From: an uncultured Massilia sp.
GTDB taxonomy: Bacteria > Pseudomonadota > Gammaproteobacteria > Burkholderiales > Burkholderiaceae_D
Assembly (NCBI GenBank): GCA_913778765.1
Contig: CAJYXO010000094.1
Coordinates: forward strand, 24,260 to 88,259
Direction of reading: 5' to 3'
Length of the DNA: 64,000 bases
The notes beneath the pieces are model-generated. The model saw only the letters and a program-made list of their open reading frames with translations, made no database searches and had not been told where the DNA came from. The position numbers and the translations under genes were made by a program. Below, piece by piece: positions 1 through 64,000 of this stretch. Positions within the stretch are counted from its first letter, which is position 1, and each line of letters starts with the position of its first letter.

Positions 1-2
1 TC

Positions 3-2018
3 CTGGTCACCATCATCGCGCTGTGGCGCAATGCCGGCAGCGGCGCCATCGCCTCCAGCCAGACCCAGATCGCCAGCGAAGCCCTGATGCACTCGCAGCG
101 CGTCGGCAAGGCCGCGCCGAACGCGATGCAGGGCAATCCCGACGCTTTCGCCCAGCTGCAGGACAGCCGCATCACGCTGGGCCACGACCTCGGCCTGCTG
201 GCCCGCGGCGGCGTCTTCAACACCAACGACATTCCGGCCGCCGCCGGCGATACCGCGCGCCAGCTCGCCAAGGTGAGCGCCAAATGGAAGGTGTCGGACG
301 CCGCCGCCGCCAGCATCCTCAAGATGAAGCCCGAGCTAATCGGCTTCGACAAGAGCCTGAAGCAGCTCGACATCCTGTCGCCGGAAATGCTGGCGCTGAC
401 GGAAGAGATCCTCACGCAGCGCACCGCCAGCGGCGGCAGCGCGCGCGAACTGGCGGCGCTCGGCCGCCTGATGATGCTGACCCAGCGCCTGTCGCGCAGC
501 GCCAGCGAATTCCTGACCTCGGGCGGCATCACCCCGGAAACCGCGTTCCAGATGGGCCGCGATACCGCCACCTTTCGCGCCACCGTCGACGGCCTGCTGA
601 ACGGGAACGCCCAGCTCGGCCTGGCGCCGCTGCGCGAAGACTACCTGCGCGCCAAGCTGGAAGAAGTGCAGGGCAAATTCGAGGTATGCCAGAAGGTCGT
701 GGCCTCGTTCCTGAACAACCTGTCCGACCTGACCGCCGCCAAGGCCGCCGAACAGACCATCTTCCGCGACAACGAAGAGCTGCGTTCGCAACTGTCGGCG
801 CTGCAGAGCGATTTCCGCAGCGGCGAAGGCAACAAGGGTCCGTGGTTCTGGCTGCTCGTGACGGCCTCGATCTTCACGCTGGCGATGGCCGGCAGTATCT
901 CGCGCGTGATGCTGCAGGACTCGCGCAACCGCACCCGCGGCGCCGACGCGCGCCGCCAGGAAGCGGAAGCGATGCGCCTGCTGGCCCAGGCCAAGGAAGA
1001 GGAAGCCAAGGCCACCAACGACCAGAACCAGGCGGCAATCCTGCGCCTGATGAACGAACTGCAGGAAGTGGCGGACGGCGACCTGACCGTCTACGCCACC
1101 GTGTCCGAGGACATCACCGGCGCGATCGCCGACTCGGTCAACTACACGGTCGAGGAACTGCGCGGCCTGGTGGTGCGCGTCATCGACACCGCCGGCAAGG
1201 TGACCCAGGCGTCGGATACGGCGCAGAAGATTTCGAGCGACCTGCTGGTCGCGGCCGGCCAGCAGGCCCGCGAGATCCAGGACACCTCCAGCACCATGCT
1301 GCGCATGGCGGGCGAGATCACGGACGTATCGCAGTCGGCCAACGAATCGGCCGAGGTGGCGCGCCAGTCCGTCGCCGCGGCGGAACAGGGCGCGACCGCC
1401 GTGCAGAACGCGATCAAGGGCATGGGCGAGATCCGCGAGCAGATCCAGGAAACCTCGAAGCGCATCAAGCGCCTGGGCGAATCCTCGCAGGAGATCGGCG
1501 AGATCACCGAACTGATCTCCGACATTACCGAGCAGACCAACGTGCTGGCGCTGAACGCGGCGATCCAGGCCGCATCGGCCGGCGAGGCGGGCCGCGGCTT
1601 CTCGGTGGTGGCCGAAGAGGTGCAGCGCCTGGCCGAACGCTCGGGTTCCGCGGCCAAGCAGATCGGCGCGCTGGTGCGCACCATCCAGACCGATACCCAC
1701 GACGCCGTCGCCGCCATGGAAAAGTCGACCCAGGGTGTGGTCGAGGGTGCGCGCCTGTCCGACGCCGCCGGCGCCGCGCTGGCCGACATCTCGCGCGTGT
1801 CGAACCGCCTGGCCGAGCTGATCCAGGATATTTCGACCGCGACCGGCATGCAGGCGACGTCCGCGAACGGGGTGGCGCACAATATGCAGCATATCCTGGC
1901 GATCACCGGACAGGCGCAGGACGGCACGCAGCAGACTGCGTACTCGGTCCGCGAACTGGCCATGCTGGCCCAGGAGCTGAAAAACTCGGTGTCGCGCTTC
2001 CGCGTCTCCGCCGCTTAA
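3..2018 (+). CDS. pilJ: Type IV pilus methyl-accepting chemotaxis transducer PilJ (5' truncated)
   Basis: The reading frame is open from the window edge, so the N-terminus and first membrane helix lie upstream; 671 residues are visible. An all-helical periplasmic sensor region comes first. A transmembrane segment follows (residues about 278-300, around [19 protein letters not shown]), then a HAMP-like region and a long coiled-coil signalling domain. The hairpin tip ([31 protein letters not shown], about residues 510-540) is the conserved part of methyl-accepting proteins. PilJ senses surface or pilus state and controls the CheA-like kinase encoded just downstream, which feeds twitching motility or cAMP control in the Pil-Chp pathway. 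The next gene starts 9 bases after the stop, which supports one operon. An ordinary flagellar chemoreceptor is less likely given that hybrid-kinase partner. Confidence 0.88.
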
Positions 2019-2027
2019 GAACAATCC

Positions 2028-5000
2028 ATGACCCAGATCTCGCCCCTGCCTTCCAGCTCGTCCACCGCCGCGGCCCCGTTCGACACCGGCCCCCTGTCCT
2101 GGGTGATCGGCGAGATCCGCGACGCCCTCGAGCGTTCGGCCAAGGCGCTGCAGGACGCGGCGGGACGCAGCCCGGAAGCCCAGCCGACCCTGCTGCTGCA
2201 CGCGAAAACCCACCTGCACCAGGCTCACGGCGCGCTGCAGATGGTCGACGTCGAGGGCGTCGACCGCCTGACCGCCGCCGCCGAGCAGGCGCTGGACCGC
2301 TTCAAGGACGGCTCGCCGGCGGTCAGCGGCGAACATGCCGAGACGGTGGCCGAGGCGTATCGGGCGCTGGTCGAATACCTGGAAGAGCTGCTGGGCGGCG
2401 CGGCGCAGCAGCCGGTGCGCCTGTTCCCCTACTACCGCGCGCTGCAGGAGCTGCTGGGCGCGGAGCGCGTGCATCCGGGCGAGATGCTGGTGTTGAATCA
2501 GGGCGCGCTCTCCCCGCCGGCGTTTGCCGGCGAGGAGAGCGCCGCGCCGGACCTGGCGGCCTGCCGCGCGCGCTTCGAGAAAGCGCTGCTGCCCTTCCTG
2601 AAGAGCGGCAGCGTCGATGCCGCCGGCGAGATGCGCGAGGCGCTGGCGCCGATCGCGCGCGCGCAGCGCGAAGCACGCCCCTACGCCTTCTGGCTGGCGA
2701 TGCAGACCGTGGCCGACCTGGCCGCGCGCGGCCAGCTGGGCAGCGACATCTACCTGAAACAGCTGCTCGGCCAGATCAACCTGCAGCTGCGGCGCCTGGT
2801 GCAGGGGCATACCAGCCTGCCCGAAGCGATGCTGCGCGACGCCCTGTTCTTCGTGGCCCAGGCGAGCGAAGCGACGCCGGACGCGCGCCTGCTGCGCGAT
2901 GCCTACGGCCTGGACGGCCAGGTGCCGCGCGATTACCTGGAACGCCGCTACGGCCGCATCGACCGCGAGGCGCTGAAGGATGCCAAGGAGGCGCTGGCCC
3001 AGACCAAGGAGGGCTGGGATCGCATTGCCAGCGAAGGCGCGCCGGCGCAGGAGAGCGAGTTCGACGCCTCCCTGTCCAAGCTGGCCGGCGCCAGCGAAAA
3101 GCTGGGCGCCCCCCAGCTGGCGCAGCTGCTGCGCGAACTGGGCGATGCCGCGCGCCAGGCCGTGACCGGCGGAAGCAGTGACCAGTTCAGCATGGAGATG
3201 GCGGCGGCGATGCTGTTCGTCGAGCACGGGCTCGACCAGGTGCGCCAGCTGCCCGAGGATTTCGGCCAGCACGCCGAGGCCGTTGGCCAGCGCCTGCTGG
3301 CGCTGGCGCAGGGCGAGACGCCGCCCGAAGCGCCGGTCTGGCAGGGCGAACTGGCGCGCGAGCTGCAGCAGGGCCAGACCGTGGCCGTGCTGGCGGGCGA
3401 GATCCGCACCGGCCTGCGCCAGGTCGAAAAACTGATCGACGAATACTACGAGAACCCGGCGCGGGTCGATGCGCTGGAACAGGCCGACCCGCTGCTGCAC
3501 CAGCTTGCGGGTGCGCTGTCCATCCTCGACCAGGACCAGGCCGTGCGCGCCTGCAGCCACGTGCGCGAACGCGTGCGGGAGCTGGCCGCCGGCGGCGTCG
3601 ATGAGGCGGCGCGCGGGGCAGTGCTGGAAAACCTGGCCCAGAACGTCGGCGCGCTCGGCTTCTTCATCGATGCGCTGGCGCAGAACGTCGAGACGGCGCG
3701 CCGCCGCTTCCGCTTCGACGCCGGCGAAGGGCTGTTCCGCGAGCTGCCTTTCGATGCGCCGGCCGAGCCGGTCGCCGAACCCGCGCCCGCAGCCGCGATG
3801 CCGGCGGCCGCGCCGGCGCCGCTTGCGGCCGCCGAGGCGCTGCCCGCCGAAGCCGATGGCGATGCCGCGATCGAAGCCGAGCTGCTGGAAATCTTCATCG
3901 GCGAGGCGCAGGAAGTCCTGGCCGTGGTGGCGGACACGCTGCCGGCCGCGCACGCCAACCCGGACAGCCAGGAAACCCTGACCCGCCTGCGCCGTTCCTT
4001 CCACACGCTGAAAGGCAGCGGCCGCATGGTCGGCCTGGAACAGTTCGCGCACGCCGCCGCCGCCGTCGAAAAAACCATGAACCTGTGGCTGGCCGAATCG
4101 CGCGCCGCCACGCCGGATCTGCTGGCCCTGCTGGACCGTGCGCATGCCGACCTGTCGGCCTGGGTGGCGGAACTGGCTGCCGGCGCCCGCCCGGCGCGCA
4201 GCGGCGAGCCGCTGGCCGATGCCGCTGCGCGGGTGCAGGAGGGTGGGGCGTTCGTGATGGACGAGGCGCCGGCGCCGCAGGACGAAACCGCGCTGCCGCC
4301 GAACGTGGTCGCCTTCCCGCTGGCCGAAGGGAACCTGAAGCGCATCGGCGGGCTCGAGATCCCGCTGCCGCTGTATAACATCTACCTGGGCGAGACCGAC
4401 GAGTTGCTGAACGTGCTGGCGCGCGACTTTGCCGACTGGCGCGCGGACCCGCTGCGCGCGGTGTCGGCGCAGGCGCTGAAGGCGGCGCACACGCTGGGCG
4501 GCACCTCGGCCACGGTCGGCTTCCACGCGCTGCGCGAGATCGCCTTCGCGCTGGAAGAAGCGCTGCAGGTGGCGATTCCGCCGCTGACGGAAGAGCAGCG
4601 CCTGCTGCTCGACGACACCGTGGACCGCGCACGCATCATGCGCCAGGTGTTCTCGCTGGGCGAGCTGGCGCCGGCCCAGCCGGAACTGCTGGCGCGCCTG
4701 CTGGCCCTGCGCGACGAACTGGGCCGCAAGAAGGCCGACAGCGTGTTCGAGGGCGCCGATGCCGAGCTGGCGCAGCGCCTGGATGCGCTGTTCGCCGCCA
4801 CCTACGACAGCATCCTGGCCGACCCGCCGCTGCCGGGCGGGCCGCTGCCGGTGCCGGAGACGTCGGCACTGCCGGCGCCGGGCCTGCGCGCGGCCGAGCC
4901 GCAGCCGGTCGATCCGGCCGTGGCCGCCGTCGACGACCTGTTCGATTCGTATTTCGACGACCCGTTTGCCGCGCCCAGCCTGGAACAGGCGGTGGCGCCT

Positions 5001-7433
5001 GAATCCGAAGCCGTGCCGGAACCGGAGCCGGAGGCGGAACCCGACACCGCGCTCGAACTGCCGGCCGAGCCGGCGCCCGCTCCCGAACCCGAGCCGGCGC
5101 CCGAGCCCGCATTCGACGGCGCCGCCAGTTTCGACACCACCCTCGACGACGAACTCGCCGCCGCCGAATCCGTAGCCGCCGTGCTGGAAGCCGAAGCCGA
5201 ACCGGAACCGGTGCTGGCCGCCGAGCCGGTCTTCACCGACGAGCTGGACCCGGACCTGCTGCCGGTCTTCATGGAAGAAGCGGCCGACCTGCTGCCGCAG
5301 ATCGGCAAGGACCTGCGCCAGTGGCAGCAGGCGCCGGGCGAGCACGCCGTCGCCCATGGCCTGCTGCGCGCCCTGCACACCGTGAAGGGCAGCGCCCGCA
5401 TGGCCGGCGCGATGCGCCTGGGCCAGCACACGCATGCGCTGGAAACCCAGGTCGAGAACATGCTGCACGCCGGCACCACCAGCGCGGCGGCCTTCGACGA
5501 ACTGCTGGCCAACTACGACCAGGCGCTGCTGCTGTTCGAACAGCTGCAGCAGCCGGGCGGCCAGCCGGCGGCCCTGGCCCCGGCCGAGACGACCGGTACG
5601 CCGGCCGCGGCGCCATCGCAGGACCGGCGCCAGTCCGACGTGCGCGCGCCGCTGGTGCGGGTGCGCGCCGACATCCTCGACCGCATGGTCAACCAGGCCG
5701 GCGAGGTCTCGATCAGCCGGTCCAAGCTGGAGACCCAGGTCGGCTCGCTGAAGGCCTCGCTGGCCGATTTCTCGGACAACCTGGGGCGCCTGCGCCGCCA
5801 GTTGCGCGAGGTCGAGATGCAGGCCGAATCGCAGATCGCTTCGCGCCTGTCGATTGCCGGCGAACGCGAATTCGACCCGCTCGAATTCGACCGTTTCACG
5901 CGCCTGCAGGAACTGACCCGCATGATGGCCGAGAGCGTGAACGACGTCGCCTCCTTCCACGACGGCCTGTCGCGCACGGTGGAAGCCGCGGTCGAGGACC
6001 TGGCCGCGCAGTCGCGCCTGACGCGCGAGCTGCAGCGCGACCTGATGCGGGTGCGGATGGTGCCCTTCGCCAGCCTGTCCGAGCGCCTGTTCCGGGTCGC
6101 GCGCCAGACCGCCAAGGAGACCGACAAGCGCGTCAACCTGGACATCCGCGGCGGCGCCGTCGAGATCGACCGCGGCGTGCTGGAACGGATGGCGGCGCCT
6201 TTCGAACACCTGCTGCGCAACGCCATCGTGCACGGCGTCGAGCCGCGTGAGCGCCGCGCGGCGAACGGCAAGCCGGACACCGGCGAGCTGCTGGTTCAGG
6301 TCAGCCAGCAGGGCAACGAGGTGCAGATCCGCTTCGCCGACGACGGCGCCGGCCTGGACCTGGCGCGCATCCGCGCCAAGGCGCAAGCGAACGGCCTGCT
6401 CGATGCAAGCGGGCAGGTGAGCGATGCGGACGTGACCGACCTGATTTTCGAACCGGGCTTCTCGACCGCGGATGCGCTCACCGAACTGGCCGGCCGCGGC
6501 GTCGGCATGGACGTGGTGCGTTCCGAAGCGCGCGCCCTTGGCGGACGCGTGGAAGTGGTCAGCGAACCTGGCCGCGGCGCCGCCTTCACCATCCACCTGC
6601 CGCTGACCCTGGCCGTCAACCAGGTGGTGCTGGTGGCCAGCGGCCCGAAGACCTATGCCTTGCCGGCCAACCTGGTCGGGACGGTAGCGCAGGTGCGCGA
6701 CGGCGAACTGGCGGCCGCGCATGCGGCAGGCACGATCGCCGTGCAGGGCGAGCAGGTGGCGCTGCGCTATCTGCCGGACCTGTTGGGCGAGCCGGGCGCG
6801 GCCAGCGGCGCGCGTTCGTCGCCGGTGCTGGTGCTGGGCAGCGGCGCGAACCGTCTGGCGCTGCAGGTCGACGAAGTCCTGGGCAACCGCGAGGTCGTGC
6901 TGAAGAACGTCGGCCCGCAACTGGCGCGCATGCCCGGCATCGCCGGCGCCACCGTGCTGGGTTCGGGCGAGATCGTGCTGATCCTGAATCCGCTGCTGCT
7001 GCCGGCCCATGGCCAGCCACGACAGCGGGTACAGGCGGCAGCGCCGACGCAGGAAAGCCGGGGCGCCACCGTCATGGTGGTCGACGATTCGCTGACCGTG
7101 CGCCGCGTCAGCCAGCGCCTGCTGGAGCGCGAAGGCTACCGCGTGCTGCTGGCCAAGGACGGCGTCGAAGCGCTCGAACTGATGCAGGCGCCGGAGACGC
7201 GGCCCGACCTGATGCTGGTCGATATCGAGATGCCGCGCATGGACGGTTTCGACCTGACCCGCAACGTGCGCGGCAACGAGGCCACGAAGGACATCCCGAT
7301 CATCATGATCACCTCGCGCACCGCCGACAAGCACCGCAACCACGCGCTGGGCCTGGGTGTGAATGCCTACTTCGGCAAGCCCTTCCAGGAAGATGTGCTG
7401 CTGGCGGCGATCGCCGGCTTACTTGCCGCCTGA
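2028..7433 (+). CDS. pilL: Hybrid CheA-like histidine kinase/response regulator of the Pil-Chp system (PilL/ChpA type)
   Basis: 1801 residues. Histidine phosphotransfer sites are visible at H659 (HTLKGSGRM) and H1117 (HTVKGSARM). A third, degenerate site is at H821 (HTLGGT). An Ala/Pro/Glu-rich linker (about residues 940-1070) separates the domains. A CheA-type dimerisation and HATPase core follows (HLLRNAIVHGVEP about 1393-1406, DDGAGLD, GRGVGMDVV). A CheW-like domain spans about 1528-1661. A C-terminal receiver domain (about 1681-1801) has phospho-acceptor D1732 in LVDIEMPRMDG and the conserved Lys in FGKPF. It should autophosphorylate under PilJ control and pass phosphate to PilG/PilH-type regulators, which are not in this window. 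Its 3' end overlaps the convergent photolyase gene by 15 bases. Confidence 0.9.
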   Translation: MTQISPLPSSSSTAAAPFDTGPLSWVIGEIRDALERSAKALQDAAGRSPEAQPTLLLHAKTHLHQAHGALQMVDVEGVDRLTAAAEQALDRFKDGSPAVSGEHAETVAEAYRALVEYLEELLGGAAQQPVRLFPYYRALQELLGAERVHPGEMLVLNQGALSPPAFAGEESAAPDLAACRARFEKALLPFLKSGSVDAAGEMREALAPIARAQREARPYAFWLAMQTVADLAARGQLGSDIYLKQLLGQINLQLRRLVQGHTSLPEAMLRDALFFVAQASEATPDARLLRDAYGLDGQVPRDYLERRYGRIDREALKDAKEALAQTKEGWDRIASEGAPAQESEFDASLSKLAGASEKLGAPQLAQLLRELGDAARQAVTGGSSDQFSMEMAAAMLFVEHGLDQVRQLPEDFGQHAEAVGQRLLALAQGETPPEAPVWQGELARELQQGQTVAVLAGEIRTGLRQVEKLIDEYYENPARVDALEQADPLLHQLAGALSILDQDQAVRACSHVRERVRELAAGGVDEAARGAVLENLAQNVGALGFFIDALAQNVETARRRFRFDAGEGLFRELPFDAPAEPVAEPAPAAAMPAAAPAPLAAAEALPAEADGDAAIEAELLEIFIGEAQEVLAVVADTLPAAHANPDSQETLTRLRRSFHTLKGSGRMVGLEQFAHAAAAVEKTMNLWLAESRAATPDLLALLDRAHADLSAWVAELAAGARPARSGEPLADAAARVQEGGAFVMDEAPAPQDETALPPNVVAFPLAEGNLKRIGGLEIPLPLYNIYLGETDELLNVLARDFADWRADPLRAVSAQALKAAHTLGGTSATVGFHALREIAFALEEALQVAIPPLTEEQRLLLDDTVDRARIMRQVFSLGELAPAQPELLARLLALRDELGRKKADSVFEGADAELAQRLDALFAATYDSILADPPLPGGPLPVPETSALPAPGLRAAEPQPVDPAVAAVDDLFDSYFDDPFAAPSLEQAVAPESEAVPEPEPEAEPDTALELPAEPAPAPEPEPAPEPAFDGAASFDTTLDDELAAAESVAAVLEAEAEPEPVLAAEPVFTDELDPDLLPVFMEEAADLLPQIGKDLRQWQQAPGEHAVAHGLLRALHTVKGSARMAGAMRLGQHTHALETQVENMLHAGTTSAAAFDELLANYDQALLLFEQLQQPGGQPAALAPAETTGTPAAAPSQDRRQSDVRAPLVRVRADILDRMVNQAGEVSISRSKLETQVGSLKASLADFSDNLGRLRRQLREVEMQAESQIASRLSIAGEREFDPLEFDRFTRLQELTRMMAESVNDVASFHDGLSRTVEAAVEDLAAQSRLTRELQRDLMRVRMVPFASLSERLFRVARQTAKETDKRVNLDIRGGAVEIDRGVLERMAAPFEHLLRNAIVHGVEPRERRAANGKPDTGELLVQVSQQGNEVQIRFADDGAGLDLARIRAKAQANGLLDASGQVSDADVTDLIFEPGFSTADALTELAGRGVGMDVVRSEARALGGRVEVVSEPGRGAAFTIHLPLTLAVNQVVLVASGPKTYALPANLVGTVAQVRDGELAAAHAAGTIAVQGEQVALRYLPDLLGEPGAASGARSSPVLVLGSGANRLALQVDEVLGNREVVLKNVGPQLARMPGIAGATVLGSGEIVLILNPLLLPAHGQPRQRVQAAAPTQESRGATVMVVDDSLTVRRVSQRLLEREGYRVLLAKDGVEALELMQAPETRPDLMLVDIEMPRMDGFDLTRNVRGNEATKDIPIIMITSRTADKHRNHALGLGVNAYFGKPFQEDVLLAAIAGLLAA

Positions 7434-8864
7434 CGTGTCGCGCAAGGCGCCGAAGCGCGCCAGCGTCGCGGCGCGCGCCTGTTCGTGATCGACGATGGGA
7501 TGCGGGTAATCGCGTCCCAGCACCAGGCCGGCGCGCTCCAGCAGGGCCGGTTTCGCCAGCCACGGCGCATGGATCGCCGCGCCTTCCAGCTTGCCCAGTT
7601 GCGGCAGCCAGCGGCGGATGAAGGCGCCGTCGGGATCGAAGCGCTTCGATTGCGTGACCGGATTGAAGATGCGGAACCAGGGCTGGGCGTCGCAGCCGGT
7701 CGATGCCGCCCACTGCCAGCCGCCGTTGTTCGACGACAGCTCGTAGTCGTTCAGCTTTTCCGCAAAATAGCGTTCGCCGCGCAGCCACGCGATGCCGAGG
7801 TCCTTGGTCAGGAAGCTGGCCGTCACCATGCGCAAACGGTTGTGCATGAAACCGCTGCGGTTCAGCTGCGCCATCGCCGCATCGACCAGCGGATAACCGG
7901 TGCGGCCTTCGCACCAGGCGGCGAAGGCTTCGTCGGCCCGCGCGCCTTCTTCCCACACCACCTTGTCGAACGCGGCCTTGAAGGACTGCGTCACCACGCG
8001 CGGGTGGCGCTGCAGGATCATCATGTAGAACTCGCGCCAGATCAGTTCCGACAGCCAGGTCCTGGCGCCGTCGCCGGTTTTATCGGTCAGCAGCCGCACC
8101 AGGCGCCTGACCGACAGCGTGCCGAAGCGCAGGTGCACCGACAGCCGCGAGGTGCTGTCGAGCGCCGGGAAGTCACGCTGCACGTGGTAGGCGTCGATGT
8201 GCTGCAGGAAGGCGTCCAGCAATTGCCGGGCGCCGTGCATGCCGGCCGGTTCGACCGGTTCCGGATGGGGCGCGAAGCCCAGTTCTTCCAGCGCGGGTAG
8301 ACGATGCCCGGCGGGCGCTTTGGCCAGCGCGCCGGCCCAGGCTTCGGTCTCGAAGGGCTTCAGCGCTTCCGGATGCGCCGCCAGCCGCTTCAGCCAGGCA
8401 TTCTTGTAGGGTGTGAACACGGAAAAGGGGCCGCCGGCCTGGGTCAGCACCTCGTCCTTTTCGAAGACCACCTGGTCCTTGAAGGTCTGCAGGCTGCGGC
8501 CGTCTTCTCGCAGGCGCCGCTGGACTTCGCGGTCGCGGGCGATGGCGGCCGGTTCGTAGTCGTGGTTGGCGAATACCGATTCCGCATCCAGTTCGGCTGC
8601 CAGCTTCACGATCTCGTCTGCGGCGCGCCCATGGCGCACGATCAGGTAAGCTCCCCATGCACGCAGGCGGGCGTCGAGCTCGGCCAGGCTGGCATGGATG
8701 AACTGCACGCGGCGGTCGTCGCGCGGCAGGGCGGCCAGGATGTCGGTGTCGAATACGAAGACGCAAAAGACCTTGCTCGATCCGCGGAGCGCATGATGCA
8801 GCGCAGCATGGTCGTCGAACCGCAGGTCACGCCGGAACCAGACGATAGAGTTACTTAGAGCCAT
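7419..8864 (-). CDS. phrB: Deoxyribodipyrimidine photolyase (CPD photolyase, class I)
   Basis: 481 residues from the ATG at 8864, chosen because the protein then begins MALSNSIVWFRRDLRFDDHAAL, the usual family start, and a purine-rich GAAGAA lies just upstream. An in-frame start 12 codons earlier is possible. The N-terminal Rossmann-like domain binds the antenna cofactor. The C-terminal FAD domain carries TGYPLVDAAMAQLN, GFMHNRLRM, and an NNGGWQWAASTGCDAQPWFRIFNP-like stretch that forms the flavin and substrate pocket. It repairs UV-induced cyclobutane pyrimidine dimers using blue light. It is transcribed alone, divergently from yqgE, and converges on the pilL-like kinase gene. Confidence 0.93.
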   Translation of the reverse strand: MALSNSIVWFRRDLRFDDHAALHHALRGSSKVFCVFVFDTDILAALPRDDRRVQFIHASLAELDARLRAWGAYLIVRHGRAADEIVKLAAELDAESVFANHDYEPAAIARDREVQRRLREDGRSLQTFKDQVVFEKDEVLTQAGGPFSVFTPYKNAWLKRLAAHPEALKPFETEAWAGALAKAPAGHRLPALEELGFAPHPEPVEPAGMHGARQLLDAFLQHIDAYHVQRDFPALDSTSRLSVHLRFGTLSVRRLVRLLTDKTGDGARTWLSELIWREFYMMILQRHPRVVTQSFKAAFDKVVWEEGARADEAFAAWCEGRTGYPLVDAAMAQLNRSGFMHNRLRMVTASFLTKDLGIAWLRGERYFAEKLNDYELSSNNGGWQWAASTGCDAQPWFRIFNPVTQSKRFDPDGAFIRRWLPQLGKLEGAAIHAPWLAKPALLERAGLVLGRDYPHPIVDHEQARAATLARFGALRDTSGGK

Positions 8865-9058
8865 AAGTTTCTTCGGGTCATCTTTTGTGTGCGGAGTCAA
8901 TGCGATTGACCATTTTACTGTCTACCATTCTTTCGACCGGACGGCGCTTGGGACGTGGCTTCATGGCCGCGTAAGCAAATGGGTGTAAACTAGCGAAAAA
9001 TCCAAGCTTCGTTTGGACCACCAGCGGTCGAGAGAGTGAGCCAACAGAGAGTATGCGT

Positions 9059-9715
9059 ATGAAGAAAAGTAAGGTCGGCAAGCCTCTAACCATGCCCGGG
9101 ATGCCTTCGGCGTCCCCCGAGAGCCTGATGCACGCAGGCTCGGTCCAGTCTGAACTGAACCTGGCGAATCATTTCCTCATCGCCATGCCGTCGATGAATG
9201 ATCCGATCTTCGGCGGCACCGTCGTGTATATCTGCGAACACAACGACAAAGGCGTGCTCGGCGTCGTCATCAACAAGCCCACCGACATGACCATGGACGT
9301 GCTGTTCGACCGCATCGACCTCAAGGTCACGGATACCCTGCGTCCGAACGTGGTGGACGAGCCGATCATGTTCGGCGGCCCGGTGCAGGACGACCGCGGC
9401 TTCGTGCTGCATTCGCCCGGCGGCCGCTATTCGTCCTCGCTGAGCGTCACCGACGACGTCGCCTTCACCACCTCGATCGACGTGCTGGAAGCCGTCGCCA
9501 ACGGCACTGGCCCGCAGCGCATGCTGGTGTCGATCGGCTATGCCGGCTGGAGCCCGGGCCAGCTGGAAGAGGAAATCGCCCGCAACGGCTGGCTCACCGT
9601 GGGCGCCGATGCCAAGGTCCTGTTCGACCTGCCGATCGAGGAACGCTACACCGCCGCAATCAAACTGCTGGGCATCGATCCGCTCATGTTAGCGACGGAA
9701 GCCGGCCATGCGTAA
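9059..9715 (+). CDS. YqgE/AlgH family protein
   Basis: 218 residues. The ATG at 9059 is preferred because AGAGAG sits seven bases upstream; another in-frame ATG lies at 9053. The family core is clear: LANHFLIAMPSMNDPIFGGTVVYICEHNDKGVLGVVINKP, then MFGGPVQDDRGFVLH and GYAGWSPGQLEEEI. YqgE/AlgH proteins are widespread and have no settled biochemical role. As is common in proteobacteria, this gene sits directly before ruvX (18-base gap). It begins a plus-strand run continuing through the pyrimidine genes with short gaps or overlaps, so it is probably the first gene of that operon. Confidence 0.9.
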   Translation: MKKSKVGKPLTMPGMPSASPESLMHAGSVQSELNLANHFLIAMPSMNDPIFGGTVVYICEHNDKGVLGVVINKPTDMTMDVLFDRIDLKVTDTLRPNVVDEPIMFGGPVQDDRGFVLHSPGGRYSSSLSVTDDVAFTTSIDVLEAVANGTGPQRMLVSIGYAGWSPGQLEEEIARNGWLTVGADAKVLFDLPIEERYTAAIKLLGIDPLMLATEAGHA

Positions 9716-9733
9716 GGGGATCGTGTCCCTGTA

Positions 9734-10129
9734 ATGGTAGAGATCGTTTTCGGATTCGACTTCGGCGTGAAGCGCATCGGTATCGCGATGGGTAACACGC
9801 TGACCGGCCAGGCACAGCCCCTGTCCGTCATCAAGGCTGTCGACAACGCGACCCGCTTCAAGCTCATCGGCGACCTCATCGCGCAGTGGAATCCCACGCG
9901 CCTGGTGGTCGGCGAACCGCGCCATCCGGACGGCGCCGAGCACGACATGACCCTGCGCTCGCGCCGCTTCGCCAATCAGCTGCACGGCCGTTTCAGCCTG
10001 CCCGTCGACCTGGTCGACGAGCGCTACTCGTCTGCCGTGATCCCCGCCAAGCGCGGCGAGATCATCGACGCCAAGGCCGCCGCCATCATTTTGCAACAAT
10101 ACTTTGACGACCATGCCAACTCCTACTGA
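9734..10129 (+). CDS. ruvX: Holliday junction resolvase-like protein RuvX (YqgF)
   Basis: 131 residues, typical length. The RNase H-like nuclease fold is indicated by FGFDFGVKRIGIAMGNTL at the N-terminus, the VVGEPRHPDG segment (compare VVGLP-x-N in the family), and LVDERYSSAV near the C-terminus, which contribute the acidic active-site residues. YqgF proteins have been linked to 16S pre-rRNA 5'-end processing and tested as Holliday junction resolvases. The 3' end overlaps pyrR by 17 bases, suggesting translational coupling. Confidence 0.92.
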   Translation: MVEIVFGFDFGVKRIGIAMGNTLTGQAQPLSVIKAVDNATRFKLIGDLIAQWNPTRLVVGEPRHPDGAEHDMTLRSRRFANQLHGRFSLPVDLVDERYSSAVIPAKRGEIIDAKAAAIILQQYFDDHANSY

Positions 10130-10640
10130 ACCCGCCGGCGGCCACGACGCCGAGGCGCTGTACCGCAACCTGCTCGAGCAGGTGCGCGCCGGCCTCGAAG
10201 GCGTCTCCGATGCAGCCATCGTCGGCATCCACTCGGGCGGCGCCTGGCTGGCCGAACGGCTCGCCGCCGACCTCGGCCTGCAGCAGCGCCTCGGCTTCAT
10301 CGACGTCTCCTTCTATCGCGACGACTATGCGAAGAAGGGCCTGCATCCGGACGTGAAGCCGACCCGCATCGACTTCAACGTCGACAGCGCCACCATCCTG
10401 CTGGTCGACGACGTGCTGGAAACCGGCCGCACGGTGCGCGCCGCGATCAACGTGCTGTTCGACTATGGCCGTCCGCAGCGTATCATGCTGGCTGCGCTGG
10501 CCGACCGTGGCGGCCGCGAGCTGCCGGTCGCAGCCGATTTCGCCGGCGTCCGCACCACGCTGCAGCCGGGCCAGTCGCTGGCCCTGTCGCGCGACAGCGC
10601 CGGCCAACTCACGCTCACGATCGAAGACGACAATGCATAA
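10113..10640 (+). CDS. pyrR: PyrR: pyrimidine operon regulator / uracil phosphoribosyltransferase
   Basis: 175 residues from the ATG at 10113; a TTG nine bases earlier is in frame but less likely. The PRPP-binding loop [17 protein letters not shown] is intact, and the phosphoribosyltransferase core ([27 protein letters not shown]) matches PyrR. In Gram-positive bacteria PyrR binds pyr mRNA; in proteobacteria it is often mainly a phosphoribosyltransferase or an unproven regulator. It overlaps ruvX upstream and pyrB downstream by 8 bases. No obvious attenuator hairpin is visible before pyrB. Confidence 0.92.
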
Positions 10641-11598
10641 CCCGCAACTCAACAAGAACGGCGAGCTGCAGCACCTTCTCACCATCGAAGGCCTGCCGAA
10701 GTCCATCATCAACCACATCCTCGACACCGCATCGAGCTTCGTCGGCATTTCGGACCGCGAAGTCAAGAAGGTGCCGCTCATGCGCGGCAAGAGCGTGTTC
10801 AACCTGTTCTTCGAGAACTCGACGCGCACCCGCACCACCTTCGAGATCGCCTCCAAGCGCCTGTCGGCCGACGTCATCAACCTGAACATCGCGGCGTCTT
10901 CGACTTCGAAGGGCGAGTCGCTGCTCGACACGATCGACAACCTGGCGGCCATGCATGCCGACATGTTCGTGGTGCGCCACTCGCAGTCCGGCGCGCCCTA
11001 CCTGATCGCCAAGCACCTGAACGACACGAAGCAGAACCACGTGCACGTGGTGAATGCCGGCGACGGGCGCCATGCGCACCCTACCCAGGGCCTGCTCGAC
11101 ATGTACACCATCCGCCACTATAAAAAGGACTTCACGAACCTGCGCGTGGCGATCGTCGGCGACATCCTGCACAGCCGCGTGGCGCGTTCGGACATCCACG
11201 CGCTGACCACGCTGGGCGTGCCGGAAGTGCGCGCGATCGGCCCGCACACCCTGCTGCCGGGCGGCCTGGAACAGATGGGCGTGCGCGTGTTCACGAACAT
11301 CGAAGAGGGCCTGAAGGACGTCGACGTGATCATCATGCTGCGCCTGCAGAACGAGCGCATGTCGGGCGCGCTGCTGCCGTCGGCCGGCGAATACTTCAAG
11401 AGCTACGGCCTGACGCCGGAGCGCCTGGCGCTGGCCGCACCTGGCGCGATCGTCATGCACCCGGGACCGATGAACCGCGGCGTCGAGATCGACTCGGCGG
11501 TCGCGGATGGCGCGCAGGCGGTGATCCTGCCGCAGGTGACCTTCGGCATCGCGGTACGCATGGCGGTGATGAGCATTGTGGCGGGGACGCAGGGATGA
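10633..11598 (+). CDS. pyrB: Aspartate carbamoyltransferase catalytic subunit
   Basis: 321 residues from the ATG at 10633, which gives a normal family start; an upstream extension in the same frame lies inside pyrR and is rejected. Carbamoyl-phosphate-binding [13 protein letters not shown] is at about residues 57-69, [12 protein letters not shown] follows, and [10 protein letters not shown] is near the C-terminus. It condenses carbamoyl phosphate and aspartate, the committed step of UMP synthesis. No pyrI regulatory chain is adjacent. Instead the partner is the non-catalytic dihydroorotase encoded next (4-base overlap), the arrangement of Pseudomonas-type dodecameric enzymes. Confidence 0.97.
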
Positions 11599-12884
11599 AA
11601 CTACATATCAAGAACGGCCGGGTGATCGACCCGGCAAACGGCATCGACGCCGTGCAGGACCTGTACATCGCCGACGGCAGGATCGCCGCCGTGGGCAGCG
11701 CACCCGCCGGCTTCGAAGCCGGGCGCAGCATCGACGCGTCCGGCCTGGTGGTGGCGCCCGGCCTGGTCGACCTGTCGGCGCGCCTGCGCGAACCGGGCTA
11801 CGAATACAAGGCCACGCTGGAATCGGAGATGCGGGCGGCGATGCAGGGCGGCGTGACCACCCTGGTGTGCCCGCCCGACACCGACCCGGTGCTCGACGAG
11901 CCGGGCCTGGTCGAGATGCTCAAGCACCGCGCGCGCATCCTGAACCAGGCCAACGTGCACCCGCTGGGCGCGCTGACCGTCGGCCTGAAGGGCAAGGCCC
12001 TGACCGAGATGGCCGAGCTGACCGAGGCCGGCTGCATCGGCTTTGCCCAGGCCGAGGAGCCGATCGAGGACACCACCGTGCTGCTGCGCGCCCTGCAGTA
12101 TGCCAAGACCTTCGGCTACACCGTCTGGCTGCGCCCGCAGGATCCGCACATCGGCCGCGGCGGCATCGCCCACGCCGGGCCGCTGGCATCGCGCATGGGC
12201 CTGTCGGGCGTGCCGGTGATGTCCGAGACCATCGCCCTGCACACCATCTTCGAGCTGATGCGCGCATCGGGCGCGCGCGTGCACCTGTGCCGCATTTCGT
12301 CGGCCGCCGCGCTGGACCTGATCCGCGCCGCCAAGCAGGAAGGGCTGCCGGTCACCTGCGACGTCGGCGTGCACCACCTGCACATGACCGACGCCGACAT
12401 CGGCTTCTTCGACCCCAATGCGCGCCTGACGCCGCCGCTGCGCAGCCAGCGCGACCGCGAAGCGATCCGCGCGGCGCTGCTGGATGGGACGGTCGATGCC
12501 GTCTGCTCCGATCACACCCCGGTCGACGACGACGAGAAGCTGCTGCCCTTCGCCGAAGCCTCGCCCGGCGCCACCGGCCTGGAACTGCTGCTGTCCCTGA
12601 TGCTGAAGTGGGCCGACGAGCAGCATGGCAGCAAGGATGCGCTGGCGCAGGCGCTGGCCAAGGTCACCCACGAGCCGGCGCGGACGGCCGGCCTGCCGGC
12701 GGGGACGCTGTCGGTGGGCGCGAATGCCGACGTGGTCATCTTCGACCCGCAGGTGCGCTGGCAGGTGGCGCCGGCCGTGCTGGCCAGCCAGGGCAAGCAC
12801 ACGCCTTTCCTCGGCTACGAGCTGACCGGGCAGGTGAAGGCGACCGTGGTCGCCGGCCACCTGGCCTGGGAGCGCCGCGCCTGA
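11595..12884 (+). CDS. Non-catalytic dihydroorotase-like subunit (PyrC'/PyrX)
   Basis: 429 residues, class I dihydroorotase fold (amidohydrolase superfamily). The metal-binding His-x-His normally preceding LREPG in active enzymes is replaced: the sequence reads [15 protein letters not shown], with no histidine. Other family features remain ([28 protein letters not shown]). Proteins of this kind encoded next to pyrB act as structural partners of aspartate transcarbamoylase and do not form dihydroorotate. The stop of pyrB and the start here overlap (ATGA), fitting coupled synthesis of a stoichiometric complex. An active dihydroorotase should be encoded elsewhere in the genome. Confidence 0.9.
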
Positions 12885-12894
12885 CCGGCAGCCG

Positions 12895-13641
12895 GTGAAC
12901 ATCCGGCTCGGCTGGCGCCTCGCGCGCCTGATCCTCCACCTGCTGCAAGGCCTCGCCACCTGCGCGCTGGTCTTTCCCTGGGCCGGCGCGCGGCTGCGCG
13001 AAGGCCTGGTGCGGCGCTGGTCGGCGCGCCTGCTGCGCATCTGCCGGGTGGAGGTCGAACGCCAGTCCGGCGCGGCAGCGCTCCGGCATGCGCTGATCGT
13101 GTCGAACCACATCTCCTGGCTCGACATCTTCGTCATCAATTCCCTGCATCCCTGCCGCTTCGTGGCCAAGGCCGAAATCCGCGCCTGGCCGGTGCTCGGC
13201 TGGCTGGTGGCCCAGGCCGGCACCGTGTTCATCGCGCGCGGCAGCCGGCGCGACCTGCGCCACATCTTCAAGGGCCTGGTCGATGCGCTGGCCCAGCACC
13301 AGCGCGTGGCCTTCTTCCCGGAAGGGACCACGGCCAGCCAGGGCAATCTGCTGCCCTTCCACGCCAACCTGTTCGAAGCGGCGATCGATGCGAAGGCGCC
13401 GGTGCAGCCGGTGGCGCTGGCGTATGTCGACCGCAGCGGCGGCTGGCACCCGGCGGTCGACTACACCGGCGAGACCACCTTCGTCGACAGCATCCTGCGC
13501 ATCATTGGCGGCGAACCCGTGATCGCGCGCGTGAGCTGCCTGGCGCCGATCGAAGGGGCGGGCGCGCACCGGCGCGAGCTGGCGCAGGCGGCGCATGCGG
13601 CGATCGCGGCGGCGCTGGGGGTGGTGGAGAGCGCGGAGTGA
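12895..13641 (+). CDS. 1-acyl-sn-glycerol-3-phosphate acyltransferase family protein
   Basis: 248 residues with a GTG start 10 bases after pyrC'. The catalytic HxxxxD box is NHISWLD and the substrate-binding FFPEGTT is also present, followed by VQPVALAYVD. A hydrophobic N-terminal segment (LARLILHLLQGLATCALVFPWAG) suggests membrane attachment. The enzyme should acylate lysophosphatidic acid or a related lysolipid at the inner membrane. It looks like the last gene of the yqgE-pyr operon. A second, more PlsC-like acyltransferase is at 21836-22567, so this one may have a different lipid substrate, for example an ornithine lipid. Confidence 0.85.
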   Translation: MNIRLGWRLARLILHLLQGLATCALVFPWAGARLREGLVRRWSARLLRICRVEVERQSGAAALRHALIVSNHISWLDIFVINSLHPCRFVAKAEIRAWPVLGWLVAQAGTVFIARGSRRDLRHIFKGLVDALAQHQRVAFFPEGTTASQGNLLPFHANLFEAAIDAKAPVQPVALAYVDRSGGWHPAVDYTGETTFVDSILRIIGGEPVIARVSCLAPIEGAGAHRRELAQAAHAAIAAALGVVESAE

Positions 13642-13644
13642 TGC

Positions 13645-13671
13645 CGTCATTCCCGCTTTCGCGAGGATGAC
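13645..13671. repeat. Half-copy of REP-like palindrome
   Basis: GTCAT-TCCCGC-TTTC-GCGAGGATGAC is an imperfect hairpin right after the acyltransferase stop codon and before the convergent apaH stop. Its sequence resembles one arm of the inverted repeats at 27994-28079 and 31893-31973. It may serve as a bidirectional terminator. Confidence 0.6.
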
Positions 13672-13676
13672 AGCGG

Positions 13677-14531
13677 CTACTTCTTCCCGCCGTGCTCGCG
13701 GTACTCCGGACAATCCACCTGCAGCAAGCCGCGGTCGTCCAGGCACACGGCAGTCAGCTTCCCACCCCACACGCAGCCGCTGTCCAGTCCCACCAGGTTC
13801 GGGCGCAGCACCAGGCCCAGCGCCGACCAGTGGCCGAACACCACGGTGACGTCGGCGGTGCGGCGGCCCGGTACGTCGAACCATGGCAGCAGGTCCGAGC
13901 CCTCGGGGCCCTTGTCGCTTTCCTTGTGCAGGAAATCCATGCGGCCATCCGGCCAGCACAGGCGCATGCGGGTGAGGGCATTGACGATGCAGCGCAGGCG
14001 CGGGATGCCGGTCAGGGCGTCGTCCCAGCGGTCCGGCTCGTTGCCGTACATCTGCGCCAGGAAATCGGCCCAGCCGTCGCCGCGCAGCACCGTCTCGACC
14101 TCGGCCGCGAGCTGCATGGTCTGCGTGGCCGTCCATTGCGGCGGCACGCCTGCATGGACCAGCAGATGCGCATCCACGAACATCGCCAGCGGACGCCGGC
14201 GCAGCCAGGCGACCAGCTCGTCCAGATCGGGGGCGGCCAGGATGTCGTCAAGGGTGTCCGAGCGGCTGGCTTTCTGTACGCCGGCCGCCACCGCCAGCAA
14301 ATGCAGGTCGTGGTTGCCGAGCAGGGCTTCGACACGCCCACCGCTGGTTTCCGACAGCGTCTTCATATGCCGCAGGGCCGCCAGCGATTCCGGTCCGCGG
14401 TTGATCAGGTCGCCGACGAACAGAATGCGCGCTTCGTCGATCGCGTGCGCGTCGGCGGCGATTTTTTCCAGCAGCAGGCCGGCTTCATGGGCGCACCCCT
14501 GCAGGTCGCCGATCACATAGGTTTTCATCAT
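13677..14531 (-). CDS. apaH: Bis(5'-nucleosyl)-tetraphosphatase (symmetrical), ApaH
   Basis: 284 residues. The metallophosphatase motifs are all present near the N-terminus: [17 protein letters not shown] and [10 protein letters not shown], then HAGVPPQW, with FGHWSALGL in the C-terminal half. It splits Ap4A into two ADP and can remove NpN caps from RNA. It is transcribed alone toward the pyr operon. Two adjacent ATG codons (14531 and 14528) are possible starts. Confidence 0.95.
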
Positions 14532-14817
14532 GGGACGATATTAATGTATGTGGCGGATTCCATGCAGGGTCCGTCGTTGTTCATTTCCAAATGTAACTAG
14601 TCGAGCGTACGCAGGCGGGGCCGGGGAAAATGCCGATTTCCGTCAATCGGATCGCAGTCGCTACGCGTAAACTGCTGAGATCCGGGACCACGGCCCTAAT
14701 CCAGTACAATGGAAGTTTGCCGCAGCGCGAAACGCGAATCGAATCGCCGACAGCCGCCATATATCGATCGGCTGTGCGCGGCGCGCCTTGCCGGCTATTG
14801 CATCTGAAGAATAATAA
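14532..14817. other. Intergenic region between apaH and the sugar-phosphate transferase
   Basis: 286 bases between divergent genes. No credible coding sequence is seen. A TACAAT hexamer near 14703 could be a -10 element for the downstream gene, but no good -35 is spaced from it. Confidence 0.4.
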
Positions 14818-15912
14818 ATGTTTTCATTCCTTGTGAGCTTTGTCGCGTCTGCATTGCTGACCCTGCTGGTCATCAAGCATTCGAAATTGCACGGCCCTGC
14901 GCTCGACAACAATTTCAGCGGCGTTCAAAAAGTCCATGCGCATGACGTGGCGCGGATCGGCGGGCTGCCGATTTTCCTGGCAGTGGCGCTCAGTGCAGGG
15001 ATTTCGGCATGGCGCGAGCCCACGCTCGGTTATTGGCTGCTGGCGCTGCTGGTGTGCTCGTCGATCGCCTTCGCCGGCGGCATCGTCGAAGACTATACGG
15101 GTAAAGTGCGGCCATCGCGGCGCCTGGTATTAACCATGATCGCGGCCCTGCTCGGATATCTGGTGCTGGATGCGAAAATCGCGCGGCTGGATATGCCCTT
15201 CATGAGCTGGACCCTGATCTCGCCGTGGATCGTGCTGCCGGTGACGGTGATGGCGGTGGCCGGGATCGCGAATGCGGTAAATATCATCGACGGCTTCAAT
15301 GGCCTGGCCAGCGTGGTCACGATCTTCATGCTGGTGTCGCTCGCTTATGTCGCCTGGCAGGTGGGGGACATGTTCGTGCTGGTGTCGGCGCTGACGGTGG
15401 CCGGCGCCACCGCCGGCTTCCTGATCTGGAATTATCCGGTCGGCCTGATTTTCCTCGGCGACGGCGGCGCCTACTTCATCGGCTTCATGCTGGGCGAGCT
15501 CGCCATGTTGCTGGTGATGCGCAATCCTACGGTGTCGACCTGGTATGCCGCATTACTGTTGATTTATCCCGCTTTCGAAACCCTGTTTTCTGCTTATCGT
15601 CGCATGTTTGTGCGCGGTAAATCGCCGGCTATGCCCGATGGCATTCACCTGCACAGCCTGATTTTCAGACGCATCGTGCAATGGACGGTCGGCCCCAAGG
15701 AAGCGCGCGCACTGATGAAACGGAATGCGCGCACTTCCCCTTACTTGTGGCTGTTTTCATTGACGGCGGTTATTCCGGCAACCGTGTTCTGGCGGAATAC
15801 CGGACCTCTGATATTCTTCTGTTTGTTGTTCGTTATCAGTTACGTCTGGTTGTACGCGCGTATTGTTCGATTCAAGTCCCCGCGTTGGCTCATTTGGAAC
15901 AAAAAAAGCTAA
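14818..15912 (+). CDS. WecA/TagO-type polyprenyl-phosphate sugar-1-phosphate transferase
   Basis: 364 residues, largely hydrophobic with about ten membrane segments. Family motifs are HAHDVARIGGLPIF, GIVEDYTGKVRPSRR (the DD-like Mg/substrate loop), AVNIIDGFNGLA and FLGDGGAYFIGF. Such enzymes move GlcNAc-1-P or a related sugar phosphate from a UDP-sugar to undecaprenyl phosphate at the inner membrane, starting O-antigen, enterobacterial common antigen or exopolysaccharide synthesis. GC content is slightly lower than its neighbours at the 3' end. It stands next to an LPS core block, which fits a role in surface glycan initiation. The exact sugar cannot be told from sequence. Confidence 0.85.
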   Translation: MFSFLVSFVASALLTLLVIKHSKLHGPALDNNFSGVQKVHAHDVARIGGLPIFLAVALSAGISAWREPTLGYWLLALLVCSSIAFAGGIVEDYTGKVRPSRRLVLTMIAALLGYLVLDAKIARLDMPFMSWTLISPWIVLPVTVMAVAGIANAVNIIDGFNGLASVVTIFMLVSLAYVAWQVGDMFVLVSALTVAGATAGFLIWNYPVGLIFLGDGGAYFIGFMLGELAMLLVMRNPTVSTWYAALLLIYPAFETLFSAYRRMFVRGKSPAMPDGIHLHSLIFRRIVQWTVGPKEARALMKRNARTSPYLWLFSLTAVIPATVFWRNTGPLIFFCLLFVISYVWLYARIVRFKSPRWLIWNKKS

Positions 15913-15997
15913 CAGAAAATTACAGATAGTGTATATTGCAACAATTGGTGAGATTTCGGTGAAATCTGTTTAACTTAACATTCATAAAGGAACGATA

Positions 15998-16330
15998 ATG
16001 GATCTGTCTAATATGTCCTTGGGCGATTTGCGTAACCTGCAGGAGCAGATCAAGCAGGAAATGAAACAGCGCGAGCATCAGGAAGTGCAAAAAGCGCGTG
16101 AACAGATCATGGCAATCGCGCAGAGCGTTGGCGTTCCCCTGAAAGACCTGATGGCTGCAGGCGGCCGTAGCGGCAAAGGCGGCAAATCGGGCGCGGGCGC
16201 CGGTTCGGTGGCCGTTCGTTTCCGTAATCCTGACAATGAATCCCAGCAGTGGACCGGCCGCGGCCGCCAGCCGAAATGGGTGAAGGAATGGGTCGAAGGC
16301 GGTAAGTCGCTCGACAAACTGCGCGTCTGA
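15998..16330 (+). CDS. H-NS family nucleoid-associated protein
   Basis: 110 residues. The N-terminal half is a charged helical oligomerisation region (MSLGDLRNLQEQIKQEMKQREHQEVQKAREQIMAIA in pattern). A glycine- and lysine-rich linker follows. The C-terminal DNA-binding motif is WTGRGRQPKWVKEWVEGGKSLDKL, the usual H-NS/MvaT-type betaproteobacterial form. Such proteins bind AT-rich DNA and silence acquired genes. The AAAGGAAC ribosome binding site is clear and the leader is AT-rich. Several H-NS paralogues are usual in this group. Confidence 0.92.
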   Translation: MDLSNMSLGDLRNLQEQIKQEMKQREHQEVQKAREQIMAIAQSVGVPLKDLMAAGGRSGKGGKSGAGAGSVAVRFRNPDNESQQWTGRGRQPKWVKEWVEGGKSLDKLRV

Positions 16331-16339
16331 TCCAATCCC

Positions 16340-16380
16340 GCGTTCGCCGCCGCTGAATCCGCGGTGGCGGAATGCGCGGC
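16340..16380 (+). terminator. Possible terminator after the H-NS gene
   Basis: TTCGCCGCCGC pairs with GCGGTGGCGGAA across a seven-base loop, about ten bases after the stop codon; a short T-run (CTTTTA) follows at some distance. The stem contains one bulge, so this is a moderate call. Confidence 0.4.
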
Positions 16381-16579
16381 ATCTTTTAATCGGGATTTCT
16401 CCCGCGTCATTCCTCGACATTCGTCAATTCAGGCAGGAAGAATTTCCTGTTTCGATCATTGCGCACGCTAGCGTGCAGCGTTCCCAAGCTCCCTGCTTGC
16501 CATTACAATGGCTGCTCTTTTGCCAAGCGATTGCGGGCATGCCGATTCACGCCAATTCATCTCACATCAAGGTATAGCA

Positions 16580-17962
16580 ATGGTCTCTCTTTCGAAAACG
16601 ATATTCAAGGCTTATGACATTCGCGGCGTGCTGGGCAGCACGCTGGACGCCGGCATCGCGAGGAAGATCGGCCAGGCCTTCGGCGCCGCAGCGCTGGCGA
16701 AGGGCGAGCGCAAGGTCGTGATCGGCCGCGACGGCCGCCTGTCCGGCCCGGAGCTGGCAGCCAGCCTGGCCGACGGCCTGCGCGAAGCGGGCGTCGACGT
16801 GATCGACCTGGGCATGGTCGCCACCCCGATGGTGTATTTCGCCACCAACGTGCTGGATGCGCGCAGCGGCATCATGGTCACCGGCAGCCACAACCCGCCC
16901 GACTACAACGGTTTCAAGATGGTGCTGGCCGGCGAAGCGATCTACGGCGACGCCATCCAGGGCTTGTACGAATCCATCGCGCGCGGCGATTTCGCACCGG
17001 CTGCCAGCCAGGGCGGCTACACCACCCACGATATCAAGGACGCCTACATCCAGCGCATCGCCGGCGACGTCAAGATCGCCCGTCCGATCAAGATCGCGGT
17101 CGATGCCGGTAACGGCGTGGCCGGCGCTTTCGTCGGCGAGCTGTATCGCGCCATGGGCTGCGAGGTGACGGAACTGTTCTGCGAAGTCGACGGCCACTTC
17201 CCGAACCACCACCCGGACCCGGCGCACCCGGAAAACCTGGAAGACCTGATCCGCGCCGTGCAGACCACCGACGTCGAGCTGGGACTGGCATTCGACGGCG
17301 ACGGCGACCGTCTCGGCGTCGTCACCAAGGATGGCCAGATCATCTTCCCGGACCGCCAGATGATGCTGTTCTCCGCCGACGTCCTGTCGCGCAACCCGGG
17401 CGCCGAAATCCTCTACGACGTCAAGTGCACCCGCCACCTCGGCCCATGGATCGAGCAGCACGGCGGCCGTCCGCTGATGTGGAAGACCGGCCACTCGCTG
17501 GTCAAGGCCAAGCTGAAGGAAACCGGCGCCCCGCTGGGCGGCGAGATGAGCGGCCACATCTTCTGGAAGGACCGCTGGTTCGGCTTCGACGACGGCCTCT
17601 ACACCGGCGCGCGCCTGCTCGAGATCCTGACGAAGAGCGCCGATCCGTCCGCGGTGCTGAACGCGCTGCCGAAGGCGAGCAGCACGCCGGAACTGCACCT
17701 GCACCTGCAGGAAGGCGAGAATTTCGCGCTGATCGAGAAGCTGCGCAAGGAAGCCGAGTTCCCCGGCGCCGATCGCGTGGTCGACATCGACGGCCTGCGC
17801 GTCGAGTACCCGGACGGCTTCGGCCTGGCGCGCGGCTCGAACACCACGCCGGTGGTGGTGCTGCGCTTCGAAGGCGAAACGCCGGAAGCCCTCGACCGCA
17901 TCCAGAAGGAATTCGCGCGCGTGATCCTGGCCGCCAAGCCGGATGCCGAGCTGCCGTTCTGA
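16580..17962 (+). CDS. Phosphomannomutase/phosphoglucomutase (AlgC/ManB type)
   Basis: 460 residues from the ATG at 16580, chosen because MVSLSKTIFKAYDIRGVLG is the family N-terminus and AAGG precedes it; the longer frame upstream is untranslated leader. The catalytic phosphoserine loop GIMVTGSHNPPDYNG, the metal loop DGDGDRLGVV, the sugar-binding GEMSGHIFWKD and the phosphate-binding C-terminal RGSNTTPVVVLRFEG are all present. It interconverts hexose-6-P and hexose-1-P, supplying GDP-mannose and UDP-glucose pathways. Its stop overlaps the waaC start by one base, so it is co-translated with LPS core genes. Confidence 0.93.
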   Translation: MVSLSKTIFKAYDIRGVLGSTLDAGIARKIGQAFGAAALAKGERKVVIGRDGRLSGPELAASLADGLREAGVDVIDLGMVATPMVYFATNVLDARSGIMVTGSHNPPDYNGFKMVLAGEAIYGDAIQGLYESIARGDFAPAASQGGYTTHDIKDAYIQRIAGDVKIARPIKIAVDAGNGVAGAFVGELYRAMGCEVTELFCEVDGHFPNHHPDPAHPENLEDLIRAVQTTDVELGLAFDGDGDRLGVVTKDGQIIFPDRQMMLFSADVLSRNPGAEILYDVKCTRHLGPWIEQHGGRPLMWKTGHSLVKAKLKETGAPLGGEMSGHIFWKDRWFGFDDGLYTGARLLEILTKSADPSAVLNALPKASSTPELHLHLQEGENFALIEKLRKEAEFPGADRVVDIDGLRVEYPDGFGLARGSNTTPVVVLRFEGETPEALDRIQKEFARVILAAKPDAELPF

Positions 17963-18942
17963 TGAAGATCCTGCTGGTGCGGGTCTCGTCGCTGGGCGAC
18001 GTCCTGCACAACCTGCCGATGGTGGCCGACATCCTGCGCCACCATCCCGGCGCCCGGATCGACTGGGTGGTCGAAGAGGGCTACGTCAGCCTGGTGCGCC
18101 TGAATCCGCATGTGCGCAAGGTGATTCCCTTCGCGCTGCGGCGCTGGAAAAAAGGGCTCAAGGATAAAGCCGTACGCGCCGAAGTCCGCGCCTTCTTCCG
18201 CGACCTGCGCGCCGAACAGTACGACTACGTTTTCGATACCCAGGGCCTGATCAAGACCGGCATCATCATGGCCGCCGCGCGCGTGCGCCCCGGCGGCCAG
18301 AAGATCGGCATGGCCAACGGCACCGAGGATTCCGGCTACGAAGGCGCCTCGCGCATTTTCCACAGCCGCAGCATCCCGGTGGCGCTGCGCACCCATGCGG
18401 TCGAGCGCGGCCGCCAGGTGGCTGCGCAGGCCATGGGCTATGCCATCGACAGCCCGCCCGACTTCGGCCTGCCGGCCCCCGACCCCGTTGAACGTCCGGC
18501 CTGGATGCCGGCGGAAGACTACGCCGTGTTCTTCCACGGGACGGCGCGCGATGCGAAAAAATGGCCGGCCGCCGACTGGATCGCGCTGGGCCAGGCGCTG
18601 GCGCCGCTGCGCATCCTGCTGCCATGGGGCTCGGCCGCGGAAAAGGAAGAAGCCGAACGGCTGGCCGCGGCGCTGCCGAATGCGCGCGTGCTGCCCAGGC
18701 TGTCGATGATGGACGCGGTCGAGCTGGCGCGCCATGCCGCGCTGGCGGTCGGCGTCGATACCGGCCTGACCCACATCGCCGCGGCTTTCGTGCGGCCGAC
18801 CGTCGAGATCTATTGCGACTCGCCGCGCTGGAAGACCGAGGGCAACTGGTCGCCGCGCATCGTGAACCTGGGCGACACCGGCCAGCCGCCGACGGTGGAC
18901 GAGGTGGTGGCGGCGGCGCGCCGCCTGCTGGAGAAGGCTTGA
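17962..18942 (+). CDS. waaC: Lipopolysaccharide heptosyltransferase I (WaaC)
   Basis: 326 residues from the ATG at 17962 (TGATG junction with the mutase gene). GT9-family features are MKILLVRVSSLGDVLHNLPMVADI at the N-terminus, FDTQGLIKTGIIM, FFHGTARDAKKWP, and GVDTGLTHIAAAFVRPTVEIY near the C-terminus. It adds the first L-glycero-D-manno-heptose to Kdo2-lipid A in the cytoplasm. gmhB, needed to make its heptose donor, is in this window at 22618-23178. It overlaps waaA by one base. Confidence 0.94.
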   Translation: MKILLVRVSSLGDVLHNLPMVADILRHHPGARIDWVVEEGYVSLVRLNPHVRKVIPFALRRWKKGLKDKAVRAEVRAFFRDLRAEQYDYVFDTQGLIKTGIIMAAARVRPGGQKIGMANGTEDSGYEGASRIFHSRSIPVALRTHAVERGRQVAAQAMGYAIDSPPDFGLPAPDPVERPAWMPAEDYAVFFHGTARDAKKWPAADWIALGQALAPLRILLPWGSAAEKEEAERLAAALPNARVLPRLSMMDAVELARHAALAVGVDTGLTHIAAAFVRPTVEIYCDSPRWKTEGNWSPRIVNLGDTGQPPTVDEVVAAARRLLEKA

Positions 18943-20216
18943 TGCGCCTGTTCTATTCCTTCATGTGGTGGCTGGCGCTGCCCCTGGTGCTGGGCCGTTT
19001 GTGGTGGCGCGGGCGCAAGGAGCCGGGCTATCGCAGGCATTGGGGCGAACGCCTCGGCTTTTACGGGCGCAAGCCGGGACCGGACCGGCAGCTGCGCCGT
19101 ACCTTCATGGTGCATGCGGTGTCGGTCGGCGAAACCCGCGCCGCCGAGCCGCTGGTCGAGGCCCTGCTGCGCGCCTGGCCCGACTGCCGCATCCTGCTGA
19201 CCCACATGACGCCGACCGGCCGCGCCACCGGCAAGGCCCTGTTCGAAAAACACGGCGAACGCGTCGTGCAGTCCTTCCTGCCCTACGATACCGGCTTCAT
19301 GGTCGGCCGCTTCCTGCGCCACTTCGAACCTGCCGTCTGCATCCTGATGGAGACCGAGGTGTGGCCGAATCTGATTGCCGGCTGCGCGGCCCACGAGGTG
19401 CCGGTGGCGCTGGTGAACGCGCGCCTGTCGGAACGCTCGCTGCGCCGCGGCCAGCGCTTTGGCGGCCTGATGATGGAAGCGGCGCGCGGCATCGCGCTGG
19501 CCGCGGCCCAGACCGAAGCGGACGCGGCCCGCATCGCCTCGCTCGGCGCGCCGAAGGTCGCCGTCACCGGCAGCATCAAGTTCGACGTGGTGCCGCCGGA
19601 TGCGGCGCTGCAGACCGGCGCCATGCTGCGCACGCGTTTTGCCGGGCGCCCGGTGCTGCTGTGCGCCTCCACCCGTGAAGGCGAGGAAGCGCTCATCCTC
19701 GACGCCTGGCGCGACCTGGCCGATAAGCCGACCGGCATGCTGCTCCTGCTGGTGCCGCGCCATCCGCAGCGTTTCGACGAGGTCGCGCGCATGGCCGAGG
19801 AACGTGGACTGAGCGTTGCGCGCAGATCGCAGCTGCCGCCGCAGGTGGACACCGACGTGCTGCTCGGCGATTCGATGGGCGAGATGTTCGCCTACTACGC
19901 GGCCTGCGACTGCGCCTTCATCGGCGGCAGCCTGCTGCCGCTGGGCGGCCAGAACCTGATCGAGGCCTGCGCCGTCGGCAAACCGGTGCTGGTGGGCGAG
20001 CACACGTTCAACTTCCTGCAGGCGACCGAGGAAGCGGTGGCCCTGGGCGCCGCCCTGCGCGTGCTGGACGCCGCGGCCCTGATGGGCGAGGCAGCCCGGC
20101 TGTTGCGCGACGATGCCGCCCGCGCAAGGATGGGTGAACAGGCTTTGACGTTCGCCGGGCTGCATCGTGGTGCGACCTTGCGCACTGTTGAACTCTTGCG
20201 ACAACTATTTCGTTAG
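18942..20216 (+). CDS. waaA: 3-deoxy-D-manno-octulosonic acid (Kdo) transferase
   Basis: 424 residues. A single N-terminal membrane anchor (LFYSFMWWLALPLVLGRLWW) precedes a GT30 domain with HAVSVGETRAAEPLVEALL, the glutamate-bearing LMETEVWPNLI, NARLSERS and the C-terminal GGSLLPLGGQNLIEACAVGKPVLVGEHTFNF. It transfers Kdo from CMP-Kdo to lipid IVA at the cytoplasmic face of the inner membrane, the step before WaaC. It starts one base inside the waaC stop codon, so the mutase, waaC and waaA form one coupled unit. Confidence 0.95.
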   Translation: MRLFYSFMWWLALPLVLGRLWWRGRKEPGYRRHWGERLGFYGRKPGPDRQLRRTFMVHAVSVGETRAAEPLVEALLRAWPDCRILLTHMTPTGRATGKALFEKHGERVVQSFLPYDTGFMVGRFLRHFEPAVCILMETEVWPNLIAGCAAHEVPVALVNARLSERSLRRGQRFGGLMMEAARGIALAAAQTEADAARIASLGAPKVAVTGSIKFDVVPPDAALQTGAMLRTRFAGRPVLLCASTREGEEALILDAWRDLADKPTGMLLLLVPRHPQRFDEVARMAEERGLSVARRSQLPPQVDTDVLLGDSMGEMFAYYAACDCAFIGGSLLPLGGQNLIEACAVGKPVLVGEHTFNFLQATEEAVALGAALRVLDAAALMGEAARLLRDDAARARMGEQALTFAGLHRGATLRTVELLRQLFR

Positions 20217-20262
20217 CTTTTGTTACCATTCTCCTTAGCTTGAATAACGAAAGGGGATGCAC

Positions 20263-20820
20263 ATGTTGTGGTCTAATCGTGCGCGAGCAGGCGGCAACGT
20301 GGAAGGCGGTGCCGCACTGATGGACGCGCCTGAATTCACGGATCTCGGAGCCGATGCGATGCCGCCGGCGCCCATTCCAGTCGTGCATCCTCCCGCGGCT
20401 GCCTACAGCCTGCATTTCTGGGTCCGTTATTCGCTCGGCGAGTACCTGCGCTTCATGTGGGAGCACGGCGGCTACCTGATCCGCCGCCGCCATATCCGCT
20501 GGCCGATGGGCGTCTACCTGCGCATCAAGAGCACCCTGGCCGCCGGCATGCACTTCGCATTGCTGCGCCGCGGACGCCGCACCTACGAATTCACCATCGA
20601 CCAGCATGGCATCGTGCGCACCAGCGACACCGGCGTGACTCTGATCGGCTGGGACGACGTGGCCCGCATCCGCACCTACACGAACGGCTTCATGATGGTG
20701 CTCAGGCGCGGCACGCTGCCGATTCCCTTCCGCTGCCTCAGCTCGAAGGAAGTCGATGCGATGAAGGGGATTGCCGCGGCGCGCGCGGCCGGTGAGCTGC
20801 AGCTGCGCGGCGCTGCCTGA
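20263..20820 (+). CDS. YcxB-like hypothetical protein
   Basis: 185 residues from the ATG at 20263, preferred over the ATG at 20257 because the ribosome binding site AAGGGG leaves a seven-base spacer only for the later one. The N-terminal 50 residues are Ala/Pro-rich and probably disordered. The second half (YEFTIDQHGIVRTSDTGVTLIGWDDVARIRTYTNGFMMVLRRGTLPIPFRCLSS) has the alternating beta pattern of YcxB-like, PH-type domains. In the family this domain usually follows membrane helices; here the hydrophobic part before it is weak. Function unknown. It lies 40 bases after waaA. Confidence 0.7.
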   Translation: MLWSNRARAGGNVEGGAALMDAPEFTDLGADAMPPAPIPVVHPPAAAYSLHFWVRYSLGEYLRFMWEHGGYLIRRRHIRWPMGVYLRIKSTLAAGMHFALLRRGRRTYEFTIDQHGIVRTSDTGVTLIGWDDVARIRTYTNGFMMVLRRGTLPIPFRCLSSKEVDAMKGIAAARAAGELQLRGAA

Positions 20821-20858
20821 CGCATACGTAACGCGTGGGCTCCCCGAGCCCGCGTGAC

Positions 20859-21770
20859 TCAATCGTCCGGAAACAGCGCCGGCATCTCGATCGACCGCTT
20901 CCTGAGCCCGGCCTTGGCGCCGTCGTAATCCGGGAACACCTCGCCCACCACGGCCCAGAAGCGCGGGCTGTGGTTCATTTCGCGCAGGTGCGCCAGTTCG
21001 TGCACCACCACATAATCCAGCAGCGCCAGTGGATAGTGGATCAGCTTCCAGTTCAGGCGGATGTTGCCGGCCACCGTGCACGACCCCCAGCGGGTGCCGG
21101 CCGACGACAGCGCGAACGCGCTGTACGTCACGTCCATGCGCGGCGCATACAGGTCCAGGCGCTCGCCGAACAGGCGCTTGGCCTCGGCCTGGAACCACAG
21201 CTTCACGCGCTCGCGGATCTGCCATTCCTCCAGCCCGGGCGTGACGCCGAGGCGCAGCGTGCGGGTCCCGGGCTCGTACACGCAGTGGCTGCGCGCGGCC
21301 GGTTCCAGTGCCAAGGTGATGTCGGCGCCCAGATAGGGCAGCTGCGCGCCGTCGACCCAGGCCACCGCCGGGCGCTGCTCGCGCTGGGTGCGGCGCTCGC
21401 TGCGTTCGAACAGCTTGGTCAGGATCCAGTTCTGCTTGGCGCGGATGGCGCGTTCGATATCGTCCATCGGCGCCCGCTTCGGCGAGGTCACGAACAGGCC
21501 GTCGTCGCTGATCATGAAGCCGTGCGAGCGGCGCGCCGAGCGGCGCAGCAGGTAGTGGACGGTGTGCGATCCGAGCTGGATCTTGCGCAGCGGCCCGTCG
21601 TTCGGGCCGACCGGCGGCACCGGCAGGGTGCGGGTCGGCACGGGTGGCGCCTTGAACAGCGGGGCCGAGGGCTTGGGCGCCGGCGGTGGCGGCGCGGCCG
21701 GCTCGCGCGCCGCGACGAATTCTTGTGCGAACAGATCCAGCTGGTTCGCACCGGTCCTGGAGGAGGTCAT
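20859..21770 (-). CDS. M48-like metallopeptidase of the YgjP/DUF45 family
   Basis: 303 residues from the ATG at 21770. The zinc motif VVHELAHLREMNHSPRFWAVV holds HExxH plus a downstream His, and RWGSCTVAGNIRLNWKLIHYP precedes it; both define the YgjP/SprT-like DUF45 group. The first 80 residues are Pro/Ala-rich with no fold visible. The family is thought to be metal-dependent peptidases but substrates are not known. It is the last gene of a minus-strand run (glyQ-glyS-gmhB-plsC-this). The ribosome binding site is weak. Confidence 0.87.
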   Translation of the reverse strand: MTSSRTGANQLDLFAQEFVAAREPAAPPPPAPKPSAPLFKAPPVPTRTLPVPPVGPNDGPLRKIQLGSHTVHYLLRRSARRSHGFMISDDGLFVTSPKRAPMDDIERAIRAKQNWILTKLFERSERRTQREQRPAVAWVDGAQLPYLGADITLALEPAARSHCVYEPGTRTLRLGVTPGLEEWQIRERVKLWFQAEAKRLFGERLDLYAPRMDVTYSAFALSSAGTRWGSCTVAGNIRLNWKLIHYPLALLDYVVVHELAHLREMNHSPRFWAVVGEVFPDYDGAKAGLRKRSIEMPALFPDD

Positions 21771-21835
21771 GGTGGGCTGCGGCGATGGTGCTTTGGATGG
21801 TGCTTTGGTCTGCGCGCCCAGCTCATTCAGGTACC

Positions 21836-22567
21836 TCAGTAAGCGTGGGGCGAAACGACGCGCATTTCCGATTCTATCCAATTTTCGACCTCTTGCATCA
21901 GACTGTCGGGAGTGTGGTTTTCCGGCGATATCGGCTTGCCAATCGATACGGTGATCAGGCCCGGACGTTTGATGAATGAGTTCTTGGGCCAGCATTCGCC
22001 CGAGTTATGCGCGATGGGGACGACCACGGCGCCGGTCTCGATGGCCAGGCGCGTGCCGCCGCTTTTGTACTTGCCTTTCTGGCCGACCGGGATGCGGGTC
22101 CCTTCGGGGAACATGATGATCCACTGGCCGTCGGCCAGGCGGCGCTTGCCGTGCCGGACCACCTGGGCGAAGGCGTTCTTGCCCTGCTTGCGGTCGATCG
22201 GGATCATGCGCAGCAGCGCCATGCCCCAGCCGAAGAAGGGGATGTACAGGATTTCCTTCTTGAAGACGTAGACCAGCGGCCGCTTCATGTTCGGCAGCAT
22301 GAAGATGGTCTCGCATGCCGACTGGTGCTTGGACAGCAGGATGGCCGGGCCGTCCGGCAGGTTCTCGTAGCCGCGCACTTCGTAGCGGATGCCGCAGATG
22401 ACTTTTGCGCACCAGATGATGAAGACGTTCCAGCGCGAGGTGATGAAGAAGCGCGTGTTGTACGGGAAGGGCGCTGCCAGAAAACAGATGCACGCCCAGA
22501 CCACGGTGGCGACCACCATGACGATCGTGAACAACAGGGAGCGCAGGAACAGGGTGGCAGTACGCAA
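21836..22567 (-). CDS. plsC: 1-acyl-sn-glycerol-3-phosphate acyltransferase (PlsC)
   Basis: 243 residues. An N-terminal membrane segment (FLRSLLFTIVMVVATVVWACICFLAAPF) is followed by the acyltransferase box LSKHQSACETI, where the usual Asp is Glu (HxxxxE), and by FPEGTRIPVGQKGKYKSGG. It acylates lysophosphatidate to phosphatidate, an inner-membrane step of phospholipid synthesis. The Glu variant of the box is common in related bacteria. It lies 50 bases downstream of gmhB on the same strand. Confidence 0.9.
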   Translation of the reverse strand: MRTATLFLRSLLFTIVMVVATVVWACICFLAAPFPYNTRFFITSRWNVFIIWCAKVICGIRYEVRGYENLPDGPAILLSKHQSACETIFMLPNMKRPLVYVFKKEILYIPFFGWGMALLRMIPIDRKQGKNAFAQVVRHGKRRLADGQWIIMFPEGTRIPVGQKGKYKSGGTRLAIETGAVVVPIAHNSGECWPKNSFIKRPGLITVSIGKPISPENHTPDSLMQEVENWIESEMRVVSPHAY

Positions 22568-22617
22568 GAAGATCTCCGGAATGGATCGGCAGTGATGGCT
22601 GGGTTCAGCTTAGCAGA

Positions 22618-23178
22618 TCAGGCGGCAGGCGGGCTAGAGGCAGGTTGCTTCAGGAAGGCATTCACCATCGCCGCCAGGTCGGGGAAGACCTGGGTGCCGG
22701 GCGGCAGGCCGCCGGTGGCATGGGTTTTTTCGCCCTTGCCGGTCAGGACCAGGTAGGGCGCGCAGCCGCTGATGAAGCCGGCCTGCAGATCGCGCAGCGA
22801 GTCGCCGACGGTCGGCACGCCCTTCAGGCTGACCTTGAAGCGCTTGCTGATCTCTTCGAACATGCCGTTCTTCGGCTTGCGGCAATCGCAGTTGTCGATT
22901 GCCGCATGCGGGCAGAAGAAGATCGCGTCGATGTCCGCGCCGACCAGCTGGGCCGCCGCGTGCATCTTCTGGTGGATCGCGTTCAGGGTGGCGATGTCGA
23001 ACAATTCGCGCGCGATGCCCGACTGGTTCGATGCGATGACCACGCGGTAGCCGGCCTGGTTCAGGCGCGCGATCGCCTCGAGCGATCCCGGGATCGGGAT
23101 CCACTCGGCGGGCGACTTGATGAATTCGGGGGAGTCATGGTTGATGACCCCGTCCCGGTCGAGGATGACCAGTTTCAT
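22618..23178 (-). CDS. gmhB: D-glycero-beta-D-manno-heptose-1,7-bisphosphate 7-phosphatase
   Basis: 186 residues. HAD motif I is MKLVILDRDGVINHDS, with the SNQSGIAR loop (motif II) and the zinc-binding cysteines FFCPHAAIDNCDCRKPKNGMF typical of GmhB. GDSLRDLQAG is the acidic motif near the end. It removes the 7-phosphate during ADP-heptose synthesis, feeding WaaC. It is 10 bases downstream of glyS, the arrangement glyQ-glyS-gmhB-plsC seen in many betaproteobacteria. Confidence 0.95.
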   Translation of the reverse strand: MKLVILDRDGVINHDSPEFIKSPAEWIPIPGSLEAIARLNQAGYRVVIASNQSGIARELFDIATLNAIHQKMHAAAQLVGADIDAIFFCPHAAIDNCDCRKPKNGMFEEISKRFKVSLKGVPTVGDSLRDLQAGFISGCAPYLVLTGKGEKTHATGGLPPGTQVFPDLAAMVNAFLKQPASSPPAA

Positions 23179-23188
23179 GCGATGCGCC

Positions 23189-25300
23189 TTATGCCGCCAG
23201 CTTGGAGATGTCGGCCACGCGGTTCATCATGCGGTGCAGGATGGACAGCAGGGCCAGGCGGTTGTTGCGCAGCCTGACGTCCTCGGCCATCACCATCACG
23301 TCGTTGAAGAAGGCGTCGACGTCGTCGCGCAGCTGGGCCAGGGTCTTCAGCGTGCCGGTGAAATCGCGGCGCTCGAAGGCGGCGTCGACTTCCGGCTGCA
23401 CGCGCTGGACGCTGGCGTACAGCTTCTTCTCGGCCTCGTCCTGCAGCAGGGCGGCATCGACGCTGCCTGCCTGGGCCAGGGCGTCCTCGTTCTTCTTGAG
23501 GATGTTCGAGATGCGCTTGTTGGCGGCGGCCAGCGACGCGCTTTCCGGCAGCGCGGCGAAGCTTTGCACGGCTTCCAGGCGCGCCACCACGTCGTCGACG
23601 CGGTCCGGATTCTGGGCCAGCACCGCTTCCACTTCATTCGGCGAGAAGCCGCGGTCGCGCAGCAGGCCGCGCAGGCGGTCCAGCATGAAGGCGGTGACCT
23701 CTTCAGTCGGATTCTTGAAGTTGGCGACCGTGTCGAACACGCCGGCGGCATCGCCCAGCAGTTCGGACAGCGCCAGCGGCAGGCGCTTCTCGACCAGCAT
23801 GCGCATCACGCCCAGCGCATGGCGGCGCAGCGCGAACGGATCCTTCTCGCCGGTCGGCTGCAGGCCGATGGCCCAGATGCCCACCAGCGTTTCGAGCTTG
23901 TCGGCCAGCGCCACCGCCAGGCCGGTATTCGTCGACGGCAGGGCGTCGCCCGAGAAGCGCGGCTGGTAGTGCTCGGAGGCGGCCAGGGCGACTTCCTCGT
24001 TCTCCTGGTCGTTGCGGGCGTAATAGGTGCCCATGATGCCCTGCAGTTCCGGGAACTCGCCGACCATGTCGGTCAGCAGGTCGGCCTTGGCCAGCTGGGC
24101 GCCGCGCTCGGCCAGCAGCATGTCGTAGCCCAGGCGGCGTGCGATGGCGCCGGCCAGGCGGGTCACGCGCTGGGTGCGTTCCAATTGGGTGCCGAGCTTG
24201 TTGTGGTAGACCACGTTGGCCAGCAGCGGAATGCGCGATTCCAGCGACTTCTTCTTGTCCTGCTCGAAGAAGAACTTGGCGTCCGACAGGCGCGGGCGCA
24301 CCACGCGCTCGTTGCCGCCGACGATGGCGGCCGGGTCGTCGGTCTGCAGGTTCGACACGATCAGGAAGCGCGAGCGCAGGCGGCCAGCGGTGTCCGTCAG
24401 CGCGAAGTACTTCTGGTTGGTCTGCATGGTCAGGATCAGGCATTCCTGCGGCACCGACAGGAACACATCCTCGAAGCGGCATTCATAGACCACCGGCCAT
24501 TCGACCAGGGCCGCGACTTCGTCCAGCAGCGATTCCGGCATCAGCACCTGGTCGTCGCCGGCCTTGGCCAGCAACTGGGTGCGGATGGTTTCCTTGCGCT
24601 CCTCCGGGCTGGCGACCACCTTGCCCTGGTCCTTCAGCACGCCGGCATACTGGTCGGCATGGTCGATGTCGAAGGACTGGCCGTCGGACAGGAAGCGGTG
24701 GCCGAGGGTGGCGCGGCCGGACGACAGGCCGAGCAGCGACAGCGGCACGACGGCGTCGCCGTGCAGCGCCAGCAGCGAGTGCACCGGGCGCACGAACTGC
24801 ACGGTTTCGCCGCTTGGCCGCTGGTAGCTCATCACTTTCGGGATCGGCAGCTTGGCGACAGCGTCGATCAGCACCGGCTGCAGGCCGTCGGCGAGCTGGC
24901 TGCCCGGCGCGGTATGGCTGTAGAAGAAGCTCTCGGCCTTGCCGTCCTGGGCGCGTTCGAGGTCGTCGATCTTGAGGTCGGGGAAGCCCAGCGCGGCCAG
25001 CTTCTTGGCCAGCGGCGCGGTCGGGTTGCCGTCCTTGTCCAGGGCCACGGCCACCGGCAGCACTTTTTCGCGGATCGCCTTGTCCGGCGAGGTCGCGCGC
25101 ACATTGGTGATCGAGACCGCCAGGCGGCGCGGCGTGGCGTAGGTGGTGACGACGCTGTCGGCTTCCAGGAAGTCGCGCGCCTTCAGGCCGCTCGCGATGC
25201 CGTGCGCAAAAGCGGCGCCCAGTTTGACGAGCGCTTTCGGCGGCAGCTCTTCGGTCTGCAGCTCAAGGAGCAAGGTTTGAGCGGGTAAGGTCTGGTTCAT
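23189..25300 (-). CDS. glyS: Glycine--tRNA ligase beta subunit
   Basis: 703 residues, the normal length. It starts [28 protein letters not shown], and family blocks ([67 protein letters not shown]) run in order. The beta subunit carries the HD-like and anticodon/tRNA-binding domains of the heterotetrameric enzyme. It follows glyQ by 27 bases. Confidence 0.98.
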
Positions 25301-25327
25301 GATCGTTCTATTTTTTCTGTTCTGGGC

Positions 25328-26260
25328 TCAGCCGACCTTGACTTCGGCGGCGTCGACTTCGGGCGATTTCGGCAGCATGGGGAAGCCGAGCTTCTCGCGC
25401 GAATCGTGATAGGCCTGGGCGACCAGGCGCGACAGCGTGCGCACGCGGCCGATGTAGGCGGCGCGCTCGGTGACGGAGATGGCGCCGCGCGCATCCAGCA
25501 GGTTGAAGCTGTGCGAGGCCTTCATGATCTGCTCGTAGGCCGGCAGGGTCAGGGCCAGTTCGATCAGGCGCTTGGCTTCGCTCTCGTGGTTGTTAAAGGC
25601 CTGGAACAGCAGGTCGGCGTTGGTGTGCTCGAAGTTGTAGGTCGACTGTTCGACTTCGTTCTGGTGGAACACGTCGCCGTAGGACAGGCGCTTCGTGACC
25701 CCGTTTTCTTCCCACTCGGTCCACACCAGGTCGTAGACGTTCTCGACGCCCTGCAGGTACATCGCCAGGCGCTCGATGCCGTAGGTGATCTCGCCCAGCA
25801 CCGGCTTGCAATCGAGGCCGCCGACCTGCTGGAAGTAGGTGAACTGGGTGACTTCCATGCCGTTCAGCCAGACTTCCCAGCCCAGGCCCCAGGCGCCCAG
25901 GGTCGGGCTTTCCCAGTCGTCCTCGACGAAGCGGACGTCGTTCTTCTTCAGGTCCAGGCCCAGGGCTTCCAGCGAGCCGAGGTAGAGGTCGAGGATGTTT
26001 TCCGGGGCCGGCTTCAGCACCACCTGATATTGGTAATAGTGCTGCAGGCGGTTCGGGTTTTCGCCGTAGCGGCCATCCTTCGGGCGGCGCGAAGGCTGCA
26101 CGTAGGCGGCGCGCCAGGGCTCCGGGCCGATCGCGCGCAGGAAGGTGCCGGTGTGGAAGGTGCCCGCGCCGACTTCCATGTCGTACGGCTGGAGCAGGGC
26201 GCAACCTTGCTTGTCCCAGTAGGTTTGCAAGGTCAGGATGATTTGTTGGAATGTGAGCAT
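25328..26260 (-). CDS. glyQ: Glycine--tRNA ligase alpha subunit
   Basis: 310 residues from the ATG at 26260; the frame extends 16 codons upstream but [36 protein letters not shown] is the family start. The catalytic class II aminoacyl-tRNA synthetase core is intact ([38 protein letters not shown] and so on). It forms glycyl-adenylate and, with GlyS, charges tRNA-Gly. First gene of the glyQ-glyS-gmhB-plsC run. Confidence 0.98.
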
Positions 26261-26390
26261 CTTTGGGCTTCGAGCTGATGAAGCGTCGGGCACGCGGGCC
26301 GCGAACACGGTGAGTTTGCTAAAAGGCCAATTTTAGCGGGTTTTCGCGGCTGACTCGAAATGAATCGCGAATCAGCCGGGCTGGCGTCGA

Positions 26391-27980
26391 CTATTCTTCG
26401 GTCGCGGCGCGCTTGCGCAGCCGGCCGCCGAGCCACGCGCCGGCCAGGCCCAGCAGGCCGAGGCCGAGGAACAGGTAGTTGCCGAAGCGGATATACGGCG
26501 TCATGCCGGCCGTGCCCTGCACCGTGGCCGTCAGCACGCCGGCCTGGTAGAAGGGCAGCACGTGGGCGATATTGCCGCGGTGGTCGATGACGGCGGTGGC
26601 GCCGTCGTTGGTGGCGCGCAGCATCGGACGGCCGGTCTCCAGCGTGCGCATGCGCGAGATCTGCAGGTGCTGCGGGATCGCGGTCGACTGGCCGTACCAC
26701 GACAGGTTCGACACGTTCAGCAGCATGGTCGCCGGGCGCGGCGCATTGCGCAGCTGGTAGGCGATTTCTTCACCGAATACGTCTTCGTAGCAGATATTCG
26801 GCAGCACCAGCTGGTCCTTTACCGCGAATGGCGCCTGCAGCGCGGCCCCGCGGGTGGCGTCGTTCAGCGGGATGTTCAGCATGTCGGTGAACCAGCGGAA
26901 GCCGGGCGGGATGAATTCGCCGAAGGGCACCAGGTGGGCCTTGTCGTAGCGGTAGCCCTGCGGCTGCGGCCTGGCCGGCACGGTGACCAGGCTGTTCGAA
27001 TACTTGCCGGGACCGTCCAGCAGCGGCATGCCGATCGCCAGCGTGCTGCCGCTGGCGGCGGCGAAGCGCTGCAGGCCCGCCAGGTAATCCTGGGGCAGCT
27101 GGTGCGCGAAGATCGGGATCGCCGTCTCTGGCGTGGCGATCAGGTCGGCCGGCGCCGCCGTGATCATGTTCTGGTAAGTCTCGAGGATGCTGGTCAGGAA
27201 GGCCAGGTCGAATTTGCGGTCCTGCGGAATATTCCCCTGCAACAGGCGCACGCTGAGCGGCTGGCCCGTCACCTGCGTCCATTCGACGGTGCGCAGGCCG
27301 GCGCCCGCCAGCATCAGCACGGCGAACAGCGCCAGCGACGGCAGCTTGCGGCGCTGGGTCAGCATGACCAGGCAGCCGGCGCACATCGCCACCAGCACGC
27401 CGATACCGTACACGCCGACGATCGGCGCGAAGCCGGCCAGCGGCGCGCCGTCATGCGCGTAACCGGAAGCGGCCCAGGGGAAGCCGGTGAAGACCCAGCC
27501 GCGCATCCATTCCGTCACGCCCCACAGGATGGGCAGCACCAGCAGCAGGAAGGCGCTGACCGGCAGCGACCAGCGCCGCCGCAGCCAGGTGGCGATGCCG
27601 GTGGTGAGCGCAGCGAACAGGCCCATGTACAGGCCGAGCAGGATCACGCCGATCGCGCCGAGAATGGCCGGCAGGTGCGCGAAGCGGGTCATGAAGATGT
27701 ACAGCCAGTGCATGCCCGCCACCGACCAGCCGAAGCCGAACGCCCAGCCGAGCAGGGTGGCGCGGCGCGTCGAGCTGCCCATGCCGACCTGGTAGAACAG
27801 CCAGGCCAGCGACAGGAACTGCAGCGGCCACCAGCCGAAGGGTTCGAAGGAGAACAGGCTGAGCGCCCCGGCCAGCACGGCAAAGGCGAGGGCGGTCAGG
27901 CTGGGACGGGTGCCGCGCAGCGCCGGGTCCGGCGCGGTGGCTGTCTGGGTACGGCGGCGCAAGATCAAGCGTCGTTCCAA
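26391..27980 (-). CDS. lnt: Apolipoprotein N-acyltransferase
   Basis: 529 residues. Eight or so hydrophobic segments occupy the N-terminal part. A carbon-nitrogen hydrolase domain follows, with the Glu of ATPETAIPIF, the Lys of DKAHLVPFGEF, and the catalytic Cys of LPNICYEDVFGEEI. A final membrane helix closes the protein. It adds the third acyl chain to lipoproteins at the periplasmic face. No ATG is available near the N-terminus; the start appears to be TTG (27980 or one of two nearby TTG codons). It lies downstream of corC across a REP-like repeat. Confidence 0.93.
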   Translation of the reverse strand: MERRLILRRRTQTATAPDPALRGTRPSLTALAFAVLAGALSLFSFEPFGWWPLQFLSLAWLFYQVGMGSSTRRATLLGWAFGFGWSVAGMHWLYIFMTRFAHLPAILGAIGVILLGLYMGLFAALTTGIATWLRRRWSLPVSAFLLLVLPILWGVTEWMRGWVFTGFPWAASGYAHDGAPLAGFAPIVGVYGIGVLVAMCAGCLVMLTQRRKLPSLALFAVLMLAGAGLRTVEWTQVTGQPLSVRLLQGNIPQDRKFDLAFLTSILETYQNMITAAPADLIATPETAIPIFAHQLPQDYLAGLQRFAAASGSTLAIGMPLLDGPGKYSNSLVTVPARPQPQGYRYDKAHLVPFGEFIPPGFRWFTDMLNIPLNDATRGAALQAPFAVKDQLVLPNICYEDVFGEEIAYQLRNAPRPATMLLNVSNLSWYGQSTAIPQHLQISRMRTLETGRPMLRATNDGATAVIDHRGNIAHVLPFYQAGVLTATVQGTAGMTPYIRFGNYLFLGLGLLGLAGAWLGGRLRKRAATEE

Positions 27981-27993
27981 TTCGTAGGCAGGT

Positions 27994-28079
27994 CGTTACC
28001 GCGCAGGCGGGAACCCAAGTTGGAAGAGTAGACGATACGCATGCAAAACTTGGGTCCCCGCCTGCGCGGGGACGACGGT
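27994..28079. repeat. REP-like inverted repeat between corC and lnt
   Basis: GCGCAGGCGGGAACCCAAGTT (28001-28021) is the near-perfect reverse complement of the stretch at 28047-28067. Each arm also carries a small hairpin, best seen as CCCCGCCTGCGCGGGG. The same element, with sequence variation, occurs at 31893-31973 and as a half copy at 13645. All copies are intergenic. Confidence 0.85.
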
Positions 28080-28083
28080 ATGG

Positions 28084-28968
28084 TTAATCGTGCTGGTCGT
28101 CGGCGTCGCGGCCGGGCAGTTTTTCAACCAGCAGGACGTGGATCTGGCGGGCGTCGGCGCGCAGCACTTCGAAGCGCAGGTTGTCCAGCTCGAACACCTC
28201 GCCCTTGTGCGGCATGCGTCCCAGGTGGCTGGCCACCAGGCCGCCGATGGTGTCGACGTCGTCTTCCGGCAGGTCGACCCCGATCTCTTCGTTGAACTGG
28301 TCGATCTCGGTGAGGGCCTTGACGCGCCAGCGCGGGCCCTGCTGGCCTTCCTTGATCGACAGGACGTTGTCTTCTTCCTCGTCGAAGTCGTACTCGTCCT
28401 CGATGTCGCCGACGATCTGCTCGAGCACGTCCTCGATGGTGATCAGGCCGGCCACGCCGCTGTACTCGTCGACGACGATGGCCATGTGGTTGTGGTTCGC
28501 GCGGAAGTCGCGCAGCAGCACGTTCAGGCGCTTCGATTCGGGGATGAAGATGGCCGGGCGCAGCATGTCGCGCACGTCGAAGGACTCTTCGGCGTAGTAG
28601 CGCAGCAGGTCCTTGGCCAGCAGGATCCCGACCACCTTGTCGCGTTCGCCCTCGATGGCGGGAAAGCGCGAGTGCGCCGTTTCCAGCACGACCGGCAGCC
28701 ATTCCTCGATCGGCTTGTTGATGTCGATGACGTCCATCTGCGAACGCGGGACCATGATGTCGCGCACCGACAGGTCGGAGACCTGGAACACGCCCTCGAT
28801 CATGGAGAGGGCATCGGCGTCGATGAGGTTGCGTTCGTGGGCGTCGTGCAGCACTTCGAGCAGCTCGGCGCGATTTTCGGGCTCGGGGGAGATCAGGGCG
28901 GTCAGCCGTTCGAACAGCGACCGGTGGGTTTTGACGTCGCCGCGGACGTCAGCAGGATGCTCGGGCAT
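28084..28968 (-). CDS. corC: CorC/YbeX-like CBS-domain transporter-associated protein
   Basis: 294 residues from the ATG at 28968, chosen because [22 protein letters not shown] has family character; the frame extends upstream but is unlikely to be translated. Two CBS motifs are visible ([78 protein letters not shown]), followed by the CorC_HlyC/transporter-associated domain ending [21 protein letters not shown]. No membrane helices. It has been implicated in Mg/Co efflux and in ribosome or membrane homeostasis next to lnt. Together with lnt it is the distal part of a ybeZYX-lnt-type operon. Confidence 0.92.
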
Positions 28969-29131
28969 AGTTGGCGTGAAGCCGTTGTTGCAATGGGCAT
29001 TAGGATACACCAAAAGCCGCAATGCCTGTTTTTTATGCAGTCCGGCTGGGCCGGGGATGTGCGCGCGTATCGTTTCTCCTTTATCCTATAGTTGTTCATT
29101 CGCCACTGCAGCCACTGAAGGAGTTTCCCCC

Positions 29132-29635
29132 ATGCCCGCCCTCGACATCAACGGCACCGCCACCAATCTCGACGTCCCCGACGACATGCCCCTGCTGTGG
29201 GCCATCCGCGACGTGATGGGCCTGACCGGCACCAAGTTCGGCTGCGGCGTCGCGCTGTGCGGCGCCTGCACCGTGCACCTGGACGGCCAGCCGATCCGCT
29301 CCTGCGTGACGCCCGTGTCGAGCGCCGTGGGCAAGAAGATCACGACCATCGAGGCGATCGGCAACGACCCGGTGGGCGCGAAGGTGCAGGATGCCTGGCG
29401 CCAGGTCGACGTGGTGCAGTGCGGCTACTGTCAGTCGGGCCAGATCATGTCGGCCACCGCGCTGCTGCAGGCGAACCCGAAGCCGAGCGACGCCGACATC
29501 GACGGCGCCATGGCCGGCAACATCTGCCGCTGCGGCACCTACGGACGGATCCGCAAGGCGATCAAGATCGCGGCCGGCATTCCGTCGCCGGCAGTCGCCC
29601 CCGCCGCCCAGCCCCAAGCACCGCGTAAAGCCTGA
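29132..29635 (+). CDS. iorA: (2Fe-2S)-binding subunit of an isoquinoline 1-oxidoreductase-like molybdenum enzyme (IorA type)
   Basis: 167 residues from the ATG at 29132, preceded by GAAGGAG. Cysteines bind two iron-sulfur clusters: [16 protein letters not shown] (plant-type ferredoxin motif) and [17 protein letters not shown] with [13 protein letters not shown]. It passes electrons from the molybdopterin subunit encoded next, 17 bases downstream. It has no signal peptide of its own and may be carried across the membrane with the Tat-tagged partner. The substrate may be an aldehyde or N-heterocycle and cannot be fixed from sequence. Confidence 0.88.
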
Positions 29636-29652
29636 ACGAGGAACGAGCACAC

Positions 29653-31890
29653 ATGGAAACCAAAGAAAAAGTATCGGGTTCGCGCCGCGGCTTCATGAAG
29701 GCCGGCGCCGTGGCCGGCGGCAGCCTGCTGTTCGGCTTCTCGCTGTTCGGCTGCGGCAAGGATGGCAAGGAGGGGCAAAACGACCGCAAGGAGAAGCCGT
29801 CCGAGACGGCGGTCGGCCAGGCCGCCACCGCCGCCACCGAACCGGCGGGCCTGGCGCACGACGCCTTCATCCGCATCGACCGCGACGGCCTCGTCACCCT
29901 GATCATCCACAAGGTCGAGATGGGGCAGGGCACCTTCACCTCGATGCCGATGCTGCTGGCCGAGGAACTGGGCGCCGACCTCGCCAAGGTCAAGCTGGAA
30001 CAGGCCCCGGCCGACAACAGCCTGTATGCCGACCCGATGCTGGGCGGCCAGGTGACGGGCGGTTCGACCTCGGTGCGCGGCGCCTGGAAGCCGCTGCGCG
30101 AAGCCGGCGCCAAGGTGCGCTCGGTGCTGGTGCAGGCGGCAAGCCAGGCCTGGAACGTCGACCAGAAGGAGCTCAGCGTGGTTGGCGGAACCATACGCCA
30201 CCAGGCCTCGAACCGTTCCGGCCACTTCGGCGAATTCGTCGACGCGGCGTCGAAGCTGCAGTTCCCCAGGACCGTCGCCCTGAAGGACGCGGCCGACTTC
30301 ACCCTGATCGGCAAATCGATGAAGCGCCTGGATTCGCCGGCCAAGGTCAACGGCCAGGCGCTGTTCGGCATCGATGCGCGCCTGCCCGGCATGGGCATCG
30401 CGGCGGTGATGGCCTCGCCCGTCACCGGGGGCAAAGTGACGGCGGTGGACGAGCAGAAGGCGCTGGCGGTGAAGGGCGTGCGCCAGGTGCTGCGCATCGA
30501 GGGCGCGGTGGCGGTGGTGGCCGATAACTTCTGGACCGCGAAGCAGGGCCTGCTGGCTGCCGCCCCGCAGTTCGACGACGGCGCCAACGCCGGCGTCAGC
30601 ACGGCCTCGATCGTGGCCGACATGGCCAAGCTGTCCGATGGCGCCGGCGCGGTCGCCACCAACAAGGGCGACGCCCTGAAGGTGCTGGCCCAGGAAGGCG
30701 GACGCCGCATCGATGCCGTCTACGAGCTGCCCTTCCTGGCCCACGCGACCATGGAGCCGATGAACTGCACGGTCGACCTGCGCGCCGACGGCTGCGATCT
30801 GTACGTCGGCACCCAGGTGCCGGCGCTGGCCCAGGGCGCGGCGGCCAAGGTGACCGGCCTGCCGGTCGAGAAGGTCAAGGTGCACAACCACTACCTGGGC
30901 GGCGGCTTCGGGCGCCGGCTGGAAGTCGACAGCGTGCTGCAGGCGGTGGCTTTCGCCAGGCTGTTCAAGGGCCCGCTGAAAGTCATCTGGACCCGCGAGG
31001 AAGACATCCAGCACGACATGTACCGTCCTTATTATTATGACCGCCTGTCCGCGAAGCTCGACCGCAAGGGCATGCCGGCCGCCTGGTTCCACCGCGTGAC
31101 CGGCTCCTCGATCATGGCGCGCTTCGCGCCGCCGATGGTCAAGAACGGCGTCGACCCGGATGCGGTGGAAGGCGCGGCCGACCTGCAGTACACGATCCCC
31201 GACATGCGCGTCGAATACGTGCGCCACGAACCGCCCGGCGTGCCGACCGCGTTCTGGCGCGGCGTCGGCCCGACCCACAACGTGTTCGTGGTCGAGAGCT
31301 TCATCGACGAGCTGGCGTATGCGGGCAAGACCGACCCGGTGGCGTTCCGGCGCGCGCTGCTGCAGAAGTCGCCGCGCACGCTGGCGGTGCTGAACCTGGC
31401 GGCCCAGAAGGCGGGCTGGGGACGTCCCCTGAAGCCGATCGCCGGGCGCAAGGTCGGGCGCGGCGTGTCGACCCAGTTCGCCTTCGGCAGCTATATGTCG
31501 CAGGTGGCGGAAGTGTCGGTGGGGCCGGACGGCGACGTGCGCGTGCACCGCGTGGTGTGCGCGGTCGACTGCGGCCAGAACATCAACCCGGACGGCATCA
31601 TCGCCCAGATGGAAGGCGGCATCGTGTTCGGCGCCAGCGCGGCGCTGTGGGACCAGATCACCCATGACAAGGGACGGGTGCAGCAGACCAACTTTGGCGA
31701 CTACCGCGTGATGCGGATGAACGAGGCGCCGACGGTGGAGGTGTACATCGTGAACAGCCACGACGAGCCGGGCGGGATCGGCGAGCCGGGAACGGCGGGG
31801 ATTGCGCCGGCGATTGCCAACGCGGTGTTTGCGGCTACGGGCAAGCGGGTGCGGAAGCTGCCGATCGGGGAGCAGTTGAAGAAGGCCTGA
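29653..31890 (+). CDS. iorB: Molybdopterin-binding subunit of an isoquinoline 1-oxidoreductase/xanthine dehydrogenase family enzyme (IorB type)
   Basis: 745 residues. The N-terminus has a twin-arginine signal (SRRGFMKAGAVAGGSLLFGFSLFGCG), so the complex is likely exported folded. Family blocks follow: VEMGQGTFTSMPMLLAEELGADL, YELPFLAHATMEPMNCTVDL, WTREEDIQHDMYRP, GGGFGRRLEVD, CAVDCGQNINPDGIIAQMEGGIVFG and EPGGIGEPGTAG (catalytic Glu region). It hydroxylates an aldehyde or heterocycle using a molybdenum cofactor in the periplasm, with a cytochrome or other acceptor not seen here. It ends against the convergent ybeY gene. Confidence 0.9.
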   Translation: METKEKVSGSRRGFMKAGAVAGGSLLFGFSLFGCGKDGKEGQNDRKEKPSETAVGQAATAATEPAGLAHDAFIRIDRDGLVTLIIHKVEMGQGTFTSMPMLLAEELGADLAKVKLEQAPADNSLYADPMLGGQVTGGSTSVRGAWKPLREAGAKVRSVLVQAASQAWNVDQKELSVVGGTIRHQASNRSGHFGEFVDAASKLQFPRTVALKDAADFTLIGKSMKRLDSPAKVNGQALFGIDARLPGMGIAAVMASPVTGGKVTAVDEQKALAVKGVRQVLRIEGAVAVVADNFWTAKQGLLAAAPQFDDGANAGVSTASIVADMAKLSDGAGAVATNKGDALKVLAQEGGRRIDAVYELPFLAHATMEPMNCTVDLRADGCDLYVGTQVPALAQGAAAKVTGLPVEKVKVHNHYLGGGFGRRLEVDSVLQAVAFARLFKGPLKVIWTREEDIQHDMYRPYYYDRLSAKLDRKGMPAAWFHRVTGSSIMARFAPPMVKNGVDPDAVEGAADLQYTIPDMRVEYVRHEPPGVPTAFWRGVGPTHNVFVVESFIDELAYAGKTDPVAFRRALLQKSPRTLAVLNLAAQKAGWGRPLKPIAGRKVGRGVSTQFAFGSYMSQVAEVSVGPDGDVRVHRVVCAVDCGQNINPDGIIAQMEGGIVFGASAALWDQITHDKGRVQQTNFGDYRVMRMNEAPTVEVYIVNSHDEPGGIGEPGTAGIAPAIANAVFAATGKRVRKLPIGEQLKKA

Positions 31891-31892
31891 AT

Positions 31893-31973
31893 CGTCGTCC
31901 CCGCGAAGGCGGGGACCCAAGCTGGACGGTCTGCCAGGAAACTTGGATCCCCGCTTTCGCGGGGATGACGGTG
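31893..31973. repeat. REP-like inverted repeat between iorB and ybeY
   Basis: Two arms, 31893-31923 and 31939-31973, each containing a CCCCGC-loop-GCGGGG hairpin, are arranged head to head around a short spacer. Between convergent stop codons they probably also end transcription from both sides. Confidence 0.85.
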
Positions 31974-31977
31974 GTTG

Positions 31978-32448
31978 TCAGTCTTCCGCGTACGGATCGG
32001 GGTAGCCGAGCGCCTCCATGATGTCGCGCTCCAGCTGCTCCATCTCCTCGGCCTCTTCGTCGTTCTCGTGGTCGAAGCCCTGCGCATGCAGCACGCCGTG
32101 CACCACCAGGTGGGCCACGTGTTCCTCGACCGTCTTCTTCTGCTCGTCGGCCTCGCGCTGCAGGACGTCGGTGCAGAGAACGATGTCGGCCTGGGTCGGC
32201 TCGTCGTCGTCGATTTCCGCGCCTTCGTTGTAGGCGAAGGTGAGGACGTTGGTGGCGTAGTCCTTGCCGCGGTAGTCGCGGTTCAGGGTCTGGCCCTCGG
32301 CCGCGTCGACGAAGCGGATCGCCAGCTCGGCGGGACCGAGCAGCGAGACCTGCACCCAGCGCTCGATCATCGCGGGCGTGATGTCCGCTTCGAGGCGGGT
32401 GTCGGGATACTGGACGTCGAGTTCCAGCTTATGCTTTTTTTCTTGCAT
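31978..32448 (-). CDS. ybeY: Endoribonuclease YbeY
   Basis: 156 residues. The zinc-binding HGVLHAQGFDH is complete. RGKDYATNVLTFAYNE and ADIVLCTDVLQREADEQKKTVEEHVAHL are the other family blocks. It acts in 16S rRNA 3'-end maturation and ribosome quality control. It overlaps phoH by 20 bases. Confidence 0.96.
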   Translation of the reverse strand: MQEKKHKLELDVQYPDTRLEADITPAMIERWVQVSLLGPAELAIRFVDAAEGQTLNRDYRGKDYATNVLTFAYNEGAEIDDDEPTQADIVLCTDVLQREADEQKKTVEEHVAHLVVHGVLHAQGFDHENDEEAEEMEQLERDIMEALGYPDPYAED

Positions 32449-33526
32449 TTCGGGCTACCGGTTTGGCCACGCCGGGCAGGGCGCCAAGCTCCTGCATCGA
32501 CGCGGATTTTTCATAGGCATCGACGATGCGGCCCACCAGCGGGTGGCGCACCACGTCGGCGCTGGAGAAGTGGGAAAAGGCGATGCCGCGTACGTCCTTC
32601 AGCACGTGCATCGCGTCGACCAGGCCGCTGCGCTGGGTCTTGTGCAGGTCGACCTGGGTGACGTCGCCGGTGACCACGGCCTTGCTGCCGAAGCCGATCC
32701 GGGTCAGGAACATCTTCATCTGCTCGACCGTCGTGTTCTGGGCTTCGTCCAGGATCACGAAGGCGTGGTTCAGCGTGCGCCCGCGCATGAAGGCCAGCGG
32801 GGCGATCTCGATCACCTGCTTCTCGAACAGCTTCTGGGTGCGGTCGAAGCCGAGCAGGTCGTACAGCGCGTCGTACAGCGGGCGCAGGTAAGGGTCGACC
32901 TTCTGCGCGAAGTCGCCCGGCAGGAAGCCGAGACGCTCGCCGGCTTCGACGGCCGGACGGGTCAGGATGATGCGCTTGACGGCGTCGCGTTCCAGCGCGT
33001 CGACGGCGCAGGCCACCGCCAGGTAGGTCTTGCCGGTGCCGGCCGGGCCGATGCCGAAGCTGATGTCGTGTTCGAGCACCGCCTTCAGGTACTGGATCTG
33101 GTGCGGCGTGCGGCCGCGCAGGTCGCTGCGGCGCGTCTTCAGCATCGGGCTGACCAGTTCGCCCTCGTCCTCGCCGCCTTCTTCTTCCCTGGTGACGGTT
33201 TCGCCCGGCTCCTTCCTGGCTTCGAGCGGGACGGTGTCCTCGGCGGCCGGCTTCAGGCCGGCGCGCTGCTCGACCAGCGCCAGCTGCACTTCCTCGATCG
33301 GCACGACCTTGTTGGCCACCGCGTAGAAGCGTTCCAGCAGTTCGACCGCGCGCTCGGCATTGGTGCCGCTGACGATGAACTTCTCGCCGCGCCGGAAGAT
33401 CGTGACGTCGAGGGCGGCCGAGATCTGGCGCAGGTTCTCGTCCAGCGGGCCGCAGAGGTGGGCGAGCCGCGTGTTATCGAGCGGCTCGGGAATGAAGTAC
33501 GAAGGCTGGGTAGGCGTGGTTTTCAA
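32429..33526 (-). CDS. ybeZ: PhoH family ATPase (YbeZ)
   Basis: 365 residues. Walker A is [15 protein letters not shown], Walker B sits in [23 protein letters not shown], and [11 protein letters not shown] is sensor-like. The N-terminal part is KH-like and variable. It is an ATP-dependent RNA-handling partner of YbeY. The C-terminus is Lys/Arg-rich. It overlaps miaB by four bases, so miaB-ybeZ-ybeY are translated as a coupled set. Confidence 0.94.
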
Positions 33527-34884
33527 CTTGCTTTGGCAATCGAATCAAGGCTGGCGACGAGGTCGCCGCGCAGGGAGTAATCCAGGCTCTCGGTGATGCG
33601 CACGTCGACCAGCTGGCCGATCAGCGCGTCACCCAGGTCGCCCGGGGCGAAGTTCACGACACGGTTGTTTTCGGTGCGGCCGGCCAGCTCGCCCTGGCCT
33701 TTTTTCGAAGGCCCTTCGACCAGGATGCGCTGCACGCTGCCGACCATCGCGGCGCTGGCCTTGCGGGTATTCAGGTCGATCAGGGCCTGCAGGCGCTGCA
33801 GGCGCGCCAGCTTGACCTCGTGCGGCGTATCGTCTTCGAGGTTGGCGGCCGGGGTGCCGGGACGCTTGCTGAAGATGAAGCTGAAGCTGTTGTCGAAGCC
33901 GACGTCTTCCACCAGCTTCATCATCGCTTCGAAATCGGCATCGCTCTCGCCGGGGAAGCCGACGATGAAGTCGGACGAGATCGAAATACCTGGCCGCACC
34001 GCCTTGATGCGGCGGATGATGGATTTGTATTCGAGGCCGGTGTAGCCGCGCTTCATGGCCTGCAGGATGCGGTCGGAGCCGTGCTGCACCGGCAGGTAGA
34101 GGTGGTTCACCAGCTGCGGGATCCTGGCGTAGGCGTCGATCAGGCGCTGGGTGAATTCCTTCGGGTGGCTGGTGACGAAACGCAGGCGCTCGATGCCGGG
34201 GATTTCGGCGATGTATTCGAGCAGCAGCGCGAAGTCGGCGATCTCGCCGTTTTCCATGACGCCGCGGAAGGCGTTCACGTTCTGGCCCAGCAGCATGATT
34301 TCCTTCACGCCCTGGGCGGCCAGGCCGGCGACTTCGGTCAGCACGTCCTCGAAGCGGCGCGAGACTTCCTCGCCGCGGGTGTAGGGCACCACGCAATAGC
34401 TGCAGTACTTGCTGCAGCCTTCCATGATCGAGACGTAGGCGACCGGCCCCTCGACCTTGGCGGGCGGCAGGTGGTCGAACTTCTCGATTTCCGGGAAGCT
34501 GATGTCGACCTGGGCCGCGCCGGAGCTGCGGCGGGCCTGGATCATCTGCGGCAGGCGGTGCAAAGTCTGCGGGCCGAACACCACGTCGACGTGGGGCGCG
34601 CGCTTGACGATCGCTTCGCCTTCCTGCGAAGCGACGCAGCCGCCGACGCCGATCACGAGGTCCGGCTTGCCGCGCTTGAGTTCCTTCAGGCGACCCAGGT
34701 CCGAAAACACTTTTTCCTGCGCCTTTTCACGCACCGAGCAAGTGTTGAAGAGGATGACATCCGCATCGTCCGGCGTGTCGGTGCGTACGAGCCCTTCGGA
34801 CGCGCCGAGCACGTCCGCCATCTTGTCCGAGTCGTACTCGTTCATTTGGCAACCAAAGGTCTTGATGAATACTTTTTTCTGCAT
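33523..34884 (-). CDS. miaB: tRNA-2-methylthio-N6-dimethylallyladenosine synthase (MiaB)
   Basis: 453 residues from the ATG at 34884 ([22 protein letters not shown]). The N-terminal methylthiotransferase domain provides three cysteines for one cluster, and the radical-SAM core has CSKYCSYC (CxxxCxxC). A TRAM domain is at the end ([19 protein letters not shown]). It methylthiolates i6A37 in tRNAs reading UNN codons. First gene of miaB-ybeZ-ybeY. Confidence 0.97.
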
Positions 34885-35448
34885 GGTCTTGTTTGACAAG
34901 TGGAAGTCCAGTTTACCGTAAATCGTAAACGTCCCCTGAAAAGGGCGCGCGCGCACGATTTTGGTACCACCAGGAATGATTAATTTCTGACTACTAACAT
35001 TGATACAGTCGGTTACATTGTTAAATCTTGAAATCTCGTTGCAAACTGTTATTTTTAGTCTTGCCGGAACGACTTGCTTTTATTTCTTCTTGTAAATCAA
35101 TGAGTTCCTGCGTCATGTAATTGCAAAATAAGTTCAAGAAAACTCTTGCGTGCGCCACAATCTGTCACCATGTGCTGAAATGACTGTATGACAAGCTTTC
35201 CGAACGATAGCTTGATTTCGACCAATAATTTTCGTGCTCAGGTCGTGGGTCAAACCGCCGTATGAGTTTGATAATTTGTTCGAAAAACAAGTGCGTAAGG
35301 GAAGTGAGTTTGGGAGCGCACACGGTCCGGAACGTTGTCGACGCAGTCGATTGACCGTTTGGTAACGTGAACCGGGAACTTATGTTGACGAAACGAAGTC
35401 TTTAACAAAGTTCGTAAGAGAACTATTTTAACCACTCACGAGGTAATC
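34885..35448. other. Long AT-rich intergenic region
   Basis: 564 bases between divergent genes with no credible gene; codon-like patterns are absent and AT content is far above the neighbours. An inverted repeat CAAGCT...AGCTTG sits near 35191-35212. The length and composition resemble an H-NS-silenced regulatory region or a long mRNA leader for the HTH gene. No riboswitch or small RNA could be recognised by eye. Confidence 0.5.
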
Positions 35449-35838
35449 ATGGCACATCACGCTCTGTCTTCACAGGAAAGCTACAACCCGAACCACTTGC
35501 TGGACATCCTGCTCGGCAAGATGCAGCTGAAAAATGATGCAGCGCTGTCGCGCATGCTGGAAGTCGCTCCACCGGTGATCAGCAAGATCCGTCACCACCG
35601 CCTGCCGGTCGGCGCATCACTGCTGATCCGTATGCACGAAGTGACCGGCATGAGCATCCGCGACCTGCGCGACCTGATGGGCGACCGCCGTACCAAATAT
35701 CGCCTGTCGGACGCACAAGGCCGCCCGAAACCCGAAGAGAAAGCTGCAAAAGAGGCCGCCGCACAAGCCGCTCAGCAGCAGCAAGGCCAGTCTCAGGAGC
35801 AGAGCGACGCTTCGAAGTCCGGCAACTATGCGCACTGA
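35449..35838 (+). CDS. Small helix-turn-helix protein with disordered tail
   Basis: 129 residues. Residues 15-75 (LLDILLGKMQLKNDAALSRMLEVAPPVISKIRHHRLPVGASLLIRMHEVTGMSIRDLRDLMG) look like a Cro/CI or Xre-type HTH with the recognition helix around PPVISKIRHH. The last 40 residues are Glu/Ala/Gln-rich and low complexity. It is probably a DNA-binding regulator, possibly of its own long AT-rich upstream region. Conserved relatives in Burkholderiales are likely, but no function is assigned. Confidence 0.75.
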   Translation: MAHHALSSQESYNPNHLLDILLGKMQLKNDAALSRMLEVAPPVISKIRHHRLPVGASLLIRMHEVTGMSIRDLRDLMGDRRTKYRLSDAQGRPKPEEKAAKEAAAQAAQQQQGQSQEQSDASKSGNYAH

Positions 35839-35883
35839 TGCCGTGGGCATGACGGCCGGTCCTGTCATGCCTCCGGCTCGACC

Positions 35884-35909
35884 CGGCAGCGGATTGGCTT
35901 CCGCTGCCG
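35884..35909. terminator. Convergent hairpin
   Basis: CGGCAGCGGA pairs perfectly with TCCGCTGCCG across a six-base loop between convergent stop codons. There is no long T-run on either strand, so termination strength is uncertain. Confidence 0.5.
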
Positions 35910-35949
35910 TCAATTCCTAAGGCCGTCCTGAGCTCGAGGTTGAAAGACC

Positions 35950-36792
35950 TCACGCCATCAGGATGGCCGACATCTCTTCCAGCTGCTGTTCTGTTTCGCG
36001 GAACAGATCCAGATACGCTTCTTCATTCAGGCCCATCGCATCCCAGGCAATAGTGGACAGCGTCGGCGCCAGTTCGTCGTCCTCGCCCGCCAGGTCGAGG
36101 GCATGCACCACGGCATTGGCAACGTGGACGATGGCAGCAAGAAATCCCGCGCCCGGCGTCTCGGGCGCGTGGTGCCAGGCGATCGCCTGGCGCATCGTGT
36201 CCGAAAAATTCCAGTGTTCGGCCAGCGCCACCCCGGCCTCGACATGGTCGACGCCCAGCACCGCCCGTTCGGCGTCCTGCCACTCGGCATCTTCCCGCGT
36301 ACGCCAGGCCAGCACCTCGGCATACGCCTGGGGATGGCCCGTCACCAGCGCCAGGCGGCCGATGTCGTGCAGCAGGCCTGCCGTAAAAGCGACGTCTTGG
36401 TTGAAGCGCAGGCGCCGCGCCAGCGAACGGGCGCAGGCGGCGGTGGCGATCGAATGGCGCCAGAAGGCCTTGTCGTTAAAACCCGGGCACAGGCCATTCG
36501 GGAAGCAGCCGGTCACCGCCGCCGCCGTGATCAGGTTGCGCGTGGTCTGGAAGCCGAGGAAGGTGATGGCCTGCTGGATCGTCGCGACCTTGACCTGCAG
36601 GCCGAAGGACGAGGAATTGGCCAGGCGCAGCGTCTTCGCCGTCAGGGCCTGGTCGTAGGACACTTTTTTCGCCAGCACGGAAATGTCGATGTTTTCCTGC
36701 TCGATGCTGCTGAGCAGTTCCATGACGACGGCGGGCAGGGAAGGCAGGTCCTGTACACCGTGGACCAGTTGTTCGGAAGTCAGCTTGCTCAT
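35950..36792 (-). CDS. HDOD domain-containing signalling protein
   Basis: 280 residues. The HDOD domain (LPSLPAVVMELLSSIEQENIDISVLAKKVSYDQALTAKTLRLANSSSFG..., then AFWRHSIATAACARSLARRLRFNQDVAFTAGLLHDIGRLAL and GVDHVEAGVALAEHWNFS) is an HD-related output module lacking clear metal-dependent phosphodiesterase chemistry. Such proteins act in cyclic-di-GMP, stress or motility control. It overlaps the small upstream gene by four bases (ATGA), so the two probably act together. Confidence 0.88.
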   Translation of the reverse strand: MSKLTSEQLVHGVQDLPSLPAVVMELLSSIEQENIDISVLAKKVSYDQALTAKTLRLANSSSFGLQVKVATIQQAITFLGFQTTRNLITAAAVTGCFPNGLCPGFNDKAFWRHSIATAACARSLARRLRFNQDVAFTAGLLHDIGRLALVTGHPQAYAEVLAWRTREDAEWQDAERAVLGVDHVEAGVALAEHWNFSDTMRQAIAWHHAPETPGAGFLAAIVHVANAVVHALDLAGEDDELAPTLSTIAWDAMGLNEEAYLDLFRETEQQLEEMSAILMA

Positions 36793-37121
36793 CGTGCGAT
36801 CTCGCGTTGCAGGCGGAAGTCTTCGACGTAGCGGCGCAGGATGCCGGTGGCCCAGTCGCCATGGTTGTCGCGTTCGTGCTTGCGGAAGATCCGGTCCAGC
36901 CTTTCCTGGACGCGTACCGGGTCGACAGGCGGTGCCGGCGGGCTGGCGGCAAGAACGGGCAGTACTTCGACGCCGTGGCGCGCCAGCGAGGCCAGCATGC
37001 CTTCGGTCAGCACCACGCCCTGCGCCAGCAGCACATTGCCTTTGTCGTCGCGCAGCACCTCGCCCAGCACCATGCCTGGACGGGCGTCGGGCAAGGCCGT
37101 CAGCTGGTAAGTGCCGTTCAT
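36789..37121 (-). CDS. Hypothetical protein resembling the N-terminal domain of HD-GYP proteins
   Basis: 110 residues. The segment ARPGMVLGEVLRDDKGNVLLAQGVVLTEGMLASLARHGVEVLPV is like the N-terminal region of many HD-GYP-type proteins. A charged helical C-terminus follows (ERLDRIFRKHERDNHGDWATGILRRYVEDFRLQREIAR). It is coupled to the HDOD gene downstream by a 4-base overlap, so it may supply the missing regulatory half of that protein in trans. Function not proven. Confidence 0.65.
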   Translation of the reverse strand: MNGTYQLTALPDARPGMVLGEVLRDDKGNVLLAQGVVLTEGMLASLARHGVEVLPVLAASPPAPPVDPVRVQERLDRIFRKHERDNHGDWATGILRRYVEDFRLQREIAR

Positions 37122-37247
37122 GCTTCCCTCTTTCCTTTTGTTAATGGATTTATATTAGCATCCACAACGAGTAAGCGAGCAGGGTGCTGGCGGCAAGACC
37201 GGGTAAACTGTTGTATTCTCAGCAGGTTTTGAATCGATAGGATCACC

Positions 37248-37856
37248 ATGAAACTGTATTACAGCCCGGGCGCATGCTCGCTCTCCCCGCACATCGCCCT
37301 GATCGAAGCCGGCCTCGACTTCACGACGGAAAAAGTCGACATCCGCGCACGCAAGACCGCCGGCGGCGCCGATTTCCTGGCCATCAATCCGAAAGGCTAT
37401 GTGCCCGCCCTGGAACTGAAGGATGGCGCCGTGCTGACCGAAGGCCCGGCCATCGTCCAGTTCATCGCCGACCTGGCCCCGGACCGCCAGCTGGCGCCGG
37501 CCAACGGCACCCTGGAACGCTATCGCCTGGTCGAATGGCTGAACTTCATCTCGACCGAGCTGCACAAGAATTTCAGCCCGCTGTTTCGCCCGACCTCGAC
37601 CGAGGAAATGAAAGAAGCGGCGCGCGCTCACCTGAATGACCGCCTGGGCTGGATCGCCGGACAGCTGGAAGGCCGCGACTACCTGATGGGCGCGCAGTTC
37701 ACGGTGGCCGACGGCTACCTGTTCACGGTGCTGGGCTGGGCCAATGTCGTCCAGTTCGACCTGGGCCAGTGGCCGGTGTTCGCCGCCTACCTGCAGCGCG
37801 TCGGTTCGCGTCCGGCGGTGCGGCAGGCGATGCGCGAAGAAGGCTTGCTCAAGTAA
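37248..37856 (+). CDS. gstA: Beta-class glutathione S-transferase
   Basis: 202 residues. The N-terminal thioredoxin fold begins MKLYYSPGACSLSPHIALIEAG, with the Cys of the beta-class (C10) and the glutathione-binding NPKGYVPALELKDGAVLTEGPAIVQFIADL. The helical C-terminal domain has FTVADGYLFTVLGWA. It conjugates glutathione to electrophiles or reduces disulfides. Next gene begins 14 bases downstream. Confidence 0.93.
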   Translation: MKLYYSPGACSLSPHIALIEAGLDFTTEKVDIRARKTAGGADFLAINPKGYVPALELKDGAVLTEGPAIVQFIADLAPDRQLAPANGTLERYRLVEWLNFISTELHKNFSPLFRPTSTEEMKEAARAHLNDRLGWIAGQLEGRDYLMGAQFTVADGYLFTVLGWANVVQFDLGQWPVFAAYLQRVGSRPAVRQAMREEGLLK

Positions 37857-37870
37857 GCGCCGCCGTCGCC

Positions 37871-38443
37871 ATGCCCGCCATCGAAAGCAAACGCTACGTT
37901 GCCCTGTTGCGGGGTGTGAATGTCGGACGCGCCAAGCGGATCGCGATGGCCGACCTGCGTCAGCTGGTCGGCGAACTCGGCTACGACGAGGTACGCAGCG
38001 TCCTGAACAGCGGCAACCTGGTGTTCAGGGGGCCGGCGCGGTCGCAGGACGAGGTGGCGGGCCGGATCGAGGAAGCGCTGGTGCTGAAGCTGGGCGTGGC
38101 GGCGCGCGTGCTGGTGCTCGATGCCGGCGAGCTGGCGGAGATCGTCGCCGGCAATCCCCTGCTGGGCCAGGCCGGCGACCATTCGCGCCTGCTCGCCTTC
38201 ATCCTGTCCACACCGCATGCCACCCCACAGGCGCGCGAAGCGCTCGACACCCTGTGTGGCAAGGACTGGCAGCCCGGCGCGGCGGCCCTGGGCCAGCGCG
38301 CCGCCTATGTCTGGTGCCCGGACGGCATCCTCGACAGCGCCGCCGCGGCCGCGCTCGGCAAGCAACTGGGCGACGCCACCACCTCGCGCAACTGGGCGAC
38401 CCTGCTGAAGCTGCACGCGCTGTGTGCCGATACGGCGGCGTAA
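37871..38443 (+). CDS. DUF1697 family protein
   Basis: 190 residues from the ATG at 37871. Family signatures are RYVALLRGVNVGRAKRIAMADLRQLVGELGYDEVRSVLNSGNLVF and the C-terminal GDATTSRNWATLLKLHAL. The function of the family is unknown. A short gap (14 bases) and the same strand suggest co-transcription with the glutathione transferase. Confidence 0.9.
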   Translation: MPAIESKRYVALLRGVNVGRAKRIAMADLRQLVGELGYDEVRSVLNSGNLVFRGPARSQDEVAGRIEEALVLKLGVAARVLVLDAGELAEIVAGNPLLGQAGDHSRLLAFILSTPHATPQAREALDTLCGKDWQPGAAALGQRAAYVWCPDGILDSAAAAALGKQLGDATTSRNWATLLKLHALCADTAA

Positions 38444-38462
38444 GCAATTCTCAAAAACGACA

Positions 38463-38482
38463 ACGGCGCCTCTTGGCGCCGT
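38463..38482 (-). terminator. Intrinsic terminator between DUF1697 and PEP-CTERM-like genes
   Basis: ACGGCGCC-TCTT-GGCGCCGT is a perfect hairpin; read on the minus strand it is followed by GTCGTTTTTGAG, a T-run fitting termination of the minus-strand gene. It lies between convergent stops and may serve both. Confidence 0.75.
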
Positions 38483-38511
38483 CGATTCCCGTCCTTTCCG
38501 CCTGATGCTTT

Positions 38512-38799
38512 TCAGTCTTTCTTGAACTTCTCGCTGCTGTCGCGGCTGGCGCGATAGCCAATCAGAATCAGGCCCACCAGCATCATCGCAAACACTTCCG
38601 GTTCTGGCAGTTCGGACATGGAAGGCGAAGGTGGGGCGACAACGTCGGTACGCGCAACCGGCGATACATCGGCAATGCGATGTGTGCGGATGGCGTGGGT
38701 GGTGTCGAGGTCGATGGCGGCGGCCTGGGCGGCGCCGGCGGAAAGCAGGCCAAGAGCTGAGCTGAATGCTGCGGCAAGAACGGTTCGTTTCACGGTCAT
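38512..38799 (-). CDS. Small PEP-CTERM-like exported protein
   Basis: 95 residues from the ATG at 38799, preceded by AAGGA. A signal peptide is clear (VKRTVLAAAFSSALGLLSAGAAQAA). The tail LPEPEVFAMMLVGLILIGYRASRDSSEKFKKD has the Pro-Glu-Pro, hydrophobic helix and basic residues of a PEP-CTERM sorting signal, though the end is longer and more acidic/lysine-rich than usual. The mature part is only about 40 residues. An exosortase elsewhere in the genome would be needed. Confidence 0.72.
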   Translation of the reverse strand: MTVKRTVLAAAFSSALGLLSAGAAQAAAIDLDTTHAIRTHRIADVSPVARTDVVAPPSPSMSELPEPEVFAMMLVGLILIGYRASRDSSEKFKKD

Positions 38800-39288
38800 T
38801 CCTTGAAAATGTCTGGCGACAATGCCGGCATGAACCCGGCAATACTGCATTCGATGAAGCTCCGGGCTGTCAATCCAGCATAGCAAAAATGCAGTTTGAA
38901 TCGCGCCCGTTACGTCTTGTTACCGATTCGATTTCGCATTGTATTAATTTAAATTAATTATCCCTTGGCTATTTGTTTAATATGCAATAAGTGCTGAAAT
39001 ATTGGCGATTTGATTATGTAACTTGTTGAAAGAACAAAGAAAAGCGATATCTAATTGTTCATCTCTGTTGTGTCTCAAAATTTTTTCAGCGCACGGTTTA
39101 CACTTATCTTTTCTTTGGGGGTATAGTCTCCATATCCCTATTGCCTTCGGGCATCAAAACAATAGCAAACGCCTACGTTTGCATCCCATTGCGGTCCCAA
39201 GCACCGCGCCTTTCGCGTCCACTCGGCACATCGGAAGGCATGCAATATCTACGTCGTTAAGCACCTTCAGATTAAAGAGTACTGATAT
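38800..39288. other. AT-rich intergenic region with a perfect palindrome
   Basis: 489 bases, no credible gene. ATTAATTTAAATTAAT at 38943-38958 is a perfect 16-base palindrome. A TTTACA / TATAGT pair near 39100-39135 has a spacer of about 19, longer than ideal, and may be the promoter of the M41-like gene. Confidence 0.5.
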
Positions 39289-41262
39289 ATGCCCAATTTT
39301 GCCCGACTTCAAATTGCCTTCAAGAATGTTTACGTCCGTATCCTGACTGCCGTGGTCCTCGGCATGCTGGTGGGATGGGGCATTTACAAGGCAGACGTCC
39401 CGCAGGATCCATCGCCGGTGGTGCACTCGCAGAACATTGCCGAGATCACCGAGCTGGCTGCACAGAAGGACAAGCTCGACTATCTGCTGGTCGCCCATCC
39501 GCTGTCCGACGCGCCGCGCTACATCTATAAATTCAAGGGCGCGCCCCAGCTGCACGTGGTGAAGGTGCCGAGCACCTCCCACCTGTCGCTCGAGCGCGAG
39601 GTCCTGCTGAAGAACGCGATCCCGTATTCGATCGCCAAGGACGATTACCTGGCTTCGCACAAGGCCGTGCTGCAGGACGAGAACGAAGGCTTCGCATCCG
39701 ACGTCTTCTCCTTCATGAAGCGCCATGCGCTCGACCTGACCGTGCTGGTCCTGATCCTGTATGCCCTGAAGTTCGGCATCCCGGGCATGAATGCCGGCGG
39801 CGCCCAGCTGATCTCGCCGGACAAGCTGAAAGGCTCGATGGACGACCTGATCGGCATGGAAGACATCAAGCAGGAAGTCCTCCACCTGGAAGACATGATC
39901 CGCAACCGCGAGCTGTACAAGGAACACAACATCGACAAGCCCTTCAACGTCATGCTGACCGGTCCTGCCGGTACCGGCAAGACCAAGCTGGTCGGCTACC
40001 TGGCCAAGCGCCTCGACATCCCGCTGATCCAGGCCTCGGGTTCGGCGCTGGAATCGGGTTACGTCGGCGGCGGTTCGAAGGCGCTGAACGCCCTGTACCG
40101 CAAGGCTGCGAGCAAGGGCCGCTGCATCATCTTCCTGGATGAAGCGCAGAGCCTGTTCATGCCGCGCGGCCGCAGCGAAAAGAAATGGGAAGACGACACC
40201 GCCAACACCCTGCTGGGCCTGCTGGACGGCGTGAAGAGCGACAAGGGCCAGGGCGTGATCTGGGTGGTCGCCTCGAACTTCGACGATGCCTCGACCGAGA
40301 TGGACGAAGCGATGCTGCGCCGCTTCTCGGTGAAGATCAACTTCCGCCTGCCGAACAAGGGCGAGCGGCGCGAACTGCTGAAGAGCTTCCTGTCGCGTAA
40401 AAAAGAGGGTCTGGTCGACTGGAACGACCTCGACCTGGACCAGGTGGCCGAGATCACCCAGAACCTGAGCCCGGCGCTGCTGGAATCCGTGGTCGAGCGC
40501 GCATCGATGCTGTCGATCCAGGAGAAGGTCATCATCAACACCGACCTGCTGTTCCGTGCCTATGAGCGCGCCACCATCGGCCTGACCGACCGCGCCACCA
40601 CCGCCGAGAAGCACAAGCAGCGCGAGCGCATCGCCGTGCACGAACTGGGTCACTTCTTCATGCAGATCGACCCCTTCCTGCGCGCCGGCATGAGCCTCGA
40701 TGAAGTGAAGGAAAAGTCGCACCTGCTGAAGATCAGCACCGAAGCCGTGTCGAAGATCGGCGCCCTGGGCTACGTCCTGCAGTCGGGCGACGACATGTCG
40801 CTGCGCACCCTGGAAGAGCTGGAGCGCGACGTGGTCGGCCTGTACGGCGGCGTGGCGGCGGAAGAGCTGTTCTACGGCGCGCGCGGCATCTCGGTCGGCA
40901 GCCAGAACGACATCGAGAAGATCACCAAGATGCTGAACCTGATGGTCGGTCGCCTGTCGATGTATTCGCGCGCCAAGATCGACTACAGCCAGATGGGCAA
41001 TGACGCCTCGGGCGAGCACACCCTGCGCCAGGTCGAGGAGAAGTCGGACGAGCTGTACAACTACACGCTGAATTCGATCCGCGACTACCAGGACGTGATC
41101 GTGGCGATCAAGGACACCCTGCTCGACCAGTACGTGCTGTCCAAGGATGCCGTGTTCGCCCTGCTGGAACAGCACAAGGATGCGCTGCTGGCCGGCCTGC
41201 AGCACGCCCGCCACGCCAGCCTGAAGCTGTGCACCGAAGCCGAGGAAGCCGCGGTCGCCTGA
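39289..41262 (+). CDS. FtsH-like AAA ATPase/M41 metalloprotease, divergent
   Basis: 657 residues. Two membrane segments near the N-terminus (YVRILTAVVLGMLVGWGIY at about 15-33; HALDLTVLVLILYALKFGI about 145-163) flank a periplasmic domain. The AAA module has Walker [13 protein letters not shown], Walker B CIIFLDEAQSLF and sensor VASNFDD. The protease domain has HELGH as HExxH and GSQNDIEKIT with the third zinc ligand. It degrades membrane or cytosolic proteins with ATP. Sequence around HELGHFF differs from standard FtsH (HEAGHA), so this is probably a second, specialised family member. It starts with a suboptimal AAAGAG site. Confidence 0.85.
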   Translation: MPNFARLQIAFKNVYVRILTAVVLGMLVGWGIYKADVPQDPSPVVHSQNIAEITELAAQKDKLDYLLVAHPLSDAPRYIYKFKGAPQLHVVKVPSTSHLSLEREVLLKNAIPYSIAKDDYLASHKAVLQDENEGFASDVFSFMKRHALDLTVLVLILYALKFGIPGMNAGGAQLISPDKLKGSMDDLIGMEDIKQEVLHLEDMIRNRELYKEHNIDKPFNVMLTGPAGTGKTKLVGYLAKRLDIPLIQASGSALESGYVGGGSKALNALYRKAASKGRCIIFLDEAQSLFMPRGRSEKKWEDDTANTLLGLLDGVKSDKGQGVIWVVASNFDDASTEMDEAMLRRFSVKINFRLPNKGERRELLKSFLSRKKEGLVDWNDLDLDQVAEITQNLSPALLESVVERASMLSIQEKVIINTDLLFRAYERATIGLTDRATTAEKHKQRERIAVHELGHFFMQIDPFLRAGMSLDEVKEKSHLLKISTEAVSKIGALGYVLQSGDDMSLRTLEELERDVVGLYGGVAAEELFYGARGISVGSQNDIEKITKMLNLMVGRLSMYSRAKIDYSQMGNDASGEHTLRQVEEKSDELYNYTLNSIRDYQDVIVAIKDTLLDQYVLSKDAVFALLEQHKDALLAGLQHARHASLKLCTEAEEAAVA

Positions 41263-41286
41263 CGCTGAGCCCTGCGATGCATGCCG

Positions 41287-41318
41287 AAACGGCGGACAGC
41301 GATGTCCGCCGTTTTTTT
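41287..41318. terminator. Strong intrinsic terminator after the FtsH-like gene
   Basis: AACGGCGGACA-GCGA-TGTCCGCCGTT followed by seven T is a textbook rho-independent terminator on the plus strand. It lies at the convergent stop of the FUSC gene and its reverse side may also help end that transcript. Confidence 0.9.
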
Positions 41319-43392
41319 ATGGCTTGCCGGGGTCCGGCAGTTCGTCGCGGACCGCGCGCAGGATGGCGTCCGTCTGCGCCAGCCAGCGTGCCGCGAGCTG
41401 CATCGGCATCGCGTCCGGGCCGCCGTGCGGGACTTCCGGCATCGGCATTGCCGGCAGCGGCGCCTGTGGCTCGTCGCGCCGTTCCGGCGAGGCCAGTGCG
41501 TCGGCCGTGGCGTCCAGCCGGGCTGCGAGCTCGCCGGCCGCATCGCGCAACGGCGACGCCTGCGCCAGCGCGCGCGCGTCGACGATCGCCAGCGCGCAGG
41601 CGTGACGCACGCAGTAGGCGATGCGTTCCAGCCGCGCCAGGTGCTGGCGGCGATTCTCCTTCGATCCCGGATAGGCGCCGCCGGTGACCGGGCCAAGCGC
41701 CCGGCGCAGGGCCTGCAGCTTGCGGTCCAGTGCCCGTACCGCCGCGTGCTGTTCCTTGTCCGCTTGCGGTTCGATCCAGGCCGCGCGCAGCAGCTTGCCT
41801 GCCGCCCTCAATAGATCGGCGCTCCTGCTGCCGGATTCGTCGCGGGTATGCGCCGGGAACACGAAGCGCGCGGCGAGGATGGCGCTGGCGGCGCCGATCG
41901 CGGTTTCCTCCAGCCGCAGCACCAGCAGGCCCTCGCTGTCCATACCCATCAATTCGTACAGCATCGCCAGCATGGCGCTCAGCAGCACCGTGTAGGCGTT
42001 CTGCAGGCCGTGAAAGGCATAGAAGCCGGCGGCGACGAAGGCGAACAGCAGCGCCAGTTCGACGTTGCGGCTGCCGTTCACCAGCGCCGCCGCGGCGATG
42101 CCCACGCCGACGCCGCCGACTGTCGCCAGCACCTGGCGCCACGCGCCCGACAGCGTCTGTCCGACCGTCGACGCGCGCGTGAACACGACGAAGGCCGCGA
42201 ACACGGCCCAGAACCAGTGATCCGGCGACAGCGCGCGACCCGCCAGCAGGGCGCCCAGCGCCGCCGCGCAGGCCTGCAGGGCGCGCCGCGTGGTGTCGTC
42301 CGGCCAGTGCTTGTCCTTCGGCGTGGGCGGCGCGGGCGAGGTGGATGGCGGCGGCTTGCGCTCGTCGCGCATGGCGGGCAAGGCGTCGCGCAGGGAGGGG
42401 AGGGCCGCCAGAACCTCGAGCGCCCGGCGCAGGCGCCAGCGCATGGCTTCGGGCAGCGACTCCGGCATCGATTCGGACAGTGATCCGGGCAGCGCGCCGC
42501 CGGCGGGATCGGCCGCGCGGTCCCTGCCGGTATGCTGCGCCAGCGCCCGCAGGCCGGCCGCGAATCGTGTGCGCTCCGGGGGCCTGGCGTCGCCGGCGGC
42601 GCGCACGGCCGCGCCAGCGGTCTCGGTGGCGAGTTCGCCGCGCAGCACCTGCCGGCGCAGGCCGCGGGCGGCGCCATCTTCCGGCTCGGCGGCGAAGTCG
42701 GCCAGGCGCGATTCGAGGCCGAGCGACTGGCCGTTCAGCGCGGCCAGTTGGGCGTCGATGCGCTGCTGCGCCTTCGGGCCGCCATGTTCCAGCATGCCTG
42801 CCAAGTCGGTCAGCAATGCGGCGATGCGTGCGCGCCAGGCGCGCAGTTCGCTGTGCAGCATGCGGCCGGGATGTTCCGGCACCACCCAGAACCGGATCAG
42901 GAAGGCGATGGCGCAGCCGGCGAACACGAACAGCAGATTCCACAGCGCCTGCGGCGGCGGCACTTTCAGCAGCAGGGCGTAGAAGAAGGACTGGTAGGCG
43001 ATCGTGCCGAGACCGCCGGCGCGCGGCCCGAGGCGGCGCACCTGGAAGGCCGCGAAAATGATGAGCAGGAAGCAGCCGCCGCTCCGCCACGGGTTTTCGC
43101 GCACCAGGCTGCCCAGCACCAGCATCGCGCTGGCGATCACCGGCACCCAGGCCATCGTCACCTGCTGCTGCCGGCGGCCGGCGTCGGGCAGGGCGACGGC
43201 GGCGATCATCGGCACCACGATCCCGCCCAGCGACAGCTCGTATTCGAGACCCAGCAGGCGAGTCAGGAGCAGAAAGGCGGCGGCGCAGGCGCCCGCCGTC
43301 AGCAATGCGCGCAGGCCGCCGCGCAGCCGCTCGAGCGCCGGGTCGGAGGCGAGCAGGCGTTCGGTCAGGTAGGCGGCACGGTCACGGAGCAT
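41317..43392 (-). CDS. FUSC family inner-membrane protein (YccS/aromatic acid exporter type)
   Basis: 691 residues from the ATG at 43392; an in-frame TTG at 43440 is an alternative. Two sets of membrane segments are visible, one near the N-terminus (ALLTAGACAAAFLLLTRLLGLEYELSLGGIVVPMIAAVALP...) and one around residues 390-520 (ALQACAAALGALLAGRALSPDHWFWAVFAAFVVFTRASTVGQTLSGAWRQVLATVGGVGVGIAAAALV), each followed by a long soluble stretch. This two-half plan is the FUSC pattern. Possible role: export of aromatic acids or similar compounds. It follows the ABC transporter gene by about 96 bases but has no clear link to it. Confidence 0.85.
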   Translation of the reverse strand: MLRDRAAYLTERLLASDPALERLRGGLRALLTAGACAAAFLLLTRLLGLEYELSLGGIVVPMIAAVALPDAGRRQQQVTMAWVPVIASAMLVLGSLVRENPWRSGGCFLLIIFAAFQVRRLGPRAGGLGTIAYQSFFYALLLKVPPPQALWNLLFVFAGCAIAFLIRFWVVPEHPGRMLHSELRAWRARIAALLTDLAGMLEHGGPKAQQRIDAQLAALNGQSLGLESRLADFAAEPEDGAARGLRRQVLRGELATETAGAAVRAAGDARPPERTRFAAGLRALAQHTGRDRAADPAGGALPGSLSESMPESLPEAMRWRLRRALEVLAALPSLRDALPAMRDERKPPPSTSPAPPTPKDKHWPDDTTRRALQACAAALGALLAGRALSPDHWFWAVFAAFVVFTRASTVGQTLSGAWRQVLATVGGVGVGIAAAALVNGSRNVELALLFAFVAAGFYAFHGLQNAYTVLLSAMLAMLYELMGMDSEGLLVLRLEETAIGAASAILAARFVFPAHTRDESGSRSADLLRAAGKLLRAAWIEPQADKEQHAAVRALDRKLQALRRALGPVTGGAYPGSKENRRQHLARLERIAYCVRHACALAIVDARALAQASPLRDAAGELAARLDATADALASPERRDEPQAPLPAMPMPEVPHGGPDAMPMQLAARWLAQTDAILRAVRDELPDPGKP

Positions 43393-43488
43393 GGCGGCGC
43401 GGCGGGATATCTCGACAGTGGTGGAACGGCCACTGTACAAGATGGCGGCAAGGGGCTACGCACGCCTGCGCTCGGCGCCGGACCCGGC

Positions 43489-45243
43489 TCAGGCCGCCGT
43501 CAGCGTACCGTACTGGGCCAGCTGGTGCCGCATCAATTCCGCATACGGACCGTTTTCCTCGCGCATCAGCGCCGCATGGCTGCCTTGCTGGCAGATCCGG
43601 CCCTGGTCGACGACCAGGATCCGGTCGGCCTTGACGATGGTCGACAGACGGTGGGCGATGATCATCGTGGTTCGCCCCTGCATCAGGTTGTCCAGGGCGG
43701 CCTGGACCAAGGTTTCGCTGGCTGCGTCCAGGGCGCTGGTCGCTTCGTCGAGGATCAGGATCCTCGGGTCGCGCAGCAAGGCCCGGGCGATGGCGATACG
43801 CTGCTTCTGTCCGCCGGACAGCTGCATGCCGCGTTCCCCGACGACGGTTTCGTAGCCGTTCGGGAAGGCCGCGATGAAATCGTGGGCCTGGGCGCGGCGT
43901 GCGGCTGCCTCGACCTCGGCAAAGGCGACATCGCGTTCCGGAACGGCAAACCGGATGTTGTCCGCGATCGTGCCCGAGAACAGGGAGGGTTCCTGCTCCA
44001 CCACGGCAACCTGGCGCCGGATCGAGGCCGTACCGAGGCCGGCGGCGTCGAGATCGTCATACAGGATCCGGCCCGCATCCGGCGCGTAATGACCGAGGAT
44101 GAGGTTGGCAATGGTCGATTTGCCCGCGCCCGATGGGCCGACCACCGCCACCGTCTCGCCGGCGGTCACGCTCAGGCTCACGCCATCGAGCGCCGCATGG
44201 GCAGGCCGCTGGGGATAACGGAAACTGACCGCGTCGAAGCGGATGCGTCCCGACAGCGCCAGTGGCTGGGCGTCGTCGTCCAGCCGGGCTTCGAGGCGCA
44301 GCATGTCGAAGATGCGGTCGGTGGCGCCCAGGGTGCGCATCCAGCTGCTCCAGAATTCAGCGAGCGAGGTGGCCGATTCGGTCACCATGCTGGCGTAGAT
44401 GATGAAGGCGGTCAGTTCACCCACCGACAGCTGGCCCTGGCCGATCAGCCAGGCGCCGAAGCAGAGGGTGCTCAGCAGCGCCAGGTAGAGCAGCAGCGAC
44501 AGCGTGCCCTGGAATGTCGACAGCAGCCGCGCATTCGACAGGGCGGCATCGAGTGCGCGCGCGGTGGCTTGACGATAGCGGGCGCTGGCGCCCTGCTGCT
44601 GGTTGAACGCATGCACCAGCCGCACGTTCGCAAAATGCTCTTGCGCCACCTTGCCGCTTTCCGCCAGGCTGGACTGCACCTCGCGGGCGCGCAGGCGATA
44701 GCTGGTTCCCGAGCGCTTGCCAATGTAGAGGCTGGCGGGCACGAACAGCGCCAGGGGCAGGCTCAGCAGCGGAGACAGCGACAGCAGCATGGCGACGCCG
44801 CCGCTGAACAGGCAGAGCGCGCGCAGCACGTTGGCGGCGCCGACGGTCAGGCTTTCATGCAGGGCCATCACGTCTGCCTGCAGGCGGCTGGTCAGCTCGC
44901 CGACATGGTGCTGGTCGAAAAACCCGATCGGCTGGCGGATCAGGATATCGAACAGCTGCCGCCGCAGGCGGGTGACGATGCCTTGGCTCGCTGACTGGAA
45001 CAGGTAGTAGCGCAGGGCGGATACGGTGGCCAGCAGAAGTGCGGCGCCCAGCATGGCCAGAATCATCCAGGGGGGAATGCCGTGGCGCTGCAGCTGCGCA
45101 GCGTGGTCGATGAAGTAGGCGATCGCGCGCGGGAAGCCGAGCTGGATCAGGACCCCGGCGCCCATGCACAGCAAGGCCGCGGCGACACGTCCGGCGACCG
45201 GGCGCAGGAGACGGAGACGTTCCAGATGGGGCGACGGCTTCAT
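43489..45243 (-). CDS. ABC exporter (transmembrane plus ATPase domain) of a RiPP-like cluster
   Basis: 584 residues from the ATG at 45243, which overlaps the stop of the upstream thioredoxin-fold gene (ATGA). About six membrane helices in residues 20-310 are followed by an ATPase domain: Walker A GPSGAGKSTIANLIL (about 367), signature LSGGQKQRIAIA (about 471), Walker B ILILDEATSALD. The half-transporter should work as a homodimer. There is no N-terminal C39 peptidase or other extra domain, so leader cleavage needs another protein; the serine protease two genes upstream is a candidate. It most likely exports the modified peptides encoded at 48238-49056. Confidence 0.87.
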   Translation of the reverse strand: MKPSPHLERLRLLRPVAGRVAAALLCMGAGVLIQLGFPRAIAYFIDHAAQLQRHGIPPWMILAMLGAALLLATVSALRYYLFQSASQGIVTRLRRQLFDILIRQPIGFFDQHHVGELTSRLQADVMALHESLTVGAANVLRALCLFSGGVAMLLSLSPLLSLPLALFVPASLYIGKRSGTSYRLRAREVQSSLAESGKVAQEHFANVRLVHAFNQQQGASARYRQATARALDAALSNARLLSTFQGTLSLLLYLALLSTLCFGAWLIGQGQLSVGELTAFIIYASMVTESATSLAEFWSSWMRTLGATDRIFDMLRLEARLDDDAQPLALSGRIRFDAVSFRYPQRPAHAALDGVSLSVTAGETVAVVGPSGAGKSTIANLILGHYAPDAGRILYDDLDAAGLGTASIRRQVAVVEQEPSLFSGTIADNIRFAVPERDVAFAEVEAAARRAQAHDFIAAFPNGYETVVGERGMQLSGGQKQRIAIARALLRDPRILILDEATSALDAASETLVQAALDNLMQGRTTMIIAHRLSTIVKADRILVVDQGRICQQGSHAALMREENGPYAELMRHQLAQYGTLTAA

Positions 45244-45797
45244 GCGGCGGTTTCCTCTTCGGTCCCGCTGTGGGCCAGCTGCGCGCGCAGCTGCAGCCAG
45301 TTGTCGTCGCCGATCAGGCCAGTCGCTTCGATGACTCCCTGGTGGTCGACGAACATGTAGGCCGGCGAGGCGAAGCGGGGATTCAGTCTTTTGTAATCCT
45401 CGGTGACCACCTGGTGGGCGGCGGCGGCGAGCGGCGTGCCGGCCAGGAAGCGGCGCAGGCGGAACCACGGTTCGATGCTGACGATGCGCATCTCCAGGCC
45501 GGCGGCGGTGGCGGCCGGCAGCATGGCGGCGACTTCCGGCAGGTGGGCCCGGCACTTGTCGCACCTGCTGGACAGGAACAGCAAGGCGCAGGCCTGGCCC
45601 TCGGGCAGCAGCGGCTGGCGGGACCGCGTGCCGAGCCGGCGCGACAGCATCGGCGGCGCCGGGTCGCCGGCAACGGGGGCCGCCGGGACATCGTGCTGCA
45701 TGCGCTGGCGCCGCAGCACCGCCAGGCTCAGATGCAGGTTCAGGGCCATGCCGAAAGCGAGAAAGGCCAGCGTCGTAAGGAGTATCTGGCGGTCCAT
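45240..45797 (-). CDS. Membrane-anchored thioredoxin-fold protein (MauD/TlpA-like)
   Basis: 185 residues. One N-terminal membrane segment (ILLTTLAFLAFGMALNLHLSLAVL) is followed by a periplasmic domain with CALLFLSSRCDKCRAHLPEV; CDKC (residues 79-82) is the CxxC redox centre. It starts one base inside the stop of the MauE-like gene and its end overlaps the ABC transporter start by four bases. MauD/MauE-type pairs are known partners in periplasmic disulfide bond formation. Here it probably oxidises or isomerises the two invariant cysteines of the exported peptide. Confidence 0.8.
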   Translation of the reverse strand: MDRQILLTTLAFLAFGMALNLHLSLAVLRRQRMQHDVPAAPVAGDPAPPMLSRRLGTRSRQPLLPEGQACALLFLSSRCDKCRAHLPEVAAMLPAATAAGLEMRIVSIEPWFRLRRFLAGTPLAAAAHQVVTEDYKRLNPRFASPAYMFVDHQGVIEATGLIGDDNWLQLRAQLAHSGTEEETAA

Positions 45798-46309
45798 CAA
45801 TGGGTCCTCGCGAGGACGACGACGTCGTGGAAATGGATAGCCGCGACACACAGCCAGGCGCCAAGGCCGGCGGCCAGCAGCGATTCTCCGGCGGGGAGGT
45901 GTACCGCGGGAGCGAAGGCCAGCCAGGCGGCGACGGACAGCAGCACCAGCACGTTGCGCAGCACGTCGTAGCCGGACAGCGGACGCAGGGACTTGCCGAA
46001 GCAGCTGCAGCGTACGATGGCGCGGGTGAAGAACTGGTAGCCCAGCACGCTGGTGAAGGCGCACATCAGCACGAGCGAAGCGAGCATGCCGGCGGGCGGC
46101 GCGATGCCGAGCGCCAGCGCCGCGGCCAGCAGCTCGGCCAGGATCAGCGCCGGCGCCAGCAGCGCGGCCGGCCGCGCGGCGATGCCGAGCAGCGCCCTCA
46201 GGTCGTCGCGAAAATGCGGCCAGTCGCGCAGCTTGCCGGCAAGCGCGGCGAGCCACCACCAGCCGATGAAATAGCGGACGATGTCCGCCATGAAGGAAGC
46301 GGTGTTCAT
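45797..46309 (-). CDS. MauE/DoxX-like integral membrane protein
   Basis: 170 residues from the ATG at 46309, overlapping the stop of the protease gene (ATGA). About four membrane segments are seen (VRYFIGWWWLAALAGKL, LLAPALILAELLAAALALG, MLASLVLMCAFTSVLGYQFF, VLRNVLVLLSVAAWLAFAP). The motif RCSCFGKSL (residues 100-108) is the Cys-x-Cys-Phe-Gly typical of MauE-like proteins. It probably works as the electron channel for the adjacent CxxC protein. The name is by family resemblance, and no methylamine genes are nearby. Confidence 0.78.
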   Translation of the reverse strand: MNTASFMADIVRYFIGWWWLAALAGKLRDWPHFRDDLRALLGIAARPAALLAPALILAELLAAALALGIAPPAGMLASLVLMCAFTSVLGYQFFTRAIVRCSCFGKSLRPLSGYDVLRNVLVLLSVAAWLAFAPAVHLPAGESLLAAGLGAWLCVAAIHFHDVVVLARTH

Positions 46310-47187
46310 TCGTCGGCGTCGTCCACCCATGCCGGCGCCAGCGCCGCCGCATGCCGGCGCCGCAGGCGCACGCCGGCGCGCGTGGCGAGCAGGGCGTCGA
46401 ACCAGGGCTGCTGTTCCGACGCGCGCTGCGCGCCGCCGACCCTGGACTGCAGCAGCGTCGAGATGGGCCATGCCAGCATCTCGGTCATCTCGTCGCGCCG
46501 GGCCGGCAATCCGAGCGCGGCGAGCTCGTCGCCGGTGATCGCGTAGTTGTGCGAGTGATAGCCGGCCATCAGCTTGCGCACCAGGTTCCTGTGGGCGTCG
46601 GCCTCGTCGCCGGCCGCGGACCTCCGGCGCCGGGAAGCCAGCAGCTCGAGGGCGATCTGCTCGATTTCGAGGTTGGCCCGGTAGAACGCGGTGAGCGAAG
46701 GTGGAAAGATGCTATTGCACAGGAGGGCCAGCGATTCCGTGCGCGCCCTTTCCTGATCGAGCCCGAACCAGGACGCGGCCATGTCGCCGAACAGCTTGAT
46801 GTCGAGGCCACTGAACGTGGCGCCGTCGGTGCCGCCCAGCTGCGGATCGATCGGAGAAAACAGCGCCAGCTCGCCAGCGACGATCTCGTCCGCGCACAGG
46901 GTGAGCAGGGTGGCCGACGACTGGCAATGGAAGGGGACGATGAAGGCCAGGTGCTCGGCGTGGGCGCGCAGCAGCAGGGCGATGCGGCGCGCGGCATTGA
47001 CGATGCCGCCACGTCCGTGCAGCACCACGTCCAGGCGCTTGGCGGGGCCGAGCATCCGGCATTCTTCATACAGGGCCGGCAAGAGTTCGATGTCGAGGTT
47101 GGAAGCGGCCAGCACCAGTACCCGGCTGCCGCGCGCGCGCTCGAGCGTCTCGATGTGCTTGCGCAGGGTGGCGTCTAGGGTTGACAT
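46306..47187 (-). CDS. SDH/ClpP-fold serine protease, candidate leader peptidase
   Basis: 293 residues. The Clp/crotonase fold of the serine dehydrogenase-proteinase family is indicated by VVLHGRGGIVNAARRIALLLR (oxyanion loop near residues 57-61), FHCQSSATLLTLCADEIVAGEL (nucleophile candidate S90 or S91) and SPIDPQLGG (111-119). No signal peptide is visible, so it acts in the cytoplasm. It starts 13 bases before the end of the ATP-grasp gene. Since the ABC exporter has no peptidase domain, this enzyme is a good candidate for cutting the leader from the peptides. That role is inferred from position. Confidence 0.72.
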   Translation of the reverse strand: MSTLDATLRKHIETLERARGSRVLVLAASNLDIELLPALYEECRMLGPAKRLDVVLHGRGGIVNAARRIALLLRAHAEHLAFIVPFHCQSSATLLTLCADEIVAGELALFSPIDPQLGGTDGATFSGLDIKLFGDMAASWFGLDQERARTESLALLCNSIFPPSLTAFYRANLEIEQIALELLASRRRRSAAGDEADAHRNLVRKLMAGYHSHNYAITGDELAALGLPARRDEMTEMLAWPISTLLQSRVGGAQRASEQQPWFDALLATRAGVRLRRRHAAALAPAWVDDADE

Positions 47188-48182
47188 GCGGCCCCCGCGA
47201 TCAGTTGGTCGGCGACTGCGTCGAGCAGCCTGTATTCAGGGATCAGCTGTTCGACATACAGGAATTGCCCGCACGGGTTATTCTCGAGGAAGACATGGTC
47301 GCCGGAAGGCGTCACGATCAAGTCGATCGCCCCGTATTCCAGGCCGTAGCTGCGCACGAACTCGACGCAGCGTTGCTCCACGTCGAGCGGCAGGCGTGTC
47401 GCCTCATAACGGATCTCGGCCGACATGTCGCGCGAATCGATCATGGTGCGCGGATCGTCCTGCGAATGGATCTTGGCGGCGAACACGCGCCGGCCGATGA
47501 TGGTGACGCGCAGTTCATACTGCTTCGGCACATATTCCTGGAAGTGGCAGGGCAATTCGTCGACGGCGTCCAGCTGGTCGAGCATGCCGTCGTCGACCAG
47601 CACGGTACGCAGGGCGCCGGTGGTGCGTTGTTCCGGCGCCAGGGTTTCGGCGCCCAGATAGGGACTGGACAGCGTCTTGAAGATTTTCCGGCCGTCGATC
47701 GACTGCAGGAAGCGGCGCGCCTCGTCGGCCGAATTCGTGACGATCGAGGCGGGTATCCGGAAGCCGAAGCGCGCGGCGCGCTTGAGCTGCTCGCCCTTCC
47801 ACTGCGCGCCGCGCAGCACGCGCGGATGGCTCATCCAGTAGCAGTCGAGGTTGTACAGCAGGCCGAACATCGCTTGCTCGGTCTCGAGCTTGGCGAAGGC
47901 GCGTTCCTGCGGCCCGAGCTCGGCGCTGCGATAAGAAAATTCCGCCGCCTTGCGCAGCCAGACGGCGCCGACGCTGCCGAGGTCGAGACAGCTGTCGTCG
48001 GACAATCGACGGATGCGCTGGCTGGCGCCGCCGGTATCGAACAGCTGGGCGAACTGGTAATCGCGGGGAAAGGCATCGAGGTCGATGCGAAAGGTCCGGC
48101 ACCCCTTGGAGGCCAGGATCGGGACGATCAGGTCGGCGTGGAGATCGGCACTGTTGGTGACGATCAGGATCGTGTGGTTCAT
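47175..48182 (-). CDS. MvdC/MvdD-like ATP-grasp peptide ligase (graspetide synthetase type)
   Basis: 335 residues from the ATG at 48182. The N-terminus MNHTILIVTNSADLHADLIVPIL and the block GAVWLRKAAEF are characteristic of microviridin-type ligases; the ATP-grasp core has HFQEYVPKQYELRVTIIGRRVFAAKI (214-236) and D287 plus FLENNPCGQFLYVEQL (299-312), which supply the metal and nucleotide contacts. Such enzymes bond Ser/Thr hydroxyls or Lys amines to Asp/Glu carboxyls in a precursor peptide. Three candidate precursors lie immediately upstream. The ribosome binding site is weak and a terminator precedes the gene, so it should be made at a lower level than the peptides. Confidence 0.87.
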   Translation of the reverse strand: MNHTILIVTNSADLHADLIVPILASKGCRTFRIDLDAFPRDYQFAQLFDTGGASQRIRRLSDDSCLDLGSVGAVWLRKAAEFSYRSAELGPQERAFAKLETEQAMFGLLYNLDCYWMSHPRVLRGAQWKGEQLKRAARFGFRIPASIVTNSADEARRFLQSIDGRKIFKTLSSPYLGAETLAPEQRTTGALRTVLVDDGMLDQLDAVDELPCHFQEYVPKQYELRVTIIGRRVFAAKIHSQDDPRTMIDSRDMSAEIRYEATRLPLDVEQRCVEFVRSYGLEYGAIDLIVTPSGDHVFLENNPCGQFLYVEQLIPEYRLLDAVADQLIAGAACQP

Positions 48183-48197
48183 TCGTCGCGTGTAAAG

Positions 48198-48226
48198 AAA
48201 AAAGCCTTGCGTCGGCAAGGCTTTTC
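48198..48226 (-). terminator. Read-through terminator between precursor 1 and the ATP-grasp gene
   Basis: AAGCCTTGC (48202-48210), a four-base loop and GCAAGGCTT (48215-48223) form a perfect hairpin. On the minus strand, the transcript leaving precursor 1 runs into this hairpin followed by TTTTTTCTTT, so most transcripts should end here and only some continue to the enzyme genes. The stem is identical to the one at 48816-48846 with a different loop. Confidence 0.85.
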
Positions 48227-48237
48227 GTTCTGAAAAC

Positions 48238-48429
48238 TCAGCAGTAATCGCCGGAGTCGGAACCGTTGACACTGCTCCAGCGGAGCGGCGCGCCTTCTTC
48301 GTCCAGGACCGTGCAGCCGGCCACGGAGACGCCTTCGCGCACCTTCCAGACAGGCGCCGGGCTGGCATTCTTGCCGCGCTGCTCGGCTAGCTGGAAAGCG
48401 AATGACTTGGCTTGTTTCTGGTTTTGCAT
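48238..48429 (-). CDS. RiPP-like precursor peptide 1
   Basis: 63 residues from the ATG at 48429, preceded by GAAGGA. It aligns without gaps to precursors 2 and 3. Invariant features are the leader FAF-x-LA (residues 10-15), W28, VAGC (36-39), a Ser/Thr at 40, a hydroxyl pair (S52-S53 here) and the ending D58-x-G-x-Y-C63. In this copy the middle variable part is VLDEEGAPLRW. A Cys at 39 and one at 63 are invariant. It likely is a substrate of the ATP-grasp ligase encoded just downstream. It has no clear promoter of its own and is probably co-transcribed with precursor 2. Confidence 0.85.
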   Translation of the reverse strand: MQNQKQAKSFAFQLAEQRGKNASPAPVWKVREGVSVAGCTVLDEEGAPLRWSSVNGSDSGDYC

Positions 48430-48490
48430 TGCTTGATCCTTCTGTACATGTTCAGGATGAAACTGCACGTGGCAGAGCGCCAGCCTGGGT

Positions 48491-48682
48491 TCAGCAGTAG
48501 AACCCGCTGTCAGGACCGCCCCAGGTCGTCGCCATTTTCCACTCCCCGTCGATGCCGGTGTCCGTGCAGCCCGCGACGGAGACGCCGTCACGGACTTTCC
48601 ATTGCGGCGCCGGCTTGGCGTCCTGTTGCTGGTTTCCGGCGAGTTTGAAGGCGAACAGCTTGACGTCGTTTTGATTCTGCAT
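48491..48682 (-). CDS. RiPP-like precursor peptide 2
   Basis: 63 residues; ribosome binding site AAAGGATCAGG. The leader-like half is MQNQNDVKLFAFKLAGNQQQ and the conserved block GVSVAGCT (33-40). The variable segment is DTGIDGEWKMA, then T52-T53 and GGPDSGFYC at the end. Its promoter has a perfect -35 (see 48745-48773). It lies 61 bases upstream of precursor 1 and shares similar 5' sequence with it, indicating gene duplication. Confidence 0.85.
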   Translation of the reverse strand: MQNQNDVKLFAFKLAGNQQQDAKPAPQWKVRDGVSVAGCTDTGIDGEWKMATTWGGPDSGFYC

Positions 48683-48744
48683 TTCCTGATCCTTTCATTG
48701 TGTTAAGGAGGAGACTGCACGCAGCTGGATATTGCTGCAAATCA

Positions 48745-48773
48745 ATACTATGATTGCATCATGAACATGTCAA
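48745..48773 (-). promoter_or_regulatory. Sigma-70 promoter of precursor 2
   Basis: TTGACA (48773-48768) with a 17-base spacer and TAGTAT (48750-48745), the best promoter match seen in the window. It drives precursors 2 and 1 and, through the terminator, the enzyme genes. The promoter of precursor 3 has the same architecture. Confidence 0.85.
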
Positions 48774-48815
48774 TATAATTTCTTATATGCAACATGAATA
48801 CGGCGATGCAGGGAA

Positions 48816-48846
48816 CAAAAAAGCCTTGCGAGTGCAAGGCTTTTTG
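48816..48846 (-). terminator. Terminator after precursor 3
   Basis: AAGCCTTGC-GAGT-GCAAGGC with A-rich and T-rich arms around it. On the minus strand it stops the transcript of precursor 3 before the promoter of precursor 2. The stem equals that at 48198-48226. Confidence 0.85.
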
Positions 48847-48864
48847 GCGGTTCAAGGCAAAGGA

Positions 48865-49056
48865 TCAGCAGTAGATGCCGGCGTCGGCGGTACCGAAGGT
48901 GCTGGCATAGCGGTAATTTTCGGTGGCATCCGGGCCCGAGCAGCCTGCCACCGCGACGCCTTCGCGGACTTGCCACTGCTGGGCCGGCTTGGCTTCTTCC
49001 TGGGCTTTTTCAGCAAGCTTGAAGGCAAACAGTTGCGCTTGTTTCTGGTTATGCAT
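48865..49056 (-). CDS. RiPP-like precursor peptide 3
   Basis: 63 residues; ribosome binding site AAAGGAACC. Leader MHNQKQAQLFAFKLAEKAQE, then GVAVAGCS (33-40). The variable segment is GPDATENYRYA, followed by S52-T53 and GTADAGIYC. Here the residue before the conserved Gly near the end is Ala instead of Ser. It has its own promoter and terminator, so it is an independent transcript. It lies 119 bases downstream of the antiporter gene on the same strand. Confidence 0.85.
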   Translation of the reverse strand: MHNQKQAQLFAFKLAEKAQEEAKPAQQWQVREGVAVAGCSGPDATENYRYASTFGTADAGIYC

Positions 49057-49119
49057 TTCGGTTCCTTTCGTTAATTGTTAAAAACGAACCTGCAATACGT
49101 CATAAATGGACGCGAGGGA

Positions 49120-49148
49120 ATGCTAGACCGGAAAGCAATGACCGTCAA
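49120..49148 (-). promoter_or_regulatory. Sigma-70 promoter of precursor 3
   Basis: TTGACG (49148-49143), 17-base spacer, TAGCAT (49125-49120). The predicted transcript would start near 49113, leaving about 55 bases of leader before the peptide. It matches the promoter of precursor 2 in spacing and -10 form. Confidence 0.8.
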
Positions 49149-49174
49149 TACATTTTCTTTTTTGAAACCCACGC

Positions 49175-50887
49175 TCAGTGCGCCGCCGGCGCCTTCGCCA
49201 GTCCGGCCAGCACATGGCGGCTCATGCTGGCCGCCAGTTCGTGTTCGCCGATGAGGACGTCGCCGCCGGTTTCTTCCCGCAGCAGGTGCGCCTCTTCCTC
49301 GTTATGGCTGCGCACCACGCAGCGGATCGCCGGGTTCAGGGCCTTGGCCGTTTCGACCATGGCGCGCACGTGGAAGGTGTCCGGCGTGGCGATCACCAGC
49401 ATCGAGGCGCGCGCGATGTGGGCCTGGATCAGCACCGCCGGATCGGCCGCGTTGCCGGCCACCGCCGGCTGGTCCTGGCGGCGCAGTTCTTCGACCATCT
49501 CGCGGTTCTGCTCCGCCACCACGTAGTGCACACCCTGTGCGCGCAGGTCCTGGGCGATGCGCTTGCCGACGCGGCCGTAGCCGACCAGGACCACCTGACC
49601 GGTCAGGTGCTCGTGCGTGACCGTCATCGGCAGCTCGGCCAGCGGGTCGGCCGAACGTTCCAGCGAGCGCGCCAGGTCCGACTTCGAACGCAGCCACTCC
49701 TGCAGCGGATTGATGGCCTTGAACATCAGCGGGTTCACGGCGATCGAGATGATGGCGCCGGCCAGGATCAGGTTCTGGCCCAGGTCCGGCAGCAGGCCCA
49801 GCGACATGCCGAGCGCCGCCAGGATGAATGAGAATTCGCCGATCTGCGCCAGGCTGGCCGAGACCGTGATGGCGGTGTTCAGCGGATAGCGCAGCGCCAG
49901 CACCAGCACGAAGGCCGCCAGCGATTTGCCGAACAAAACGATGGCGACCACGCCCAGCAGTTCGAGCGGATGCTCGACCAGCACGCGCGGGTCGAACAGC
50001 ATGCCGACCGAGACGAAGAACAGCACCGAGAACGCGTCGCGCAGCGGCAGGGTCTCTTCGGCCGCGCGGTGGCTCAGCGCCGATTCGCGCAGCACCATGC
50101 CGGCAAAGAAGGCGCCCAGCGCGAACGACACGCCGAACAGGTGCGACGAGCCATAGGCGATGCCGACCGCGGCGGCGATCACGGCCAGCGTGAACAGCTC
50201 GCGCGAATTGGTCTTGGCCACGCGCCACAGGAACCAGGGGAAGAGCTTGCGGCCGACGATCAGCATGAAGGCGACGAAGGCGCCCACCGACAGCAGGGTC
50301 TTGCCGAGCGCCAGCCACAGCGAATCGCCGGCGCCATGGCCGTCGCCGCCCGCATTGCCGCCCAGTGGACCGGCCAGCGCCGGCAGCAGCACCAGCACCA
50401 GCACCGTCACCAGGTCCTCGACCACCAGCCAGCCGACCGCGATGCGGCCGTTGAAGGAATCGAGCTGGCCGCGGTCCTCCAGCGCCCGCAGCAGCACCAC
50501 CGTGCTCGCCACCGACAGCGCCAGGCCGAACACCAGGCCGGCGCCCAGGCTCCAGCCCCACAGGTGACTGAGGCCGATGCCCATCAGCGTGGCCACCGCG
50601 ATCTGCAGCACCGCGCCGGGCAGGGCGATGCCCTTCACTTCCATCAGGTCGTCGAGCGAGAAGTGCAGGCCGACCCCGAACATCAGCAGCATCACGCCGA
50701 TCTCGGCCAGCTGGGAGGCCAGCGCCACGTCGGCGACGAAGCCCGGCGTGGCCGGGCCGATGAGCACACCGGCGGCGAGATAGCCGACCAGAGCGGGCAG
50801 GCGCAGGCGTACGGCGAGCATGCCGAACAGCAAGCCAAACCCGAGGGCGGCGGCGATGGTGGTGATCAGGCTGATGTTGTGGTGCAT
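49175..50887 (-). CDS. CPA2-family monovalent cation:proton antiporter with RCK domain (YbaL/KefB type)
   Basis: 570 residues from the ATG at 50887, preceded by GGAGGG. About twelve membrane helices (ALGFGLLFGMLAVRLRLPALVGYLAAGVLIGP onwards; SVASTVVLLRALEDRG) are followed by a TrkA-N type nucleotide-binding domain with GQVVLVGYGRVGKRIAQDL and a C-terminal regulatory part. It likely exchanges K or Na for protons and is gated by a ligand on the RCK domain. A YbaL-like assignment is preferred over KefB because no quinone-reductase (KefF/G) partner is present. Confidence 0.88.
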   Translation of the reverse strand: MHHNISLITTIAAALGFGLLFGMLAVRLRLPALVGYLAAGVLIGPATPGFVADVALASQLAEIGVMLLMFGVGLHFSLDDLMEVKGIALPGAVLQIAVATLMGIGLSHLWGWSLGAGLVFGLALSVASTVVLLRALEDRGQLDSFNGRIAVGWLVVEDLVTVLVLVLLPALAGPLGGNAGGDGHGAGDSLWLALGKTLLSVGAFVAFMLIVGRKLFPWFLWRVAKTNSRELFTLAVIAAAVGIAYGSSHLFGVSFALGAFFAGMVLRESALSHRAAEETLPLRDAFSVLFFVSVGMLFDPRVLVEHPLELLGVVAIVLFGKSLAAFVLVLALRYPLNTAITVSASLAQIGEFSFILAALGMSLGLLPDLGQNLILAGAIISIAVNPLMFKAINPLQEWLRSKSDLARSLERSADPLAELPMTVTHEHLTGQVVLVGYGRVGKRIAQDLRAQGVHYVVAEQNREMVEELRRQDQPAVAGNAADPAVLIQAHIARASMLVIATPDTFHVRAMVETAKALNPAIRCVVRSHNEEEAHLLREETGGDVLIGEHELAASMSRHVLAGLAKAPAAH

Positions 50888-50946
50888 GCGGACAGGGCCC
50901 TCCTTCAATAGATGAACCGGTCCAGTATAAAGCACGAACGTGACGA

Positions 50947-51582
50947 CTACGGCATTGTTGCCAGCGCCAGCAGCGCCTTGCGCAACGACGCCCGCACCGC
51001 ATCGAATTGCGCGCGGCGGCGGCGCTTGTCGAGCCGGAACAGCATCAGGCCCTCGATCTGCGCCACCATCAGGATCGCGCGTTGCATATATTCGTCGTCG
51101 GAGATGGCCGGATTCAGGCCGCGGATCAGCTTGTAGACGGTCTTGCGCTCGCGCCCCAGCATCTTGTCCATCAGGTTCGAGGCGAACTCGTTGCGCGAGG
51201 CCAGCGCCCAGATCTCGAAGAACAGGGCGTGGATGACCGGGTCGGTAATCTCTTCCAGGAACATGTCGACGGTGGACAGGAAACGCTCCAGCTGCGAGCG
51301 CTCGCTCATGGCGGCGGCGATGCCGTCCATCCTGGCCTGGAAAGCGTCCATGGTGGTCAGCAGCAGGGCTTCCAGCAGCAGGTCGCGGCTGGCGTAATAG
51401 TGCTGCACGTTCGACAGGCTCATGCCCGCTTCCTGGGCCACGCGCCGCATCGACAGCCCGGCATAGCCTTCCTGCGCCAGCAGGGCGCGCGCCGCCTGCA
51501 GGATGTCCTGGGCGCGGCCCAGTCCCTTTTCGGTGGTGCTGGAGGCCTTGCTTTTGAGGGTGCTGTCGAGGATGGTATCCAT
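50947..51582 (-). CDS. TetR family transcriptional regulator
   Basis: 211 residues. The N-terminal HTH (RAQDILQAARALLAQEGYAGLSMRRVAQEAGMSLSNVQHYYASRDLLLEALL, residues 22-72) is classic. The C-terminal half is a helical ligand pocket. It is divergently transcribed from the acyl-CoA operon at 51669-55167, which it probably represses until an acyl-CoA ligand appears. Confidence 0.92.
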   Translation of the reverse strand: MDTILDSTLKSKASSTTEKGLGRAQDILQAARALLAQEGYAGLSMRRVAQEAGMSLSNVQHYYASRDLLLEALLLTTMDAFQARMDGIAAAMSERSQLERFLSTVDMFLEEITDPVIHALFFEIWALASRNEFASNLMDKMLGRERKTVYKLIRGLNPAISDDEYMQRAILMVAQIEGLMLFRLDKRRRRAQFDAVRASLRKALLALATMP

Positions 51583-51668
51583 CTGTTGATTATACTTTAT
51601 CGACTAGTACACTTGACCTATAATTGCCTGAAACTAGGTCGGATGACCTGTAAATAAAGGAGACGGCG
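51583..51668. promoter_or_regulatory. Divergent regulatory region TetR / acyl-CoA operon
   Basis: 86 bases. TATAAT at 51619-51624 is a good -10 for the plus-strand operon, without a clear -35. ACTAGT nearby is the core of a possible operator. AAGGAG lies before the start of the plus-strand gene. Confidence 0.5.
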
Positions 51669-52850
51669 ATGAGCCAGAAAGTGTTCGTTACCGGCGTGGG
51701 CATGATCCCCTTCGCCAAGCCGGGCGCCAGCGCCCCCTACCACGAAATGGGCGCGCTGGCCGCGCGCGCCGCGCTGGACGACGCCGGCATCGCCTACGAA
51801 CACGTCGAGCAGGCCTACGTCGGCTATGTGTACGGCGATTCGACCTGCGGCCAGAAGGCGCTGTACGGCGTCGGCATGACCGGCATCCCCATCGTCAACG
51901 TCAACAACAACTGCTCGACCGGCTCCACCGCGCTCTACCTGGCGCGCCAGGCCGTGCAGAGTGGGGCCGCGGATTGCGTGCTGGTGCTGGGCTTCGAGCA
52001 GATGAGCCCCGGCGCGCTGGCATCCATGTTCACCGACCGTCCGGCGCCCTTCGACGACTTCGACGCCGTCACCGACCGCCTGGTCGGCCGGGGCGACATC
52101 CCGCTGGCGCTGCGCTACTTCGGCGGCGCCGGCCTGGCGCACATGGAAAAGTACGGCACCCCGCTGGCCGCCTTCGCCCGCATCCGCGCCAAGGCCAGCC
52201 GCCACGCCGTCAACAACCCGCTGGCCCTGTTCCGCAAGGAGGTCAGCGAACAGGACGTGCTGGACGCGCCCGAGATCTGGCCCGGCGTGATGACCCGCCT
52301 GATGGCCTGCCCGCCGACCTGTGGCGCGGCCGCCGCGGTGCTGGTCTCGGAAGCGTTCGCGAAGAAGCACGGCCTGCGCGCCGACGTCCACATCGCGGCG
52401 CAGGCGATGACCACCGATCGCCCCGGCACCTTCGATGCGGACGACATGATGCGCCTGGTCGGCTACGACATGAGCAAGGAGGCCGCGCAAAAGGTGTACG
52501 CGCAGTCCGGCTGCGGCCCGGAAGACCTCGACGTGGTCGAGCTGCACGACTGCTTCGCCCACAATGAACTGATCACCTATGAAGCCCTGGGCCTGTGCCC
52601 GGAAGGCGGCGCCGACAAGTTCATCTGCGACGGCGACAATACCTACGGCGGCCGGGTCGTTACCAACCCGTCCGGCGGCCTGCTGTCGAAAGGCCACCCG
52701 CTGGGCGCCACCGGGCTGGCGCAGTGCTTCGAGCTGACCCACCAGCTGCGCGGCAGCGCCGGAGCGCGCCAGGTCGAAGGCGCGCGGGTCGCGCTGCAGC
52801 ACAACCTGGGCCTGGGCGGCGCCTGCGTCGTCACCATGTACCGCGTGTAA
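51669..52850 (+). CDS. Thiolase-fold lipid-transfer protein (SCP-x type)
   Basis: 393 residues. Family blocks: VFVTGVGMIPFAKPG at the N-terminus, NNNCSTGSTALYLARQAVQSGAADCVLVLGFEQMSPG with the active-site Cys region, CGPEDLDVVELHDCFAHNELITYEALGLCPEGGADKF, and the C-terminal SKGHPLGATGLAQCFELTHQL. Such proteins condense or cleave acyl-CoA, often in branched-chain or sterol side-chain breakdown. First gene of a three-gene operon. Confidence 0.9.
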   Translation: MSQKVFVTGVGMIPFAKPGASAPYHEMGALAARAALDDAGIAYEHVEQAYVGYVYGDSTCGQKALYGVGMTGIPIVNVNNNCSTGSTALYLARQAVQSGAADCVLVLGFEQMSPGALASMFTDRPAPFDDFDAVTDRLVGRGDIPLALRYFGGAGLAHMEKYGTPLAAFARIRAKASRHAVNNPLALFRKEVSEQDVLDAPEIWPGVMTRLMACPPTCGAAAAVLVSEAFAKKHGLRADVHIAAQAMTTDRPGTFDADDMMRLVGYDMSKEAAQKVYAQSGCGPEDLDVVELHDCFAHNELITYEALGLCPEGGADKFICDGDNTYGGRVVTNPSGGLLSKGHPLGATGLAQCFELTHQLRGSAGARQVEGARVALQHNLGLGGACVVTMYRV

Positions 52851-52862
52851 GGGAGAGGGCGC

Positions 52863-54005
52863 ATGGACTACGCTTCTTCCTGGATGGATGCGGAACTCGA
52901 GGGCTTCCGCGATGCCGTGCGCCGCTTCGTCGGCCACGAAGTCGCGCCGCACCAGCAGCGCTGGCGCGAGCAGCAGCACGTCGACCGCGAAGTCTGGCTG
53001 CAGGCCGGCGAGATGGGCCTGCTGCTGGCCGACATCCCCGAGGAATTCGGCGGCTCGGGCGGCAGCTTCGCCCACCAGTGCGTGGTGTTCGAAGAGCTCT
53101 GCTACGCCGGCGACACCGCCTTCGGCCTGCACGTGCACGCCATCGTCGCGCACTACCTGCTGAACCAGGGCACCGAGGAACAGAAATTCAAATACCTGCC
53201 GCGGCTGGCGCGCGGCGAGATGATCGCGGCCATCGCCATGTCCGAACCGGGCGCCGGCTCCGACCTGAAAGGCATCCGCACCACCGCTACCCGCACCGCC
53301 GACGGCTATCGCCTGAACGGCTCCAAGACCTTCATCTCGAACGGCTACATGGCCGACCTGATCCTGGTGGTGGCCAAGACCGACCCGGCCGTCGGCGCCA
53401 AGGGCGTGTCGCTGCTGCTGCTGGAAACCAGGGACAATCCAGGATTTCGCGTCGGCCGCATCCTCGACAAGGTCGGCCAGAAGGGCCAGGACACCTGCGA
53501 GCTGTTCTTCGACGACGCGAAAGTCCCGCTGGCGAACGTGCTGGGCGGGGAAGAGGGCAGGGGCTTCGCCCAGCTGATGACGGAGCTGCCGTACGAGCGC
53601 ACCATCGTCGGCGTGTGCGGCGTGGCCTCGATCGAGCGCGCCATCCGGCTGACGGTCGAGCATGCGAAGGAGCGCAAGGCCTTCGGCCAGGCCCTGATCG
53701 AAATGCAGAACACCCGCTTCGTGCTGGCCGAGGCCAGGACCGAAGCGTTCGTCGCGCGCGTGTTCGTCGACCGCTGCATCGAGGATGTGATCGCGGGCCG
53801 CATGGACACCGTGCAGGCGTCGATGGCGAAATACTGGATCACCGACCTGCAATGCAAGATCGTCGACCAGTGCGTGCAGCTGTTCGGCGGCTACGGCTAC
53901 ATGCTGGAGTACCCGATCGCGCAGATGTATCTCGACGCCAGAGTCCAGCGGATCTACGGCGGCGCCAACGAGATCATGAAAGAGATCATCGCCCGGTCGT
54001 TGTGA
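52863..54005 (+). CDS. Acyl-CoA dehydrogenase family protein
   Basis: 380 residues. Blocks typical of FAD acyl-CoA dehydrogenases: [54 protein letters not shown], and the C-terminal [37 protein letters not shown]. It oxidises an acyl-CoA to the 2-enoyl form. It begins 12 bases after the thiolase-like gene. Confidence 0.95.
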
Positions 54006-54015
54006 GGAGCCGCCC

Positions 54016-55167
54016 ATGACCGGACCTCTCAAAGGATTGAAGGTAGTCGAAATGGTCGGCATCGGACCCTGCCCGTTCGCGGCCATGATGCTGGCCGATA
54101 TGGGCGCGGACGTGATCCGCATCGACCGCAAGCCCGACCCCGAGGCGCCGAACCCCTACCCGATGCTGGGCACGAAGTTCGACGTGATGGCGCGTGGACG
54201 GCGTTCGCTGGCGCTGGACCTGAAGGACCCGCGCGCGCGCCAGCTGCTGCTCGACCTGGTGGCGAAGGCCGACGTGCTGGTCGAAGGCTTCCGGCCCGGT
54301 GTGATGGAGCGGCTCGGCCTCGGGCCGGACGCCTGCCTGGAGCGCAACCCGCGGCTGGTGTTCGGCCGCGTCACCGGCTGGGGCCAGACCGGACCGCTGT
54401 CGCAGGCGGCCGGGCATGACCTCAACTACGTCGCCCTGTCCGGCATGCTGCACGCGATGGGCCGTGAGGGCAGCCCGCCGCCGCCGCCCTTGAACCTGGT
54501 CGGCGATTTCGGCGGCGGCGCGATGATGCTGGCCTTCGGCGTGGTCTGCGCCGCCTTCGAAGCGAAGCAGTCGGGCAAGGGCCAGGTGGTGGATGCCGCC
54601 ATGACCGACGGCGCCGCGCTGCTGGGCGCGATGATGTACGGTTTGCGCGCCTTCGGCTCCTGGAGCGATGCGCGCGAAGCCAACCTGCTCGACGGCGGCG
54701 CACCGTTCTACGACTGCTACGCCTGCGCGGACGGCAAATTCATCTCGATCGGCGCGATCGAGCCGCAGTTCTACGCCCAGCTGCTGGCGCTCGCCGGCGC
54801 CGACAATTCTGCGTACCGCAAGCAGTGGCGCCAGGCCGGCTGGCCGGACCTGAAGCGCAGGTTCGCGGAACTGTTCGCGACCCGCACGCGCGACGAGTGG
54901 TGCCGGCTGCTGGAAGGGAGCGACGTCTGCTTCGCGCCCGTGCTCGACATGGCGGAAGCGCCGCGGCATCCGCACAATACGGCGCGCGCCACTTTCGTCG
55001 AGCGCGAGGGCGTGACCCAGCCGGCGCCGGCGCCGCGCTTTTCGCGTACGCCGGCGGAAATCGGTCCCGCACCGTCTTCGCCCGGCCAGGATGGCGCGGC
55101 GATATTGGCGGACTGGGGCTGGAGCGTGGCCAGCGTGGAGGCGCTGCGGCGCGCCGGCATCGTCTAG
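54016..55167 (+). CDS. CaiB/BaiF family CoA transferase / alpha-methylacyl-CoA racemase
   Basis: 383 residues. N-terminal [34 protein letters not shown], then [55 protein letters not shown], characteristic of the family; [29 protein letters not shown] follows. It either moves CoA or epimerises 2-methyl acyl-CoA. With a thiolase-like protein and a dehydrogenase it points to breakdown of branched or alpha-methyl acyl chains; racemase is favoured by the GHDLNY motif. Confidence 0.9.
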
Positions 55168-55186
55168 GCTCGGGTAGCATGGCGGC

Positions 55187-56473
55187 GTGAGCTCAGCCAA
55201 GTACAACCACCTCGACAAGCAGGCCGAATTGCGCCAGTCCAAATGGCTGGCGCTGTCCTTCTTCGCCGGCGCGGCGGTCCTGTTCGTCATCTCCCTGTTC
55301 CTGCCCGTGAACTGGTGGACCGGCCTGCTGAAGGCCTTCGCCGAAGCCGCGATGGTGGGCGCGCTGGCCGACTGGTTTGCCGTCGCCGCGCTGTTCCGGC
55401 GCATCCCGATTCCCTTCGTCTCGCGCCACACCGAGATCATCCCCGCCAACAAGCACCGCATCGCCGACAACCTGGCCGCCTTCGTGCACGAGAAATTCCT
55501 CGACACGGATTCGATCGTGCGCCTGATCCAGAAGCACGACCCTGCTGGACGCGTCGCCGACTGGCTCACGCAGCCGGCGAACACGGCGCAGCTGGGCCGC
55601 TACCTGGCGAAGACCGCCGGCTGGGCGCTCGACTTCATCGAGGACGCCGCCGTGCAGAACTTCGTGCGGCGCGCCGTGCATGGCATGATCCAGGGCGTCG
55701 ACCTGTCGAAGACGGCGGGCACGATCCTGGACAGCGTCACGCGCGACGGTCGCCACCAGCAGCTGCTGGACGAAGGCATCCTGCAACTGGCGAAGCTGCT
55801 GGACAACGAGGAGACCCAGGCCTTCATCGCCCAGGGCATCGTCGACTGGCTGCGCGAGGAATACGCCTTCATGGAAAAGATGCTGCCGTCGGAGCTCATC
55901 GGCCGCAAGGGCGCCGACCTGACCGTCAAGCTGGCGGCGGGCATCCTGAAACGCGTCAGCGAAGACCCGCGGCATCCGCTGCGCCAGCGCTTCGACGCCT
56001 TCACCGACGACTTCATCGCGCGCCTGCAGGCCGATCCGGCCTTCCTGGAAAAGGGCGAGGACATCAAGCGCTACCTGATCGGCGACGAAACCCTGAACGG
56101 CTATCTCGGCTCGCTGTGGGCCGACCTGAAAGGCTGGATCAAGGCCGACCTGGACAAGGAAGACTCGGTCCTGCGGCGGCGCCTGGAAGCGACCGGCGCC
56201 TGGGTCGGGCGCACGCTCGCCGAAGACCCACAACTGCGCGCCTCGCTCAACGAGAACCTGGAACTGGCGGCGCGGGGCGCGGCGCCCGAATTCGCGGGCT
56301 TCCTGACCAGCCACATCGCCGATACGGTCAAGAACTGGGACAGCCGCGAGATGTCCGGGCAGATCGAACTCAACATCGGCAAGGACCTGCAGTACATCCG
56401 CATCAACGGCACCGTGGTCGGCGGCCTGATCGGGGTGGTGCTGTACCTGCTGTCGTCACTCGCCCGGTTCTAG
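55187..56473 (+). CDS. DUF445 family membrane protein (YjiN-like)
   Basis: 428 residues, GTG start. Two N-terminal membrane segments (WLALSFFAGAAVLFVISLFLPVNWWTGLLKAFAEAAMVGALADWFAVAALFRRIPIPFVSRHTEIIPANKHRIADNLAAFVHEKFLD) begin the DUF445 fold, and a C-terminal membrane helix (TVVGGLIGVVLYLLSSLARF) ends it. A long helical soluble region lies between. Function unknown. It lies 19 bases after the CoA transferase gene. Confidence 0.88.
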   Translation: MSSAKYNHLDKQAELRQSKWLALSFFAGAAVLFVISLFLPVNWWTGLLKAFAEAAMVGALADWFAVAALFRRIPIPFVSRHTEIIPANKHRIADNLAAFVHEKFLDTDSIVRLIQKHDPAGRVADWLTQPANTAQLGRYLAKTAGWALDFIEDAAVQNFVRRAVHGMIQGVDLSKTAGTILDSVTRDGRHQQLLDEGILQLAKLLDNEETQAFIAQGIVDWLREEYAFMEKMLPSELIGRKGADLTVKLAAGILKRVSEDPRHPLRQRFDAFTDDFIARLQADPAFLEKGEDIKRYLIGDETLNGYLGSLWADLKGWIKADLDKEDSVLRRRLEATGAWVGRTLAEDPQLRASLNENLELAARGAAPEFAGFLTSHIADTVKNWDSREMSGQIELNIGKDLQYIRINGTVVGGLIGVVLYLLSSLARF

Positions 56474-56616
56474 TCGAAGTCGCTATCGCCGGGGATGTCG
56501 GCCGGGTAGCCGCTGATCGCCCAGCACGTGCGCCATCCCAAGGGGCCGCGCACGGGTCCGGTATTCACCTGGATCAGAGGCAGGCAGCGGTGTAAGATGC
56601 GCTGCAGGAGGATGTC

Positions 56617-56934
56617 ATGACAAACGCATCGCATGCCGTGCTGGCCGGCGCGCCCGAAGAGGCGCTGTTGCCCGGCCGTGACCTGTTCGAAGTCGCCCGT
56701 TACCTGATTCCGATGGAAGCCAGCCTGGCGCAGGGCTGCCTGGTGGCCGCCGGCGTCCCGGCGGTGCTGGCCGACGCTCACCTGGTGCAGACCGACCTGC
56801 TGCTGGCGCCGGCCATGGGCGGGGTGCGCATCCTGGTGCCCGAGGACCACCTGCTCCAGGCCCAGGCCGTGCTGGAGGCCTACGGACGCGGCGAATTCGC
56901 GCTCGATGAAGACGCCGACGTCAGTGGAAGCTGA
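56617..56934 (+). CDS. DUF2007-like small protein
   Basis: 105 residues, with AGGAGG before the ATG. FEVARYLIPMEASLAQGCLVAAGVPAVLADAHLVQTDLLLAPAMGGVRILVPEDHLLQAQAVLEAYGRGE matches the DUF2007 (putative signal-transducing protein) pattern. Its stop is right next to the convergent tartrate dehydratase stop. Function not known. Confidence 0.75.
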   Translation: MTNASHAVLAGAPEEALLPGRDLFEVARYLIPMEASLAQGCLVAAGVPAVLADAHLVQTDLLLAPAMGGVRILVPEDHLLQAQAVLEAYGRGEFALDEDADVSGS

Positions 56935-58101
56935 TCAGGAAGATAATTTCTGCATCTCGCGGAACAGATCCGCCTTGCCCTCGAAACCGATGCCCGGCAG
57001 GTCCGGCATCGTCACATAGCCGTTCTCCACCTTCACCCCATCCGGGAAGCCGCCGAAAGGCTGGAACAGGTCCGGATAGGATTCGTTGCCGCCCAGGCCG
57101 AGGCCGGCCGCGATGTTCAGCGACATCTGGTGGCCGCCGTGCGGGATGCAGCGCGTGCGCGACCAGCCGTGCTGGTGCAGCATGTCGAGGGTCCGCAAAT
57201 ATTCGACCAGGCCGTACGACAGCGCGCAGTCGAACTGCAGCCAGTCGCGGTCCGGGCGCATGCCGCCGTAGCGGATCAGGTTGCGCGCATCCTGCATCGA
57301 GAACAGGTTCTCGCCGGTCGCCATCGGCTTGTCGTAGTAGTTGCGCAGGGTGGCCTGCAGCTCGAAGTCGAGCGGGTCGCCGGCTTCCTCGTACCAGAAC
57401 AGGTCGTACTGCGACAGCGCCTTGGCGTACCGGATCGCGGTGTCGAGGTCGAAGCGGCCATTGGCGTCCACCGCCAGCTTCTGGCCGTCCTGCAGCACCG
57501 AAAGGATGGCGTCGATGCGGCGCAGGTCCTCGTCCAGCGAGGCGCCGCCGATCTTCTTCTTGACCACCGTGTAGCCGCGGTCGATGTAGCTGCGCATCTC
57601 GTCCTTCAGCGCTTCATGATCCTGGCCCGGATGGTAGTAGCCGCCGGCCGCGTAGACGAACACCTTGCGGTCCGGCCGGCCGTTGCCGTAGCGGTCCGCC
57701 AGCAGCTGGAACAGCGGCACGCCTGCGATCTTGGCGACGGCGTCCCACACCGCCATGTCGATGGTGCCGACCGCCACCGAGCGCTCGCCGTGGCCGCCCG
57801 GCTTCTCGTTGGTCATCATCGCCGCCCAGATCTTGTGCGGGTCGAGGTTGTCGCCTTTTTCGTCCAGCAGAGAATCCGGGGCCGCTTCCATCACGCGCGG
57901 GATGAAGCGCTCGCGCATCAGCGTGCCCTGGCCGTAGCGGCCGTTCGAATTGAAGCCGTAGCCGACCACCGGCTTGCCGTCGCGGATCACGTCGGTGATC
58001 ACGGCCACCAGGCTCAGCGTCATCTTGCTGAAGTCGATGTAGGCGTTACGGATGGAAGAGCTGATGGGGAGGGTCTGTTCGCGGATCTCGACGATTTTCA
58101 T
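56935..58101 (-). CDS. tarD: D(-)-tartrate dehydratase (enolase superfamily)
   Basis: 388 residues. It closely matches what is known of Bradyrhizobium TarD: the start MKIVEIREQTLPISSSIRNAYIDFSKMTLSLVAV, NEKPGGHGERSVAVGTIDMAVWDAVAKIAGVPL, the lysine of GYTVVKKKIGGA (general base), metal ligands in VDANGRFDLDTAI, and IPHGGHQMSLNIAAGLGLGGNESYPDLFQPFGGFPDGV with the catalytic His. It dehydrates D-tartrate to oxaloacetate. No transporter is adjacent. A LysR regulator is divergent, the usual layout. Confidence 0.9.
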   Translation of the reverse strand: MKIVEIREQTLPISSSIRNAYIDFSKMTLSLVAVITDVIRDGKPVVGYGFNSNGRYGQGTLMRERFIPRVMEAAPDSLLDEKGDNLDPHKIWAAMMTNEKPGGHGERSVAVGTIDMAVWDAVAKIAGVPLFQLLADRYGNGRPDRKVFVYAAGGYYHPGQDHEALKDEMRSYIDRGYTVVKKKIGGASLDEDLRRIDAILSVLQDGQKLAVDANGRFDLDTAIRYAKALSQYDLFWYEEAGDPLDFELQATLRNYYDKPMATGENLFSMQDARNLIRYGGMRPDRDWLQFDCALSYGLVEYLRTLDMLHQHGWSRTRCIPHGGHQMSLNIAAGLGLGGNESYPDLFQPFGGFPDGVKVENGYVTMPDLPGIGFEGKADLFREMQKLSS

Positions 58102-58203
58102 GATGGCTTGCCTGCTGGGTGATGGAGACCACAGCTTAGCCCTTGTCGCGGCGTCTATAATTGCCCGGCACTGAAATGATTATTAACCTGGAGTGAATAC
58201 CGG
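58102..58203. promoter_or_regulatory. Divergent regulatory region tarD / lysR
   Basis: 102 bases. TATAAT at 58156-58161 is a good -10 for the LysR gene; GGAG precedes its start. The LysR protein probably binds here to control both genes, but no definite T-N11-A operator could be singled out. Confidence 0.5.
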
Positions 58204-59121
58204 ATGAGGCCTGACCACAGCGCCGACATGGAATTCTTCGTGCTGGTGGCGCGCCACGGCAGCCTGGCCGCGGCCGCGCGCGCCCTCGACCTGACGCCGC
58301 CCGCCGCCACCAAGCGCCTGGCCCAGCTCGAGGCGCGCCTGGGCGTGCGGCTGGTGAACCGCACCACGCGCAGCATCAGCCTGACTGCCGAAGGCGAGAC
58401 CTATCTGGCGCACGCCGCGCGCATCCTGGCCAGCATCCAGGAGATGGAGGACGCGGTGTCGAGCGGCCGCGCGGCGCCCAAGGGCCTGCTGCGCGTGAAC
58501 GCCACGCTGGGCTTCGGCCGCACCACGATCGCACCGATCGTCTCCGCGTTCGCGAAGCGCTATCCGCAGGTCGAGGTGCAGATGGAAGTGACGGACCGCC
58601 CGGTCGACCTGGTGGACGGCGGCATCGACCTGGCGATCCGCTTCGGCGCGCTCCCGGACAAGCGCCTGAACGCGCGCCGCGTGATGAGCAACCGGCGCTT
58701 CCTGTGCGCCTCGCCTTTGTACCTGCGCCAGCACGGCACACCTGAAACGCTGGCCGACCTGGCGCAGCACCGCTGCATCGTGCACCGCCAGAACGACGAG
58801 GCGCACGGCGTCTGGCGCTTTTATACAGGCGAAGGCGAGGAGCAGGGCGAGGCGGTGAAGGTGCGGGGCGCGCTGTCCAGCAACGACGGCGACATCGTAC
58901 TGGGCTGGGCGCTGGACGGCCACGGCATCCTGGTGCGCTCGGAGTGGGACCTGGCGAAGTATGTGGACAGCGGGCGTTTGAAGATCGTGCTGCCGCAGTA
59001 CCGGCTGCCCTCGGCGGACCTGTTCGTGGTTTACCTGAACCGGCGCAACCAGGCGGCGCGGGTGCGGGCCTTCATCGACTTCCTGGCCGAGCATTTCAGG
59101 CAGCCGTCGGACGCAGTCTAG
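58204..59121 (+). CDS. LysR family transcriptional regulator (probable tartrate regulator)
   Basis: 305 residues. N-terminal winged HTH: MEFFVLVARHGSLAAAARALDLTPPAATKRLAQLEARLGVRLVNRTTRSISLTAEGETYL, and a substrate-binding domain from about residue 95. Divergent from tarD, so the natural guess is tartrate-responsive control of that gene. It ends in a 4-base overlap with the minus-strand gene at 59118. Confidence 0.92.
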   Translation: MRPDHSADMEFFVLVARHGSLAAAARALDLTPPAATKRLAQLEARLGVRLVNRTTRSISLTAEGETYLAHAARILASIQEMEDAVSSGRAAPKGLLRVNATLGFGRTTIAPIVSAFAKRYPQVEVQMEVTDRPVDLVDGGIDLAIRFGALPDKRLNARRVMSNRRFLCASPLYLRQHGTPETLADLAQHRCIVHRQNDEAHGVWRFYTGEGEEQGEAVKVRGALSSNDGDIVLGWALDGHGILVRSEWDLAKYVDSGRLKIVLPQYRLPSADLFVVYLNRRNQAARVRAFIDFLAEHFRQPSDAV

Positions 59122-59453
59122 CTCTCCATCGAGATCTCGAGGATCTTGCCTTTCTGGTCGAAGTGGACGCTGATGACGTAGTCGGTGACCTTGCCGGGCA
59201 GGGTGAAGTCGAGGTATTCGAGCGCGTCTTCCTCGCCCCAGTGCTCGTCCAGTTCGAGGATGTCGAGCACGGCGGCGGGATCGGGCCGGGCGGTCTCCAT
59301 CTGCTCCTGCCAGTACTCGGGCGGGAGTTCTTCGAGGTGAAAGGCGACGAACATGGCGGCGCCGGATTCCTCGTCCTCCATGTCGAAACCGTTCTTGATG
59401 GCGGCGCGGGCGGCTTGTTCGCGGCGGGCCAGTTCGGCGGCTTTGTCGGTCAT
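59118..59453 (-). CDS. Small acidic hypothetical protein
   Basis: 111 residues, GAAGGAG before the ATG. Composition is acidic (MEDEESGAAMFVAFHLEELPPEYWQEQ ... LDILELDEHWGEEDALEYLDFTLPGKVTDYVISVHFDQKGKILEISMES). The second half resembles DUF2004-type domains. It follows the 59466-60065 gene by 12 bases on the same strand, so the two likely act together. Function unknown. Confidence 0.7.
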   Translation of the reverse strand: MTDKAAELARREQAARAAIKNGFDMEDEESGAAMFVAFHLEELPPEYWQEQMETARPDPAAVLDILELDEHWGEEDALEYLDFTLPGKVTDYVISVHFDQKGKILEISMES

Positions 59454-59465
59454 CGGCGTGCTCCT

Positions 59466-60065
59466 TCAAGAAGTCTGGTTGTAGGGCCGTGCCTGTACTT
59501 CATCCGAAATCTTTTGCAGGCGCGGCCCGAATTTTGCCATTGTATCGGGCAGCGGCATGAAGCGATAGCTCACCGCCGGCGCGCCGAATTCCGCTTCCAG
59601 CGCGGCCCATTCGCGTGGCGGCATGGCCAGGAAGGCGAGGTCGCTGGCATGCCAGGAATCGACGCAGAAGCGGACTTCGGTGACGCTCCCGACGAGGCGG
59701 TTCAGGGTCAGCACCACGACAGTCTCGTCGTCGCGGTCGTGCTTCACCGGCGCTTCGAGCTTGCTGCCGTCATAGGCCAGGAAGAAGTGCTCCTTCTTGC
59801 CCTCGACGGTGGCGTGCACGGTTTCGATGTCGTGCTTGCCCGCGAAGAGTTCATTCCAGCGCTCGACGGCTTCGCCATCCCCGGTCCACAGGAAGGCGCC
59901 CTCATGCTCGTCCTTCTGCATGACCTGCGCCCAGGAATCCTGCTGCCGCGGCAGGGCCAGCATCATGCGGGCAATGCGGTAGGCGTCGGGCCGCGCATGC
60001 GTTGCGGCGCTGCGTGCGCCCCTGACGAAGAGGGTACTCAGAAAGAGGAAAAGGCGTCGTTTCAT
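59466..60065 (-). CDS. Hypothetical exported or membrane-anchored protein
   Basis: 199 residues from the ATG at 60065. MKRRLFLFLSTLFVRGARSAATHA could be a weak signal peptide. The rest (AYRIARMMLALPRQQDSWAQVMQKDEHEGAFLWTGDGEAVERWNELFAGKHDIETVHATVEGKKEHFFLAYDG) is not recognised. Its partner gene starts 12 bases downstream. Confidence 0.65.
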   Translation of the reverse strand: MKRRLFLFLSTLFVRGARSAATHARPDAYRIARMMLALPRQQDSWAQVMQKDEHEGAFLWTGDGEAVERWNELFAGKHDIETVHATVEGKKEHFFLAYDGSKLEAPVKHDRDDETVVVLTLNRLVGSVTEVRFCVDSWHASDLAFLAMPPREWAALEAEFGAPAVSYRFMPLPDTMAKFGPRLQKISDEVQARPYNQTS

Positions 60066-60208
60066 GGTTGTTCCACCTGTGATCGAAGAGCCGGGCCTCG
60101 TCATTGTCGTAATAATTTCCCCATGGAAACTCACACATCGTCACACTGTTGCGAGAAATGCATATCTGTGGTCTCTTGGCATACCATCAATAAAACACGA
60201 GACCCCAA

Positions 60209-61378
60209 GTGACCCAAGCCCGCCGTATGACTGCCGCCATCGCGTTGCTGGCAGCTTCCTTTGCCGCCATCGCCGCTCCCATCCCTGACCGCACCGCCGA
60301 AACCCTGCAAAAGCTCGCCGACGCCGCCGGGCCGCCGGGCTTCGAAGAACCGGTACGCGCCGTGCTGGTCGGGATGATGAAACCGCTGGCCAGCTCGCTC
60401 ACCTACGACGGCATGGGTTCGATCATCGCCACCCAGGGTGCAAGCGGGCCGAAGATCATGGTCGACGCCCACATGGACGAACTGGGCGGCATGGTCCGCC
60501 GCATCACGCCTAACGGCCTGCTGACCATGCAGATGCTGGGCGGCTGGCTCGACCAGGCGCTGCCCGATCAGCGCTGGGTCATCATCGGCAGCAAGGGCCC
60601 GGTGAAGGCGGTGACGGGCATCCGCGACATCCACGCGGTGCCGGCGGACGAGCGCACCAAGGTCTATCCTCGCGACTCGCTGTTCCTCGACGTCGGCGCG
60701 GCCAATGAAGCCGAGGTGCGTGCGATGGGCATCTCGCCGGGCGATCCGATCGTGCCGGATGCGCCTTTCGAAATCCTGAACGGTACGCAGAATTATCTTG
60801 GCAAGGGCTGGGATGATCGCGTTGGATGTGCGGTGATCGTCGAAGCGATGCGCCGCTTGGCGAACGAGCCGCATCCGAACCAGATTGTGTGGGTGATCAC
60901 GACCCAGGAGGAGATTGGCCTGCGTGGGGCGCATACGGCGGCAGAGGTGGTTCGGCCCGACCTAGGCATCGCTCTCGAAGGCGGGATTACGGGGGACGTG
61001 TTCCCGGGTCGGCCGGAAGAAACGCAGGTGAAGCTGGGGGCGGGGCCGGGGATCTTCCTGTATGACTCGTCGGCGCTGCCGAATCGGAAGCTGACTGCTT
61101 TCGTGAAGCAGACTGCTGCTGATCGCAAGCTGCCGCTGCAGTTCGATCTGGTGCAGGGGTATGGGGATGATTCGGCCGAGATCCAGAAGAGCAATGGCGG
61201 CGTGCCGACCGTGAATCTTGTGGTGCCGGTGCGTTATACGCATGCGCATAATGGGATTTTGAACCGGCGGGATTTTGATCAGACCGTTGATCTTGTCGTG
61301 TCGATGCTGAAGAAGCTGGATGCGGGGGAGGTGCGGCGGGTTCGGGATTTTGCGCCGGAGGGGCGGTACCATCATTGA
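60209..61378 (+). CDS. M42-type metallopeptidase with signal peptide
   Basis: 389 residues with a GTG start (ATG at 60227 is an alternative). MTAAIALLAASFAAIAAP is a signal peptide. The co-catalytic zinc motifs are DAHMDELGGMVRRI, GKGWDDRVGCAVIVEAM, TTQEEIGLRGAHTA and THAHNGILNRRDF. It should be a periplasmic dinuclear-metal aminopeptidase or glutamyl-type peptidase. The last third uses more T/G-ending codons than its first part, a drift not seen in neighbours. Confidence 0.87.
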   Translation: MTQARRMTAAIALLAASFAAIAAPIPDRTAETLQKLADAAGPPGFEEPVRAVLVGMMKPLASSLTYDGMGSIIATQGASGPKIMVDAHMDELGGMVRRITPNGLLTMQMLGGWLDQALPDQRWVIIGSKGPVKAVTGIRDIHAVPADERTKVYPRDSLFLDVGAANEAEVRAMGISPGDPIVPDAPFEILNGTQNYLGKGWDDRVGCAVIVEAMRRLANEPHPNQIVWVITTQEEIGLRGAHTAAEVVRPDLGIALEGGITGDVFPGRPEETQVKLGAGPGIFLYDSSALPNRKLTAFVKQTAADRKLPLQFDLVQGYGDDSAEIQKSNGGVPTVNLVVPVRYTHAHNGILNRRDFDQTVDLVVSMLKKLDAGEVRRVRDFAPEGRYHH

Positions 61379-61387
61379 GGAGGTGGG

Positions 61388-61415
61388 GGCCGTCGACAGA
61401 TGCACGTCGACGGCC
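61388..61415. terminator. Hairpin between the peptidase and DUF2931-like genes
   Basis: GGCCGTCGAC pairs with GTCGACGGCC over an eight-base loop between convergent genes. It likely ends both transcripts; T-runs are short. Confidence 0.6.
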
Positions 61416-61444
61416 AGTTTGGCGATTTAATTGTTGCCAGATTT

Positions 61445-62428
61445 TCACTCACGTTTGCCACAAACGCTAGCGCCGGACAGCAGTTGATTCCGGGGCAAGT
61501 CGATGTTGTCGCCGCCATATTTCTCAATACATTCGCCTTGCCATTGCTCCCAACGGAACCTTAATCCATCTTGCGTGAAAACGAAGAAAAGCTTCAAGTT
61601 TGGTTCAGATGAGGGTTCAGACTCCGCTGCCTGCTCGGATTGAAGTAATTTGGCAATCACATCGTTTGGAATGAGATTTCGCATCCCAACCTTTGCATGT
61701 TTACGTTGAACCTTAACGCGAACTTGGTCGGCATAATTCTGAAGGTTTTTTAGGTCACGGTCATTACTCGATTCCTTGGGAAACGCCGAAGGCCATTCTT
61801 TCCACTCAAAATCGATTGAGTCAGGGACCGCCCAGGCACCTTGAATATAAATATTAGAAACAAAGCGGCCAGGTAAATCGCCTTGCTGTACGAAGGTCCC
61901 TGCGCGCGGGAATGACACATCTGACGAGGGAACGATACGCAAGATTGAGATTCTTTTCTCAGGCATCGTATTTGCGAAAGAGACAGCTGCACTTGGTCCA
62001 ACTGTACAATGCCGACCCTCTGTCGAATTCATAGTGATACCAGCGCAGGAACGGTCGCGCCACCATGGGGCGGTAGTGGAAATGTTATTGTTGTGCTGGG
62101 CGTAGAGCGCTTCGCACATATGGGCCGCCTCCTCAGGATCGTTCCAACTGTTTTTCAAATACTCATGTAGTGCCAGCCGATAGATATTCTCATACTCTTG
62201 AGTCTTGCGCGCAGTGTTAATCGTTTCAATTTTGTTGGATTGAATTATTTGCGACCACTCATTATTTAACATCGGACCTAGTCGAGATTCAATTTTTCCA
62301 CAAGTCGCACGAAGCCCATCGTGCATTGCCAGTTGGGCTGCTAGGCTATATTCCCACACTGCATGAGCAGGTGATGGGTGAAGCGCTACGCAAAGAAGTG
62401 TGCCAGCGGTGAGCCGTAAACTATCCAT
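61445..62428 (-). CDS. DUF2931-like exported protein
   Basis: 327 residues; AAAAGGA precedes the ATG. A signal peptide (MDSLRLTAGTLLCVALHPSPAHA) is visible. The second half (SIDFEWKEWPSAFPKES...VKVQRKHAKVGMRNLIPNDVIAKLL...LKLFFVFTQDGLRFRWEQW...YGGDNIDLP) shares a motif order with the next upstream gene: D-F-(E/K)-W, R-N-x-I-P, F-(V/I)-(F/W)-T, (R/M)-x-W-(E/R), G-G-D. GC content is well below the rest of the window, suggesting acquisition. Confidence 0.7.
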   Translation of the reverse strand: MDSLRLTAGTLLCVALHPSPAHAVWEYSLAAQLAMHDGLRATCGKIESRLGPMLNNEWSQIIQSNKIETINTARKTQEYENIYRLALHEYLKNSWNDPEEAAHMCEALYAQHNNNISTTAPWWRDRSCAGITMNSTEGRHCTVGPSAAVSFANTMPEKRISILRIVPSSDVSFPRAGTFVQQGDLPGRFVSNIYIQGAWAVPDSIDFEWKEWPSAFPKESSNDRDLKNLQNYADQVRVKVQRKHAKVGMRNLIPNDVIAKLLQSEQAAESEPSSEPNLKLFFVFTQDGLRFRWEQWQGECIEKYGGDNIDLPRNQLLSGASVCGKRE

Positions 62429-62520
62429 ATTTTAAAATCCTTTTGTTGGAAAAGGAATGCTAGAAAAATATTCTCAACTCATGCTTAGCGGCCAGCCAAC
62501 CTCGTTGTACTTAATCTGCG

Positions 62521-63693
62521 TCATGGTGTAATTTCATCGCCTCCTTCGCGTACATTAATCAAGCTTCCATCCGGCTGGCTACGTTTCAGCCGCCAATGCA
62601 TTTTTATACCGCTTTCTGTCCAGATGAAGTGGAGATAGATAACACTGCTAGCGGTTTTATGAGGCTGCGCGTTACGAGCTGCGAAGGCGATTTCGTCCTG
62701 GACCTCTTGGGGGATGCGATTTCGGATTAAGATGCGTTCGGTTTTACGTGGCAGATCGCTATAGAAGGCAACAGAGCGCCAATGAAACTCTGTGGTGGTC
62801 TCTCCTGACTTTGGCGAAATTCCGGCAGTGGGTAATAACGCCCATTTGAAATCAACCCATTCAGGCAGTTTCGACTCATTTTCAAACGCCATCAATTTTT
62901 CTCCACTAGAGACTGGTTTATTCGTGTAGGCGAAACTAGGGGAGCCTGAAAATACTGAACCACTTGCCGACGCAGGATAACGTATGGGTCGGCCATCAGC
63001 GCCTGGACCACCGGGATCAACCACGAACTTGTCATTATTTATTGCGTTCGAATATGTCGCAACGATTGTCGTGCCGGCGGGAATGAGTTCATCTCCACCC
63101 TGGTGAGAATAATATTGAGTGCCCAATCTATGCCAAATTTCCCAGCGCATTTTTATTTCATCGTCGGTCCAAACAAAGTAAATATGAATGCTTGCTATGT
63201 CGAGTTGGCCTTTCGGAGTTTGGCGGTTGGCCACAATGACGGTGTTGACGAATTCTGCAGGGATGCGATTCCTAATAAATACACGTTGCTCTTTAATTGG
63301 GCGGGAGTAAAAATCGTTCATAATCTCCGCTTCCCAATTCTTGTGGGCTTGCGAAAATGGATCCAAAGGTGTTGGGTCAGGCGGACTTCTTGGTGATTCG
63401 CGTCATTTAAAATCAATGTAATCTGGGAGATTCCGTCCATCAGGTGAAGCACCCATTGTCGCTCCACCAATAAGTGGTTTGTCGTTAGGCTTGTTTCCTC
63501 CGCTGAGACTGCCAGCATTGGGGAAAGTAGATCCGTTTGGCAGACGTGCACCGCTAATGTTGATGTCCATTTCCTTGATGGCGTTCGTATAGGTGACTGT
63601 CATGCCAGGACCTGGCGAATGTGTTGCAGCGAGAAGACTTGTTAAAAATCCAACCAGAACTATTACAGTGAGTAAGAAGCGGCGGTTGTTCAT
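62521..63693 (-). pseudogene. DUF2931-like tandem-domain protein split by an in-frame TGA
   Basis: A 391-codon frame from the ATG at 63693 (signal peptide NNRRFLLTVIVLVGFLTSLLAA) is interrupted at codon 97 (63405-63403) by TGA, at the point where related units have Trp (LPDYIDFK-stop-RESP, against DFKWALLP in the second unit). The frame then continues uninterrupted through two copies of the same unit: (RNRIPAEF...FVWTDDEIKMRWE...GGDELIP) and (RNRIPQEV...FIWTESGIKMHWR...GGDEITP). It is therefore probably one gene with a TGG-to-TGA change. A restart at 63366 could yield a 281-residue piece without a signal. TGA read-through cannot be ruled out. Confidence 0.75.
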
Positions 63694-63701
63694 TCTGTTC
63701 C

Positions 63702-63831
63702 CTAATTGCAAAGTGGAGTTTTAGAGAGATCAGCGTAACCGGTACTCACACCTTGAGTTGCGAGCCATGCGTTATATCGTGCCATGTCGACTTGGCCAAC
63801 GGCGACATTACTGCTATTGCCGCAAGCAGTT
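63702..63831 (-). pseudogene. C-terminal remnant of a gene cut by an IS element
   Basis: An open frame reading TACGNSSNVAVGQVDMARYNAWLATQGVSTGYADLSKTPLCN ends at 63702, eight bases before the DUF2931-like start, so it was probably co-translated with it. The 5' part is lost at the IS boundary. The family is not recognised. Confidence 0.6.
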
Positions 63832-64000
63832 TGGCCTTCCCCCATCGTCACGGACACTTCCGTTAGGCGCATTTTAGATTTTCAAACTGTATCGGGCTAA
63901 TGTAGCCGATAGTGGAATGACGCCGGCGTGGATTGTAAAACCTTTCGATGTAGTCAAACACATCTGCCCGCAAGTCATCCCTGGTCCGGTAGTGCTTTTT
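63832..64000 (-). mobile_element. IS3-family insertion sequence, right end (partial)
   Basis: Transposase coding sequence runs off the window edge. TGGCCTTCCCCCATCGTCAC at about 63832 looks like the terminal inverted repeat, judged from general IS3-group ends; the exact boundary and target duplication need the other end. Confidence 0.7.
63863..64000 (-). CDS. IS3-family transposase, C-terminal part
   Basis: 45 residues visible before the stop: KHYRTRDDLRADVFDYIERFYNPRRRHSTIGYISPIQFENLK, the conserved end of an IS3-group integrase (rve) domain. The rest, including DDE residues, lies outside the window. Confidence 0.92.
   Translation of the reverse strand, partial: KKHYRTRDDLRADVFDYIERFYNPRRRHSTIGYISPIQFENLKCA

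Follow-up and report, generated by a model that had tools for sequence, protein, structure and literature searches.

A graspetide-type locus from an uncultured Massilia sp. with protease, MauE/thioredoxin and exporter genes of its own

Introduction

About half of graspetide precursors carry the Pro-hydrophobic leader motif Phhx(1,2)h, as far as the available text of PMC8939145 reports. A known leader protease is missing from many graspetide clusters (PMC13039773, in the part available to us), which gives a ClpP-fold protease found beside such a ligase its relevance. The ATP-grasp enzymes of the decRiPPter candidates, according to the portion of PMC7794033 at hand, show no direct similarity to the ligases known from graspetides. 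In the literature searched, to the extent of its available text, no description was found of the combination of ligase, SDH-type protease, MauE/thioredoxin pair and exporter, nor of a graspetide with a dedicated disulfide step. A locus with this combination is described here.

The locus

The window is a stretch of 64,000 nucleotides from an uncultured Massilia sp. (contig CAJYXO010000094.1). All features of the cluster are on the minus strand, inside positions 43489-49056 of the window (Table 1). The initial annotation had reported three 63-residue peptides that align without gaps, followed by five overlapping genes, the last for an exporter without a peptidase domain. The alignment holds, with C39, D58, G60 and C63 at identical positions in all three peptides; the five genes are each matched by Pfam to the proposed type and overlap in succession by 13, 4, 1 and 4 nt, from ligase through SDH, MauE and thioredoxin-like protein to exporter; and Pfam finds ABC_membrane and ABC_tran in the exporter, with no C39 domain. 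Two hairpins with T runs, near-identical to each other, were found by script; a consensus scan of the locus reported neither T-run hairpin, and did report promoter-like sites ahead of the first two peptides.

Table 1. Features of the cluster, in window positions
Feature	Position	Strand	Details
Precursor peptide 1	48865-49056	-	63 aa; leader with LFAFKLA; core C39-C63 = 48868-48942
Precursor peptide 2	48491-48682	-	63 aa; core 48494-48568
Precursor peptide 3	48238-48429	-	63 aa; core 48241-48315
ATP-grasp ligase, MvdC/MvdD type	47175-48182	-	335 aa; Pfam PF21068; PDB relatives
SDH-type ClpP-fold serine protease	46306-47187	-	293 aa; PF01972; invariant G60 G61 S90 D114 H213
MauE-like membrane protein	45797-46309	-	170 aa; PF07291; invariant C101-x-C103-F-G
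Thioredoxin-like protein	45240-45797	-	185 aa; PF00578; N-terminal membrane anchor 5-23; invariant C79-x-x-C82
ABC exporter	43489-45243	-	584 aa; ABC_membrane + ABC_tran; no C39 domain
Intrinsic-terminator-like hairpin, 3' of peptide 1	48818-48844	-	12-bp stem, T run on - strand; script
Intrinsic-terminator-like hairpin, peptide 3/ligase gap	48199-48225	-	script
Promoter-like site upstream of peptide 1	49120-49148	-	consensus match only
Promoter-like site upstream of peptide 2	48745-48773	-	consensus match only

Distribution

Loci for comparison were chosen by ligase, not by neighbouring genes. Ligase, SDH, MauE and thioredoxin genes occur together in all 37 non-redundant loci with a ligase of at least 40% identity, and the exporter in 36 of them (on the opposite strand in L013); three duplicates (L048, L067 and L071, equal to L001, L014 and L005) were dropped before counting, and L121 and L122, fetched with the controls, bear the module and so are counted among the module loci. 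Among the more distant ligase loci that served as controls, several of them short stretches (4.5-8.7 kb), SDH and MauE appear in 0 of 35 and a thioredoxin gene, weakly, in 1. In the source organism's own family, SDH is found at E <1e-130 in exactly 25 of 294 genomes, those with the close ligase; five other genomes give weak matches, the best at 5.8e-31. The co-occurrence of ligase, SDH and MauE genes, which the initial annotation had offered as a check, is borne out. Homologous clusters with conserved peptides, on which its reading had been made to depend, are present in related genomes, and because the identical gene order recurs there the arrangement is not due to chance. Related gene sets are spread over three bacterial phyla.

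Precursor peptides

As in graspetides, the precursors join a conserved leader motif to a core with conserved Ser/Thr and Asp/Glu. The leader motif is mostly LFAFKLA, with Pro ahead of it only in L015-like members. Cores were collected from same-strand ORFs picked by FAF and AGC[ST], and one precursor of L005 was included manually; the count excludes L010, where both precursors are broken across frames, and L013, where none of this type was found on the ligase strand. All 63 distinct cores so obtained follow one rule, C-[ST]-x(n)-[DE]-x-G-x-x-C. Each opens with a Cys that immediately follows Ala-Gly, has Ser/Thr as core position 2 and [D/E]xG close to its end, and finishes with the second of exactly two Cys; the acid is Asp in 62 and Glu in 1. 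Same-strand ORFs with the leader and lacking the AGC[ST] start were absent from these loci. In the database, 119 of the 120 precursors listed of 746 fit the rule; of 32 further listed proteins (P0242-P0273), 22 are of the two-Cys type, and 20 of these fit, P0262 and P0271 deviating.

The number of cysteines is even (2; 4, 6, 8) except in P0218. Precursors of the Chloroflexota type are Cys-rich, with 4, 6 or 8 Cys in 8/8, though these represent about four sequence types rather than eight independent cases. Only one acid is present in two of the cores, and Lys is missing from 50 of the 63; together these point to an ester, not an amide, as the crosslink. Some strains carry 9-10 natural variants at one locus. 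The presence of several variable cores at each locus suggests a product used in competition or signalling.

Enzymes and exporter

An ATP-grasp ligase of the MvdC/MvdD type adjoins the precursor genes, as expected of graspetides. It matches Pfam ATPgraspMvdD (PF21068) at 3e-12 (47 bits, cut-off 27). Its best PDB relatives are CdnC (2e-44) and 5ig9 (7e-39), with 5ig8 also among them; the PDB labels both of the latter 'ATP grasp ligase', and we take 5ig9 to be MdnC and 5ig8 to be MdnB. It stays below the curated NCBIfam cut-offs for MvdC (171 bits against 425), MvdD (205 against 475), GRASP_SAV_5884 (224 against 350) and grasp-with-spasm (83 against 230). A tree of 85 ligases puts every one of the 39 from module-bearing loci on the same side of a well-supported (100/98) branch. 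Judged by sequence, then, the locus is a graspetide-type system, of a variant that was not found described.

The SDH protein matches PF01972 at 1.6e-17 (63.9 bits, cut-off 31.3) and scores 80.3 against a cut-off of 250 for NCBIfam NF047768. S90, G60, G61, D114 and H213 are invariant in 37 homologues and, from the modelled fold, presumably include the catalytic residues; hydropathy gives no membrane segment in 36/37. The MauE protein matches PF07291 at 4e-22 (79.3 bits, cut-off 27), its partner AhpC-TSA at 9e-7; the CxC of the former and the CxxC of the latter are invariant across homologues, and in L012 (Pyxidicoccus) MauE is fused to a thioredoxin-like domain. Rough charge counts at the anchor flanks suggest that the thioredoxin-like domain is on the cytoplasmic side (31/37 homologues, 5 ties).

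The C39 domain is absent by Pfam from the four SDH-cluster exporters scanned (window, L121, L122, L013), and present in 5 of 7 control exporters, these being 7 of the 10 control loci with an ABC hit (L103, L105 and L114 left out). Exporters outside the Pfam scan were judged free of C39 from length alone: 34 of 36 (37 loci) have 582-632 aa, the others being L015 (545) and L068 (391, split).

Proposed pathway and alternatives

We propose that the LFAFKLA leader motif recruits the ATP-grasp ligase, which would join Ser/Thr2 of the core to the Asp of the conserved DxG near the C-terminus, giving one ester per peptide; the proposal of a single ester follows from the conservation of these residues and from the ligase being homologous to CdnC and to those of the microviridins. 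At the membrane, and more probably on its cytoplasmic face, the MauE/thioredoxin-like pair would oxidise the end cysteines; soluble, ClpP-fold SDH would cut after Ala-Gly, before or after oxidation, to leave a product of 17-27 residues with Cys first and Cys last (one Ala follows in a few); and the peptidase-free ABC exporter, to judge from its family, would release it. The disulfide between the end cysteines is likely. Because crosslink residues and both Cys are kept in 63/63 cores, the product is predicted to hold the Ser/Thr2-Asp ester nested inside a loop closed by the disulfide of first and last core Cys. This reading, with leader cutting by SDH and peptidase-free export, has in our estimate a probability of roughly 0.58.

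The initial annotation had likewise proposed a pathway of graspetide type that provides for leader cutting, oxidation and export itself, with the disulfide named last. The pathway is supported by strict co-occurrence, crosslink residues, paired Cys and the peptidase-free exporter; its final step may have to move, as the charge counts place the thioredoxin-like domain on the cytoplasmic side, so that oxidation may come before export. A bolder form, which we consider unlikely as a whole, makes the loci a graspetide family in their own right, ranging from Oxalobacteraceae to Myxococcota and Chloroflexota. In it, a membrane MauE/thioredoxin pair would make a cytoplasmic-face disulfide before export and so cap an ester-locked loop through the peptide's first and last residues, with a ClpP-fold protease as dedicated leader peptidase.

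The best of the competing readings, to which we give a little less than even odds, holds that the locus simply belongs to a graspetide group that already has a number, for example group 9 of the Lee/Ramesh/Carter scheme; part of the ligase/SDH/MauE/thioredoxin family may already carry such a number. 'A serine proteinase' occurs in over half of group 9 clusters according to the available text of Carter 2026 (PMC13097080), and this may be SDH. Against this, group 9 core motifs share a precursor cluster with groups 8 and 11, and the ligases are called an actinobacterial branch, in the portion of PMC8939145 at hand; thioredoxin, Clp and Shewanella appear in the main text of neither paper (the look-up of SDH and DoxX covered the main text of PMC8939145 alone, that of disulfide and cysteine the main text of PMC13097080 alone). 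A group number alone would, moreover, leave the disulfide and protease steps undescribed.

Improbable, in our judgement, is a second alternative, in which SDH is a self-protection factor or a duplicated target and a house-keeping protease cuts the leader during or after export. For group 9 and groups like it, self-resistance has been suggested as the role of the co-occurring proteins (Carter 2026, PMC13097080, in the text available), and a recognisable protease is missing from many graspetide clusters, as the consulted part of PMC13039773 states; but SDH is present in 37/37 loci, directly after the ligase and, in the window, overlapping its gene, the scanned exporters of SDH clusters have no C39, and the invariant Ser, Gly-Gly and His are what an active enzyme would be expected to keep. 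Less probable still is that the MauE/thioredoxin pair keeps Cys reduced or feeds other Cys chemistry, giving a product with free thiols, metal or another sulfur linkage: the cytoplasmic placement (31/37, 5 ties) would suit it, as would the view that conserved Cys of other graspetide precursors may serve radical SAM enzymes as donors for thioethers (PMC8939145, in part), but even Cys numbers apart from P0218 speak against free thiols, Pfam finds no radical SAM enzyme among the five enzyme genes, and the available text of PMC7794033 speculates that MauE helps disulfide formation in methylamine dehydrogenase and places MauE/MauD genes in candidate RiPP clusters whose precursors have at least 8 Cys.

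Since ligase, ClpP-fold protease and MauE/thioredoxin pair form a fixed set and the core rule is very simple, three predictions can be put to direct test: that a ClpP-fold enzyme acts as leader peptidase; that a disulfide forms, perhaps on the membrane's reducing side; and that the peptides share a ring scaffold, some 17-27 residues long, with a widely varying loop.

Comparison with known systems

With the microviridins and chryseoviridin (ligases MdnB/MdnC, AMdnB and CdnC) the locus shares a homologous ATP-grasp ligase, an aromatic hydrophobic leader motif upstream of the core and an expected side-chain ester. It differs in one predicted ester instead of a cage, in two invariant end Cys, in the SDH, MauE and Trx genes and in an exporter without C39; PSD, the microviridin core motif, is absent from the list of 63 cores.

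The graspimiditides (fuscimiditide and amycolimiditide, group 13) have a comparable stem-loop, in which crosslinks nested one within another surround a variable loop (PMC12291112, in the part consulted), and the fuscimiditide precursor also contains a Cys, whose disulfide formation was designed away (PMC13003496, likewise in part); here the two rungs are predicted to differ in kind, an ester and a disulfide, and the five enzyme genes include no isoaspartyl methyltransferase. Some decRiPPter candidate families of Streptomyces likewise have MauE, one also MauD, beside Cys-rich candidate precursors, with a disulfide role speculated; these differ in that precursors have at least 8 Cys, and neither SDH nor, for these clusters, an ATP-grasp ligase is mentioned in the portion of PMC7794033 available. 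TMcin biosynthesis, another RiPP pathway, likewise devotes an oxidoreductase to a single conserved disulfide, but it uses the DsbA-like TmcD and an intramembrane protease, and an ATP-grasp step is not mentioned in the available part of PMC13252029.

With SDH-type proteases (PF01972) and ClpP the protease shares its Pfam match, predicted fold and invariant Gly-Gly, Ser and His; compared with other SDH-type proteases, it is without a membrane segment in 36/37, falls below the NF047768 cut-off and is the fixed partner of a RiPP ligase.

Conservation of the gene set

The cluster is genuine, it is conserved and its parts make a coherent whole; there is good support for counting it among the graspetides. 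The three peptides and five overlapping genes described in the initial annotation are present as a set on the minus strand of the window, and the expected co-occurrence of ligase, SDH protease (ClpP-fold, PF01972) and MauE extends well beyond it. Fifteen loci were taken from species-genome contigs, and a further 24 were located through close ligases in 294 genomes of the window's own family; with three duplicates dropped and the window added this makes 37 loci, every ligase at ≥40% identity. They range over Oxalobacteraceae, Rheinheimera, Kangiella, Luteimonas, Shewanella, Pseudoalteromonas, Pyxidicoccus (Myxococcota) and one Chloroflexota metagenome-assembled genome (MAG). Ligase, SDH, MauE and thioredoxin-like (Trx) genes occur together in all 37, with an exporter in 36; none was found in the stretch around the Pyxidicoccus ligase, and that of L013, from the Chloroflexota MAG, lies on the opposite strand.

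Within the family the distribution is patchy (25 of 294 genomes), and SDH at E <1e-130 is found in exactly the 25 genomes with a close ligase; among family genomes without one, none has such a match, and five hold weak SDH relatives.

Features of the Massilia cluster, its flanks and related loci
Feature	Stretch	Position	Strand	Remark
Three precursor genes	window		-	63 residues each; upstream of the enzyme/transport genes
ATP-grasp ligase	window		-	MvdD-like; first of five overlapping genes after the peptides
Serine protease	window		-	SDH-type; second of five
MauE-like	window		-	membrane protein; third of five
Trx-like protein	window		-	N-terminal anchor, CxxC; fourth of five
ABC exporter	window		-	584 aa, without C39 domain; last of five
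Promoter-like site	window	48745-48773		before peptide 2
Promoter-like site	window	49120-49148		before peptide 1
Insert	window	43441-49174		between flanking genes
kef-type gene (presumed)	window	49175-50935		flank
FUSC-type gene (presumed)	window	41317-43440		other flank
Exporter	L068	1252-3049		broken into two frames
MauE and Trx domain	L012 (Pyxidicoccus)	9883-10869		single fused protein
Precursor relatives	L122 (Chloroflexota)	12802-14179		FAF leader, 4-8 Cys
Precursor relative	L013 (Chloroflexota)	12779-13036		FAF leader, 4-8 Cys
Precursor	L135 (Deinococcus plasmid pDrdI)	6675-7888		Cys-free, LFAF leader; beside truncated ligase and transposase-like gene
Two precursors	L010 (Shewanella sp. 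HN-41)	7300-8001		both split over frames near A run

Origin of the module

Going by their sequence, we take the flanking genes to be of kef and FUSC type. In five same-genus genomes these adjoin, with 29-183 nt between matches; in the window 5,737 nt, including the cluster, separate them. The cluster was therefore gained or lost as one cassette.

Another 37 stretches were taken as other ligase loci from Myxococcota, Chloroflexota and the window's own class and family. SDH and MauE are in none of the 35 more distant ones, several being short stretches, and one has a weak Trx match; SDH, MauE and Trx are all carried by the remaining two, which come from the same MAG as L013 and have ligases 41% (L121) and 32% (L122) identical. 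A branch with support 100/98 in the tree of 85 ligases has all 39 that bear the module on one side, that of L122 being long-branched; the simplest reading is that the module arose once. The truncated Deinococcus plasmid ligase (39%), kept outside the tree, has no SDH, MauE or Trx nearby, in a locus disrupted beside a transposase-like gene.

Precursor peptides and their expression

The peptides, too, proved to be conserved in related clusters: 88 precursors from 35 loci yielded 63 distinct cores (the part after Ala-Gly). The leader has FAF in all and LFAFKLA in most, and a W-K-x-R-[DE]-G-V stretch closing on Ala-Gly. All 63 cores begin with Cys followed by Ser or Thr, contain exactly two Cys and end in [DE]-x-G-x-x-Cys, with a single Ala after it in five; Arg is present in 61, and an aromatic residue precedes the last Cys in 58. 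At the conserved acid, 62 cores have Asp and one, from Kangiella, has Glu, a replacement that would be expected of an ester donor. In the protein database, the pattern recurs in 119 of the 120 matches listed (of 746); the exception, precursor P0218, carries its Cys in position 2. Searching again, this time for divergent forms, added at least 22 two-Cys precursors (of those listed, 20 match and two deviate at one position each) and at least eight Chloroflexota-type precursors with 4, 6 or 8 Cys, even throughout among only about four sequence types. L122 has three such FAF-leader ORFs near its Trx gene; no precursor of this type was seen in L121. The leader is also kept in the Deinococcus precursor and in one relative, in both of which the precursor proper is free of Cys. 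Arrays of precursor genes lie upstream of the ligase in loci L002 and L003 (nine each) and L049 (ten). The frame splits in L010 are perhaps an assembly error.

AAGGA stands ahead of all three peptide starts in the window. Two near-identical terminator-like hairpins, one 3' of peptide 1 and one separating peptide 3 from the ligase, were picked up by script alone; both are absent from the list of the consensus scan of the window, which gave the promoter-like sites. One hairpin lies between the peptide 1 and 2 genes, each with a promoter-like site ahead, an arrangement that suggests separate transcription of the two. The layout would fit peptides made in excess over enzymes.

Possible membrane side of the proposed oxidation

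The Trx-like domain was initially expected to be periplasmic, and net charge of the anchor flanks was scored by the positive-inside rule, a rule of thumb whose charge-count control was two proteins. The outcome ran against that expectation. The N-flank is mostly acidic and the C-flank mostly basic: charge favours a periplasmic domain in one of 37, ties in five and points the opposite way in 31. The first MauE loop is basic (mean +3.3/-1.2); the CxC loop, itself neutral (+2.6/-2.9), lies on the same side. If the charge rule holds, oxidation would occur on the cytoplasmic face, ahead of export, which would explain, if true, why the cluster brings its own MauE/Trx pair rather than relying on periplasmic enzymes. 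A Trx domain predicted to be cytoplasmic also leaves room for the pair in a reducing role.

Relation to known systems

The combination had been put forward as undescribed-looking. This stands in part: SDH and MauE/Trx were found together in no graspetide cluster described in the portions compared of PMC13097080, PMC8939145, PMC9576775, PMC10885120, PMC7794033, PMC13252029, PMC13418204, PMC13003496, PMC13039773 and PMC12291112. Going by the portion of PMC13097080 consulted, more than half of group 9 clusters hold a serine proteinase, and a graspetide group number may already exist for part of the family. Nor are conserved Cys in graspetide precursors new in themselves; the part of PMC8939145 compared has them in many families, read as possible thioether donors. 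What is likely new is a ClpP-fold protease combined with a likely disulfide pair, and the chemistry of such a cluster is simple to test. A likeness for that pair is found among the decRiPPter Streptomyces candidates: in the portion of PMC7794033 compared, MauE/MauD genes accompany Cys-rich precursors in candidate RiPP families, with a disulfide role speculated, as MauE accompanies Cys precursors here.
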